From Telmatactis stephensoni (lineage: Eukaryota > Cnidaria > Anthozoa > Actiniaria > Isophelliidae), in the NCBI GenBank assembly GCA_029948255.1, contig JALIZF010001328.1, forward strand, positions 124,001-188,000: a stretch of 64,000 nt of DNA. Direction: 5' to 3'. Numbering within the stretch: position 1 is the stretch's first letter; each line of letters starts with the position of its first letter. The notes under the pieces were generated by a model. That model did not search any database. It worked only from the letters and a program-made list of their open reading frames with translations, and was not told the origin of the DNA. Positions 1 to 64,000 of the stretch are shown one piece after another. The position numbers and the translations under genes are program-made.

Positions 1-843
1 CAGGATATCATAAAATTCAAAGAGAGGTTAATACAACCCACTGACAGGAATTATCCACTAGACGCCCCTCATTTCTTTGTACAAAATGCTAAAGTAAACA
101 GCTTTAATGATAGAGTTCATCATATTATGGCTGGTCCGAAGTATACCATCAAAGCACATGACAGTGTAATTGGAGCTTCAACCAAGGCTTTAAGAGATAA
201 AATAATGCAGCAAATTCCAGTCGATCAACCAAATAAAACCAGTCAATTATATACAGCATTAAATCTTTCAGTCGGTGAAAGAACAGATATTTCTCTAAAC
301 ATAAGAACAGATGATGGTTTGACAAATGGTGCTAGTAATGTGATCAAATTCATTCAGTTGCAAGATGCAAATAAACCATCAGGTATTATATGGGTACAGT
401 TTGACTATGCTGATGTTGGCAAGAAAACTAGACATGAAAATAGACATTTATATGTACAAGGCATTGATCATAGATGGACACCTATCAAATCTGTTACATC
501 GCACTTTGCTGTGGGTAGAAATAGAACAATACCGATAGTGAGAAGACAGTTTCCTCTAAGGCCTGCTGCTGCTAAGACCATCCACAGGTCACAGGGTTCA
601 ACTCAAACAAAAATAGTTGTCAATTTTAACACATCAAGAGCAATACCTCATATCCAATCTGTAGGCTTGAGTAGAGTCACAACTATAGAAGGTTTACATA
701 TTACAGACCTTTCGGAAGATAAGATAGCTGTAGATGTTTCTGTAGTCAAGGAAATGCAGCGTTTAAGAACTGAGGCTAAATTGGAGTTGTGTCTAACTCC
801 TCTTTACAATCTTGATCAAGCATCATTAAAATCTGCTATTTAA
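1..843 (+). pseudogene. PIF1-like helicase, C-terminal part (Helitron/Helentron-type)
   Basis: The frame is open from the first base of the window, so the 5' part is missing. The readable protein carries the last part of a superfamily-1 PIF1 helicase: the HFFVQNAKVNSFND stretch seen in transposon PIF1 proteins, motif V-like TIHRSQGS (about residue 195 of the visible part) and motif VI-like GLSRVTTIEGLHI near residue 220. PIF1 helicases of this type unwind DNA during Helitron rolling-circle transposition. The frame stops at 841-843, while the adjacent +3 frame immediately continues with NARSLHRHIDD, a classic start of an EEP endonuclease. A one-base frameshift has therefore probably split a helicase-endonuclease fusion. 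Rep (HUH) residues would lie upstream of the window. A host PIF1 is less likely given the EEP neighbour. Confidence 0.8.
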
Positions 844-1487
844 ATGCAAGGTCATTGCATAGACATATTGATGATGTTCGTAATGACTTGAATTACTCAA
901 GCACTGATGTCAATATATTCTCAGAAACAAGATTTAGTCAATCTGATAATAACACCACATATGCTATTCAGGACTATATTTTGTTTAGAAATGATGATAG
1001 AATAGCAAACAATAATATATGTGCAAGACCATTTGGTGGAATGGCAACATACAGTAAATTAGATTTCTATCCTGGCTATCCACAATCAAGAAATTTAAAT
1101 GGTGTTGAAATAACTGCTATCAGATTAATTACTGCTCCACATGTCCACATATTTGGTATATATCGATCACCAAGTGTGTCATTGACTCACATGTGTCAGC
1201 TATTATCTGAAATATTAATATCTGAGTCATCACATTTCAATGTATTTATTGGTGATTTTAATGTTAATTGGCTGAACACCACAGAGAGAACCTCTTTGTA
1301 CAATCTATTCATCAATGACTTTGGATATAAGCAGTTAGTGTCTTCCTACACTACTAACAACAAAACTTGTATTGATCATATTTATACAAATATACCTACT
1401 GAACATATCAAAGTAGAGATATTAGAAACATATTTCACAGACCATAAATCTATTTGTGCTATTATTAACACTTTTAGGATTGTTTGA
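844..1487 (+). pseudogene. EEP (AP-endonuclease-like) domain, shifted out of frame from the helicase
   Basis: About 210 residues with the signatures of the endonuclease/exonuclease/phosphatase fold: NARSL at the start (before the ATG at 855), SETRF with the metal-binding Glu, GIYRSPS, IGDFNVNW with the GDFN catalytic motif, and TDHKSI with the terminal Asp-His. The domain nicks DNA. In Helentron-type elements it is fused behind the helicase, which is the order here, in another frame. The remaining reading frame is clean, so the break is recent or a sequence error. A LINE endonuclease is the alternative, but no reverse transcriptase follows. Confidence 0.75.
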
Positions 1488-2430
1488 CATACATCAATAA
1501 TTTTAAGATGGTTTTCAATGATGATATTATGTGTTAAGATATGTGATAAACTCTTAAATTTGAATTCTTTGCCATTTTTTAGATCTATGTTAATCATTCA
1601 AGTTTCAACCACCCTACCTTTGAATTAAAGGTAAGCTAATTCTGAATGCATAGCATTTCAAAATATACTTCCATATACATCATCATATTATTTTTATAAT
1701 ATTGTAGCTTTCTCTTTTTTGCCTCTTTTAGCTTACAATAGTTCAAAGCAAAACATTCCAATTAAGGTAATTAATATAATTACCATAACAATACAACATA
1801 AAAAGTGACCTACAATGTAGCTATCATTTCTGGGAAAAGGGTCTAAAATTTCTTCAGATAAACTTCTGGAAAACATCAAGTGAAAACCTATGACGTATTG
1901 CAATCAATTTCAAGGATCCAATCATAGCAAATGTTTAGCACTCTCTGTTTTAAAGATTTCACCCCTTACCACCAGCTATTTTAGGAAACAGTCTATAGTT
2001 ACTAAAAATGCTTGATTATTTTTGAAGCAATACTTGTATTACACCTGTAGAAAAATTATTGAAACTCTTGCAAATTTGACCAGGTTCAAAGATCTTTTTC
2101 CACATTTTTAGTTTATTCAACCAAGAACATGTCAAGTATAAAAAAAGTAAGTTGAGATTAAAACAAACAAAACAAACAAACACTTATAACACAAGCAATT
2201 TCATATGGACATCACCATCTATCATTACTGCATTGCTACTGTTTTTATTGATATTCGAATATTTATTCATACACAGATTACTACCCAAAAAAAATTCCAT
2301 TCCAAGAAGAACAAAAAATGTTAATACCCATTGATACTATTACTGACATACAACTGTATTGTAGAATCAGGATGATATTCTACATTGCTTTACGTTGCAT
2401 CATTCAACCAAAATTTTAACTGGTAATTTT
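1488..2430. other. AT-rich sequence without recognisable gene
   Basis: Non-coding in all frames by eye. It lies between the endonuclease and the first readable exon of the RPA-like gene. If the Helitron interpretation is right, this is its internal spacer. I could not find a CTRR 3' end with a hairpin. Confidence 0.5.
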
Positions 2431-2432
2431 CC

Positions 2433-2958
2433 CATGTCAGGAAAGCTGTCTACCTTAAACATGACAAACACAGACACAACCAAAGCAATCCAACAAACAG
2501 AAAGTGAATCTTTAATACACTTGCATGTATATAGATGATTTATGTGTGAAATAGTTCTGTACTGATTAATATTATATCATCCAAGTAAAATCAATACATT
2601 TTTCCTCAACAGAAGACCCATCTGCGTCTAACATCACACAGACAACCCAGGCCACACAGAAACAAGTTGAAAGTCAATCTTTGACAGAACCATTTGATGA
2701 CATATTTCCAGAAGGTACATGTGCATCCTAGATGATTAATATGATTTATCTATGAAATAGTTCTGTACTGATTAATATTATCATCCAAGTAAAATCAATA
2801 CATTTTTCCTCAACAGAAGACCCATCTGCGTCTAACATCACACAGACAACCCAGGCCACACAGAAACAAGTTGAAAGTGAATCTATGACAGAACCATTTG
2901 ATGACATTCAGTCAAGAAACAGAAGTACATGTAGAATCTTCTGCTGAAGAATTTGAAG
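2433..2958 (+). repeat. Three tandem copies of one exon plus intron (about 204-bp unit)
   Basis: A stretch coding EDPSASNITQTTQATQ and flanked by the same intron occurs at 2613-2714 and again at 2817-2958, 204 bp apart. A more diverged relative (MTNTDTTKAIQQTESES) lies at about 2458-2520. The intron between copies repeats too, including ttctgtactgattaatatt. Each clear copy is preceded by tttttcctcaacag and ends in a GT donor. The third copy has lost 2 bp relative to the second (atattt to att at about 2907), so its continuation FSQETEVHVESSAEEFE is shifted. These are probably 5' exons of the RPA-like gene. Confidence 0.75.
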
Positions 2959-5900
2959 GTAGGCTGACAATATGCCAATATCATAATACATTCATGTACA
3001 AAAAGACTGGTTCAAATGTGTGTGCTGTCTGTATTCACACATCCTCTCCCCCCTTTTTCCTTATTTCCTGCTTATCTAGATGATTTAATCTGCTGTTACC
3101 AAAATATCTATAATTTTTCTATGACAACCAATGACGTAATTAACAGTAGTGCAGCTTAAGTTGCAGCATATTTTTGATAATATGTGACCTCTCACGGGAA
3201 AACGTGTCTTAACGATTTTCCGTTCAAACGCTTTTCCGTTCAAGACCGTTAAACGCTCTCAAAAACCGTTCAAACGGTTTAGCAAAGCGTTAACCGTTCA
3301 AACTAAACCGTTAAGTCACTTCAGAAAAGCGTTCACTGTTCTAGGCAAAGCGTTCAAATGGTTTAGCAAAGCGTTAGCCGTTCAAGCCAAACCGTTAAAA
3401 CGCTTTTCTAAAGCGTTCACCGTTAAAGCTAAACCGTTAACCAACCGTTCATTGCTCGGGCCAAAGCGTTAACACACCGTTCATTGCTCGGGCCAAACCG
3501 TTAACACACCGTTCACTGCTTTGGCCTAAGCGTTTGTCCATGATGACCAAGCGTTCTGCGTTCAAGCGAAACCGTAAAAATTCAAAACAACAAAACACTT
3601 TTAAATTTCATGTTTTGACTTATCATAACGTCATCTTCAGTTAAATGATGCTAATTTACAAGTTACGTAGTGTAAATACAAATAATATTTCTACTTATAC
3701 TACGTAGTAAATTAGTTTGATTTAACTGAAGATGGCTTTGTGACTTTGAAATTCAAAAGTGTTGCTATTTAAAACTCATGACGTTCTTTAGTGCTTTAAC
3801 GCTCCTATGAAAACCATAAAAAGTTTTAGTCCGGTTGTAAGCTCCAACTAAGCGGTGCAGTATATTTAATCGTTGCAAATAATAGTAATCCTGTCGATAT
3901 CTTAGCGTCTTTGACTTTTTTGATGATGTTATGGAATGAATAAGCTGCCCACACTTAGCTTGACCTCTCGCAAATATGCAAATTAATTAGCGCTGAGAAT
4001 ATCAATAATTCGATGGACACGCACTTTTACTATATTGCTGTTTTTATTACTGCATTTACATTTAACTTTCACAATTTCAATATACAACAAAAATGATATA
4101 ATAATTTGAGAATTCTACAATGTGTTGTTCTGTTACAGATAATTATATGAATTACATGGTATCAACTCTCGATCGATTCATTAAACGGACGACCGTGAAA
4201 CTTTGTGGCGCGACACTTTGTGTTGATCTTTGCTTTGCATTTTTTCCAAGACTTGGCTTCGTCTTCTCCAGGAGTAAGGGGATATCTTGAAAACAGAAGC
4301 ACTGAAAAAGAACAATGAAAGGAGAACACAATAAATTTCAGTATCGATCTTGTCATGTTTTATGCCACACGGCTACAAACACGTGACAAGTTTGGAAACT
4401 TGACAGGGATTTCTATGCATCGCGACTTTAATAGGTCTTAATACAAAAACTGTTGTATCACGACCGTGAACAATAAAATTGAAACCTTTGTTTTCGGGTT
4501 TCCTACGTTTGTTAGTTTGTTTTGTATTGTCAAGTGAAGGCAATGTAAATTCATGAGAAAAAATTGCATGAAATACAAAACTCGCGCGCATGTCTCTGTA
4601 CTGTGATACACGATGGAAGATGTAGAGCAAGAGAGTGTTTATATCACAGTACAGAGACATAAGCGCTCGTTTTATATTGCTTTTATAAGATATTTTCGAA
4701 GTTTTTGTGCGAGCCATGCCTCTGTCCTCTGATATAAACATGGTAGCCAGCATGGTAGCGCGCGCGTTATATCTCAAATATTTTATAATAGTTAATAAGT
4801 TACCTCTTAAAGAATATAACTTGGATTGATCCAGGGACTCTTTTCCATGCGATCCATCTGTGTTGGAACTTGCCAAAGCATCTGCACTAAAGAAATGCTT
4901 CAGAAGCTTGACTGCACAGCGCTCTCGTGACTTTTCGGATGTTAACGTCTGCCGGACTTCTGATATCTTTCTCGGCGTCAGACAGGTGCGTAGAAGGTCT
5001 TCAGGCACTGCGCCTGTAGGACTAGGGACAGGGTCTTCAATTTGTGTGGACTGGACTGGGGTTGCTCCGGTCTGAACTCGTCCGTGGCATCTCCGGCGGA
5101 TTCGCACAGTTCTTGGAACGTCTCGAAATCAATGGTGGTCAGTTCTTCCTTTTCCTGTGAATAAATGTATAGAGCATTGATATTGAAGCGCATATAACAG
5201 GGAATGAAATCAAACAATTTTGAATGAAATTAATTTTACAATTTTTCTTGTATTTTCTTACACAAGGTTCAAAGAAGTGTCTCAAAAGATCTCAGTACAA
5301 GAAGAAAAGTAAAAGTTCATCATAAACAAACAAAAATAAGAAGTATTGAATTTATGTAATGGTTAACTTTACTTCTAATCAACTGCATTGTTTTTCAGGT
5401 GCAAATCATAATCATTCACTATAATCTATTTCAAGGCCACATGAGCTGTCAGCCAAAAAGTAACTATTAGACTTACGGTACTCGAGGAAGTACGTGACAA
5501 AGTGGTTTCAAGGGAGGAAATCATGCTTGTTTGTGTCTCCATAGTATCCAGTCGGTCCATTATTCGTTTCTCCATTGACACTATGGACTCCTCAAGTTGG
5601 GCAACAAGCTGTTATTAAAACAAATAAAATGTGTAAGACATGCAACTAAAGCGGCACTTTGATTCAAAAAAATATAGTATTTCGTTAACGAATACAAACA
5701 AACAGTTTTAAATAATGACTATTGGATTCATGAAGAATTACTCAATGAAGTATCAACTAAAACAAATATCGGCTTTTTATCAAAGTGGCGCTTAACTAGT
5801 GTTAATAGATTATTAGTTTTCATGGAGCCGTACAGATTTGTTGGTAGTTTGAGTTTTATGTTGTTCACATCAACAATGGAAACAAAACTATACTTATTTT

Positions 5901-8900
5901 GGCTTAGCGGGGTAACTTTTTGACTTTCGATAATTTATCATTGAGTTATTATGTACCCGTTCTAATTGTGTTGATTTCGGACTGCAAAAAGTTTGGTTTT
6001 AATTTAGTCATCTGTCAATCAAATTGTACTTCGCCTCACTTCTTTATTACGATGAAATGGAAGTTTTTTGCCTCTCTGTTGGACTTTTGAGAAATATCCG
6101 ATTGCCTAGTTGACAACTTATTTCAAAACAACGAATGCTAAACACACGTGTCGCGCTTCAAGTACTGAAAATGGATGTAAATGCAAATTTACATTGTGCC
6201 CACCAATGTTTCTATTACGCTCTCTACTATTTTGTATTTTAAAGTGTGGTATAAATGATATCACCTAATTCAAAGCATTTTGACTGACCTAGGTTTTATT
6301 TAATGCGATAACAACCGAAAGATAATAACTGTTTTTATTCAGGACTGGTAAAGGGTACAGATCTTGAAAATGCAAAAATCAAACAAAAGCTAGGTCAGTT
6401 GCAGCTGCTACGCTTTTTAAATGTTAAGGGTTTAAGTACCTGGCACATTGACTCGTGATTTCTTTCTGCACGGCTTTTGTACTCCTGTAGCTCTGCCACC
6501 TTTCTTTTCAACGAGTTGCATTCATCCGTCTTCTGGCGTAGTTGGTCGCTGACGCTCTCATCATGTTTTGTTACTTTGGCACGCAGGGATTTCCATTCCT
6601 CTTCCCTCGCCTGCTGCTCTCTCAAGAACTCAAGATACGGATCAGATGATTCTAAGGCAGGTTGTGCTGCTACTTGTTGGTCTACTGGCTGGGGTTGCTT
6701 GGCTTTCTTACACAAGGTTCAAAGAAGTGTCTCAAAAGATCTCAGTACAAGAAGAAAAGTAAAAGTTCATCATAAACAAACAAAAATAAGAAGTATTGAA
6801 TTTATGTAATGGTTAACTTTACTTCTAATCAACTGCATTGTTTTTCAGGTGCAAATCATAATCATTCACTATAATCTATTTCAAGGCCACATGAGCTGTC
6901 AGCCAAAAAGTAACTATTAGACTTACGGTACTCGAGGAAGTACGTGACAAAGTGGTTTCAAGGGAGGAAATCATGCTTGTTTGTGTCTCCATAGTATCCA
7001 GTCGGTCCATTATTCGTTTCTCCATTGACACTATGGACTCCTCAAGTTGGGCAACAAGCTGTTATTAAAACAAATAAAATGTGTAAGACATGCAACTAAA
7101 GCGGCACTTTGATTCAAAAAAATATAGTATTTCGTTAACGAATACAAACAAACAGTTTTAAATAATGACTATTGGATTCATGAAGAATTACTCAATGAAG
7201 TATCAACTAAAACAAATATCGGCTTTTTATCAAAGTGGCGCTTAACTAGTGTTAATAGATTATTAGTTTTCATGGAGCCGTACAGATTTGTTGGTAGTTT
7301 GAGTTTTATGTTGTTCACATCAACAATGGAAACAAAACTATACTTATTTTGGCTTAGCGGGGTAACTTTTTGACTTTCGATAATTTATCATTGAGTTATT
7401 ATGTACCCGTTCTAATTGTGTTGATTTCGGACTGCAAAAAGTTTGGTTTTAATTTAGTCATCTGTCAATCAAATTGTACTTCGCCTCACTTCTTTATTAC
7501 GACGAAATGGAAGTTTTTTGCCTCTCTGTTGGACTTTTGAGAAATATCCGATTGCCTAGTTGACAACTTATTTCAAAACAACGAATGCTAAACACACGTG
7601 TCGCGCTTCAAGTACTGAAAATGGATGTAAATGCAAATTTACATTGCGCCCACCAATGTTTCTATTACGCTCTCTACTATTTTGTATTTTAAAGTGTGGT
7701 ATAAATGATATCACCTAATTCAAAGCATTTTGACTGACCTAGGTTTTATTTAATGCGATAACAACCGAAAGATAATAACTGTTTTTATTCAGGACTGGTA
7801 AAGGGTACAGATCTTGAAAATGCAAAAATCAAACAAAAGCTAGGTCAGTTGCAGCTGCTACGCTTTTTAAATGTTAAGGGTTTAAGTACCTGGCACATTG
7901 ACTCGTGATTTCTTTCTGCACGGCTTTTGTACTCCTGTAGCTCTGCCACCTTTCTTTTCAACGAGTTGCATTCATCCGTCTTCTGGCGTAGTTGGTCGCT
8001 GACGCTCTCATCATGTTTTGTTACTTTGGCACGCAGGGATTTCCATTCCTCTTCCCTCGCCTGCTGCTCTCTCAAGAACTCAAGATACGGATCAGATGAT
8101 TCTAAGGCAGGTTGTGCTGCTACTTGTTGGTCTACTGGCTGGGGTTGCTTGGCTGCTGGTTTGGCTGCTGGTTTGGATGCTGGTTTGGTTGCTGGTTTGG
8201 TTGCTGGTCCGCTCGTTGGCTGGCTCGAGTCTAGAGGTGAGGCTGGAGGAGAAACCGTCTGAACATCATCTGCTGTGCAATCTGAAAAGGAAATGCATTT
8301 GTATCAAATTTAAATGTACACCCTCAGTATTGTCATGCTCAGATTTGAAATTCTGGTTATACATTTAAAAAGTACTAGTACTCACTTCTGTAAGACTTTT
8401 GTTCCCATTTTTCCTTGACTTCAGCATCGTACCATTTCGTTCCGAACTTCACAAGTATGACATCACCAGGGTTGAGAGCTGGATATCTCCTCCCTTCGTT
8501 TTGGCTTTCGTCCTTAAATTTGATCTCTTTTCTTTTTGGCCAATGAGGGCAATCGTGCCATTCGCAATTTGTCTTCCAAATAACGTGAACTTTGTCATTG
8601 ATCGACATTTTTAATAGTACTACTGTAGGAGATATTACTCGATGCTTTCAGTGTCGTTGAGTCTATGATCAGAGAAAGGTTCCATGCTTTTTATAGTGTT
8701 CTGCGCGTCACTGACTTTTATTTCAAAACTTTTGTCATAGACCGCAATGCAAACCATTGTTTTCACAAACAATGAATTTAGGTGCGAACTTTGCTTCTGC
8801 TTAATCCTATTGTTCTTATCCATCTAGCAAAGTTTTGTTAATTCTTTTTATCAATTATTGTGTAATAGAGAAGCCAGGCACGTCTGTGCTTAATTTGTTT

Positions 8901-11900
8901 GTGACCCAGAACACAAAGATTTTTCTGGGAATTTCTATTGTCCAACTGTTATACTGCATGAAATCAATTATGAAAGCTTACTTTGTGTCCTTTACTTCCT
9001 GCAAGTACATATGACAATTTGTAGGGTGGTGAAAAAAAGAGTTTATTTTTAACTCAATAACAAATGTTAACCAAAAGCGGATCGCATTGATTATTTGTCA
9101 CTAATGCAATAATTATAGAGTGAAATTAAGAAACCCGTGAAATAAAAATTGAATGTTTGTGTCGGTAATAGTTTAATAGACACAAAAGAAAACAATGGAA
9201 ATAACAATAACGTGTTTGTTGAGACAAAATAACAGTCATTTAGCTTGCCATGTTATGAGGGTTGTTTTATGTCAATCATAAAACCTTTTTTAGTCCAGAT
9301 ACGGAATTAACAGAATTAAATTGTCTAAAATGGACGTGTTTTATTATTTTATACTACACATACTAGTCACTTTTCTGACATTTCAGTTTTATTTACAGTT
9401 TCTATTTACAGTATATACAGTGTAAGTCATCGAATAGCGTGACATAAATGTTGCTTAAGTATGAGTAAGTTCCGTCTCCAAATGCATACAAATTTGACAT
9501 TGTCTTGCCTGGAGTTCAGACAGTTGAAAGGAAAAGCACCTTTTTAAGAAATCAGACAAGCTGATACCAATTAAGTTTAAAAATTAAGGTTTCGGAGCTA
9601 CCAAGTCTTCCGTACCTGGCTTACAGAATTGTCTGATTTCTTTGAAAAGATACTTTTTCCTTTCAACTGACAGACCTGCAGGAGAAACAATGTCGGCTTG
9701 TAATGCACTAGGAGGGAGAACTTTCTCATCCTTAAGCAACATAAATGCCTCTTCTTCTGATGAAGACAACTTCTTACAATAAACCATACCTGGACGGTCA
9801 CGTGAAAAACGAAAATGGTGAAATGACAAAATGTTAGGTAATTTTTTAAAATAAGGCTGTAAAAAGTCAACCCAATCGTACACAGGCACAATAACTCGCC
9901 CATCATGGGTGCTAACTAACTGAGCTTTGTTAACCCCGACATTACTCGAAGAATCAACCATACGAGCAAGCTCATACAAAGACGAAATGTACGTTAACTT
10001 ATAGGACTTCTTAATCATACCGAAGCAACGATCAGGCCCAAACTTGGTGTGGCCAGCAATCAAAAACGAATACAAAATAGAATGATGCAAATTAGCTATA
10101 ATACGCCAAATAAGGTACCAAATAAAATAACTGTTTTTGTTCTGTCCTGAACAATTGTCTGCATTTAAGTGAACATTGGTTTCTCCTTGACCGTGTTGTT
10201 CAAAATAATAGTGCAAGTAGCTAATTGTTGAGTTCGCTCCTTTTCCTGTTTGGGCAGCTTCATCGATGAGAAAATTCACCTGTTGCGGGATGCCTTCACA
10301 CATGACGCCAAATATTCCACACTTTCTGGGTGTCTTGAAATAGATAGGGCCAGGCTGCATAGGATTACTTGGAAGATGGACTTGTTGTGCATAGTCGAAC
10401 GAATAGTGTATTGTCATGTTCCGTGAGCAGGGTGCCTTCCAGCCATTTGTCAGTTCTGTAGTCTCCATTACTTTAGACACTCTTTTACATGAATCACGAT
10501 AACAGTCACACTCTTTCTGAGCACAGTTCAAATGCTGCTGTTGCGCTTTCACACACTCTGATTTTTCTGCATCATCGTTTTCTGATTCATCGTTGTATTC
10601 TCTTGGCAGGTCATACACAGGTCAGTTCGTGGTTTGGCAACAACAACGTTCGGATGAAAGAGAGCCCAGAGTTCAATAAACTTTGTGTAACATATGGCTC
10701 TCTTTCCTGTTGATTTGCATACAGCAGTGTATGCCTTCCACACATTTGTCTTGCTGTCGCAAGAGGACAGCAGTTGGATATCGTCGCTCTTATATCCTGG
10801 AATACGGCCAGGCAGGGAGATAGCATTTTCTTCCGCGTAGTTGGAAATGAACGCCTTTACATCTTCCGTCGTTTCATAGGACAGAGAGTTGGCTGGACGT
10901 CTTTTTGTGTTCCCATGTTGTCTGGGTAGTATCCCATTTTGATCATAGTGCTCCTTCAGCCGTCCAAATCTCGACTTGCTTATTCCGTAAAGATGTAGGA
11001 ACATTTCTTTACATATGACTTTTGACTGGAACATAAAAGAGCACCTGCTGTGAGGTCTCTTCTCCCCTACCACTTCGTTTCGCGTGCAAGCCTGGATGTT
11101 GGCGAGTACGACGAGATCAAGCTCTGTGCTTGACAGTTCTAGGACATTGTTCAGGTTGAATTTCACCGTAGCTTCTGGAAATTCCAAAGAACAGGATGTT
11201 CCTTTTAGGCCATATTGACATCTGCATCCATCCTTGAGAAAAGTTGTCAGTTTTTCAAAGATATTTTCGTTATGTTCGTCACTTTCAAGATCCATAGCAA
11301 TAGTAATTATTTTTTACTTAGACTGCTGGTGTTTATAATCGGTATTTGTTTTTGTGGTTGCCATAGCAAAATGCAAATAACTTCGGCTGTCTAAGCGTAT
11401 CACGAGATCAAAGCGTGTGATCGGGAAGTCAGCTCTAAGGTCAGTATTACTGTAATGATTATTTAGTTTTGTTGAAATTAAGACCTCAGTTCTTACAAAA
11501 AAATCTAAATTGTTGTCTCTGGTTGAATTTCAGTGCTATGGCGCTATACTTGTAGATTTTTATTGCTTGATTGATTAGGTATGCTTGACATTACGTATTG
11601 TTTACATCTGATGGCTGATCGTTAACTTTAGCAGTATGAAACCGGAAGTATTCTGTTATCGTGACTCTTCAAACATGAATCTTCAGTTTAACACCGCTCT
11701 TATTAAAGCTTTGAAGTCTCGAGATCAGTTCTTTGGCAAACCGTTTACTACTCTAGCCAAACTGTTTGCAGACCGTTCACTGCTCTGGCCAAACCGTTTG
11801 CAGACCGTTCACTGCTCTGGCCAAACCGTTAACTGCCCGTTCACTGATTTGGCCTAAGCGTTCAAACGGTTTAGCAAAGCGTTAACCGTTCAAGCTAAAC

Positions 11901-13534
11901 CGTTAAGTCACTTCAGAAAAGCGTTCACTGTTCTAGGCAAAGCGTTCAAACGGTTTAGCAAAGCGTTAGCCGTTAGAGCTAAACCGTTATAATGCTTATA
12001 CCAAACCTGTTAACTGGTCTTGAAAAAGCGTTATTAGATGTTAAAATGCCCTGTTTAACGGTTAAAACGTTAAGACACATTTTCCTGTGAGAGGTCACAT
12101 ATCTGAAAAAATGTATTAATAAATAAAAATGGTTGTACTTTCAGATAACTCTGAAATGTCACATAAATCAAATGCTTGGATTGAGTAAGTACAAACAATA
12201 CAAAATCAAACAAATACAGTAAACAAGTCAAATCTAAGTTAGTAGAAGATATGAATTGTCTATCATAGTTTTTAAAAATTTTGTAATTTCTGATTCCATA
12301 AATTTCCCTTATAGTTCATCAAATCGACTCGTGCTTGTATTATATGATCATTTTATCAAACCAACTTGAATTTTCTGAAACCTTGAATACTAGACAAAAC
12401 TCTGATTGAACAAAATATTTTCTATCAAGACCTTGTTTCTGTTTTTCCTCTCATCAATTATTAATGAGTTTGATTATAAACACATGAACAGTATTCTTAC
12501 TCAAAATCATGTTTTATAGACCTTCATTTCACAACACTGATGACCCGAGTCAACTGACTGGATTTGTTCACAAAGTCAGTGATATCAGATCACCAAACAG
12601 TGGAAGTACCTACTTTGAGTTTCAATTTCAAACATCACCAACAAAGGCAGTCAGAGCCCTTTGTTACTCTCCTGAAAAAAGACGAACTTTCAAAGAAATT
12701 CAAGACAAAAAAATGTGAATTAGTATTGACAATCTTCAACTTTCTACTAAACGTTCTCGTGGAACAGAAGAAGAATACATAATCAGAAAGAAATCCCGTA
12801 TCCTACCTAATACAGTGAGTTATACTCAAAAAAAATTTTCTTTACATAATCAACATTTCTGATTTCCAATCTATTTCTATAAAATGTAAGGTTCTCGAGA
12901 AAAGGTGCACAGAACAAGTTAATGTGAGAGGAAACATGTTACAGAAAACTGATTACCTCATAGCTGATGAAAAAAAGACCATAAAACTAGTTGTCTGGGA
13001 AGACGTCACTTACATAGAGATAGGGAAATCTTATATTTTAGAAAACCTTAGTGTACGAACTTTCAATGACCAAAAATATATTTCCACTACTAAATACACA
13101 ACTGTCAAACCTATACCAGATATTGAAAGTACTGTAACAGAAGAAAATATATGCTTATATGGCAAATAACTATGTGTGTTTCTTGTAGCAATTAACATCT
13201 CTCAATACAAAAGCTGTCTGATGTGTAATACTAAGATTCAGTTAAAAGATCAAAGTGATATCAGTACTGTTAAGTGCACCAAATGCAAATTGACAACACT
13301 TGTTACTGAACTTCAAGATTCATCAGTCTCAAAACTAGTAGTTAAAGATGCAGTGACCTCCAATCTGTTAATATACACTGCACTAGGTACAGTTATGAAC
13401 ACATTTTTGCAGAATAGATTTGGTAAAGTCCTTTCGGATTTTACAGAAGAAGAGCTGATTCAAAAGATGTCGGGCCAAACTCTTAAATTAACTGTGAGTG
13501 AGAAGGACAAACTAATTAGCAGTATGTACTTATA
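2613..13534 (+). CDS. RPA70-like OB-fold single-strand DNA-binding protein, split by a transposon in an intron
   Basis: Proposed exons: 2613-2714, 2817-2958, 12145-12184, 12520-~12716 (with a frame slip), to ~12826, 12891-~13160 and 13187-13525. Phases agree where checkable: the exon ending at 2958 leaves one G that joins AT at 12145 (EEFE-DNSEM), and 12184 joins 12520 as WIE-PSFHN. Domain order: an OB-like segment GFVHKVSDIR...RALCYSPEKRR, a second OB segment NVRGNMLQKTDYLIAD...KLVVWEDV, then a zinc ribbon CLMCNTK...CTKCK followed by OB-C-like sequence. This matches the RPA1-like proteins carried by animal Helitrons, and the gene sits downstream of the helicase/EEP on the same strand. One frame slip near 12700-12735 makes this copy questionable. 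The last exon is repeated downstream. Confidence 0.65.
3184..3214 (+). repeat. Left terminal inverted repeat of the 8.9-kb element
   Basis: 31 bp starting GTGACCTCTCACGGG. Pairs with 12068-12098. Confidence 0.85.
3215..3590 (+). repeat. Left subterminal array of AACCGTT/AAGCGTT motifs
   Basis: Dense heptamer-like motifs (AACCGTT, AACGGTT, AAGCGTT) in both orientations, organised in longer units such as ACGGTTTAGCAAAGCGTTA and CCGTTCATTGCTCGGGCC. These are likely transposase or BEN-protein binding sites (inference). About 130 bp from 3271 recurs in direct, not inverted, orientation at 11863. Confidence 0.8.
4162..8608 (-). CDS. BEN-domain DNA-binding accessory protein of the 8.9-kb transposon
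   Basis: Exon model on the minus strand: 8608-8386, 8281-7890, 7058-6927, 5154-4804, 4301-4162, all with GT/AG borders. The N-terminal exon (MSINDKVHVIWK) contains GDVILVKFGTKWYDAEV, which looks like a small Tudor/SGF29-type beta barrel. Then come a Pro/Ala/Lys linker, a coiled coil (REEEWKSLRAKV...KRKVAELQEYKSR) and a second helical exon. Last is a BEN domain: KLLKHFFSADALASSNTDG, LDQSKLYSLR, YPLTPGED...SWKKCKAKINTKCR. BEN domains bind DNA and chromatin partners. The 5154-4804 exon needs one frame slip near 5045-5060 to join its upstream part to the BEN frame. Exons 2 and 3 exist twice because of the tandem duplication. Confidence 0.75.
5255..8154. repeat. Recent 1450-bp tandem duplication inside the transposon
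   Basis: 5255-6704 and 6705-8154 are head-to-tail copies. I saw two differences: t/c at 6053 versus 7503, and t/c at 6207 versus 7657. Each copy carries the coiled-coil exon of the BEN gene (6440-6704 truncated at the join; 7890-8154 continuing to 8281) and the following helical exon (5477-5608; 6927-7058). The inner coiled-coil exon has lost its acceptor at the junction. Confidence 0.9.
8609..9583. other. Spacer between the two transposon genes
   Basis: No convincing exon. It holds the upstream region of the BEN gene (start at 8608) and the 3' flank of the transposase. Short open frames such as 8635-8823 (minus) lack recognisable features. Confidence 0.5.
9584..11295 (-). pseudogene. Candidate DDD/RNase-H-like transposase (GQNKN family), one frameshift
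   Basis: Two overlapping minus-strand frames, 11295-10549 and 10618-9584, make one protein of about 570 residues. The first part reads like the N-terminal region of a large invertebrate family (MFLHLYGISKSRFGRLKEHY, RTDLCMTCQEN). The second has conserved acidic positions spaced as in an RNase H fold: IHYSFDYAQQV (Asp75 of that frame), VHLNADNCSGQNKNS (Asp154) and AGHTKFGPDRCFG (Asp196). I believe the family is annotated as DUF7869-like. Transposase function is inference from the position inside shared TIRs and the acidic triad. The frames overlap over 10549-10618 around a GAAAAA tract, so one slipped base explains the break. No introns are needed. Confidence 0.7.
11296..11740. other. Upstream region of the transposase gene
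   Basis: AT-rich, no recognisable exon. It probably contains the transposase promoter. Confidence 0.45.
11741..12067 (+). repeat. Right subterminal array of AACCGTT/AAGCGTT motifs
   Basis: Same motif vocabulary as the left end. Includes CCGTTCACTGCTCTGGCC twice, and the block 11863-11994 that is a direct repeat of 3271-3402. Confidence 0.8.
12068..12098 (-). repeat. Right terminal inverted repeat of the 8.9-kb element
   Basis: Reverse complement starts GTGACCTCTCACAGG. Followed by ATAT, the same tetranucleotide as on the left flank. Confidence 0.85.
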
Positions 13535-14229
13535 AATCTGTCAGGTTTTTTTCCATCTCACTTTACATTGTTGTGTTAATAGCTTCACAGAAAAAGAAGT
13601 CATCCAAATCATGTCAGGTCAAACTTTTAAAGGAAGTTACTAAAACTTGTAAGGAATCACCTGAAACCAGCTTTCAAATGAGTATTGTTTTTTTTATTAT
13701 TGTTGTTGTTTTTGTATCCATAAATACAGATCCAGTAGTAGACTTTAGTGAAAGGTATGACAACCTTGCACGATAGCTAATTGTCTGACCAATAACAGAG
13801 GAATCCCAAATTATAGTAAGGTATTTTATTATGATCAACTGGTGCTTTCAGATCAACCACAGTGATCTTCTTTCTTATTGAAATTTCTTTCATATTCAAT
13901 TCTCTACCTTATCTAAACATTTTCTTTGTCAAAAATGAAAAAAAAAAAAAAAAAAGATGAAAAAAAAACCCTGAATAAAAAATTGTTCAAAAAGATAATG
14001 TTTCATCGCTATCACCTTGAAACCACAAGAATCACAATCATATTGTGATGGAAACAATCACTGAATTTTTGCTGGTTTCAGGTGCCCCCCCCCCCCCCCC
14101 TCTCCCCCACCTTTACTTATAAGTCTATCAGCTTTTTTGTTCTTGTTTTACATTGTTGTGTTAATAATCAAATCACAGAAAAAGAGGTCATCCAAATCAT
14201 GTTGGGTCAAACGTTTAAAATCACTGTTA

Positions 14230-14361
14230 AGGGCTGTTTATGTGGAGGCAAGCCAGCCTCATAAGCAGTCTGACTTCTTTTGTTCTCTGGCCCCCAGGGA
14301 AAAGAAAACAAAAGAATTCAGCTCACTTACCAGGCTGGCTCACCTCCATATAAACAGTTCC
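14230..14361. mobile_element. 132-bp MITE with TTA target duplication (PIF/Harbinger-like)
   Basis: Ends mirror each other over about 30 bp (CTGTTTATGTGGAGG... against CTGTTTATATGGAGG... in reverse complement), flanked by TTA at 14227-14229 and 14362-14364. Removing it and one TTA restores ACTGTTAGTGAAAAGGACAA, matching sister exon copies. That is internal proof of the empty site. Confidence 0.85.
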
Positions 14362-14524
14362 TTAGTGAAAAGGACAAACTAATTAGCAGTATTTATGAGT
14401 CTATCAGCTTTCTCCATCTCACTTTACATTGTTGTGTTAATAGATTCACAGAAAAAGAAGTCACCCAATTAATCATGTCAGGTCAAACTTTTAAAATCAC
14501 TATTAGTGAAAGAAGGACAAACTA

Positions 14525-14655
14525 GAGTACAAACACTAAAAGTGTGAAGTAGTTTGCATTATTTAATACTAAATAACACTAATTAAATAATACAGTTGGC
14601 ATAAAATAGCAGTATTTGGTGCTATATATGTTGCACACTTTTGGTGTTTGTACTC
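14525..14655. mobile_element. 131-bp MITE with TA target duplication (Tc1/mariner-like)
   Basis: GAGTACAAACACTAAAAGTG at the left pairs with the reverse complement of the right end. TA abuts both sides (14523-14524, 14656-14657). It interrupts the next exon copy exactly where sister copies read ACAAACTAATTAG. Confidence 0.85.
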
Positions 14656-14660
14656 TAATT

Positions 14661-15226
14661 TATAAGTCTTATTAGTTTACTTATAAGTCTATTAGTTGTT
14701 TCCATCTTGCTTTGCATTGTTGAGGTAGTAATATTAATAATTTCTGAGACATATTAATATCTGCAGTTTACTTTAGATTGGTTTTCCTTAACCTGTCAAC
14801 CAGAGTCTATTAACAAAACTTTAACAGTTGAATGATAACAAAACACAAGGAAATTACGGTGTATTACCCTAAAGACCACATTGCACTAAAATTGTTTTAA
14901 TGCATTAATGAAAACTCCTCTAAAACAGTCAATGTAACTCAATATTTTTCATTTCATAATACTCACAATTTGTTAAAAGTCAAAACTCAAACTGAGATCT
15001 TATTTCACTGTATTCCTCAGGTGTTAATATACCTCATATACATTATTAAAATTGTTTATTCCTTTCTTAAACAATCTTTGAGTTTCATATATAAATCAAT
15101 CAGGAAAAGTGTTAGGAGAAAAAGTGTTACAAAGTTGCAATTATTAAACATTATTTTGTGTTAAGAGTCTTAAATTTATTCACTCCTCTTCAATACCCTG
15201 TAAGACTGCTATATCTATCATTCAAA
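14661..15226. other. AT-rich spacer
   Basis: No recognisable gene. A short ORF at 14970-15164 has no features. Confidence 0.4.
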
Positions 15227-15229
15227 TTA

Positions 15230-15625
15230 GGTGACTGACTACTTTGGAGAAAAATAATGACGGAACTTGTTCAAACCACAATTTTCTGGAGTGCCATTTA
15301 ATTTTTTTTTCAATTTATTTACAAAAGTCAAGAAATGAAGGTATAGTTGAGTCATTATATTATTACAGAGAAGATACCACTGGCTAAATTTTGTCTGATT
15401 GTTGTCCTTGTAGAGCTATTATTTTGGGAATTGTTTTTTTTTGTTGTTGTTGTTCTAATTACTTCCGGTGGCATGTTTTTTAGCTCAAAAACCCGCAAAT
15501 AGGCAGCCACTCAATGACACCCATTCTACTTTTCATTTTTGAAACCAGCATTAAATTTCATTCCAGAGAATTGTGGATTGAACAATTTCTCATTTTTTTC
15601 TCCAAAGTACATGTAGTCAGTCACC
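15230..15625. mobile_element. 396-bp MITE with TTA target duplication
   Basis: Starts GGTGACTGACTACTTTGGAG. The right end reverse-complements to GGTGACTGACTACATGTACT, with similarity continuing about 80 bp. TTA flanks at 15227-15229 and 15626-15628 suggest a PIF/Harbinger-type target. Confidence 0.8.
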
Positions 15626-15628
15626 TTA

Positions 15629-17000
15629 AGGGTGCACTTACTTATTTACTTTAACTGTTGCTAGGGAAAATTAGAGGACCCATAAAACTTACCCATTTTA
15701 TAAAAAAATAGAGCTTGTTTAGAGCTTCTGCTTCCAAATTAAGCACAATTACAATGTCATGAATAAAAATAAACATGGGTTTAGCAAAAGACACAAAGTT
15801 GAGAAAGATATGAATGTTTTTGGCCCTACACAGTCAAAACAAAATTCATGCATATTTCATTTCTACAAGAAGAAAATGCTTTTTTGTGAAAAAAGAAGTA
15901 CAAACTTCGTCCCAGTACCCCACGGTTATTCCTGTGTGAGTACTAAGTACTTCTAGTGCAGTAAATTTAAATATTCAAACTACATCGGATCACTTTCGCG
16001 ATGGCTGGACTAGAACTGCCCCTGTCTCTTGATCCTGTTAATTTTTAGATTATTTTGGATGCTGTTTGGGATCCCTGTGTTATCCGAATACTGATAGCAC
16101 GGGACCCCAAACTGCGGAAAAATTAACATTTGAGACTTGGAGCAAATCAAAGTGGATTTTTGAGTAAAGGGAATTTTAAATAGTATGCTTACAGACATTC
16201 ATAGCAATGGCACTGCCCAGGCAATGAAATAAGAGTTGAATACCATTCATTCATTTAGTTTTTAACCCCCACCCATATGGTTGGCTTTAACCCTGGGCTA
16301 AAATACTCATACTTCCTATACCCTTGAGAACATCAAATGCTCCCATCCCCGAGAAAAGAGAATGAAATCATAATTTATTTTATTCTCTCAGTAGAGAAAA
16401 TGATCATTCAATTGATTGCTACGTAAGAATAACCTCAAATCCATTACTCATGATTTTTCACTTGTAATTTACTAATATTATATTTGTATTGCATGAGAGC
16501 CTTGTCTCAGCAACCACATGACCTCTTAGAGGTCTTTTGTTTTATAAGAGCTATTAAAGTATTTGCTCTCTCTTTACTCACATACAGTGTAAAGAATGGG
16601 GTTATTTGCTATTGGAACTGTTTGGGCAAAGTCTAGGCTCAGGTAATGATAATGAAAAATGTACAATTACAAATTTGGCTACCCTAGTGTTACATACATT
16701 TTGCAACAGTTACACTAACAACAACAATAACAACAATAAAATACTAATTATAGTTGCCGCAATAAGAAAAAAATTAAAATTTCATTAATTCTGGATTATT
16801 CCATTCTTTGTTGTGACAACAACAACAACAAATAATAATAATCATCATCATCATAATCATACATGCAATATAACCAATGTAATAAAATTTATAAAACCCT
16901 ACATTTCCCAAAATCCCTGCCTTCAAAATGCTAGTCTAGCTGCTACATAGTGTACAATTCTTACAGTTTTTCGTCCGCCAACAACTAGGTGACTATGGCC
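15629..17000. other. Non-coding stretch with a foldback and microsatellites
   Basis: 16036-16130 folds on itself (GTTAATTTTT...GTTTGGGATCCC against GGGACCCCAAAC...AAAAATTAAC). 16717-16740 and 16818-16858 hold CAA/TAA/TCA trinucleotide runs. No gene seen. Confidence 0.5.
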
Positions 17001-18052
17001 ATTTACTGGTAAACCATGGTGCTACCTTATTTAGAATTCATCGTTCATTATTTGAGCTGTCTAACCAAGGCTTTGAAGCCTGACACAAGCTACAAAGACA
17101 ATTGTATGCCAAAGCCACCTCCCACGATGCAAAGAGTTATACTTCATCAGGTAAAGACAGTCCTATCCATTTCCCAATTTATCTCCCATAAATTAGGCAA
17201 TTATATTTCCTGTGTTTCGTACGATCGAGGTGACCTAGCCTCTATGTTGTGGGGTTGCAGGCTCAAAGCTTTGGTACGGTCGTACGTACGGTATCACAAA
17301 ATACGCTTGGAATGATCAGAATTTATGGTCAGCGAATCAGTTAAAACTATACGAACGTGACAACAGCATTGACCACGCGACAAGATGACCAAGCGATAGA
17401 TAACCTACTGTTATTTTGTGAGTTTCATCGCTTTTGTCGGTTGTAATCGAATGTTCAATCTTCACTTAAAAAGGTAAAATCTCTGATTAGACAGCAACAT
17501 GTATCGGTAAAGTTTCTGGTGGTCAAATCGAAATTCTACTCTACACAGTCATAATCAATGCTAAGAATGTGAGTTGTTTGATAAAGTACGTAATAGAATT
17601 GAATAAAATGTACTTGTACATTTCTATGTTTTTTCTTATCGTTGAGAGCCAGTCAACATTTTAAACTGCTCGTACATATTATATATTACGACAGGCTAAA
17701 CTTTTTCTGAGGCTATCTAATGATTTTTACTTCTGGAATTTCATTTTAAGCAGTTTTGTTATGACATAAAATTGTTGTTGCGTGCCAGAAATACTCATCA
17801 AACTCACGAACACTTTTGTGACATTTTCGTAGGGAAGACACTGCTACGGTTCAGTGAGTTTTTTCATGATAAGCTTTTCGTTTAATTATTTTTTGAAGCG
17901 TCGTACAGTACTTAAACAGCTCGCAGCATTTCACTTTCTGTTAGAAACGGCTAGTCTAGTGTTATGTAATGATTGTCGTTATTATGCTCTTACTGTTTGT
18001 ACATTTGGAAATCACTTATATTATAAATATTGTAATTTCTTTCTTTCTTTAG

Positions 18053-19881
18053 TGGAACAGATGTTCTCTCACATGAATGCTGAGAAACTCTTGGAACTAC
18101 GTCTGGCTTTTAGAGAAGCCAAAAAGTGTGTCTCATCAGGTAAACTTAAGCAAACTAGCTATAAAATGAATGATAATATTATGTGACATATTGCCACTAG
18201 GTTAAAAATATTGATAACCAACTAAATCTCAGACTTAATTTTCACATTTATTTCTATTATACATACATATTCTTTGAAGCAACTATACAATATACAGGAG
18301 CTTGTTGTGTAAAGGCTGATTATTCATTTAACCACTCACTGACTCTTTGATCCATCCTTCCAGCCGTTCATTTTTTTATACATCAATATTTACATATTAA
18401 GGCAGGTGACTGCACAATAGAATATTCTATATTATTCCCCTAAACAACCCACCATACTGTATGAACGAAAAACACATTATATCCAAACCCCACTGTTCAT
18501 CTTCTGAGAAAAGTGAAATAATAATTATGATTAATCCCTTCATAAGCACTAATCACCCTCCAAACAACTGCATCACCCAGCAGCTGTCTTAAACAAATTA
18601 TGCTATATTTGCATTTTTATCATCCTGTAGTTCTAGAAAATATCCACACCCCTACCACAGAGTCAATCACCCTCTGAAACGTCCATTTTTGTTTTTTATA
18701 CAAACTCTGTAGTTTTGTTCTCTGACCTCCCCTCTCCTCTAGAGTTTATGGATATAGATTTTCTGGAACCACACATTGTCATTTCACATTCTTGTTATAG
18801 GCAAAGCATTTCACTACAGAGGGTGTGGGTGGAAAAAAAGACTGTTGATTGGTCAGAGGCAGATAAAGAATGGATATCAACGATGGACCAGTTATTCACA
18901 GATCTACTGGGGCCTGACGTTTGTGAATATACATGTGAGAATAAGACATGTGTCCTTGTACCAGACCAATTTCCATCCTTTAGGTATGTACATAGTAAGT
19001 GGGAGAAACGTAAAGCCAACCATAACCCAGATGGTGTACCTGCAACAAACACAGCCACGCCTACTGCCAACCAGAGCAAACCAGCTTGTGTACCTACAAC
19101 AAACACAGCCTCGCCCACTGCCAACCAGAGCAAACCAGCTTGTGTACCTACAACAAACACAGCCTCGCCCACTGCCAACCAGAGCAAACCAGCTTGTGTA
19201 CCTACAACAAACACAGCCTCGCCTACTGCCAACCAGAGCAAGCCAGCTTGTGTACCTACAACAAACACAGCCTCGCCTACTGCCAACCAGAGCAAGCCAG
19301 CTTCTGTACCAACAACAAATACAGCCTCGCCTACTGCCAACCAGAGCAAGCCAGCGTGTGTACCTACAACAAATACAGCCTCGCCTAATGCCAACCAGAG
19401 CAAGCCAGCGTGTGTACCTACAACAAACACAGCCTCGCCTGCTGCCAAGCAGAGCAAACCAGCTTGTGTACCTACAACAAACACAGCCTCACCTACTGCC
19501 AACCAGAGCAAGACAACTATTGGTGCAAAAAGGGCCAAGAAAAATAACAAAAGAGTGAAAGCACACCCAGATCGACTGAAATGTGGCTACCACAGTCTCA
19601 TCAGAGAAGAAAAGCTTAACCTTAAACTTCAAAACATGTGCAGCGTTTCAAATTCAGATGTTGTTGTTTTACAAAGCCCTGTGTACACTGATCCTTTAGT
19701 TGCAAGGTGTCGCCCCTCAATTACCACAACTGCCTATGCAATTGAACTTCTAATGAGGTCCTCAAAAAGCCAAAGTGGTTGTAATGATAAAGGAGTGAGA
19801 ATAGGTGATCTACAATCCTTGCCAAAATTAGTTGGAACGATGTGCATTCAACGGATATTTCTACAATTGTACACTTTGTGA
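18053..19881 (+). CDS. N-terminal part of an unrecognised (C48-peptidase-associated?) gene with repeat linker
   Basis: Two exons in phase: 18053-18139 (VEQMFSHMNAEKLLELRLAF) and 18743-19881, joined as SS-EFMDIDF. The body reads RVWVEKKTVDWSEADKEW...LFTDLLGPDVCEYTC, then nine copies of an 18-residue unit (CVPTTNTASPTANQSKPA), a basic patch AKRAKKNNKR, and a conserved-looking tail ending at a stop in 19879-19881. Just before that stop, another frame reads SWNDVHSTDISTIVHFVTVPL, which suits a peptidase-domain start, so a frameshift is likely near 19800-19850. A foldback begins 8 bp after the stop. The peptidase C-terminal half seems to lie at 26952-27293. Upstream exons (perhaps around 17016-17151) are uncertain. 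Confidence 0.5.
19033..19518 (+). repeat. Coding minisatellite, nine 54-bp units
   Basis: Units start near 19033, 19087, 19141, 19195, 19249, 19303, 19357, 19411 and 19465, with no length change, so the reading frame is kept. Inner units are almost identical and outer ones are diverged. The encoded linker is rich in Thr, Pro, Asn and Ala with one Cys per unit (Ser replaces it once). Confidence 0.95.
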
Positions 19882-19888
19882 CCGTGCC

Positions 19889-20011
19889 ATTGGACCCCCC
19901 TCCCCCCTGTACAATGTTGCTGCTAGATAAAAGGTATTTCGAACTGATTGCCGAGTCGTAGGTGTCGAGATTTTCACAGCAACATTGTAAAGGGGGCATG
20001 GGGGGAGCCAA
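19889..20011. mobile_element. About 120-bp foldback element
   Basis: TACAATGTTGCTG (19909) pairs with CAGCAACATTGTA (19978), and the pairing continues through C-rich/G-rich outer arms to ATTGG/CCAAT. It disrupts the downstream continuation of the gene. Confidence 0.7.
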
Positions 20012-20691
20012 TCTCATCACCATCTACTTTTCGCACGCATCATGACAATATCGTGCCAACAATACTGGCAATGATTGTAGAAACACAAAATTGGCCGTAA
20101 AACTCTATAGCAGACTCGATCATTTTTCATATTTTCTAAGAAGCGAGGTACGATTGGTGTGGTCGGTGTTTCACTCAAACGATTTAATTATACTTTGTAG
20201 AAAATATGTATACTTCCCTGTCAAAATCAACCATGAGATAGCGGCAACTTTGCCTAAAGTAGGAAGAAAGGCCTTTTTGGGAATTTAAATACGTGTATTT
20301 TATTCGAGCTAAGAATGAAAAGAGCACTATTATCACTTATTTACAAGCAGATGGAAGAGGAACCTCTTACTTAATCGACCTTAAACCTGTAGTCACTCAA
20401 TTAACACTTTGGCATAGCAACAAGTAATACGATCTGTACAGCAGTGAGCCTAATACAAAGCAACGATGCTCCACGGTTCTCCGTGCTTTTTGCTCTCATA
20501 AATCAAAACCTTGAGTGATCAAAGAGAAATAAGCAAAGAAAATAGCAATAGAAATATCACTCCTTATCTCTCGTGACAAAAAATTCCACATCAAAACACG
20601 TTAAGACCTTTTTATAACGGTGCTCCGTGTCTTATGTATAAGAGAATAGGAATACTGTCGAATATTTCTTATATTGCGATGGAGCACCTAA
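20012..20691. other. Spacer with no recognisable exon
   Basis: Left flank of the THAP/P2X7-type transposon. It should connect to 26941 in the pre-insertion sequence. Contains short imperfect inverted motifs (GATGCTCC / GGAGCACC) only. Confidence 0.4.
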
Positions 20692-20704
20692 AAGTGCCCC
20701 TAAT

Positions 20705-22070
20705 CAAGGGCACTAGGACAAAGTCGTTGTGTGTGAGTGATATGCAATAACCAGCTACAAATTGTACTTATCTGCAGTCAATCCTTTGAAGCTCTGAAGT
20801 CACATTATTTCCTCTGTTTTTGACCCTTCTGCCCTCTGTTCTAGCTGTTATAATGCTTTATCTTTGGTCAAACGAACGTTCCAACGGTTTGAATATCGAT
20901 ACTCGTTTGCAATTGGGGTCCAGTTCCCACTCCGCCAAACTTTAGTTAGCGATTAGTAGTAATAAGTTAATCAAATTCGACTTAATATCACTCTAAAAGA
21001 GAGGGGTGAGCAATAGAGCTCTTTCTATTGTCCTCTCGTCTGCTCCTATAATTGGATTATCTTGACAGGTAAGGGGGCCAGTGATGACAGATTTAACTTT
21101 AACGTTCCTACCAAGCCCACCAGCGAGCGGATTATTTTCGGTAATTTGACTACGAGTCAGTAAACAGAAAGCGTGACCGTTGGCCCGGCAGTAGAGGATT
21201 ATCCAAATCCGTTTGATCACGTAATCTATCGAACACTCAACTGAAACGCTTTTCGATCGGTGATCCACTCGGAACGATGGCCGCCTTGGTGTCTTGGAGA
21301 CAAAATACAACATCAATCAACAAAGACTGCTAAAAACTGCTATGTAAAATATGATGTGGTGTTCATACTAGAAATATAATCCTTTGTCCTCATTGTTATG
21401 GTGTTATTGTTATGCTAGAATTATGCTGTATTGTTCCCTTGGCTCTTCCCGGTCCATCTAAAATATTAATAGCTAACAGTTCTGTCAATATAAATGTGCC
21501 GGTTCAGATACAGAAAGTTTTATATTTGGATAATCCTCTAGAATCGGGAGCGGGAGAAATTAAGGCTGATATTTACCAAGGTTAGCCAAAATAATCCTCT
21601 TGAGGGTGGCCTTTGTAGAACGGTAAAGCCCAATTTTTCAATCACTGTCCCTCTTACCTGTCAAGATAATCCAATTATAGGAAAGACAAGAGGACAATAG
21701 AAAGAGTTCCATTGCTCACCCCTCTCTTTTAGTGATATTAAGTCGAATTTGATTAACTTATCAATTATAGCTAACTATATGGCGGAGGACAGACTGGAAC
21801 CCAAATTCCAAACGATACGGATATTCAAATCGTCGAAACGTTCGTTTTGCGCGTGTTCGGTAAATGTCGTTTTATAAAAGCTATAACAGAGGCCACAAAA
21901 GTCAAAAGCAGAGGGAATAATACTTGATAACCATAAAGGAGTGGCCTGAGATCCATACAATGTGCTAACTTGACGTGAGAGCTACAAAGGACTAACATCA
22001 GATAAGTACAATTTGTAGCTGGTTTATTGATATCACACACACACACGACGACTTTGTCCTAGTGCCCTTG
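20705..22070. mobile_element. 1366-bp palindromic element with 7-bp TSD, nested in a TIR
   Basis: Begins CAAGGGCACTAGGACAAAG and ends with its reverse complement. The arms are similar for about 400 bp each, around a core of about 570 bp. CCCTAAT is duplicated at 20698-20704 and 22071-22077; deleting the element plus one copy restores the host TIR exactly. No protein is recognisable. Long arms fit a foldback/MULE-type or hAT-type non-autonomous element; 7 bp fits neither canonical length well. Confidence 0.85.
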
Positions 22071-22385
22071 CCCTAATGCCTAAATTGAGCCATTTCTATA
22101 GGATTTATATATCTTTGAAGAGCTCACCTGTGAATTTTTTTTCAAAAATATTGAATTGTCATGCTGTTATGAGCGCTAAAAGAAATCGCGATTCATATAT
22201 TTTTGTGGTTTACTCTCCCTGCTGAATTAATTTTTGTCTCGCAGGCTCATATGCGGACAACCAATCAGAAGCGTTCATGATTTGCCCTTTGACGTAAGAA
22301 AAGGACACCATTCTGAACACGCGAAGTAAAAAAAGTAGTGAAAGTACAGTCATTTCAGTAGACTTTAAAGAATAATCAAAATATC

Positions 22386-23454
22386 ATGTCATCCGACGAA
22401 GAATTGTCAGTAACAAATAGCGAGGACTATTCCTCAGACGACACAGAAAGTATCGATTTCCAAGAAATCGAAACAGAGGAATGGCAGATCGTAGAAAGCC
22501 AGCAAGAAACGATGCCACAACATTATACCGCGTCGGATGACGAAGACACAACAGACAAATGCTTCGCGTACTCAGATGAGCCTCTGGCTGATGCCGCATG
22601 GCTGAAAAATTACAAAGAACAACAAGAAGAAAAGAGAAAACAAGAAGAAGAACTTAAGAAGCGGCTGGCTGGTGAAAGAAGGACTGGAGAATGGTAGATA
22701 TGGTGTTTTGTCACCTGGGAAGGCCGAATAAAACGCTGTAGGATTCTGAATGTATCTTTGGTTATGCCTAGGTGTAGATGTGGAAACTGCAGCCAGGAAC
22801 TGATAAAGAATATCAGCGGATGCTACTGCTGCCAGGAAAGCGACCTCGTACAAGAAGCCCTTGCAGAAGGACAAACATTAGCCTGCATAACCCAACACCC
22901 AGGCTTTCAGCCAGCCGTTTTAGACCAGTGGAGTCTAAGGATGGCTGTCAGTAAATTCAATACAAGAGAGAGAAAAAAAAAACTTACAAACAAACAGGAT
23001 CAGCAGAAAGGTGAGACTTTTTTATCATCTTGTATCTTTATCGGGCTCATCGTGAAATCTAGCTTTTGCCCAAGAGCTGTTGCCAGAGTTTGTTAAAAAA
23101 TTCAGTCTGGCATTACAGTGGTAAAAGTTGAGTCAATTCATTTGAAAAACGACAAACAATTTGTAAAATGTTTTGGTGCCCAAAGCTTCATGATTTGCAC
23201 TGTAAAAATGAGCTTTTTACAAACAAGGTTCTGCATCCCCAATTCGTTTGTCCTGATGACTTACCCAGCTAACTCTTGTGCATGTATTTTCCAGATTAAT
23301 GTGAGCAGTCGCATATCGACAGTTCACGCGGTTGGTGTATGGATTCCTTGGAAAGAAAAGAATTCCACTACCAGCATGTGCGTACACAGCCATTCGTAAA
23401 AAGTACCCTCTACAGGACTGCGAGGAACTAACAGGATTCGATCTCGACTGTTGA
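22386..23454 (+). CDS. P2X7 intracellular (ballast)-domain-like protein of a transposon
   Basis: Three exons: 22386-22693, 22772-23010 and 23309-23454. Junctions give W across the first (GEW-CRCGNC) and V across the second (QQK-V-AYRQF). The protein is about 230 residues with an acidic N-terminus, the YSDEPLADAAWLKNY motif, a charged helix, then zinc-binding CRCGNC...CYCCQE, CITQHPGFQPAVLDQWSLRMA and the C-terminal AYRQFTRLVYGFLGKKRIPLP. This is the P2X purinoceptor 7 C-terminal cysteine-rich fold, without any channel. Many cnidarian stand-alone copies exist; their role is unknown and here one travels inside a TIR element. The frame is intact. Confidence 0.8.
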
Positions 23455-23839
23455 TAAAACTAATGAGTTCATTATTTTGCATTTTGTTTCAAGAAATAGC
23501 TTATTTTCATCTTTCTTGTATCATTGTTATTTTCTAGAGTTAGGGTTTCAAACAGAATTGCTCAAACAGTTCCAATTTATTGTAAATACTTACAATTACA
23601 TCAACTTTCTTTCCATTCATTTACATCAACTTTGTAAATACTAATGAAGTTCTATAAAGACATAAAAAACAATCAAAAAAGTATTTGGATAAAAATGATA
23701 TATTTTGAATAAAAATGATACCTACATTTTGTAAGTGAATTTGTGTATATAACTTTGACTTATTGCAATAACCATAACCACTGTCCTTATTTTTATCATA
23801 TTGCCATAGAACAAAGTGTGATAGTCAAACAACAACAAA

Positions 23840-24200
23840 AGAACAGAATGGAATTAGAGTGTATTAAAGAGTGATACACTAAAGTGTGTTTCATGGGATA
23901 ATGAAAACCTCTCTAGCTGCCAAGTAGACTTTTTGACTCGGGATATGATAACTAATAAATAATATCATCATGGACATAAATATATAAATAGATAAATACA
24001 ATTACAATAAATACTTGTAATAAGTGGAGTGGTTTCTATTTGACCACGAAGGAATAGACAAACTGTCTAATAGCTGGTAGTAGACTCTAAAGCCATTTTC
24101 TTTTCTTCTTTATTGACTACTACAAACTAAATAGTCATTTTTCTTTCATGGTCAAATGAAAATCTCTCTAGTGTTTATTGAAGGAGGTATATCCATTCTA
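23840..24200. repeat. Inverted-repeat fragments related to small MITEs
   Basis: GGTTTCTATTTGACCACGAA (about 24033) pairs with the reverse complement of about 24145-24165, and ATGAAAACCTCTCTAG at about 23901 repeats at 24156. Small nested non-autonomous elements between the two genes. Ends not resolved. Confidence 0.45.
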
Positions 24201-24208
24201 TATCTAGC

Positions 24209-26663
24209 TTATTTTTGGTTTTTGGGACAGTGGGTCACATTTTTATGACCTTTCATTGGCTCTCTACAAGTTCTGCATCGCCCTTCCTTTGTCGCAGTAT
24301 TGATGCCTCTTGGTTCTTCTGGCTGTTCCAAAGGGACTGAAAACAGAAAATCAAATTATGCATTGTGTTGGGCAACACAACAAAAATAGAAATGGGCTAA
24401 TAGCATTATCAAGGTGGAATTATATTTTACTTACCTTCTGCGGTTGGAGGGACTTCCTTTGTAACCATTCTCTTTCTTTCATTTCTTTTGTGCACGGCAG
24501 CTTCTTGTCCAACATTGAAACCATTGGTTGTGGAGTCATCTGTTTAAGTTCTGCTACAGCAGCAGTCAGGTCCTCCTTGCTGGATTTCAGATAGAACTGG
24601 TAAAGCTCATGAACATAGTCTAACAAAACAATAGAACATTCCAAATCACATCAGCCAATAAATATAGCTATATCTAGTGCTGAAAGCAAAGCTTTACTAT
24701 ATTAGTGTATATGGTACATGTTTGAAAAATATACTATACAAACCAAAATTCTGTTTCATCTTTACATCCCTCACAGTTGCCTCGCCATTTTTGTATTTGG
24801 GAGAGCTGACTTTGACCTTTGGTGTGCCATCTGAATATATTTTTGCTTCTCTGTGTAAATTGTAGTTGAAATGCAGTGCAGCTAGTATGTGCCTGGAAAA
24901 GATATTAAAATAATTTTCATGTATTTATGCATGCTATTCCCAAAAAGAGACAGTATAAGTCAGTAATTTAACACACTTCTGTAGAGAGTATTCAAGACCT
25001 GTACTACCAAAAACCAATGCTAATGAGCTAGTAAGTGGTTCAAGAGAGCAGTTTTTATTGACTATGCTTGTATTTATTTAACAATTACCAACATCTATTT
25101 TTTGAACTCTATCTTTGAAGGGCCTGGCGTTTGGTTGCAAGCTTTCCTTGTAAGACCTCATTCTTTCTCATAAGACTGCTCTTTGTTGAATCGGTAAGTG
25201 TTTGCACTGACTTATGTTGTACCTTCAAGAAAGGTAAGCCATTTTATCAAAGACGACCTGAATTTAGTCAGCTTAATTTGTGAAATACAGGGATTTAGAG
25301 CTGGGGGAGTTCAGGGGGTGAACAACTTGGTAACTGTTTTAACTCACCAACTAATTTCAAACTAGATTTAACCTGTGGGAGGGGACAAAATAATACAGCC
25401 AACCAAATTAAAGACAAAGAGGGGTTCTTGAACCCTCCCCCCAACATATGACATACATGACAATGATTACAGTAAAGAATTACAGCTTACATTTAAATCA
25501 AGAGTGGAATTTTGACTGTTTTTTGGCTCTTCTCTCTCCTCTACTGAACTTAGCTAAAAAAGATAGGAAAATGACATAAATGACAATGATAATTTTTATA
25601 ATTGAACAGTAAAGAATTACATCTTACATTTAATTCTAAGGTGGCATTGTGACTGTTTTCTGCCTCTTCTCTCTCCTCTATTGAGCTTAGCTAAAAAAGA
25701 TGGGCGATGTTAACAATGATCATAATAATAATAACAATTAATAATATTCAAAACCTCATCAATAATTCCACAGGCAAACACAATGGAAATCACAAGCATG
25801 AAGAATACCTTGATTCTAACATTCCTCCTAATTTAAAACTTATACTGAATTTCCTCTGAAAATATTGACAAATTTTGGATTTTTTGCCAAAAACATGACT
25901 GTTGGGTTGGAGCTGTAAAGCTGTATAAAAAAGGTGCCAGTTGTGTTTGAAGTTTGTTTCAAGTATGAAAAATATACTTCATAAAACTCTCTTGCAAAGA
26001 GTTGCTGAGTGTCCTATGCACCCACAAGGATTTTTATACACAATATAAACTTGTTAGTTGCTTACATTTTGATCAACAGTGACGTCCTGAATTATGGTCC
26101 TTCGATCCTCGCGATGTTCCACGATCAATGAACTGAGTTCCCCCTGCTCTTTGGGGACCGGATCTTCGGTAATCTTTCCGATTCTTTCTTTCACTGATCT
26201 TGCATACTTAATTAAAAATATTTTGGCAATATTTTAGTAGAATACTCGATCAAATAACTTTCAAAATGCAAGGCATCATCGCGGTGCAAGTTAGCTTTTA
26301 TAGTATGCTCACCATTCTCTTTTGTGGCTTTGTTGGCGAACCTTTGGGATGACTCTCCGCATTTCTTTTGACTTGTATGGAGGGCCAAACACAGACTCCT
26401 AGCTCATCTTCTTTCAGTGTCTGCTTTAGGTTAGAGCTGAAAGATCTCGTGAAATCGGCTGCCGTGAAGTGTACCGAGCATATGCTTGACGAGTTACCCA
26501 GTGTCCAGTGTTTCCGAGTCTGGTTTACGAAGTTTATCCATTTTCTCCTTCTACCGCGAGCTTTCGATCTATCGTCATCTTTAAACGGTATCTTGTGAAG
26601 ACTTATACCTTTTGCCTTATTCGCAGAGTTATTGCACCCGAAAATAACGCATTTTTCCACCAT
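24209..26663 (-). pseudogene. THAP-domain transposase-like protein lacking its catalytic core
   Basis: Minus-strand exons: 26663-26313, 26206-26066, 25690-25628, 25553-25491, 25222-~25116, 24892-24744, 24619-24435 and 24322-24209. Exon 1 is a THAP zinc finger (MVEKCVIFGCNN, a Trp before NFVN, CSVHF). Two 21-codon exons are near copies (LSSIEEREEAENSHN / LSSVEEREEPKNSQN). A coiled-coil exon runs into a TAG. The C-terminal exons read HILAALHFNYNLHREAKIY, YVHELYQFYLKSS and a zinc knuckle (CRTCREPMKGHKNVTHC). In relatives I recall, a GDGR-type DDE core lies between the coiled coil and HILAALHFN; nothing like it is present in 24893-25115. An internal deletion is the simplest reading. An in-frame ATG at 26726 is an alternative start. 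Confidence 0.7.
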
Positions 26664-26951
26664 TTTTTCAACTAGAACTTCATGAATCTCGAATTTTGCA
26701 GTAACAACACAATACTCCTGTGGCATGAGGTCCTTTTCTTACGTCACGCTCCATATATGGATAGCATTGGCCGAGCGGAGACTAATGCGAATGCTGGGTG
26801 AAAGTATAGGAAATACTACCTTCACTTTAGATGCGTCTCAAAAAAAAGACGATTCAAGATTTTTGAATTTTTTATAAATAGGTTCTCCAAAGATGTAGTA
26901 ATTACTAAGAAATGGCTCAATTTAGGCATTAGGGGCACTTTAAATAACAAA

Positions 26952-27293
26952 GTGGTGTATTATGATGATGGCCTTAAGACAGCACCTCCTGATGATACCA
27001 GTCAAGTCATCAAAAACATGCTTTCTGGCTTTGCTCTGTTGTCTGCTCCATTATCAGACTTTGAAGAGAAGGAGTGGAACCTTGGTTTCCCTTTGCCAAG
27101 AATCAACATGCCGATACAACCAAGGGTTGGTGAAGGAGCAGGTAGTTGTGGCATTGGGGTTATCCTTGCTATAAAAGACATAATACAATCAAACAACCAC
27201 ATGCCTGTATTTAACTGGAGATTTACAGACATGAAGTCCCACAGAAGAGAACTAAAGCCCCTTGTATTGTATTTCAAAGAAATGAATTATTAA
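26952..27293 (+). pseudogene. C48/Ulp1-like peptidase, C-terminal catalytic fragment
   Basis: Open frame directly behind the right TIR of the THAP element. VVYYDDGLKTAPP supplies the catalytic Asp, and MPIQPRVGEGAGSCGIGVI has the Gln (oxyanion) and Cys of a C48-type peptidase, followed by a helical stretch. The catalytic His should lie upstream and is not found. The fragment ends at TAA 27291-27293. It is probably the 3' end of the gene starting at 18053, separated by the transposon. The call rests on the Asp-Gln-Cys pattern only. Confidence 0.5.
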
Positions 27294-28319
27294 AGCACTG
27301 GTAAAAGAACAAAACACTGAAATCAAGAAAAAATTGGATGTACTTAGAATCTTTACTTCAACAATATTAAAAATCTTTAATGCAGCAATATCTTTAATTT
27401 GCGGTTCAGTGAAATCTTGAAAACTGGTCTTGCAATTTCAACCAGAAAGGAATCAGGACAAGTGGTATGTAGAAAACAATATCACTAACATAAAATTGAA
27501 TTTAATTAGTACTACAATGTAGAGTGCGAACTACAGTGTAGTGCAAAGTAGAGTGGTTTACATAAACCTATGAAATACACTTTAGTGTATCACACTTTAT
27601 TACACTTTAATGTCCACACTTTCTTTTGTGTTTTTGGTGCTGACACTTTATTACACTTTAGTTGTTACACTTCAGTTATTTCATGGGTTTATGGATACCA
27701 CTCTATTGGTGCAAAAGTAAAAACTAAAGTGATGAAAAATATTACTAGTTAAACAATGTAAAACAAAGACTTCAGTATAAGCACCTTTGGACGTATGGAA
27801 AAGGTGCTAGAGTACACACACTTAAGAACAGTAATTTCTAACAGTCAAGCGTATGGGGAAATGGAAATTTTCACTTCACCCTTATCTTTTGTACACAGAT
27901 AGGCTATCTATGGGGAAGTAATAAAACAGCCCTAAAAAAGTTGGGAAATCCTCTGTTGCCATGGCAACGGCAAACTTTCCAAGTGACCACGCATATGGTA
28001 TTGTGAGACAAAAAAAACAATTAAAATTATCGATGCAATTTTTCCCCTAGTTCCTCGTCTGAATATTCTCATTGCAAAATGAAATATTAAAATCAGGCAA
28101 TATTGTTAGTGTATAAAATAACAACGGCAAATTTAGTTATAAATTTATACAATAGTTTTTTATTCATATTTCAGTAGGTTAAGTTAATCATTTCATTCTA
28201 GTTTTTGTTTTGTCTTTTTTATTTAGTTTTATTTAGCATAGATTATTATAGCCTCTAGGTTACGCAATTGCGCCTTATTGTGCTAATAGTAAGTTGTTGC
28301 ATATAGACGTTTTTACTGC
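27294..28319. other. Gene-free stretch with one MITE
   Basis: 27551-27703 is a TA-flanked MITE (listed separately). The rest is AT-rich without recognisable coding potential. Confidence 0.5.
27551..27703. mobile_element. 153-bp MITE with TA duplication and ACACTTTA repeats
   Basis: GAGTGGTTTACATAAACCTA at the left pairs with the reverse complement of the right end, about 60 bp of arm. TA occurs at 27549-27550 and 27704-27705. ACACTTTA-like motifs recur inside. Confidence 0.75.
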
Positions 28320-30715
28320 ATAATAATAAAAATAATAATAATAATAATACGGAATTTCTATAAATAGACAACCTGAGTGGAGATTTTATTCACACTACGG
28401 GTGTAAGATACTGCTTAGCCTCGACCCCAAGACCTGGGGCTTAGAGACTAAGCACACTCTGCAGAATGAGGGTGGTCCCTATGACCACAGACGTCTGCAT
28501 ACCACCCAGCACGTCTGGAATACCCAGATCTTTCAGGTACCCCTCAAGATTACTAGACACGACCCCTAGACAACCAACAACCAACGGAACCACCTTTGTT
28601 GACACCCGGTGCAACTTTCGTATCTCCTTTGCAAGAGGAGAATATTTAGCAATTTTCTCCTCTTCCTTCACCACCACATTACGATCCCAAGGCACCGAGA
28701 AATCAACAAAGGTCCACTTACGAGCCGCTCGATTCAACACAGTAACATCTGGACGATTATGTTCCATCTTCTGTGTTGTCTTGACGCTCCTGTCCCACCA
28801 AATCTCTACTTCTCCATCATCCGAAATCCTAACCTCATCTGGAACCTCCTTATACCAAACATCAGCACATTTCACTCCATACTTCCGACACAGCTCCCAA
28901 TACACCCTCAACCCCATCCGGTCATGTCTCTTCTTATATTGCTTCTGGGCCAAAACACTACAACCACTCGCCAAATGGCCAACAGACTCCACCTCCTTCC
29001 CACAAACCCTACACTTTGGATCCACATTCTCTTTCTGAATGGTTGCCCGGAAAAACCTTGTCCTCAGAGCTTGCTCCTGTGCTGCAAAAACAAACCCCTC
29101 AGTGCCCTTACCCAAATATCCTGCCCTTAACCACTGCCAAGACCGCTCATCAGCAACCTCGCTCACATCCCTCATGAATTTTCCATGCAACCTCTTCTCT
29201 AGGAAATTTTCTTTCCTCTCCTTCTGCACCCTCTTCTTATACTCCTTCTTTGTCTCACCAACCTGCAACGACTCACCAACCACCTTTAGCATCCACTCGT
29301 CACTCTCTTTAACATACCCAAACAAACCCAGCTCTTCTGCCCTCACACAGTCAACAATACTGATCAGCCCCCTACCACCATGCTTCCTTTTCATGTACAA
29401 CCTCGGAACACTCCCCTTCTTGTGAAAGACCCCAAACATTGTCAACCTCTTTCTCGTTTTTACATCCATCTCCTTCAACTCCCGATCACTCCAGTCCAAA
29501 ATCCCAGCACTATACCTTACCACACTGACAGCCCAAGCATTGATCGCCTTGATCAAATTACCACCATACAACTTCGACTTTGCCACAAGCTTCACCTTTC
29601 TCAAGTACTCATCTCTTACTTTCTTCCTCATTTCCTTCTGCATGATATCTGCCCCTTCTAACACACCCAAGTACTTATACCCATTCTCGTCCATCTCACT
29701 CATCACCTGACCATCAGGCAAAACAATCCCTTCACAACGTTCTTTAGTTCCCTGCTTTAATACCAACACTGCACACTTGTCCAAACCAAACTCCATCCCA
29801 ATATCCCTCGAATATACCTGAACCACCTCAATCAACCTCTCCAACTCCTCCTCCGATCTACTATACAACTTCAAGTCATCCATGAACAGCAGATGATTCA
29901 TCACCTGATGGTCCTTTCCAAACTTGTACCCGATGGTCTCCCTTCTCAACAACATGGTGAGGGGGATCATAGCGAGAACAAACAGCAGAGGGGACAGTGA
30001 ATCCCCCTGGAATATTCCACGCTTAATCCCCACTTCTCCCAACACTTCCCCATTCGATGTCAACACAGTCCTCCAATCCTTCATACTACCACACAACAGT
30101 CCCATCACATTATCAGCCACCTTCACCATCTCCAACATCTCCACAAGCCAGGAATGTGGCACCATGTCATATGCCTTCCTGTAATCAATCCACCCCATCG
30201 CTAAACATCTCTTCCTAACCCGCGCTTCCCTCCAAACAGCCTTGTCAATTAACAACTGATCCTTTGTCCCTCTCGACATCTTCCGACATCCCTTCTGCTC
30301 ATCCTGCAACAACCCATTCACGTCCAAATGCTGATACAGCTTCTCAGCCAAAATCCCAGTGAGAAGCTTCCACATCAACGGTAAACATGTTATTGGTCTG
30401 TAATTGCTTGCCACTGTTCCTTTGGCACGATCCTTCTGAATCAGCACAGTCCTACCCTTCACCATCCAGTCTGGCACCTGCCCTCTAGTCAAACAACCAT
30501 GTAAACTCTTTGCAATCATCCCATGCAAAGACCTGAACCTCTTAAACCAAAATCCCCTCACACCATCTGGACCTGGAGCCTTCCAATTAGCCATCTTCCG
30601 GATTCCACCTTGGACATCATTAACACTGATACAAACTTCACCTTGCTTTGTCACATCACTCGTCTTATCTCTAGGTGAAGTTTGTATCAGTGTTAATGAT
30701 GTCCAAGGTGGAATC
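28320..30715 (-). mobile_element. R4/Dong-like LINE inserted at a TAA microsatellite, 5' truncated
   Basis: Minus-strand element whose 3' end runs into (TAA)n at 28320-28350 and whose 5' end abuts (TAA)n at 30716. The open frame 30717-28441 (758 codons) has RT motifs NWKAPGPDG, WIDYRKAYDMVPH, GIFQGDSLSPLLF and HLLFMDDLKLYS. Next come a CCHC zinc motif (CRVCGKEVESVGHLASGC) and a restriction-like endonuclease (RPDVTV, VDFSVP). MDDLK plus this endonuclease and TAA targets is the R4/Dong pattern. It retrotransposes by target-primed reverse transcription. The N-terminal region is missing, and the first residues come from an inverted duplicate, not from the element's own start. Confidence 0.85.
30601..30715. 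repeat. 5'-inversion at the LINE end (43-bp perfect inverted repeat)
   Basis: 30601-30643 and 30673-30715 are perfect reverse complements with a 29-bp loop, directly at the truncated 5' end. This is the footprint expected from twin priming or template switching during insertion. Confidence 0.85.
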
Positions 30716-30811
<96 letters not shown>

Positions 30812-30841
30812 TAATAATAATAATATAATAATAATAATAAT
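30716..30841. repeat. (TAA)n microsatellite
   Basis: About 125 bp of AAT repeats. It sits between the LINE on the left and another LINE fragment on the right, and is a probable target site for both. Confidence 0.95.
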
Positions 30842-30859
30842 GATTATTGCGGACGGACG

Positions 30860-31800
30860 CAATAAGTCTAGCCACTCTGAAACATCTTAAGCTTAACGCT
30901 TTCATAATGCGTTTTAGCTCATATTTAATAGTCCTTGGAAGCATAGCTATCATAATGCAACACGTTCGTGGCCAAATAAATACTTCAAGTGAAGTTGGAG
31001 AAACGAATGATGGAAGAACATCTCGCAGAAGGACAAAATGGACGCTCAAAATGAATTCAGATCTGGTTGATGCAAGATAGGAGGCAGAAGCGCTTTATTC
31101 CTCACAAGAATGCCCAGTAAAAAGTAATGGAAGAAAGATTGGAATAATGGAGCTTACAAAGCAATTCTGGGAAGCTAAAGGGTACGCTAGTTTGAGAAAT
31201 CAGCTCAAAATCTTCGAAATCAATATGCAAATTTAGTGAAGGAAGCAAGTCAACCAGAACAAACATCTATGAATGAAATTAGAAATCAGATGGTTCGATA
31301 AATGGCTGGAAATGTGCATAGAACATCATGGACTACCCACAAAAGTAACAAGGCTTATCAAGAACATCATAAAGAATTGGAGAATAACTATAGAAATACA
31401 GACAGAGGATGGAATGACTAGCATTGGCCCGATTTGTTTACATCATGGAATTCTACAGGGAGATTATTCACGATGTGCCTCAATCCTATTGCATGGTACC
31501 TGAGAAACAATCAAGAATACGCGCTTACACATCTACAAAACCACAAGCTAACACATTTGCTATATGTAGATGATCTGAAAACTTTCCACAAGTCAACAAC
31601 AAAAGCAATGGTAGAAACACGTCAAATGGAAGATATGTTCAGAGATATTGGTCTAGAATGGGGTTTGGATAAGTGCGCTACTGTCAATGTTGTGAGAGGA
31701 AAATAATACCTACTGAAAACCTCCTGTTGAACGAGAAGGATAAGTTTCTTGGAAAGTCTGAAAACTTTGTACAACTGGATAAAGAAGTCTACAAGTACGC
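30860..31800 (+). pseudogene. Degenerate R4/Dong-like LINE fragment
   Basis: RRRTKWTLKMNSDLV (about 31032) and the following FWEAKGYASL-like region belong to the N-terminal domain of this LINE type. 31280-31800 carries RT pieces: KWLEMCIEHHGLPTKVTRL, GILQGD, HLLYVDDLKTFHKS and LEWGLDKCATV. Several frameshifts and a large internal gap between the parts make it non-functional. It is related to the element at 32598-34640 (same YVDDLKT motif), in the opposite orientation. Confidence 0.75.
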
Positions 31801-32371
31801 CAGTGAAGAATACCAACAAACACAGCATCATCTGCTACACCTTCAACAGCAACAACCCAATCAACTACCCAGCTTCAGTGTCTACGAGATCTCTAGCCAG
31901 CTTTCAGGAAACGACACAGGGACTGGTGTCACAGAATGGTTTTTACCAAGAAACATATGCCAGTCTCTGCTTGATGGAAGAAATGGGAACAATGCATGTA
32001 CATTGATTGCTCTGAACTTTGGTTTGTTATATCAGAAGAGCAGCCTTGTTATGCCTCTCAGTGGATGCAACTTGGACAATGCCTGGAAATTGTTCTTGGT
32101 TGAGGCAATCACTACTGGTAATGACTTGCATGATGAACTATTTCATGGTGAGGCTGTTAACCTGGCAGTGGATGAAGCAATTGATGCAGCTGGGGAACAA
32201 TGTGAACTTCAAGGTATAACTACTGAATACAGTGTGTTTGGAACTGATCCTCTATCTCAATTTGAGAGTATCATCAACACTATCACACAACAGAAAGAGT
32301 CATTTCATGTACTGTTGGTAAATGACATGGCAATGTTGCTTATTGTAGACAACAATGGTACATTGATCTAG
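31800..32371 (+). CDS. Unrecognised cnidarian repeat-family protein, papain-like start (NACT) but truncated
   Basis: One clean frame. It starts in LINE-derived sequence, then reads LPSFSVYEISSQLSG, GNNACTLIALNFGLLY, LVMPLSGCNLDNAWKLFLVEA, TTGNDLHDELFHGEAVNLAVDEAIDAAGE and ends MLLIVDNNGTLI-stop. Similar sequences, as I recall, are multicopy in cnidarians and continue with a DSH-H motif. Cys in NACT and a later His would suit a cysteine peptidase, but the His part is absent here. Function is not established; truncation is inferred. Confidence 0.4.
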
Positions 32372-32597
32372 TTGATATGTTATTTAGTGTTCATATACTG
32401 TTTATATACCATTTGCCGATAAATTTCACTGTTGTAAGATACTCTTCAAGGCAAAAACTTATAATAGACTTCCATTTATTATGGCATCTTTATTTTGTTT
32501 TCAATTCAAATCTAATTACATGCAACAAAGCGGGAATGCACCTGTGCTTTGTTGTATTTTTTTCTTATATGCTAAACATCACTTTTTTTTTAATTTG

Positions 32598-34640
32598 CTA
32601 TTTTGTGAACTCATAGAATTTTTTTGTAATTTCTGCGTTTTGGGAAAGGATCCATTTTTGTGATTTCTTAAGGAGATAGTCTGTTTCTTGGCTATTCGTT
32701 GTCACAGAGTTCATTTCTTTCTCTAATAGATGGTGATAACCTCCGAGAAAATCAAATACAACGTTCTTTTGGGTAACTGTACAGTCTCTGTAGATGTTCT
32801 TTATGCCTGCTCTTAGTTCTGTGTATTTTTCTTGCTTGTATCTTGTTCTTTCTTCGATGCTTCCAACGCTGCATATGGTTCCTTCTACCAAGATCCATGT
32901 TTTGTTTCCTTTGTCTAGTACAGCCATGTCGATTCTATTGGCTCCATTTTCAGGGGCTTTATCAAGGTGAAAGGGCAGGTCCCAAATTATCTTGGCTTTC
33001 TCGTTCTCTACGATTGATTCTGGAATACTTTGTTGATACCAAGGCTTGGAATGATCGCTTTCTTGGAAGTCGTATCTGTATAGGAGGTAATGGTAGATAG
33101 GTCTAAGCATCCTGTCGTGTCTGGCTTTGTACAAGGTCTGTGCAATTCTTGGGCAAGCACAGAGCACATGTGTTGTAGATTCAATAGCTGTATGACACAT
33201 GCGACATTTGCTGTCAGTAACGTGCATTTGTAATTTGCTTTGCTGGTATGCCTTCGTTGGCAGGAGCTGTTGTCTTATGCTCTTATTCACACTATGTACT
33301 ACGTCGGGTATGTTCTTCCATGTTTTGTGAACGTCATTGGCTCTTTTTGACATTTCCGGGTCGTTGAGTTGTTTAGTTGTCAGTGCTCCTAGCCACTGTT
33401 GGCTTTGAAATTCTTCGAGGTACTTCCTGTTAACACTCGAGCGTAATAGATCTTTTATTGCTTGTGGGCTTGCTGTCTTGGTATGAGTGGTTTTACTGTC
33501 GTGAGTGATTAACTCAGTTCCTGTTGCATTAAATCTGCATTGTATGTTGTATTCTTCTGCGTATTTCATTGCTTGTTTGAAAATAGATTTTCTTCCTTTA
33601 TCGATCTTGTTCATCTCAATTGTTCTTGCTAATTGAATTCTTTTGTCTTCAGAATTGTTCAGGTAATTTGCCATTTTAATCGTTGTTGTTTTAAATGTGT
33701 CTTCTACATTTTTCAAGCCACTTCCTCCTAATTCCTCGGGAAGGTAGAGCAGTTTTGTTGACTCACTTTTGTGCATGCCTCCATTGTTTTTGATGATTTC
33801 TCTGGTACGTCTGTCAAGTTCTTTTAGATTATTTATTGTCCATTCGCCTGTCCACATGTGGTACTGTAGTACTGGTAATGCAAATGTACTGGTTGCTTTG
33901 ATTTTCCTTGGTATTGAGATGTTGCTTGTCCAAATAACGGACACTCGTCGTAGGTATTCTTTACTTGCTTCAGTACAAACTTTCTCTTCTAATTGTGTGG
34001 AATTTTCAAATTTTCCAAGAAATTTGTAGTGGTCGGACTCATTCAACATCTTTAATTCTTCTTCAGGGGATATACGAACGTTGTCAGTTTGTTTAATTTT
34101 CCCTCTGACAATGTCTACTGCTGCACATTTATCCATTCCCCAGGCAAGTCCGATATCTTTAAACATGTCTTTCGTTGCTTTTGCCACTATCATTGCCTTG
34201 GTTGCAGACTTGTGATAGGTTTTTAGGTCATCTACATACAATAGGTGTGTTAGCTTTTCTTTTGCGTTTTGAGAGAAGGTGTACCCTTCTGTGCTCCTTA
34301 ACCACCAAGCAATTGGGTTCAGGCATAACGTGAACAGTCTTACACAAAAGGAGTCCCCTTGTAGTATCCCTTGTTTCAGGTTGATTGGGCCAATGCTCTC
34401 TTTGTCATGCGTTGTCTTTACTTCAAGTGTGATTTTCCAGTTTTTCATTGTGTTTTTAATAAATTGCGTTATCTTCCTTGGGATGTTATGCATTTCTAAG
34501 CACATGCTCAGCCATTTGTGATTTATAGAGTCAAATGCTTTCTTGACGTCAATCCAAACGCACGATAGGTTTTTATTTCTGGAGCGCGCTTCTTCTAAAG
34601 CGATTTTATCTATGATGAGGTTGTCTATATAATTATAATT
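32598..34640 (-). mobile_element. Second R4/Dong-like LINE, 5' truncated at a TAA microsatellite
   Basis: Minus-strand frame from about 34637 to 32598. The longer frame upstream merely reads through microsatellite and another LINE in antisense. Motifs: WIDVKKAFDSINHKWL, GILQGDSF, HLLYVDDLKTYH (YVDD catalytic Asp pair), WGMDKCAAV, zinc motif CRMCHTAIESTTHVLCAC-P, and an endonuclease segment with NRIDMAVLDKGNKTWILVE. The RT starts only at fingers/palm motif A (NLIIDKIALEEA), so about half is missing. It diverged from the 28.4-30.7 kb element and is a separate subfamily. Confidence 0.85.
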
Positions 34641-35025
<385 letters not shown>

Positions 35026-35081
<56 letters not shown>

Positions 35082-35155
35082 GTTATATTATTATTTATTT
35101 GTTTGTTTGTTTGTTTGTTTGTCTGTTTGTTTCTTGGTAGGTTTGTTTATTACAT
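35026..35155. repeat. (TTA)n and (GTTT)n microsatellites
   Basis: TTA repeats to about 35081, then GTTT repeats at 35097-35155. Confidence 0.9.
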
Positions 35156-35279
35156 TTTAAAGAAAATTATCTGTTAAAATGGCATTTGTAAACACAAGTA
35201 GTTTACAGGTTCAAGCTGACCTTTCTACAGGCAAATGGACAGCTCTAAATATGAAGGCCTTCAAACAACCTTATTTCCA

Positions 35280-35440
35280 TTTCAGCATAGAGGTTAGACT
35301 TTTTGTAAATAGAAATACCTCATTACAAACTCCTTTATGAAATTCAGCATAGAGGTTGGACATTTTATCAACAGAAATATTAAAATTCAGCATAGGTTGG
35401 ACTTTTTGTCAACAGAAATATTAAATTCAGCATAGTAAAC
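35280..35440 (+). repeat. Degenerate tandem repeat, about 50-bp unit
   Basis: TTCAGCATAGAGGTTGGAC-like units, each followed by TTTTTGT-AACAGAAAT, recur at about 35281, 35341, 35385 and 35427. Confidence 0.7.
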
Positions 35441-35824
35441 AGTTCATCTCCTTTCAGCATATGAAATAAAACAGTTGTAACCTTGAGTTCTAACCTGACA
35501 TTTTCTGGTTTAGTCGTGTAAATCCCACAAGTTTTCGTCCTGTAAACATTTCTCAAAAATTGACACCAGTTGTGCAAAACTGTGTACATTGGATGGTAAA
35601 TAGAGTAATCTGAAGCATGTCTTACTGATTGGCCTCATGCATGCCTCTGACATGGCCTAAAATCTTACTGTAATGGTTTTCCCAGGGTACTTGCTCCTGT
35701 ACAGAATTGCAAGAATTTACACAGACTCTTGGTTGTTTGCATCTCTAGATATCGTGTCATCCAGCGACTGACCTTGTGCTCTACTGCACTTTGGTACCAA
35801 AAGTCCAAATACGAGCCAATGTTC

Positions 35825-36183
35825 TTACTTGTAGGCTTTGTAGGATTGGTGAGAAAAAGAGACAGATTCAATAATTTCCCCCTGATAGTTGCCAAGTTCA
35901 AACACCATTATACCAGCAGGGCCAACAGGACTCTTTCCCTGAAGAAAGAAAATATCTTTGAATATCTTGATGCAGTCATCTCTGGATAGGTCTTTTTCCA
36001 GATATAGGGTTCTTGTCCCACCACCACCAGTGTTTTTCTTTTTCAGGGCATATTTCTTCTTATTCCAGTGCTGCCAACCCACTTCAAAACGTAATGCTGT
36101 TTAGGCTTTTTTGAATTATCTCCACTTTCTCTTTCAGTTGTAGTGGAGGTAGTGCCACGCTTTCTTTTTCCTTGATCCAGCAT
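35825..36183 (-). pseudogene. Fragment of a GGGTR-motif transposon-associated protein
   Basis: Start at 36183 (MLDQGKRKRGTTSTTT), then HYVLKWVG. A one-base slip near 36080 leads into WQHWNKKKYALKKKNTGGGG, TRTLYLEKDLSRDDCIKIFK and GKSPVGPAGIMVFELGNYQG. The WVGWQHW...GGGTR pattern is one I recall from multicopy uncharacterised proteins in cnidarians and fish. No catalytic assignment. Downstream exons toward 35380 are not convincing. Confidence 0.45.
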
Positions 36184-36189
36184 TATACA

Positions 36190-38345
36190 AGTCAATTCTA
36201 GGCGCTGTATGAAAATTAAAAAGAAAAATTATAAATTGTGGGCCAGTTTAAATAAATAAGTCTTGACACTAGTCTTGAAGGATTCTAAAGAAGTTATGTC
36301 TCTTACAGATACAGGGAGAGAGTTCCATAGTAGAGGAGCAGCAACAGAAAACGAACAATAACCATAACACTTAAGATTATATAGCTTTGTACATAACATC
36401 AGATGAGAAGAAGAGCGAAGATTACGCGTAGGAGAGTATTTAGAGATCATTTCTTGAATGTAGACAGGAGCGATACCATGTAGAGCCTTGAAGGTTAGTA
36501 GAAGTATTTTAAATTTAATACGGTATTCAATGGGAAGCCAGTGTAAGTCAATGAGAACAGGAGATATGTGTTCACGTTTCTTTGTTAAGGTGATGAGGCG
36601 AGCAGAAGCATTTTGGACAGCTTGGAGACGGCCAATAAGGTATTTAGGAAGGCCAAATAGAACAGAGTTACAGTTGTCAAGTTTTGAAGTTATAAAATGC
36701 ATGGATGAGGATTTCAGTAGACTTGACAGAGAGAAATTTTCGAATTCTTGCTATATTGCGGAGATGAAAGAAGGCAGTCTTGCAGGTATTCTTTATATGC
36801 GGTATCATGGAAAGAGAAGAGTCAAACGTGACACCAATGTTTCTAGCATGTGACGAGGGAACAATTACATCAGGGCCAAAGTGGAGGATAGGAAGGGAGC
36901 GTTGCGGATTATTCTTTGATGAGAAAATGAGAAATTCTGTCTTGTCCTTATTTAATTTAAGCTTGTTAAGAGTCATCCATGAATCAATTTCAGCTAAGCA
37001 GTTAGATATTGACTTCATTGCGTCATCAAGATCATCATTACACGAGAAAGGGATGTACAGTTGTGTGTTATCGGCATAGAGGTGGAAAGACATCATATGT
37101 TTGCGCAGAATATCAGCAACAGGTGAAGTGTACAGGATATACAGAATAGGACCAAGTACAGAGCCTTGAGGAACACCACAATCAAGCAGGAGAGAATCAG
37201 AGCAGACACCATCAATAGACACAAATTGGGTACGATTGGAGAGATACGATTGAAACCACTGAAGTGCAGAACCACAGATACCAAATTTAGAGCGAAGACG
37301 TTGAAGAAGGATAGTATGGTCGACAGTATCGAAGGCGGCAGATAAATCAAGTAATAACATAGCAACACATATCGCTTATCTAAGGATTGAAGAATGTCAT
37401 TGGAAACACGAGGAAGGGCAGTTTCACAACTATGAGAAGGCTTATATGCAGATTGGAAGGGCTCATGAAGATTATTTGCAGATAGGTAGTTGTTGAGTTG
37501 TTGGGCAACAGTTTTTTCTATTACTTTAGAGACCATTTTTAGATTAGAAATAGGGCAGTAGTTTCCAAGAATTTCATGATCAAGAGAAGGCTTCTTCAAT
37601 AATGTTCGGAGAACAGCAGATTTTAAACAAGACGGGACAATTCCAGATGTAAGTGATAAATTTACAATTTTACAAATTACGGGTAACAGCAAACCAAGAT
37701 GATGACGTAACAGGCCAGCAGGAATGGGATCGAGGCTACAGGATTTTGAGAATAGTTTATTACACATGACAGACAGATCTTCAGCGGAGACGGGCAAAAA
37801 TGAATCAAGGCTACAGCTAAGACATGGATAGTCAATTTCAGCAAAAACATCTGGATTAGAAGGCATGCGAGATGATATCACTTCCCTGGTGTTCATTATT
37901 TTGTTTTTGAAGAAATGTATAAATTTATCAGCAAGGACCTGGGATGATGGTGCAGACGGCAATTTTCTTTCAGGAGAATGATAAAGAAGTTTTTCAACAA
38001 TAGAAAATAGCTTTTTGTTGTCAGAGTCAGAATCAATTAATTTGGAGTAGTGAGACATCTTAGCTGTAAAAATGAGTTTTTTCACAACATTAAATTGAGC
38101 TACTATCAATTGTTAGTTTAGAGCGACGCCAACGTCTTTCAAGCTTACGTCTCTTTGTTTTATTTTCGCGGATTTCATCGTTGTACCATGGAGATTTAGG
38201 ACGAACAGATACGGTTTTAGTGCGAAGAGGAGCATGATTACTCAGAATTTCAGACAACACAGAGTCATATTGAAGACACAAAGTAGATAAATCAGAAGCT
38301 GATGATTGACATAGTGAAGAATTCGCAATATCAAGACGAAATAAG
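36190..38345 (-). pseudogene. CR1/L2-like LINE, RT part only, inactive
   Basis: Minus strand. From 38345: LSNHAPLRTKTVSVRPKSPW (linker after the endonuclease), RT fingers [36 protein letters not shown] (motif A), [25 protein letters not shown] (motif C), [12 protein letters not shown], then the C-terminal NASARLITLTKKREHISPVL, ending near 36229 and followed by L2-type 3' sequence (GCGCCTAGAATTGACTTG). Frames change near 38100, 37350 and 36690. The catalytic YADD reads YADN, so even a repaired frame lacks one metal-binding Asp. The 5' endonuclease is missing. Confidence 0.85.
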
Positions 38346-38825
38346 GCGTGAGGTGAGGTTAATAACTAATATTTATTCTAAATATGTTGTCAAATGCAAA
38401 CTTTTCATTTCCTCTGAGACATTGGTCCTGATAGGGCAAAATACAGACCATGCATTACCCAATCAGAATTCAGGGAATTAGTATAATATAATGTATTATG
38501 TATTTTAAAATACAAATTGATGTTGTAAAAAGAGTCATCATTTACTATACAAAAACGAGATAACTTAAAATAATCCCATTTTTTATTTGTAAATTATTTC
38601 CATAGGGTAAAGCCTGCTTTTAGAAGATTTGTTTTTGCAAAATCCATGAGAAGCTGGTGGTGTTGCCTCCTTTTACGTCATCACATTTGCATTTTGAAAT
38701 GTGAAGCCCTTATAACTCGGAAAATATGGAGTGTTCAAAAATACGATTAAAAGGGCCTTACAAACTATATTCCCAGAAGAGAACTGAGTTTGAAAATGAA
38801 AAAAAGATGTCATAATTATGTATCA
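38346..38825. other. AT-rich spacer
   Basis: Nothing recognised between the truncated LINE and the ISL2EU-type element. Confidence 0.45.
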
Positions 38826-39000
38826 CAGGGACTTTAAATAACTTCTCAGTAATAGTCCCTTTTCACGATCCCTGAATTCATTCGGAAGACCGCTAGATGT
38901 TCCATTCGGGGGCTCAAGAGCAACATGAAAACGAGACAAGTGTTGTTTGTTTACGTACAGTCGGCAGACTTGTGTTTTGCTACAGCTTGGTTTTCCGAAG

Positions 39001-41538
39001 ATGAATATTACACCGACTTTTACACCAAGAAAGCATTCTAGATCTTCTGGTCGAGGATGTGCTGTACCTTACTGTAGTTCTACATTTTATGACAAACGAG
39101 GTGAAGTTTCAGTCTCAGTTTTTTCAAATTTCCGAAGATCAAAACAGAGAGAGATCAATGGTGTAACCTGATAAAACGGCAACATGGCAAAGACGGCTTC
39201 AAAGTTACTCCACACACTGTTGTTTGTGACAAACATTTCGAAAGAAAAGATATACTAAGGACTCCTGGAGGAACTCGAAAAAAACTTCGGAAAGGTAAGG
39301 TATAGTGGATAACGGCATAAGACTAATGAAAACTTTATTGTATTGTGGAATTTGTTTTGGCCTTTAAATTACGTAATCACTTGCCATACAGATTTGGTTG
39401 ATTATTTTCCCTTCCATGACAGGCGCCGAGCCAACAAAGTTTGTTTGGTCGAGGGATATCTTATCCAGACGTCCACCGAAAAACAGAGAGAACGTCTTTG
39501 CTGGAATTTCTTCTAAGAAATCGAAAATTATTAGAGAAGTATGCAAAATAAAACTTATAACTTGGATGTGTCTGGGAAAATTTACCGATAATTTCCCTTG
39601 AATTTTTGTTTCAGAGATAAGAATCACAATCTGCTCTCCTGTTTCAGTTTTTGCCTCACTCTTCTTTCTTTATATAATTTAACTTTATTTTTATTTTCAA
39701 ATTGCTGAAACCAATGAACCATTTATGATTCAAAGTGTTACTAATAAATGAAAAAAAGTTGCACTCGAGTCAGGGAGAAGTCAGTGAATTTCAACATGAC
39801 TGGTAAACTTATTTCAGGTTTGATTTTTTGTATTTCAGACGTCTGAAATTGTCTCACTGGAAGGAAATATACAGAATACAGATAACTCCTCACTTGATGA
39901 ATTGGATGTAAGTACTAATCCATGTTAATAATTTATCTGTATGATGATAAGTCTTGCATTTCTGGTACCAAGTCACCATTTGTTACAGAAAGTTGTAATG
40001 CTTTAGTTGCTGTTTTGAGAGCCGAGAAGCTATTGCAATATAAACACTATACAGTTTTCTTTTTATTATTTGACTTTGAATTTTCAAGCTGTCTACAAAA
40101 TTAGCAAAGTATTCATACATTGTTTCACTTCAATGTATAGGTCTCAGAAAAAGAAAATGTAAATAAAACAGAGGCTACTGTTGGATATAGTACAGTAAGT
40201 ACAAATGTAAAAAAACTACTTCTTATTCCATCTCTTAACTTCCATTATTATGAAAATACATGTGATATGAAATTACTTTGACATTTTAAATAGTGAGTAA
40301 AGCAATTTAATTACAACCACATTGTAATTTGTAATTTTGTGACTTCTATTTCAGACTTCAAGAGAAACATTTGAAGTAGCAACTCAAACTGAACTAAGTC
40401 TAAGTGACAGGGGAGGAAGCTTACCATCTGACCATACATATTGCTTTAACTTATACCATGATAATAATATTCTGGACAATGTACTTGGAATTCAACAAGA
40501 ACTTGAAAAAAAGCAAGAAACTATCAACACCTTAAGGGAAAGAATAGGACAATTACAAGGATAAGTAGATATGCTAAAGAAAAGGTCATTTTCCTTGGAA
40601 AACTTTAAGGATGATGACAAAGCTATTCAATTCTATACAGGGTTTCCCAATTACAAGGCCCTTATTGCTTACTATAATTATTTACAACCAAAAGTGTCCA
40701 AGCTACAGTACTGGCGCAGTAGGGCTGCACAAGATCCTTTATCATACCAATTCCCTGGAAAGAATAAGCCAGGTCCAAAGAGAAGTTTCACTCCATTAGA
40801 AGAAATGTTTATGGTTTTAGTTCGACTGAAGCTTGGTCTATTTATCTTTGACATTTGTGATCGTTTCTTAATTTCACCTAGTCACTTCTCAAAAATATTT
40901 ACAACCTGGATAAATTTCTTGTACCATGATTTGAAGGAACTCTTTCCCTTTCCAACTCAGGAACTTGTAAGAAAGAATATGCCTGCTGAATTTTCTGCCT
41001 ACCCCACTACCCGTGTCATTATAGACTGCACAGAAATTTTTATTGAGGTGCCATCCTCTTTAGGTTCACAGTCAAAAACATGGTCATCATACAAGCATCA
41101 TAATACGTTCAAAGCTTTAGTAGGAATCACACCAAATGGTCAAATGGTCAAATAGTATTTGTTTCTGAGCTGTGGGGGGGGGGGGGTCGTGCTTCAGATA
41201 GATTGATCACTAAGGAATCTGGTTTGCTAAGGTGTCTTCAGCCAGGGGACAATGTCATGGCAGACAGGGGATTTGACATTGAGGATCTACTTCCCTCTGG
41301 AGTTAGACTTAATATACCACCATTTTTGGGGAGCAGAGCACAGCTTACTGCTAAGGAGGTCCAAGAGACTGTCAACATTGCTGCTGTAAGAATTCATGTT
41401 GAACGAGCCATAGGCCGACTCAAAAACTATCATATCCTGGATGGAGTATTACCATTAAGTGTTGCTATTCAAGTTTTTACTGTCTGTGCATACCTAACAA
41501 ATTTCTTGCCTCCCTTTTTACCACCTGCAAAAAGTTAA
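39001..41538 (+). pseudogene. ISL2EU transposase: THAP finger, coiled coil, DDE_4 core, several lesions
   Basis: Exons: 39001-39294 (THAP: GCAVPYCSS, then WCNLIKRQHG, VCDKHFERKDI), 39423-39538, 39839-39907, 40141-40194 and 40355-41538. The last contains a helical linker and the DDE nuclease: RVIIDCTEIFIEVPSS (first Asp), [20 protein letters not shown] (second Asp), [15 protein letters not shown] (Glu). Lesions seen: a slipped base in the GAGAGAGA run of the THAP exon (about 39146); an in-frame TAA at 40562 where CAA would fit; an 8-bp tandem copy (AAATGGTC) at about 41140-41155 that shifts frame; and an expanded G tract at 41174-41186. Cut-and-paste activity would need these repaired, so this copy is dead. 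Confidence 0.85.
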
Positions 41539-42408
41539 ATCAATAATGCTACAGATTTAGACCCTGGCCATCCTCTATTCAGTATTATCAAACTCATTCA
41601 TAACTTATTCACCTTGTTGGCTTGGATCTTTATCCATCAATATAACACGCTCTATACATTAATTCTAGTATTCAGTATTTATTGAATGTTTCTTAATGAA
41701 CTAATTAATGTAGTATATTATAGTATTATATTATTCCTTTCGTTATTGTTAGTGGAATTAGATATGGGGATGACACTCCGGTGAAGCACCATGCGACGCA
41801 GAGTGTCGTTGATTGAGGGCGTGGTCACTGAACATTGGAGTAGAGGGTGGGTGGGCGGGCTGCCTTCTCTATCTCGGAACTTTACTTGCGAAGAGGCCGA
41901 TTCTAAGTGAGGTGCGGCTTAAATACCCTTAGTCGACCAATCAGAGGGGGCTCTGCCACTAACAATGGCCTGCATGCATAATATATAATATGCAAATGAC
42001 TTTGCATAGTTTTATATTTTGTCTGAATAATTCAAATTTAATTGAAACAATGAAATTTAAGCCTAGAAAAGTCTCCAAATTTTGAAGGAGTTTTAATTTA
42101 GCTGTCATGAATGACAATTAAATCAAATACAATATTGTGATGTCTCCTTCATGTTTTATAAGTCAATGTGACATGACAGATACAAAGTTCTTCATAAAAG
42201 GTTGTCTTGTGGATACAAAATGCTATGCATAGAACATGTAAATTTACATTTATACAAAGGTAGTCTTTACTAAAGTATGCAAATTTCTATTAAGTAAATG
42301 TACCATACAAATTAAGTAATTGTTTGGTCTGGTTTAATAATAGCTTCCAAAAGACTTAACATTGAACATTTTCAAAGCATTTGATGTTAAATTTCAATAG
42401 TATTCTAA
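41539..42408. other. Intergenic region of the ISL2EU element with a GC-rich insert
   Basis: 41747-41966 is conspicuously GC-rich and bounded by GTTAGTGG / CCACTAAC, perhaps a small non-autonomous element. The rest is AT-rich 3' flank of two convergent genes. Confidence 0.4.
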
Positions 42409-44426
42409 TTAAGACAACCTTTTTGAAGTCTTCTGTTTCTTGTAAGATATCCATGTATTGGGCTTGTATAATGGTATTCCTCTCTTTACTCTCCTAGTGA
42501 AAACGTCAGGCAAGAAAGCTCTTCGATAAAAGTAATCTACCTGAGGCAGTGCAACATCAGACCACCACTGACTGTTAAAGGGCACTCTTTCAATAAAAAT
42601 ATTTCCATGTCCAAACCATACTACAAAATCCACCCACTGCAAATTACATATGAACATTTGTCCCTGAATTTGGTAGTAATACTGGTGTGTATGCTTGAGA
42701 GTAGCACCATCTTTACATTTTGTAAGGAAAAAGTTTTTGTCTGTACAAGCTTCTTGAAGGCTTAGACCTCTTTTTGAATATGGGCATTTTACCTCAAGCC
42801 CCCCTTCCTTATTGTTAGCTTTTGGGTCATATACCTTCCTGTCAAGACTTGCTCCTAAACCTGACTTGTTTGTAGATAGTATTGTTCCAACTTTGTACAC
42901 TTTTATATCAGTGTTTCCTTCATCATATTTCTGTTTTATGTAGTCCCTCACAGCATGTTGCTCATGATTTTGCCCATAAGTGATCAAGTTTCTTTTTATT
43001 TCGTGTGGGTACATGATCGTTTTCAACAACTTATCCGGCTCCATTTGCCTTTTAGCAGCAGCATAGAAGTTGGAGGCAGTGAGCTTAGTTTGTTTAAGTT
43101 CCCTCCAAAAAGGATTTGAGCTTTGGCCTCTTGTCTTTTGTTCAATACTGAAAACAGTGGATAAATCAATTGACTCAGAACTTGCATAACAGTCCATCAT
43201 TTCTTTAAAGTGCTCTGTGCTTATATCATACATATCATTAAAAACTTGACTAGTTTGCTGGTCTTCTGTTTGGTCAAAGTAATTATCATAGCAGGTAGGA
43301 GTGAAATCAATGTCAGCAACGTTTTCCTCGATTTCCAAGTTTTCAGAGAGACCTTTTGGTTTAACATCCTCAAAGAGAAAAAAGCTTGAGGCAGCGAGGC
43401 ACTCCGATAGAGAGGATGATAATTTTTGTAGTGAATCTTGATGGAGTTGTCTATCAGAAGGAGCTCTAGGATCATAAAGGTTTATTGTTCTTCTACACTC
43501 GTTTGTCTTGCCATAGTGATATTTTTTAATAGTAAGTGCACTTAGAGGGACAGGTTCAACTTTCAAATTTCTGGGTGTATTCCACTGGCATAGTTTTGAT
43601 GTGCAAGATATAGACATATTTTGTTCCCTTAGTCCTTTCCTGCCAAAGTCTTCAAGAGCAAAGAGCAGTCCCCCAATGTGGTTGCAGTGCCCAAGTCCAT
43701 CTAATCCGGTCCTTAAATAGTGAAAAAGTAGTCTTAGTCATTATGTTAATTAGTTGAATTAATCAAAAATAAATAATCTTACCCTGCCGGACATTTACAC
43801 GCTGCCAACTTGACATTGTTTTCGTTGTCAAACGTTATAAGCACTGGATATCTATTGGCTCTCATTGAAGCTAGAATATTTGCCTTTACATAAGTAATGT
43901 CATTATTTTTGGCTACCTCAATCGATTTTATGTGGCCTTCTACAAAAAAGTTAAACGCTTTGAGCTTCTTGTAGCCACTACTCTTCACAGTATTGCTATC
44001 ATATTTTGCAGTCTTTACTACCAAGTAGTCGTAGAGCTGAATGAACGTGAACGCAGGGACATTTCTAAGATCTTTTGACCAGGTGCAACCATTTGTTTGT
44101 AAATTTAACGTTTCGTAGGTAATTTCAGAACATTCTTGTCGAGATGATTCCCCAGATTTTTCGTTGCTAGAAGGAGTTTGAGCAGAATTATTTGGCAAAC
44201 ATGTGGAACCATCGTTGTTTTCACCATCGTGTGTCGAAGCATATAAACGTAAAACGAGATTGGCCTTACTGCCTTTTGAACATTGTTTTCTCTCGAGTAG
44301 CAGAGACTTCAAAGTACTGACTTTCAAATGTCGTATTTCCTTGATATCATGTAAGAAATAATTGGTGTTGACTGCATATCTATGTTGTTTGTAAGTACAA
44401 CTCGGCGAACTCGGCAATATTCGCAA
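42409..44426 (-). CDS. SAP-SWIM-YqaJ nuclease of the ISL2EU element
   Basis: Two exons, 44426-43783 and 43711-42409, joined in phase as CKCPAG-TGLDGLGHCNHIGG. That junction completes a SWIM zinc finger (C-x-C, C-x-H). N-terminal LKVSTLKSLLLERKQ is SAP-like. The C-terminal half is a YqaJ/lambda-exonuclease-type PD-(D/E)xK nuclease: LTASNFYAAAKRQ, YGQNHEQHAVRDYI (the helix Glu), GASLDRKVYD (Asp), GGLEVKCPY (the E-x-K pair) and HQYYYQIQGQMFIC (Gln). All expected residues are present and the frame is intact, about 650 aa, unlike the transposase partner. The first Met at 44426 is the earliest in frame but not certain. Confidence 0.85.
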
Positions 44427-44525
44427 AGTCTCAACACTAGCCTCGCTTTCATGTTACTCCTGAGCCCGCAACAATTTGGCAGCGGAGAATGAGAAAACGG
44501 ACTATTTCAAAATAGGCAAACCCTG

Positions 44526-45275
44526 TATAATTGATTTTTTTCGGAATTGCAGGAATTTACTTTATACTGCTGAATTCTCTTCAGCCAACTGATTATCAAG
44601 AAAAATTTATTATTGTAAAAACACAACTGGAATGTAGTTTAATGGAGCTTTGTAACAAGGTATTTAAGGTTATGGATTTAAAAAATCCCAAAAAGGAGTA
44701 CTGCATGAACAAGATCAAGAAAATTCATGATTGCAAACAGGCTAACATGTAAGCTGAAACATTTACTTTTATAACTTGTGCTGTTATGTTATATAAGCCT
44801 AGGTTGACCTTTTTGTCAACACATCTCAACAATATGGTGTTGTATCATCCCCTAATGTAATACCAATCATTAATGTCAGTCATAAATCTTTAACCATAAA
44901 TGTGATAACTTCGATCGGAAACGAAAATTTAAAACCATTCCGTAAAGCGAGCTGTCAATTTTGACCAGAGATCTTTGTTTTGCCATGAGTCATGTCCTGA
45001 TCTGGGGTCTCAAGTTGCAAAGAGTTCTCCGAGCGTTGTTTCTTATTGTGTTAGCAGGCATTTTGCCTTCAACTCTTCAACTTCAACTAGTTTTAAAACA
45101 TTGCTTTTGATTTCTTTATGTTTTGACCAACAATTCAAAATTACTGTTGCAATTTATAAACTTGCCTATAGAATAGCCTCCTCCGCAGGCTGCATCACTT
45201 TCTCACAGTAATTCTCATAGTTGCTGGGTTAGATGTGTTCTCAGCCCCCTCTGGATCGTTAAACCACCAGCCCCT
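44526..45275. other. Gene-free stretch
   Basis: No supported gene. Short ORFs at 44531-44752 and 44975-45211 show no recognisable features. Confidence 0.4.
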
Positions 45276-45768
45276 GGGGGGTACTCCCCTATATTTGCTA
45301 TATGGGTATGTGCCGCACTTTAGGGTATGGTTTTTTGGCTTTTAGGTCTGGGGTAGGGTATCCTTTTTTGACATTTTGTCTGGGATAGGGTATGGTTGTT
45401 GCCTGGGATAGGGTTACAATTTGGTCATTTTAGTCTGGGATAGGGGTAGGTTTTGGTCGGTTTTATAGTCTGGAATAAGCTACACTTTCAATATGAATGT
45501 GTTTTGTAAAGTATTTTTATCTTAGTTTGCGTTTTTCTTTTAACATTATAGTATCCTAATTACCCTCTTCATTATAAAACTATCGACCATTGTAAACACT
45601 TAAGTATAAGTATAAATGTTGGGGTTTACTATGGGATAGGGTGTACAATTCTTAGGTTTAGTCTGGGGTAGGGTATGAAAAATCGAAAATTTAGGTCTGG
45701 GATAGGGTCAGGGGTTTGAGGCCCTGGCGGCACACCTTTACCCAAGTTGGGGTGGTAGTATCCCCCCT
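45276..45768. mobile_element. Non-autonomous repeat with internal TCTGGGATAGGGTA motifs
   Basis: Imperfect terminal repeats: GGGGGGTACTCCCC...GGGTATGTGCCGC at the left against GGGGGGATACTACC...GGTGTGCCGCC in reverse complement at the right. The body holds about ten copies of TCTGGG(A/G)TAGGGTA. I recognise this as a repeat common in stony coral sequence, which supports the organism guess. Confidence 0.7.
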
Positions 45769-48170
45769 AAGAGAGGAGGCATTGTTGACCAAAAATTATG
45801 TTTATTTAATCTCGAATACGAATATTCTGATGGGTAAAAAAACGCAACCAAAAAATGTGGAGGTCCTAGAGGAGAAAAATGGGATTGATACATATGAGAC
45901 TGGGATTCACAAGAAAATAATAGAAATGGGAGTGGGGTTTAAATTTTGACAGAGACGTTTAATTTTGGGATTTGGTTCAAATTGAGACTCCAAAATAGAA
46001 CCTTATTTAGGACCCACAATTAATGATTAACGCTTCATCAAAGCAAACTAGTGCGAACGGTTTGTGCAAAAAATCGGAGATTTCCAAGGATGCATAAAAG
46101 TGCCCAAACTTCTGTTTTTGTGCAACTTCAATGTCCGATTAGTAGTGCAAAATCAATACCTTGTGTACTATCATTTTTTTTCTGCATACATAAAATAAAT
46201 ATTTTTCCTCTTTCCTTTACTTAGTTAGGTGTCAGTAAAGATTTTTCAAATACTTTCAAAAACAAACATTTTGTACACTTATATTTATTAAAACCACCCA
46301 GTTACTTGACACTAGATAAGAATTTCTGTTTTCACACTTCTGAAGAACTCGGTTTCTAAAAGTAAAACAAAAAACCTTTAACAAAACTGAATGACATGTG
46401 AATTGAGTGTTTGTGTGAACTGCATTCATTCCTTTTCACAAGTGCAACTAAAATATCTTTATATGAAGTAAAATCATCAGTTCTAGATCAATTATTTCAC
46501 ATTTTAAAATTACAAAATAGGCTTTATTTGAATATTCTCTTTAAAGTCTCTTTTCCTCTACTGAAGTGCTGGTATTCTAAGAAGCAACAAGCTGTGAAGG
46601 AAGACACGATGCTATATAATTTTTTTCTGCTAAGTGAAAGCTTTTCCACAAAAAGATGTATACAAGATATTTGAAAACATGTTCACCAGTTCACGAGCAT
46701 AATTTAATTTTTTTTTGTCACAGAAATCCGAATAAAAAAGCCGGTAAGTTTCTTGTTTGAAGGGTGATTTTCCAAACTGAACTGCATGAAGGCTGTCAAG
46801 CGAAAGAATTCTTAACAAACACGTCAAGATTCATTCAGACTATTCGTCAAACGAAAATCACCAAAGTCTAAGAAGGCTTTTTAAGCAATATCCCGAAATT
46901 TGTTGAGTAAAAATTGTAAAAAATAGCTGGCAGTTCTCTATTGGTGACTTGCTTCGAAATGTGACAGGGATTTCGAAAAGGCTGATAGTAGGGGGAAAAA
47001 ATTCAAACTTACGATTTTTTCGCTTCAACACAAATAGACCAAGCCAGATGAAAGTCCCTGAATTTCCAACAGGTTTCCAAAGTTTTCATTGACAAAACTG
47101 TGAGAAAACTAGAGTTTTTCAGCTTTCAAAATGCGAAAATCAACTTTTCCACTCTACATTGTTTTTCTCGCACATTGATTGGCTAATGATCAACCAACGC
47201 TGATATATACCATATTATTATTATATATAATACTTATAACATAGATTCCATACAACGCCCGCTCCGAATGGCCAGAAACCTATGAACTATTTGCCCATTG
47301 GCTGCAACGCGCACAGCATCTTCCTCATCGTCCTTTTCAAATGTTCGTTTTCAAGATGCAACACACATAACGCACGCTCCCATTGGCTGAAAGACATATG
47401 AACTATTTCCCCATGAGCTGCACGGCTTTTAGTTTCTTGCTGTGTTCTAGATTTCTCCTAAAAGTTTTCAAAATCTATTTTGCCTTCAGAACGCAATTGT
47501 TCCTCTTAAGACAGAGTTATCGTTCTCTCACTGATAACAAAAGTGACACCAGATCGTTTATTTTAAGTGACCTCTATTTTTTTCTTTTTGTGGTTACAGG
47601 CTTGGTTACCAAGCTGTAACCATAATGTCATCGAGTGTGTAAGTAATTCGAGTTTGCCGAAGTTGACACGAAGTGATATATTTGGCGGGCAATCGGAATG
47701 ACTCGATGTTTACTTAGTTTTAGTCGATTTTAATGATTCAAATATAATTAACTCTAAGAAATATCGTCTTTTCGTTATCCATTATTGCTCTTCTTATCTA
47801 AATCTCTTCATCTACGTGAACTGTTGCACATTTTTCGATAAATGTGGTGTTTACGAAGATCTCCCGAAAGAGACAGGAAACCAACACTAGTTGTTTGATT
47901 TTGTGATGTGTTTTAAGAAATATTTGTCATTTATAGTCAATAGTTGCGATTATTATATGAATATTTCTGCTTGAGAGAAAGTTTTTGCAAGTTTTTTTGA
48001 TAAACATTGGGTTTACGAAGACATTCTGAACGAACTAATCCACTATTGTACATTATTTTACGTTACACATGCAAATTAGGAAATTATGCAAGACCTCTAT
48101 TCCACTAGTACATTTATAATCTTTCACATTCTTGAAAACATGTTCAATTTTAATGTGCTTGCGTGAATGC
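45769..48170. other. Gene-free stretch with small local duplications
   Basis: No supported gene. 47265-47290 and 47378-47415 share CATATGAACTATTT(C/G)CCCAT, and 47830-47890 resembles 47990-48055 (ATAAA-GTGTTTACGAAGA). Consistent with old tandem duplications. Confidence 0.45.
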
Positions 48171-49005
48171 TATTTATTAAACTTTCTGGCCTTATTCCTT
48201 TGCCGGCGTCCTAATCGACGAATCTGGGCCTGCCTGAAGGGGGTAGCCTTTATCAGCCAGGAAAAACACACCCTGTGGCACATCAAGTGTCAATCCCGGT
48301 CCTACTGGTACCATTAGCCTATAGCTTGTTGAGTCATGAGTGCTTCCTAAAAATCCAGCTTGCAAAAATCAAAATATGTCCTTTGTTATCACAAATCATT
48401 TGTGTATTTAAAACATTGTAATGAGGGTGCCTGTTGTAAAACTCTCTTTGTGGCTCATTCGAGGGAATTTGGATTCCATGTGGGGTAACGTCTATACACC
48501 CAACTGCATTTGGGAACTCACGCCATTCATTTCTCATTCCATTCCACTCTCTTGGACAACTTACTTCGGAGTGCAAATAATGCCATGGAACATTTATTCC
48601 CTGGCATAGTAATGCTGACAATGTTTGAGGGCTGACATCGAAAAACAATGCAAGTGTGTCTATATGGGGATACTTTCGTAGCCACATCAAAACAAGTAAA
48701 ACCCTGTTAGATATGTTCAACTTGTATTGTTGCAATCTTTGCCTTGAATTACCGCATCTCGTTATTCTAAAACAATGTGGCGCTGTTTGATACACAATTT
48801 GAAGAAAACTTTGTGGTGTTTCGCCTGTGTTCAGCCAGAACAAGTATCTCTGTTGTGAAATCATGGTAAAAACATATCTACCATCATAGTCATGACCATG
48901 GAAATGAAAGAATAGTCTGTCCCGTAGCGTCAATTGTGATAAAAGTGGTGGATTTATAGACATGACCAGCAACATGAATTGATATAGAGCCATGATGATA
49001 GGCAT
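48171..49005 (-). pseudogene. PIF/Harbinger transposase, frameshifted and truncated
   Basis: Minus-strand protein starting at 49005 (MPIIMALYQFML). Motifs: LLVLMWLRKYPHIDTLALFF (helix-turn-helix-like), FPNAVGCIDVTPHGIQIP (first catalytic Asp), HPHYNVLNTQMICDNKGHIL. After a one-base slip at about 48360 it continues AGFLGSTHDSTSYRLMVP and GVFFLADKGYPL (second Asp). A second slip near 48250 gives RRLGRRQRNKARKFN. The region with the third acidic residue is missing. Together with the Myb-like gene to the right this is a Harbinger unit. No TIRs found. Confidence 0.85.
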
Positions 49006-49435
49006 TGCAATTCTACATATCTCTTCATCATCATCCCCGTTGTATGGGTGGTGGTATTAACAGAACAAACTGCAGAATGCTAGAAAATAGTGTACAACAC
49101 AGAGACATCTCACGATCCATTGCAATAGATAATACAGAATGTGTTTTGAAAATGATCTTTATTGGTGTCAGAACGTTTGCCATGTAAAACCAGCAAGTAT
49201 GATGTGAAGGATTAGCCCCTATTATGGCATCCCATGGTAAAATTTAAATGCAGTATTGCAATCTTGATCTGCCTTTTGTTTATAGTATCACCTCTTCTTT
49301 ATTTTTTGTTTCGCCTGGTGCATTTCTTTTGTGCAGTATGTGGTATGTGTGTGCACGCTTTAGCATCACAAATGTGATGCACCAAGAAAGAGTATAAAAG
49401 TCAAAAAGAAGTGATGCATACCTCACAATTGCAAA

Positions 49436-50192
49436 ATGTGCGTTTTTTGGAGACCATTTGATGCGAGTGACGACGATGAGTATTTTTCTAAGTCTTTTGC
49501 AGATCAAACCAACCAAAAGCAAAAGCGATTCAGAATTGGCGAAAAGGAAAAGGAAATTATCATGGATTCCTACCTAAGGAATGGAGATCAATGGAATAAG
49601 ATTTTACAAGACATTCAACAAAGAATTCATAAAATACCAATGGTGAATGACGAATTGGTGGAATTTTTACCTAAAAGAGGACAGAAATAAGGTTCTTAGA
49701 CGGATCAAAAGGATTGTGCCCGAGGAAACAAAGGTTCAGGCGATGATATTTCAAAAAATGCAGAACGGCAATGCGAACGCACAATGCGAGTACCACAGAC
49801 CTGAAAACACCTTCAGTGGCCCCCAAGAGGAAAAAGTCTATGAAGAATACAAAGCTGGTCCTCTGGTAGAGAAGCAAATGAGATACGTCACAAAGTACAC
49901 ACCAGAGCAGAAAATGAAAGAGGAAATTAAGCCTCTTTGTTGATACTGACGAAAGTGACGATGAGACAGAACAACATGAGTTACCTTACAAGAAAAACAA
50001 ACGAACAATACAAGAAATCGACAGCGATAATGAAGTCAAGACATCCAAAACCAAGAACAGTAAGAAGACGATGAGAGAAGTAAATTATGAGGCACAGATG
50101 GCGCACAAGAACATATGCGAGAAGGCCTCTGCTAGTCTTTCTCTCATGAATGACGTACTAAAAAAGCTGGACAAAAGGCTTGACGATATGTG
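49436..50192 (+). pseudogene. Myb/SANT-like accessory protein of the Harbinger element, two frameshifts
   Basis: Divergent from the transposase. First frame: KRFRIGEKEKEIIMDSYLRN (Myb/SANT helix 1, Trp in GDQWNKIL) to NDELVEF. A slip near 49670 leads to EDRNKVLRRIKRIV...TKYTPEQKMKEE. Another near 49940 leads to VDTDESDDETEQHEL, a basic stretch and the C-terminus NDVLKKLDKRLDDM (stop 50190-50192). Harbinger elements need such a DNA-binding partner for nuclear import and end binding. Confidence 0.7.
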
Positions 50193-51352
50193 ACTATTAA
50201 TTGCATGTATGGTAGTAAAAAGTGTTGAAGTTACATGTAAATTCTAATAGAGATTTCTCATAATAGCGAGATTTTTGACGCATTTGACGCAGCTTTTACG
50301 CACCAAGTATTTACATTTGCATAACAATAATTTCATTGTACCAAGCAAACAATAACGCGTCTTTTATCTAAAGAAACTTTATTTTAATTGTTCTTCAAAT
50401 AAACCTTAACAGGATTTATATACCTAAAGTGCAAACAATAGATGAATGAATTTCTAATTCTGAAAAGATTTAAATAGTACAAAAATACACACAGTTTTGC
50501 TTTCCATGATTTGAAATATTATACTGTCCGTACTGTATCTGATGCCCATTTCAAATGCCAATTACAAACTTGAAAACATCACATGAAAAACAAACTCACA
50601 TATATAAAACTCTAATTTCTTTTTCATTGACATGAAATTTGATCATCTTATAGTAACGTCAAACATTTTTTCTTTTGAAACTAAAGATTCATAAAGTGCA
50701 ACCAATGTATTATTATAAGGAAATAAACTTAAAAGGTTCTAGCAACTATATACTACTTTATGAAAAACAAAATCACATATTTTTTTCCATCCTATCCAAC
50801 AGTCCTTGCATTCTTCAGTCCGGAACTCTCTCCAAATCTGGAGATGCGGCTGACGTCACGAAATCTATTGTTAAACACGAATTTCCCGCGAAATGGCGAC
50901 GAAGCGAGACTCGAACGAATATTTTTACATATCTCGGAAATGTTTCGTATTTTCCGACAATTTATCGATTGGCAAGCTTCAGCAAGGATTCATCTAGCGT
51001 GTAATCAGTGGTTTGAGGTTGTTGAAATGAAAATTTAAGCAAAAAGAAGATTCTATGTCCTTGGATTGACGCCATGTTGGGTTTTGATATTAAGGTATGT
51101 AAAGGAATGTACTTATTTTTCCTAGTATATCGATTTTTTCCGAGAACAATAGTATTTTCCCCCCAAAGTTGAACATGTGTAGAGACTATGTGAGAAGTTT
51201 CAATGTGGTAACTTTTCTAGTATTTTGGTAACCTTTTGCTAAATAATGTGGTTCTGATGGGTACAGATGGCTGGTCATCATCGTTACGAAAGATCTTAAG
51301 CTTTTGAGAAAGCTTACCATTTCTTGTCGATTTTATTATTTGCAGTAAGCAT
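50193..51352. other. Upstream region of the RAG1-N-like gene
   Basis: No recognisable exon. It should contain the promoter, and perhaps the left end, of the element carrying the next genes. No terminal repeat was identified. Confidence 0.4.
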
Positions 51353-54300
51353 ATGGATAAACACAGAGAGGTTTTAAGCCAACACTGTAGGATTTGTGGC
51401 TCCGATCTGTGGAACGACAAACGAAAGTGTCCGGCTTTGGATTTGAAAAATTACATTCAAGCCACTTGGTTAGTAAATGTCTTACTAGATTCACCAAATG
51501 TTCACCCTACGTATGTTTGTGTTAACTGTCGACTGATCTGCAACAAGAACCAGAAAAGCTCTGAAGAAAATAAAACCTACAAGACTCGTGTTCCTTGCGT
51601 AGAATGGAAGCCCCACACTTTGGAAAATTGTTTTGTGTGTTGTCTAAAGACAACAACAAAACGTGGCCGGAGACTGAAAAAAGTTAGAGGGAGACCAAAG
51701 AAAGTCAGGAAAGAGAACGTTGATTCTTCAGTCCCTGCGACACATTCAGATACTGATAGTGACAATGAAGATGATGTAGGCGAAACTTCAACGTCTTGGA
51801 CAAGAGTTTACACTATCGACATGGAAAATCTTGGTGATTCTCTTGCCAAAATCCCACAAGAAGATCTCATACAAGTCATTCATCAAATCTGTAATTTAGA
51901 ACTGGACTTAGTACCACTTTTGGTAAGGTTATTGTCAACAGAGAAAAAGGAAGAGATGTTCAAACTTCTGAGTGAGCAATTTGGTGAAAAAGCCACAGAT
52001 GCTGAGCTTGTCAGAAGTATTCTCAGGAAAGAGGTAAAAGATATCAAGGAAGACATGTCCATTATAGGAGAACAATACAAAGATCCTAAAGTCATCAAAG
52101 ATCTGAATCCAGAGATATGGTTCTTGAAGAGAAATGAAGTTGTGAAATCTGTTATTGAAGGTCTTGTTCCTCAAAGAGATTCAAGAAGTTGGTTTCAAAG
52201 GTGTATTGCTCTAGAACACTTGTATTCTCTAACAGGCAGTCCTCTTGTGGCTCCATTTAGTTTTTCAACAAATGTTGTTATCTTGGCCAATACAAATTCA
52301 AAGACTGCTGTGAATTTAGTAGCAAAGAGTCTTCCAGGTGGTACATACACCACACTTAAATCATGGATGAAAAATTTGACAAACACTCCGTTGACATTTC
52401 CGAGTGGAAGCTGTTTAGTTGCCATAGACAATGATCAAGTCGTTCCAAAGAAATGGAAAGTAAGAGTTCGTCAAAAGGCTCGTGTGAGTGTTGTCACAAG
52501 CATGTGCCAAGCAGAGGTTGATGATGATGGTGCAGTACAAAGACAGGCAGACCTGGCACCCAGGTATGTCATCTTCCATTATTGTCACATTTATCATTTT
52601 AGGGATTCTCTTTCCAGGTGGCCAATTTTTATTAAGTTATGGTCCAAGTAAGAACGAGGCAAGTGCCGCCTATATTTTACCTCTTACCGCCAGTTATTTT
52701 GTGCCCCCAGACCCTCCTAGAAAACGGGGTCTTTCAGCCCCATTTGGGACACAGACACCTACTTCAATCACTCAGATGCTTATTCAAAAAGATAATGAAA
52801 CCCCTGTGAAGACAAAATGACATGGCTTGCCAGTCAACAGTTTGAGTAGATCTTTTGATGAAGTGTCACCTGACCAGGTCATAATTGAACAAATGTGCAC
52901 ATTGATTGTATTATGGTTTCATTGGTAAGTAATATTGTCTCCAAATTGTATTCTTTTAGAAACTGGACATTGAATATGTCAGACAGCAAAAAAAATGATT
53001 TCAGAATAGCTACAGAAGCTGCAGTTGAGTATTCTCCTGAATCTGAGAGAGTGATAAGAAAAGAGGTAGGTTAACCCATGAGGTCAATCCCTTAAAGCTC
53101 ATGTCTTCTGAATTCAGAAAAGAGTTCATAAGCTTGCAATTAGGTCAACAGCCATTTCCCGAGATACAGTTGAGGTATTCCTGTAATAAAATTGAGTATG
53201 AAATAAAATGTCTGTTGGCAATTTGGAAGATATAGCTAATTCAATTAACATTGTCACTGAAAAAGCCTAAAGCTTTGAGAGCGGAATCATGACAAATTTT
53301 TATCACCGTGACAAGAAACTCACTATATGCTTGACAATTCTACAACCTGGACACATATTCCTTAATTCTTAGATAGCCTACAGCGAAAGTTTGTTAGTAA
53401 ACAAAAGATAGTTGAAAGCCTTTAGCCTTTAGGCTTTTTTCAGCGACAACGTTAATTGAAATAGCAATATATATTATGTCAATCTATTTCACACAGTTTG
53501 AAATTAGTGTTATTTAACTTGTCTGCTTTCACTTGCAGAATAAACGTGTGATCCATCAGTGCTTAGAAGTGGTTGTTTCTGAACAAATGTTAGATTCTAA
53601 TGGCTCCTTAACCGATGACATTGATGGCAAAGTGGATGAGATAAAGAAAAAAGCAGAAAGTCGTACATGTCCAAACTGCAAAACTGTAATGCCTAAAACC
53701 AAACGAAAATGTGTTAATCGAGATTGCCAAGTGAATTTGAAGGCAGCGGAAAAGGAATTGTCAGGTCAGGACATTTTGGGTACTGCTCTTGTGCAACCAG
53801 CTAGACAATTCAACTATAGATTCCGAGAAGATGAGGTAGTTATAAGTGTTAAGACAAATGATGACAGTTCAAGTACCATCTCACAGAAACGTGTTACTGT
53901 ATACCAAGAAAACAAGCCAGAGTGGGAACATGTTCCTAGTGGTCATGCAAAACACCAAATAAAGATAACTGTTTCTGATCCTGTCTTTGAAAATCCAGCC
54001 ACCTATGAAGCTGTTCAAGATGTCCTGAGACATGTTGGCCACGTAGCAAAAATATCAAGATATGGTCATTTTGGCCCTGATGCCAGAGAATGGATTTCCA
54101 TCACTATGGATGGTCTACCATATGGTCTTGCTTCTGGTGTTATTGATAATACCTTCATTTGTGTGGTTTGTCATCAGGCAGATAAGAATCCATGTTCCTT
54201 TTTCAAGAAAGATTGGGAACGACATGTTAAAGAGTACCATAACTGTCAACCAACCAAGGTCAGAGAATTTGATTGGGTTGTATTGAGGATCGGGCCATTG

Positions 54301-54956
54301 CATATGGAAATGAATATGGTGAAGACATTCTTCAGGATCAACTGGGATGTCTTCATCTGTTCGTTGGCACAGGAGATGGGTTTCAACAGCGACAGTGCAC
54401 TGAAGTATGCCAAGAAGGCTGGAAACCACCACCAGGCAATGGAGATGTTGGAGATTCTGCAAAAAGGCTGCTGGATGGAGCTGCTCCTTCCTTATGTAAG
54501 ACAAAGAATGACAGAGAAGAAGCCACTTTCAGTAAATGATTTTATATACCAGTGGGCAAAGGAAAGGGAAGATGTGAACTACGTCTACCTATTTGAACAA
54601 GTAAGCTATTTACTCTTTGAGGATGTACTTATTAGCATTGTTTTCCTTCAACTTGAGCACATATCAAGTACCATACATATACCTATTTCAAAAAGCATTG
54701 TGTACACTCCAAGACTGCAAACCATTTTGGTAGTTTTCTAGTAATTTATGTAATCATAGCATGTTTTGGTTACAAAAATAATGTGAAAACAAAAGGCATA
54801 ATTGCTCATAATGCTTGCTCCACAAGGAAACATCACCCAAGGAAAGACAATACTGAATAGATTAATCAAAAGAAAAACTGCCAAAATGCTTTGCAGTCTT
54901 GGAGTGTATAATGTGCACTTGTTGCAACATTTTTTTAATTAGGTCTATAATTATTG

Positions 54957-55145
54957 TGGCATGGTTGGCCTACTGGTGAGAGCACTGTCCATTCACTGGT
55001 ATGGTCTGGGTTCAAGTTCCAGCTCATATTTGAACTGGATATTCATACAATGTCATGTTCATACAATGTCATGTATTGGTAAACTAAGTAGCCACTACAA
55101 AATTTCCCCTACAGAAAATGCTAAATTTAGTAGTCACTATAAATA
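54957..55145 (+). mobile_element. tRNA-like SINE in intron 3 of the RAG1-N-like gene
   Basis: TTGGCCTACTGGTGAGAGCA at about 54966 fits a pol III A box and GGTTCAAGTTCC at 55009-55020 a B box, about 33 bp apart as in tRNA-derived SINEs. Tail ends uncertain. Confidence 0.6.
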
Positions 55146-55634
55146 GCAACCTTAAAGTATTATCAAGCAAACAGAGTCTGTGTGCTTGAGAAATTGTTAA
55201 TAAATTGCTCTTAATCTAATTGTGGATGTCAGTTATATGAACTTTGATCTTTTATTAAGGTTTGGAGATATGTTGGTGCTATCAAGGTGTACCACATGGG
55301 TGTAAGGAGGAATAACAGTTCCTACATAAGAAGTGGAATGTCTGCCTTTGCTCCAGCCTTCAGTGTTCAACCATTTACCTCGAAGTATCAACTCATTGAA
55401 CTTCGTGATACGTATGTTTAAATGTACTTCTCTTGGTAGCAGCTAAATGACATGTGTGATTGATATAAATTCCTTAATGTTCCATTATATAATAACTATA
55501 TTATAGAACATGGAGGCATTTACATTTATTTAAAAGATACACCAAATTAGGTACCTGTACACAGCTTTGTTTCCATGCTGTAATTGATTTCAGAAGAGAT
55601 TCAATGCCCAATGATACAATGTCAGAGGGTTGTT

Positions 55635-55700
55635 TTCCAGACATAAACACTACAACTAAGGGGGGAATTCCAGACATAAACACTACAACTAAGGAGGGAA
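55635..55700 (+). repeat. 33-bp direct repeat, two copies
   Basis: TTCCAGACATAAACACTACA... occurs at 55635-55667 and 55668-55700 with one substitution. Lies in intron 4. Confidence 0.9.
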
Positions 55701-57361
55701 TGGTGGAGCATTTGTTATAAAATGCACCTAATTTGGTACACAGTTTCATTTCAGACAGATTGCTCAGTGATGCAAGGTCAGGAAGGTGCTTTTCAAAAAA
55801 TCCTGATTACATATATAAGGACAAAAAATGTTTGATAATTATTTTTAACATTCCTTTAATTATGTTGTTAACCATTTCAGTCCAAAGTATACGTAAGATC
55901 TGTGACTATAAAGGGTACACTGATCTAAATGGAACACTGCCAAGTAAGTTTTATAAATTATTTTAAATCTTTAATCTACAGATGTGAACGTGCCTTGTAC
56001 CCTCCTGAATTAAGTGATTTTGCTGAAAAAACTGAAGCAGTTTCTACTTCTGGAAATCCCTCAAAAGGTGAAGGAATGGATGCTTAGCTAGAGGAAATTA
56101 ACAAAGACTCCAAAACATGGGAACATGGAACAATGACTGCCAAAGACTGGCTTACGGTTTTCAGAAACCATGACAATTTAAATGAGGTAAACTTCTAGTT
56201 GTATAAAATACATGCAAAGCCTCAGCAGCAGTAATACTTATATTAAACACTTATAGCTATTGTCTCCTCAGCCCTTGTAAAGAGTTCAAGTGCTTTTAAG
56301 TCATGTACACATAAAAAGTATCAAGACACATCAGCTGCTGCTGATGAGAATGACACTCGAAACATGTACAAATTAAAACAAAATGAAGTACCAACTTAAA
56401 AGTGTCATCTCTTCAATCAGGAGTGTAACAAGACCATTCATTTCATTTTCAATTTTTCTACAGCTAAGGGCACAAGCATTCAAGTGGAACCAAATGGTGG
56501 ATCCAAAAAGTACTGCAGAGCTGACTCCAACAAGAGATGACCTGTCCGATGAAATACTTGCATGGCAGGTAAAGTTAAGGAAGGAAAGGTAATTTTCACT
56601 GTATGTTGTGTTAGATGATTAATATGTTGACTTGAATAACTTTAGAACTTAAACTACTACTGGTATCAGGTTTATTGCAGACCCTATGCTGCCTGTAGTA
56701 TACCTAATGTTACTGTATGTGTTGTCAGTAAGTGTGCAATTATTGCTGCAGATCCCCTCAGCTTACACTATTGTCTTTGTATAAGAAAACACAATGATCT
56801 TCAGGCAATACTGACTGTACAGTATGTGTTTCAGCAATATTTAAAAAAAGGAGCTTTACTATTAGCAAGTAGTGAGTTCTGTTTTACTTTCAACAATACA
56901 GACATCCATGTAGAGCAGAGAAAATTGAATGATACTTTTTTGTTAACAGGTACCTGATGCAATCTGATGACAAACAAGCAAGTCATGTTTCTCTGACCAA
57001 CCAGCCACTTGACAAAGATTTGTGTAATATGACTGAAACTGCAACACAAAACAGAAAACTTGTGTACGAACAGGTGATTTGTGGTATCAAAGAAAGAAAA
57101 GACCTCCCACTAAAGAAAGTCTTTACGACAGAAGAAGAAAGTAAAAAGGCTAGTGAGATTGAAAATATGAAAAAAGCAGAGATTATTGCAAAGATAGAGA
57201 GTCTGATGACCAATGATGTTCAAGGAAATTATACTGAAAAGTTTGAAATGCTAAAGAAGAAAAAAGGAAAGAAGAGTGACTTCGTAGAGTTGTATTATAT
57301 GGTTTTAGAAGAGGTAGAGTTCTCCTCTGGTGACAAAGAAGAGACAAACCAAGAAGACTAA

Positions 57362-57836
57362 TGATTTTATTGAACTTCACTTATGAATATTTTAAATAAT
57401 TACACTGTTGATTAAATATCCTCTAAAGTCTTGAGGTCACTTATGACTGATTATTTATTTTTGATTGGTTAGGTATTATTTAATGGTTATTGCCTAAATC
57501 ATTAATCATTGTTATAAATAAAACACAGTGTACATAAAGTATTCAGTAGTAATAATTTAAGGTATTAGAATCAAAATGGCAATCAGAATATGAGAAATAA
57601 TTGATGAATTGAGCATGAGGCAATTTCCACTTTGCTCATTTAAAATTGATATGTGCATCAAAATTAAGTCACTAATTAGGATTTCTAAATGAAAATTAAT
57701 GGTTTTGAACAGGAACATATCAGTACCATAAATTAATTATGGCTGGCTTGAATTTTAGAACAGTCATGAATAAATCTTCATTTACATCCATGCACCAACC
57801 ATAATGTATAGTGTATAGGGGTAGTGATCAGTTCAT
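57362..57836. other. 3'-3' spacer of two convergent genes
   Basis: AT-rich. Contains AATAAA-like signals (for example TAAATAAAACAC near 57515). No gene. Confidence 0.5.
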
Positions 57837-58484
57837 TTAGCTGTCATTAATGTCAATTTCATCGTTTACAACTTCAGTTCCCAAAAGTACTGGAGCTGGT
57901 TTGTTCGCCAAAACTTGTTGGACGCAGTTAGGTATATTTTGAGGCAATTCTAGAGCTCTTCTTGACTTGGACAAGCCCACAATTTTAGAAATCTTATTGT
58001 TATTACTTCCTTTACTGCTTGAAGTTGAAGGACTTGGGGTTAAAGTAAGAGGCTCGACAACGGCTCCAAGACTAGAAGAGTGATTTATTGTATCCGTGCT
58101 GCTCTCGTGTTGGTTGCCACCACTCGCGCTTTGTACCACAGCTTCAGCTCCTTTTGTTACACCAATTCCTGTAACATATTCCTCTCGAAGTTTCCCTGTA
58201 GCATAAAATTTCCTTTTGTTTGTTACATTATTATGTAAAACAACCATAATATCGGCCCCGGTCATGGCATTCAGTTTAAAAGCGGCAGAGAAAAGCGATT
58301 TAGACCTCTTGCTTAGGCATTTGCAACGTTTTGAAGGATCTGCAATAAACTGTATATCTTCTGGACATCTTGGTTTTGGTTTGGATTTTGCTTTAGTTTT
58401 TTGCGGGGATACGGAGCTTTCAGATCTAGCAGTTTTTTCCATAATATCACTTTTAAAGCAGAAATTATGCTTCAAAATGATCAT
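57837..58484 (-). CDS. MADS-box-like DNA-binding protein
   Basis: Single-exon frame of 215 codons; the ATG at 58442 (MEKTARSESS) is an alternative start. Residues about 48-110 read DPSKRCKCLSKRSKSLFSAA, FKLNAMTGADIMVVLHNN, then NKRKFYATGKLREEY. This fits the MADS/SRF pattern of a basic helix with KR-x2-LF, an alpha helix ending in a hydrophobic beta strand (ADIMVVL) and the following FYATGKL strand. A Lys/Pro-rich N-terminus and a Ser/Thr-rich tail flank it. MADS domains bind CArG-type sites as dimers. It lies 3' to 3' with the RAG1-N-like gene and 5' to 5' with the HIRAN-like gene, so it may be the regulatory or end-binding factor of the same element. A host transcription factor is the alternative. 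Confidence 0.6.
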   Translation of the reverse strand: MIILKHNFCFKSDIMEKTARSESSVSPQKTKAKSKPKPRCPEDIQFIADPSKRCKCLSKRSKSLFSAAFKLNAMTGADIMVVLHNNVTNKRKFYATGKLREEYVTGIGVTKGAEAVVQSASGGNQHESSTDTINHSSSLGAVVEPLTLTPSPSTSSSKGSNNNKISKIVGLSKSRRALELPQNIPNCVQQVLANKPAPVLLGTEVVNDEIDINDS

Positions 58485-58734
58485 GGATAGATTTTTATCG
58501 ACCCATCCGTTTCAGCGAACATTTCCGCTCCAAAACAATGGATTGACCAATGAGATGAGACCGTATATGAAAACTGACCAATAAGATCGTAGCATTGTAA
58601 GAGGAAACCCCTTCTCCATTTAAGCTTTCGCGGCAAACACCAACACGTGTGCAATCGCTTGGGTTTAAGAACATCGCTATTCACAATCTAAAACATTTTT
58701 AGTCATATCAGAGTAATATTTTTACAGCGATACA
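58485..58734. promoter_or_regulatory. Shared divergent promoter of the MADS-like and HIRAN-like genes
   Basis: Only 250 bp separate the two start codons. GACCAATGAG (about 58546) and GACCAATAAG (about 58577) are two CCAAT boxes about 30 bp apart. No obvious TATA box. Confidence 0.5.
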
Positions 58735-60495
58735 ATGGCTAAACGAGGTAAGAATAACAGAGAAAGTGTATTTTCATTCACTCACTCGTTTAAACCCCGT
58801 TAATTTGCAAATCAAAGACGAAATCCTCCCTCTGTTTACCATGTTTACCATTCGATAATACCTATAGGTGCTGAATCAGAACCAGAATTGTCAAATGCAG
58901 AGTTTGTGGTAGTATCGAACTGTTTTATTAAAGGGTAAGTATTTATCTTTGTTGATAATCTGCCTATTTGTGTGTTATAAATATAAATCATCCAGTTTTG
59001 ATGTAGATCTGTTGATACATGATACCAACTACACTGACCCTTAAAACACCTCCAGAGCTTGTTGTAAATCTTCCTGGTCCATTTCTTATTTTTTAGTTAC
59101 CATGAGTTTGGAATAAAACTCCCAATTGATTCACATGTCAATGTACACCGAGAAGCTGTTGGCCAGGATCCGTATGCACTACTTTGTGTGGTACCATCGG
59201 ATTTGAGTGATGAAATACTGAACACGACCATGCACAGTAAATCAAAAAAGAAATTTTACAAAGTAAGAGATGTGGTAGGGAAAACTGTGGGTCGTGTTCA
59301 GTATTTCCTGAACAAGGTTTTTGTAAGCCTGCTTGACGAGGGAATGGTGACCGAAATCCAAGGGTAAGTCACAAATAGTTTATTTGAAGGAGGAGCACTC
59401 CAATCAGAAACAGCCAGTGATGCTTGTCATACCTTTTAAGGATGAAAATCAAGGATCTTTTACCTTTAACTGTCTTTAGTTTAGTACCAGAAACTAAGCT
59501 GCTACTTTTTAGGGGTTTTTTTTTGGCGCTGGTCAAATAACCATTGTGTACTGTCCCCCTCCCTCCTCGCAAATTCTTCTTCTTCCATAAAAACATTTTG
59601 CTCATGCTCTGTTTTTGGATTGGTACCTTTTAAGGTTGAAAATATATTAGTGCTGCATCCACCAGAATAAATCTGAAATCTTTTGGGGGTCATTTGAAAA
59701 TTTCCTCTAACTTATATATGGGATCCCCAGAACAGCCTTCTATGCTTTCAAAACATTTAAAAAATCAGTGTATTGAATTATATGTATTAAGTAAAACCTT
59801 ACATGATTTTAATTTCACTTTTAAGAATAATCACTGGAGAGGAGACTCAAAGCAAAGTACCACCTCAACAACGATGGCAACGAAATGTTCAAGCTGGTGG
59901 GGGAGCTGTAATTCCCTGTTCTTGGCAGCTAAAGGTTGCTGGTAATGATCAGGTGCAGCAAGTTATTGACAAGGTGATGGATGGCCTGCCGCAAATTGAG
60001 GGAGGTGATTCCATCACAGTCAGAAAGGTATAATTTTCAGATTCTACTTTTATTAACAAGTGATGAAAGACTTAATATACAAAATATTTTAAAATGGGAA
60101 GCAAGGGTGACCAGGTCTATTACCTATGGGTTGGCCATCACAGGTAGCTCAAGGTTGTTAGTGTATTTTCTCTGTTGGTACTATGGATTTCTACCAACAG
60201 TATAAATAACTGTTAGTGAGATGAAAGATGTATGCATAGAATATTATTATCAGAGCAGTTTTTGTGTGAGTGGGATTTTTGAATGTTTCCATAGAAATTA
60301 GGGCACTGGCATGGTCACGATAAAAGTACAGTACAGTCAGTTTCCAACTCATACAAAGCTGCTCTATGGCAGTGACAGCCAAGTAGAAGTCCTTCCACCA
60401 TAAACAAGTATTTATTATATCCTACATAATATTGATTTCATTTTTTTATTTTTAATTTATAGATGACAACATACAAAAAGCCAAGGAAAAATTAA
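58735..60495 (+). CDS. HIRAN-domain-like protein
   Basis: Five exons, all in phase: 58735-58747, 58868-58934, 59097-59363, 59826-60027 and 60463-60495, giving 193 aa without a lesion. Sequence order fits HIRAN: FVVVSNCFIKGYHEFG (the gYH strand), VNVHREAVGQDPYALLCVV (RE...DPYA), VGRVQYFLNKVFVSLLDEG, IITGEE and GGAVIPCSWQLKV. HIRAN domains recognise 3' ends of single-stranded DNA and are found in Rad5/HLTF helicases. Here the domain stands alone with a short basic tail (TTYKKPRKN). The first exon codes four residues (MAKR). Head-to-head arrangement with the MADS-like gene suggests co-regulation. Function in transposition is inference. Confidence 0.65.
59370..59705. repeat. TACCTTTTA(A/G)GG-type repeat in intron 3 of the HIRAN-like gene
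   Basis: Several TACCTTTTAAGG-like motifs (59432, 59460, 59626) and ends GGAGGAGCACTCC... / ...GGGGGTCATTTG. A related copy with TACCTTTTAGGGG lies at about 60740-60905. Probably one non-autonomous repeat family. Confidence 0.5.
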
Positions 60496-61160
60496 ACACT
60501 GGTCCGGCTTCCATTGAACTTAGATCATTCTATATATTATAAAGAATGTTTTATCTGTTGCAATAGAAAATGTAAGATAAATACTGAGTAATACTACTTT
60601 TGAAAGATCAGCCTGGGTACTGAAAACAATAAATTGATATAATTACTTTTTTTGACATGTGATCAGTTTCTTTCTTCCCTACCTGTGAGTTGAGCATTCT
60701 ATGAAGAATTTATAGAGTAAAGTTAATAGTGGTACTGTCACTGTTTGACCCTGGGGGAAACTCCCTGATATAAGAGGGCAAGGATGCTCATTCTACCTTT
60801 TAGGGGTCAAAATCAGTGTTTTGGTACCTTTTAGGGTGTTAATGAGCAGATGCTCATATTAAATGGGTACCTTTGTTGATGCAAAAGTCCCCCAAAATGC
60901 CAAGCTTGATGGAAATTCATTATTTAAAACACTTTGTGGATTACATGAGAACAAAAAGCAGCGAAAATTGCATGCAGATGAAGAATCACTAATTTAAGTG
61001 GATAATGCTGTTGATGCATATTTTTTATAAATGACTTAGTATTAACAGGGGATAATAACAACAGAAAAATATGGATGGAATTATTAGATTTTGACATTAT
61101 GTAAAAAATATGATTACACTACTCTCCTAGAAAATGTGAACATTTCATCAAAGATACTTC
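60496..61160. other. Spacer between the HIRAN-like gene and the IS3EU-type transposase
   Basis: Contains the 60740-60905 repeat (TACCTTTTAGGGGTCAAAA). No gene recognised. Confidence 0.45.
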
Positions 61161-61179
61161 TACGATGGCCCACAAAGCT

Positions 61180-61340
61180 CACAGTCCAGTTAGAATTTTC
61201 ACAGTCCAGTTTAGTTTTTTCACAATCCAGTTTAACTTTTTCACAGTCCAGTTTAAGTATTTTACAGTCTAGTATAGTTTTTTTCGCCGCAGTTTAATTA
61301 TATTTTTGACAGTCTAGTATTTTTTTTCGCAGTCCACTAG
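61180..61340 (+). repeat. Phased 20-21-bp repeats (ACAGTCCAGTTTA...)
   Basis: ACAGTCCAGT-type units start at 61181, 61201, 61222, 61243 and 61264, with weaker ones at 61310 and 61328. Spacing is close to two helical turns. Position upstream of the transposase suggests subterminal binding sites of the element's left end. Confidence 0.8.
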
Positions 61341-61403
61341 TTGTTTTTCCGTTAGCCTACCACAGGAATCCCATATCTCTAGATATCAGTCCCCAACGCC
61401 GTT

Positions 61404-61410
61404 TATATAA
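61404..61410 (+). promoter_or_regulatory. TATA box for the IS3EU-type transposase
   Basis: TATATAA, 83 bp upstream of the ATG at 61493. Confidence 0.6.
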
Positions 61411-61492
61411 GCCGCCATATTGATTTCGTAGTTTGAAAGAGTTGTTGTCTCTAGGTACGTAGTTCTTTTTTTTTTTAAATATCACTGTAAGA

Positions 61493-62677
61493 ATGTCTAC
61501 AACAGGAACCACACAAATTGAGAATGACTTGATTTCGGATTATTTCCATAGTGGATTTACCTATTTAGAAATATGTGAGTTTCTCAAACTTTATGGAATA
61601 TCAATAAGTTTGTCTACACTGAAGAGAAGATTGAAAGAATTAGGATTGACGAGGAAGGACACCAGTTTCATTGACGACGAAGAACTAAAGGTGGCAATAG
61701 AAGAAGAAATATCTGGCAGCGGTTGTTTTTTAGGATATCGCAAGGTCTGGGCAAGGCTGAAAAAGAAAGGCATTTTAGTCAAGAGAAGCAGAGTTATGAC
61801 CTTGCTAAAACAACTTGACCCTGAAGGTGTTGAAAGTAGGACGAAGAAACGACTTCGAAGAAGATTATATCATGCTAAGGGACCTAATTTTGTTTGGCAT
61901 ATTGATGGACATGATAAGTTGAAGCCATATGGGTTCAGCATACATGGATGTATAGATGGCTTTTCCAGAAAACTTTTATGGCTGGAAGTTGGTCCATCCA
62001 ATAAAAACCCAGAAATAATTGCAAAATATTATCTTGATACAGTTCAAACCCTAAGGGGTGTCCCTGAAAAAGTTAGATCAGATGATGGAACAGAGAATAG
62101 CATAGTTGAAGCCATACACATATTCCTCAGGGTTACCCATGGTGATATAGATTCTGCTCTTGGTTCCTTCCTTATTGGTAGATCGACATCTAATCAACGA
62201 ATTGAGGCATACTGGTCTCAACTTGTGAAAGATGGACCTGGATGGTGGATACAATTTTTCAAAGATTTGACAGATATTGGACTCTACAATAGCTCAGATC
62301 CTGTTCACACTGATTGCATCAGGTTTTGCTTCATGAACATTTTGAGAAATGAGTTACATGAAGTTGCCGAACTTTGGAATGAGCATATTATTTCTTCCAG
62401 CAAATTTGGAAATGCTAACTTACCTAGAGGAAGACCAGACACTATGTACTTTCTTCCTTACCTCTATGATACCAGTGACTACAAGATAGCCACAAATGTT
62501 GATGATGTCCAAGAGTTTGTTGATAATGCTACAATGTCTCCAGATGACTACAGCAGAGATTTTGCAGAGTTTGCAGAAATTGTCATGACAGAGCATAGAC
62601 TTGATCATCCAAGGAATGTCAAAGAAGCACTTGATCTTTACATTTGCCTTATCAAAGAAGTTGAAATGTTCACATAA
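61493..62677 (+). CDS. Intact IS3EU-like DDE integrase/transposase
   Basis: Single 394-codon exon. The N-terminal 60 residues form helix-turn-helix units (FTYLEICEFLKLYGISISLS, TLKRRLKELG), as in IS3-type proteins; a second HTH-like segment GYRKVWARLKKKGILVKRSR spans residues 81-100. The rve-type core has Asp138 (FVWHIDGHDKLKPYG), Asp197 (VRSDDGTEN) and Glu238 (SNQRIEAYWSQL), a DD40E spacing. CIDGFSRKLLWLEVG is the characteristic core strand. Retroviral-integrase-like fold with no reverse transcriptase nearby fits the IS3EU superfamily of DNA transposons. No stop or frameshift, good TATA box, phased repeats upstream: the best candidate for an active gene in the window. The right terminus was not found. 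Confidence 0.85.
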   Translation: MSTTGTTQIENDLISDYFHSGFTYLEICEFLKLYGISISLSTLKRRLKELGLTRKDTSFIDDEELKVAIEEEISGSGCFLGYRKVWARLKKKGILVKRSRVMTLLKQLDPEGVESRTKKRLRRRLYHAKGPNFVWHIDGHDKLKPYGFSIHGCIDGFSRKLLWLEVGPSNKNPEIIAKYYLDTVQTLRGVPEKVRSDDGTENSIVEAIHIFLRVTHGDIDSALGSFLIGRSTSNQRIEAYWSQLVKDGPGWWIQFFKDLTDIGLYNSSDPVHTDCIRFCFMNILRNELHEVAELWNEHIISSSKFGNANLPRGRPDTMYFLPYLYDTSDYKIATNVDDVQEFVDNATMSPDDYSRDFAEFAEIVMTEHRLDHPRNVKEALDLYICLIKEVEMFT

Positions 62678-62680
62678 CAT

Positions 62681-63385
62681 TTAACATGACCAACTGTTTA
62701 CCTTACTGTAGAAATTCAATGTAATCTATAATTCTGAATTGCCCCACACTGACAAGCTTGATCATGAGTGATTGAAATATAATATACTTTTTGTGTTCTT
62801 AATTATGCTAGATTAGCCTCAAATATATACTTAAAATGAGAATTGGAATAGGAATCTCCAGAATCTTCATTTGTTTGCAAATATATATACGGTATGCAAG
62901 TTCACAGAATATATCAAGGTATCACAGCACAATGAACAAGAATATCGTAGGTTTCTCAATATTGAAGGTAATTTTACCAAGAAAATAAAAAAGGCAGCAG
63001 CTTAAGGGCTGCTTGAGGGACTTGTCCAAAATTAGCAGGGAAGGGCCGGGGTGGAAAATTAAAAGTGGGCACTGGAAATATGGTGATCTAGCAGAGCAGT
63101 GGGAGTAAATTTTCTAACACTTACCTTGTTAGGACAAAAATATGACCCTCCCCCCTCCATCTTAAAGCCCTTTTTTTTAACCTCCCTATTCAGTATCGTA
63201 AAATATTAAGACCCTCCCTATGTTTCCAAGCCCCTCCCCCTGATAATTTCTGACCAGTTACTAATCAAGATTACACCAACAATTACCAATGAGATTGATA
63301 TAAATGAACAAGAAACAACTTTTTATTTGAAAATGGCATGGTAAAAGAACTCAAGTGAACAAACATTAAGTGGACAAACCTTAAA
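62681..63385. other. Downstream region of the transposase
   Basis: No gene. 63120-63240 holds two related CCCTCCC-rich segments (ATGACCCTCCCCCC and AAGACCCTCCCTATG). No clear transposon end. Confidence 0.45.
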
Positions 63386-63568
63386 ACAGGGGCAGATCAA
63401 GGAGGGTGAATTGGGTGGCTAGCCACCCCCTTCTTTCATAAGGAATAAAAAAAGAAAAAAAAACAAATTGTTGCTTTAAAAATGTTATCATTTAAAAGGT
63501 ATACTATTACCATAACTAAAATATTTTTAGCTAGCCACCCCCTTCCAAAAATCCTGGATCCACCCCTG
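63386..63568. mobile_element. 183-bp hAT-type MITE
   Basis: CAGGGGCAGATCAAGGAGGG at the left. The right end reverse-complements to CAGGGGTGGATCCAGGATTT, and TAGCCACCCCCTTC occurs near both ends. CAGGGG termini fit hAT elements. An exact 8-bp TSD is not visible in the A-rich flanks. Confidence 0.75.
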
Positions 63569-64000
63569 AAAAAACAAATAACTTAAAGTACCATATAAGC
63601 ATGATAACACATTTATGCAGTTACAGCAAATTAAGGATAAAACAATCCTATGTACCCCAATCATGAACTGCTTATGTGGTGAAAACAGAACAACTGCATC
63701 AACAGTGGTGAACTTTGATAACTATGTATAGCTTGTCTGAGCTTGGTAAAAATAGTTTACATGTATTAGAAACCTTGCAAAATTAAAATCTATACTTATA
63801 AAAATAGATTTTGGTTAATATTCCAACAGTAAAAAGGCAAATCAGTACAACTGTACAACTAAATATAATTGCTTTGCTGAAATAAACAGCACAAAGAACA
63901 CAAATTGTCCTGAATGGTGGGCAGTATAGGAAAAGGTGCTTGAAAGTTGGATTTCAAAGTGACCCAAAAATATATACATGCATGCAAATATTTGTTAAAA

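Follow-up and report, generated by a model that had tools for sequence, protein, structure and literature searches.

Three adjacent genes lie close together in the 64,000-nucleotide stretch of the Telmatactis stephensoni genome analysed here (the window), and the question that they raise is whether they belong to a single mobile element. An earlier note on this DNA had grouped them by proximity, naming a large gene with a RAG1-type N-terminus, a MADS-like gene and a HIRAN-like gene. We conclude, with a probability of about 0.87, that the three genes and the inverted ends around them form one cut-and-paste DNA transposon of ~11 kb that encodes three proteins (Table 1).

Table 1. Features of the element and its surroundings, in window positions
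Feature	Position	Strand	Remarks
Target site duplication TTCTT, 5 bp	50811..50815	.	partner at C632:191431-191435, outside window
Left terminal inverted repeat, ~57 bp, starts CAGTCCGGAACTCTCTCC	50816..50872	+	right partner ends C632:191430
Large gene, 8 exons; RAG1-type N-terminus and transposase-like core distantly like DUF6589	51353..57361	+	
Large gene, exons 1-4	51353-52563, 52618-52647, 52960-53065, 53539-54600	+	
Large gene, exons 5-8	55260-55411, 55982-56186, 56464-56588, 56950-57361	+	
MADS-like (SRF-type) gene, single exon	57837..58484	-	from 57837 to ~58442 or 58484
HIRAN-like gene, 5 exons, 193 aa, clean splicing	58735..60495	+	
HIRAN-like gene, exons	58735-58747, 58868-58934, 59097-59363, 59826-60027, 60463-60495	+	
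Right non-coding part, up to nested insertion	60496..61160	+	last ~620 bp, with right repeat, outside window
Later nested insertion, rva_4 integrase; outside element proper	61161..64000	.	~5.7 kb total by length difference

Extent, ends and mobility

Elsewhere in this genome, a complete copy of 10,954 bp (C50:1201913-1212866) carries inverted repeats of ~57 bp that match at 56 of 57 bp and start CAGTCCGG, together with a 5-bp target duplication. A divergent copy, C443, ends in perfect terminal inverted repeats of 29 bp. The termini of the element read CAGTCC..GGACTG, and the 5-bp duplication is exact in all eight copies with both ends read, seven from the main family and C443. The end pattern was found at 19 exact places and at one more with two mismatches, while its reversed control was found nowhere; six of these 20 end sites (C213, C266, C694, C729, C1100 and C114) have no partner end. 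Twenty sampled genome stretches of 10 kb contained little resembling the element.

The window copy runs from 50816 to C632:191430. It extends past the window because an element with an rva_4 integrase is nested in it after 61160; this insertion contains the integrase open reading frame (61463-62677) and an array of 21-bp repeats (61179-61336). With the right end thus outside the window, an inverted-repeat scan within the window alone yielded nothing above shuffles. Comparison of the final 16 kb with the whole window returned only two short intron hairpins. The span first proposed for the element, 51353 to 60495, has to be replaced at both sides. The expectation that copy boundaries would fall outside all three genes was borne out in the window copy, C50 and C443.

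Empty sites were matched for both insertion sites with a search result. For the short copy C298, the empty site is present at three places (45/45 bases), and for the three-gene copy C50 it is present at one place (38/41 bases), with 94.5% identity over 183 bp spanning the junction. C298, C96 and C1100 are nonautonomous internal-deletion derivatives that share one common deletion, in which window position 51502 is joined to 58805/58811; the duplications of C96 and C298 differ, as does the left flank of C1100. The ends, the duplications and the empty sites together uphold the claim that the three genes are parts of one mobile element.

Co-occurrence of the three genes

The three genes occur together at ten loci, and their order and orientation are the same at every one, as had been anticipated for a shared element. 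The broader expectation that other copies of the large gene keep their partners held at these ten loci and failed at 12 of the 28 large-gene loci, where neither partner lies within 12 kb; five others have only the HIRAN-like gene and one only the MADS-like gene. Neither other gene was found within 12 kb at 27 of 47 HIRAN loci. A HIRAN-like gene lies within 12 kb at 15 of 21 MADS loci (~0.05 expected by chance), each time head-to-head. Some of the partnerless loci may be accounted for by fragmented copies and by the limits of the search range.

The same set of genes, in the same order and orientation, is kept in relatives with 50-58% identity in exon 4 of the large gene and 34-46% in the MADS-like protein; about half of the residues in their large proteins are different. 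One relative, 54% identical in exon 4, retains the gene order, the RAG1-type N-terminus, the CAGTCCGG ends and the 5-bp duplication. A homolog of the large protein is present in the bivalve Ruditapes. None of the three proteins was matched in viral or prokaryote contigs scanned, and P0013 was not matched in plasmids.

The encoded proteins

After splicing, the large gene is a single frame of 1101 codons with GT-AG borders at all introns. The earlier description of a fully spliced gene therefore holds for its eight exons and one frame, but had passed over an in-frame stop in exon 6 of the window copy. Both zinc-ligand motifs and a profile match identify the RAG1 N-terminal (Chapa) domain, confirming the proposed RAG1-type N-terminus (Pfam RAG1_imp_bd, E 2.6e-9). 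The match to mouse RAG1 is strong with the family profile (E 8.9e-12), and window exon 1 by itself gave E 2.6e-5.

In sequence searches, the family profile matched RAG1 only at the N-terminus and not in the RAG1 core, and the core of the large protein gave no catalytic-core match to solved transposases. Weak matches to DUF6589 (E up to 1) were obtained for eight of 14 family members scanned, under the family cut-off in every member with bits shown. The candidate acidic and zinc residues are D343, D610, CxxC 627/630, HxxxxH 643/648 and E673 (P0001 numbering). Among rows with a residue at the position, D343 and H643 are invariant in 11 of 11, two rows being gapped at H643, and D610, C627, C630, H648, E659, H671 and E673 are invariant in 13 of 13. 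The CxxC-HxxxxH pattern is located between the second D and the last E, but only 12 residues separate its two pairs, as in an ordinary C2H2 finger. Crude secondary-structure propensities, given no weight here, place strands ahead of D610 and around 664-668 and a helix at E673, with no clear strand before D343. A DDE transposase is the probable identity of the large protein.

The MADS-like frame is open for 224 codons, a length that at this base composition would arise by chance with a probability of ~1e-7 per frame start. Its match to SRF-TF is moderate (E 6.8e-6) and, at 25.9 bits, falls 0.1 short of the cut-off of 26. E was 0.012 against the SRF chain and 1.6 against MEF2A. The partial relative C369 matches query residues 60-191 only, and its 130-aa MADS-side open reading frame has no SRF-TF match. 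CArG boxes were considered as targets and rejected (10 found, 5.65 expected, a count reached by 7 of 100 shuffles).

The third gene is itself conserved and splices cleanly, whereas its HIRAN assignment is less secure: the profile match is weak (E 0.0021, under the cut-off), with two of three family members matching, and no HLTF chain was found. The C369 exon gave no match to the HIRAN profile.

Alternative explanations and a possible mechanism

Could these be three ordinary host genes that are neighbors by chance? Their introns, the small spacers between them and the lack of above-chance inverted ends inside the window would suit such an arrangement. Set against the ends, the duplications, the empty sites (including that of C50) and the recurrence of the same trio at ten loci, we consider it hardly credible. 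It is also improbable, if somewhat less so, that a RAG1-N-type transposon has recombined with a separate HIRAN/MADS element. Five loci (C101, C138, C661, C93 and C685) do have the MADS-like and HIRAN-like genes with no match to large-gene exon 4 within 12 kb, but a single inverted-repeat pair encloses all three genes in C50, the window copy and C443, and a repeat scan around the MADS-like and HIRAN-like genes in the window found nothing above chance.

A more serious alternative, which we still judge unlikely, accepts a real transposon with a large transposase and treats the two smaller genes as captured host genes without a role in movement. The short derivatives C96 and C298 moved without the MADS-like gene and HIRAN exon 1, so movement requires neither of the two in cis; many of the HIRAN loci, moreover, stand alone. 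However, movement in trans can explain the derivatives, and the persistence of the gene set, order and orientation in divergent relatives suggests selection to keep all three genes.

On the preferred reading, that of one transposon with three proteins, the large protein would act as the transposase. Its RAG1-type zinc domain may serve in protein contacts or in DNA docking. The predicted RNase-H-like DDE core (D343, D610, CxxC, HxxxxH, E673) would cut both element ends and attach them at target phosphates spaced by 5 bp. More tentatively, the SRF-type MADS protein could bind DNA near the element ends, or bind the ~250-bp head-to-head promoter and tune expression, and the HIRAN-like protein might hold 3' single-stranded ends or help to repair integration or excision gaps.

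Comparison with known transposons

To our knowledge, this is the first transposon seen to carry a MADS-like and a HIRAN-like accessory gene; a search of open-licence papers found none with either among the matches listed. These partner genes set the element apart from RAG1/RAG2-like transposons and from Transib, and no RAG2-like gene is seen among its three. RAG and Transib elements end in a CACAGTG-like heptamer, unlike the CAGTCCGG start found here, and the large protein's core has no RAG1-core match, as far as sequence search reaches. Chapaev duplications are 3-4 bp long and thus differ from the 5 bp of this element. DUF6589 proteins, weakly similar to the large protein and below the cut-off, have no known function. 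An Academ identity was dropped, there being no supporting evidence.

Other features bear comparison with those of known groups. In the available excerpt of its description, the CMCT group (CACTA, Mirage, Chapaev and Transib) has CA..TG ends, duplications of 2-5 bp and a D..D..C2C..H..E pattern (PMC12730594). The ends and duplications of this element (CAGTCC..GGACTG, 5 bp) fall within that range; the C(2)C and H(3-4)H pattern is seen here and invariant, but closely spaced, and the catalytic residues are putative. Chapaev transposons carry a Chapa zinc domain that the accessible text equates with the RAG1 N-terminus (PMC4411706), and so match this element's N-terminus in a comparison by description only.

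The RAG1-type zinc motifs are held in common with RAG1/RAGL (PMC7204232), and 5-bp target duplications with ProtoRAG/RAGL and Transib (PMC8355894), in the portions of these papers available. N-RAG-TP of Aplysia, as excerpted, is likewise a mobile element with a protein resembling the RAG1 N-terminus (PMC8355894, PMC2996935); compared by description only, it may belong to the same family as this element. One view of the origin of the RAG1 front half derives it from N-RAG-TP. The present element combines a RAG1-type front half with complete ends, with a 5-bp joining pattern like that of RAG and with a defined set of genes. We regard it as an even proposition that it represents a separate DNA transposon superfamily, characterized by a RAG1-type N-terminus on a core not recognizably Transib, by 5-bp duplications and by a conserved pair of helpers, one an SRF-like binder of DNA and the other a HIRAN-like binder of ends. 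If so, the RAG1 N-terminus would be part of an old set of mobile elements that use RAG-like joining chemistry, and this group would be a candidate for the donor, or the sister, of the RAG1 front half.

Ends, duplications and empty sites

Three internally deleted copies (C96, C298 and C1100; C-numbers are contigs of the genome) join the window sequence from 50811-50816 straight to 58805/58811 and beyond, and are deletion derivatives of an ~11-kb transposon with three genes: a large gene with a RAG1-type start, a MADS-like gene and a HIRAN-like gene. They place its left end, CAGTCCGGAACTCTCTCC, at 50816, and on the right-hand side this sequence recurs inverted in C298, in C96 and in a complete copy, C50, where the two ends span 10,954 bp. 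We found the end pattern at 20 places in the genome (one with 2 mismatches) and the reversed pattern, used as a control, at 0 places. Fourteen end sites form seven pairs and 6 are single; all seven pairs carry exact 5-bp duplications, namely TTCTT (window), ATTAG (C50), AAAAA, ATCAA, ATCAC, CTAAT and TTGAA. The unit proposed in an earlier note thus has common inverted termini and target site duplications. That note had bounded it at 51353..60495; the genes are where it placed them, but the ends lie farther out, on the right at C632:191430 of the window's contig, 3.4 kb beyond the window edge. The window copy is 16,615 bp long, ~5.7 kb more than C50, and diverges from C50 at 61160, indicating that an rva_4 element is nested in the transposon.

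The empty site of C50 is a 41-base string found at one place with 3 differences, and across the junction 183 bp align at 94.5%, which shows that the whole three-gene unit was inserted. For C298, the flanks with a single duplication copy form a 45-base string that occurs exactly at three other places, so its target was possibly itself repeated. Together, the ends, the empty sites and the constant length of the duplications show that insertion was of the cut-and-paste type, staggered by 5 bp. The derivatives, with one common junction at different sites, point to movement in trans.

Co-occurrence of the three genes

We searched the 483.5-Mb assembly, in which the window occupies C632:124001-188000, with exon 4 of the large protein (50 matches), the MADS-like protein (21 matches) and P0013, a homolog standing in for the window's HIRAN-like protein (67 matches). 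The co-occurrence tally covers 28 of the 50 large-gene rows, the omitted 22 being more fragments of the same loci, together with all 21 MADS rows and all 67 HIRAN rows, which merge into 47 loci. The three genes lie together within 12 kb at ten loci (C632, C213, C50, C279, C443, C179, C369, C199, C293 and C584), and at 10/10 the large gene is followed by the MADS gene on the opposite strand and then by the HIRAN gene on the large-gene strand, bearing out a set first suggested by proximity. The ten are not all independent, because C213 shares its right flank and a common left flank with the window locus and is most likely that locus on the other haplotype, C369 agrees with C199 at 99.9% across 3.8 kb, and C279 with C443 at ~96%; with each look-alike pair counted as one, there are at least seven trio insertions. 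A HIRAN match lies within 12 kb at 15 of the 21 MADS loci (~0.05 expected by chance), head-to-head in 15/15. Among the 28 large-gene loci, HIRAN alone is present at 5, MADS alone at 1 and neither partner at 12; these loci, and the 27 of 47 HIRAN loci with neither other gene, count against the association. At G000:C84:375029-380900, three MADS-like ORFs of the element's family lie inside 6 kb, and the closest HIRAN match is ~13 kb off.

Genes and protein families

All three gene models hold up as genes, as previously described, but the large one is interrupted by one in-frame stop in exon 6. Its RAG1-N-like start is well founded: exon 1 matches the RAG1 N-terminal family of Pfam (E 2.6e-9) and, alone, mouse RAG1 among solved structures (E 2.6e-5), which the family profile also matches at the N-terminus only (E 8.9e-12). 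Exon 4 has a weak Pfam match to DUF6589 (E 4.5e-4). The MADS-like gene, a single exon on the strand opposite to the large gene, has a moderate match to SRF-TF (E 8e-6), in line with a MADS-type assignment. The HIRAN-like gene holds as a cleanly spliced gene of five exons, but its Pfam HIRAN match is only weak.

Among 5.8 billion proteins, the large protein has 12 homologs (Branchiostoma, 5; Ruditapes, Holothuria and Amphiura, 1 each; 4 without an assigned source), the HIRAN-like protein has two, both environmental, and no match to the MADS-like protein reaches E 1e-3. In a tree, the window's large protein groups with the five amphioxus proteins (support 100/100); the clam homolog also has a RAG1-type start but sits on another branch, so this start is not limited to one branch. 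In several further family members the N-terminus is missing (cut short) or without a match. Residues D343, D610, C627, C630, H643, H648, E659, H671 and E673 (numbered on the reference P0001) are invariant wherever an alignment row has a residue.

Features in and around the window copy
Feature	Window position	Description
ORF	9584-10621	DUF7869 match, E 1.6e-20
54-bp unit	19027-19511	nine tandem copies within a 414-aa ORF
ORF	26298-26738	THAP domain, E 7e-12
ORF	42409-43737	viral alkaline exonuclease/YqaJ match, E 2.5e-13
224-aa ORF	43779-44453	adjoins the exonuclease/YqaJ ORF; no match
Large gene	51353-57361	eight exons, one 1101-codon frame; borders all GT-AG
Second short hairpin element	53230-53470	
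Short hairpin element	54703-54908	large-gene intron; arms ~55 bp, TA on both sides; like a mariner-type MITE
rva_4-integrase element	61161-64000 and onward in C632	separate element with 21-bp repeat array

Divergent and altered copies

The divergent copy C443 (10,544 bp; 54% protein identity in exon 4) has ends of 29-bp perfect inverted repeats starting CAGTCCGGG, a TGTAA duplication and a large gene that still matches the RAG1 N-terminus (E 3.4e-9). The comparison of ends covers the main family and the C443 family; both carry the same three genes, between ends that agree in their first eight bases and are flanked by a 5-bp duplication. The motif TGACGTCAC stands near the left end in the window family (50851-50859) and in C443 (L057:393-401, in the stretch around that copy), though the surrounding sequence differs. 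A frame that is open from the first base of this stretch (L057:1-576) extends into the copy at its left end and matches only Suv3_N, weakly (E 0.041); the C443 copy may have landed inside another gene.

In C50, the exon 6 piece read has no stop and exon 4 is divided between frames. C266 is out of frame in the exon 6 piece read, and the end of its contig cuts it off within the MADS gene. A deletion has removed the left end and large-gene start of C213. The distance from its HIRAN match to the right end (2,720 bp, versus 2,726 bp in C50) indicates that C213 is without the rva_4 insertion, which looks polymorphic, being absent by distance from this likely other haplotype.

Mechanism and relation to known transposons

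Given its RAG1-type start and putatively catalytic, conserved acidic residues, the large protein would be the catalyst of insertion. SRF and HLTF HIRAN have known activities, and the MADS-like and HIRAN-like proteins may have roles analogous to theirs. CACTA, Mirage, Chapaev, Transib and RAG1 are ascribed the pattern D, D, C(2)C, H(3-4)H, E in one account (PMC12730594); the residue order of the large protein appears similar, but its zinc pairs are closely spaced. In its way of working, the element resembles a transposon of the Transib/RAG or the CMC type. We do not assign it to Transib, since by sequence its core did not match the RAG1 core, the RAG1 match being confined to the N-terminus. Chapaev, which carries a RAG1-type N-terminus according to another account (PMC4411706, section 6), is the nearest described carrier of this feature. 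N-RAG-TP and the element may belong to the same family.
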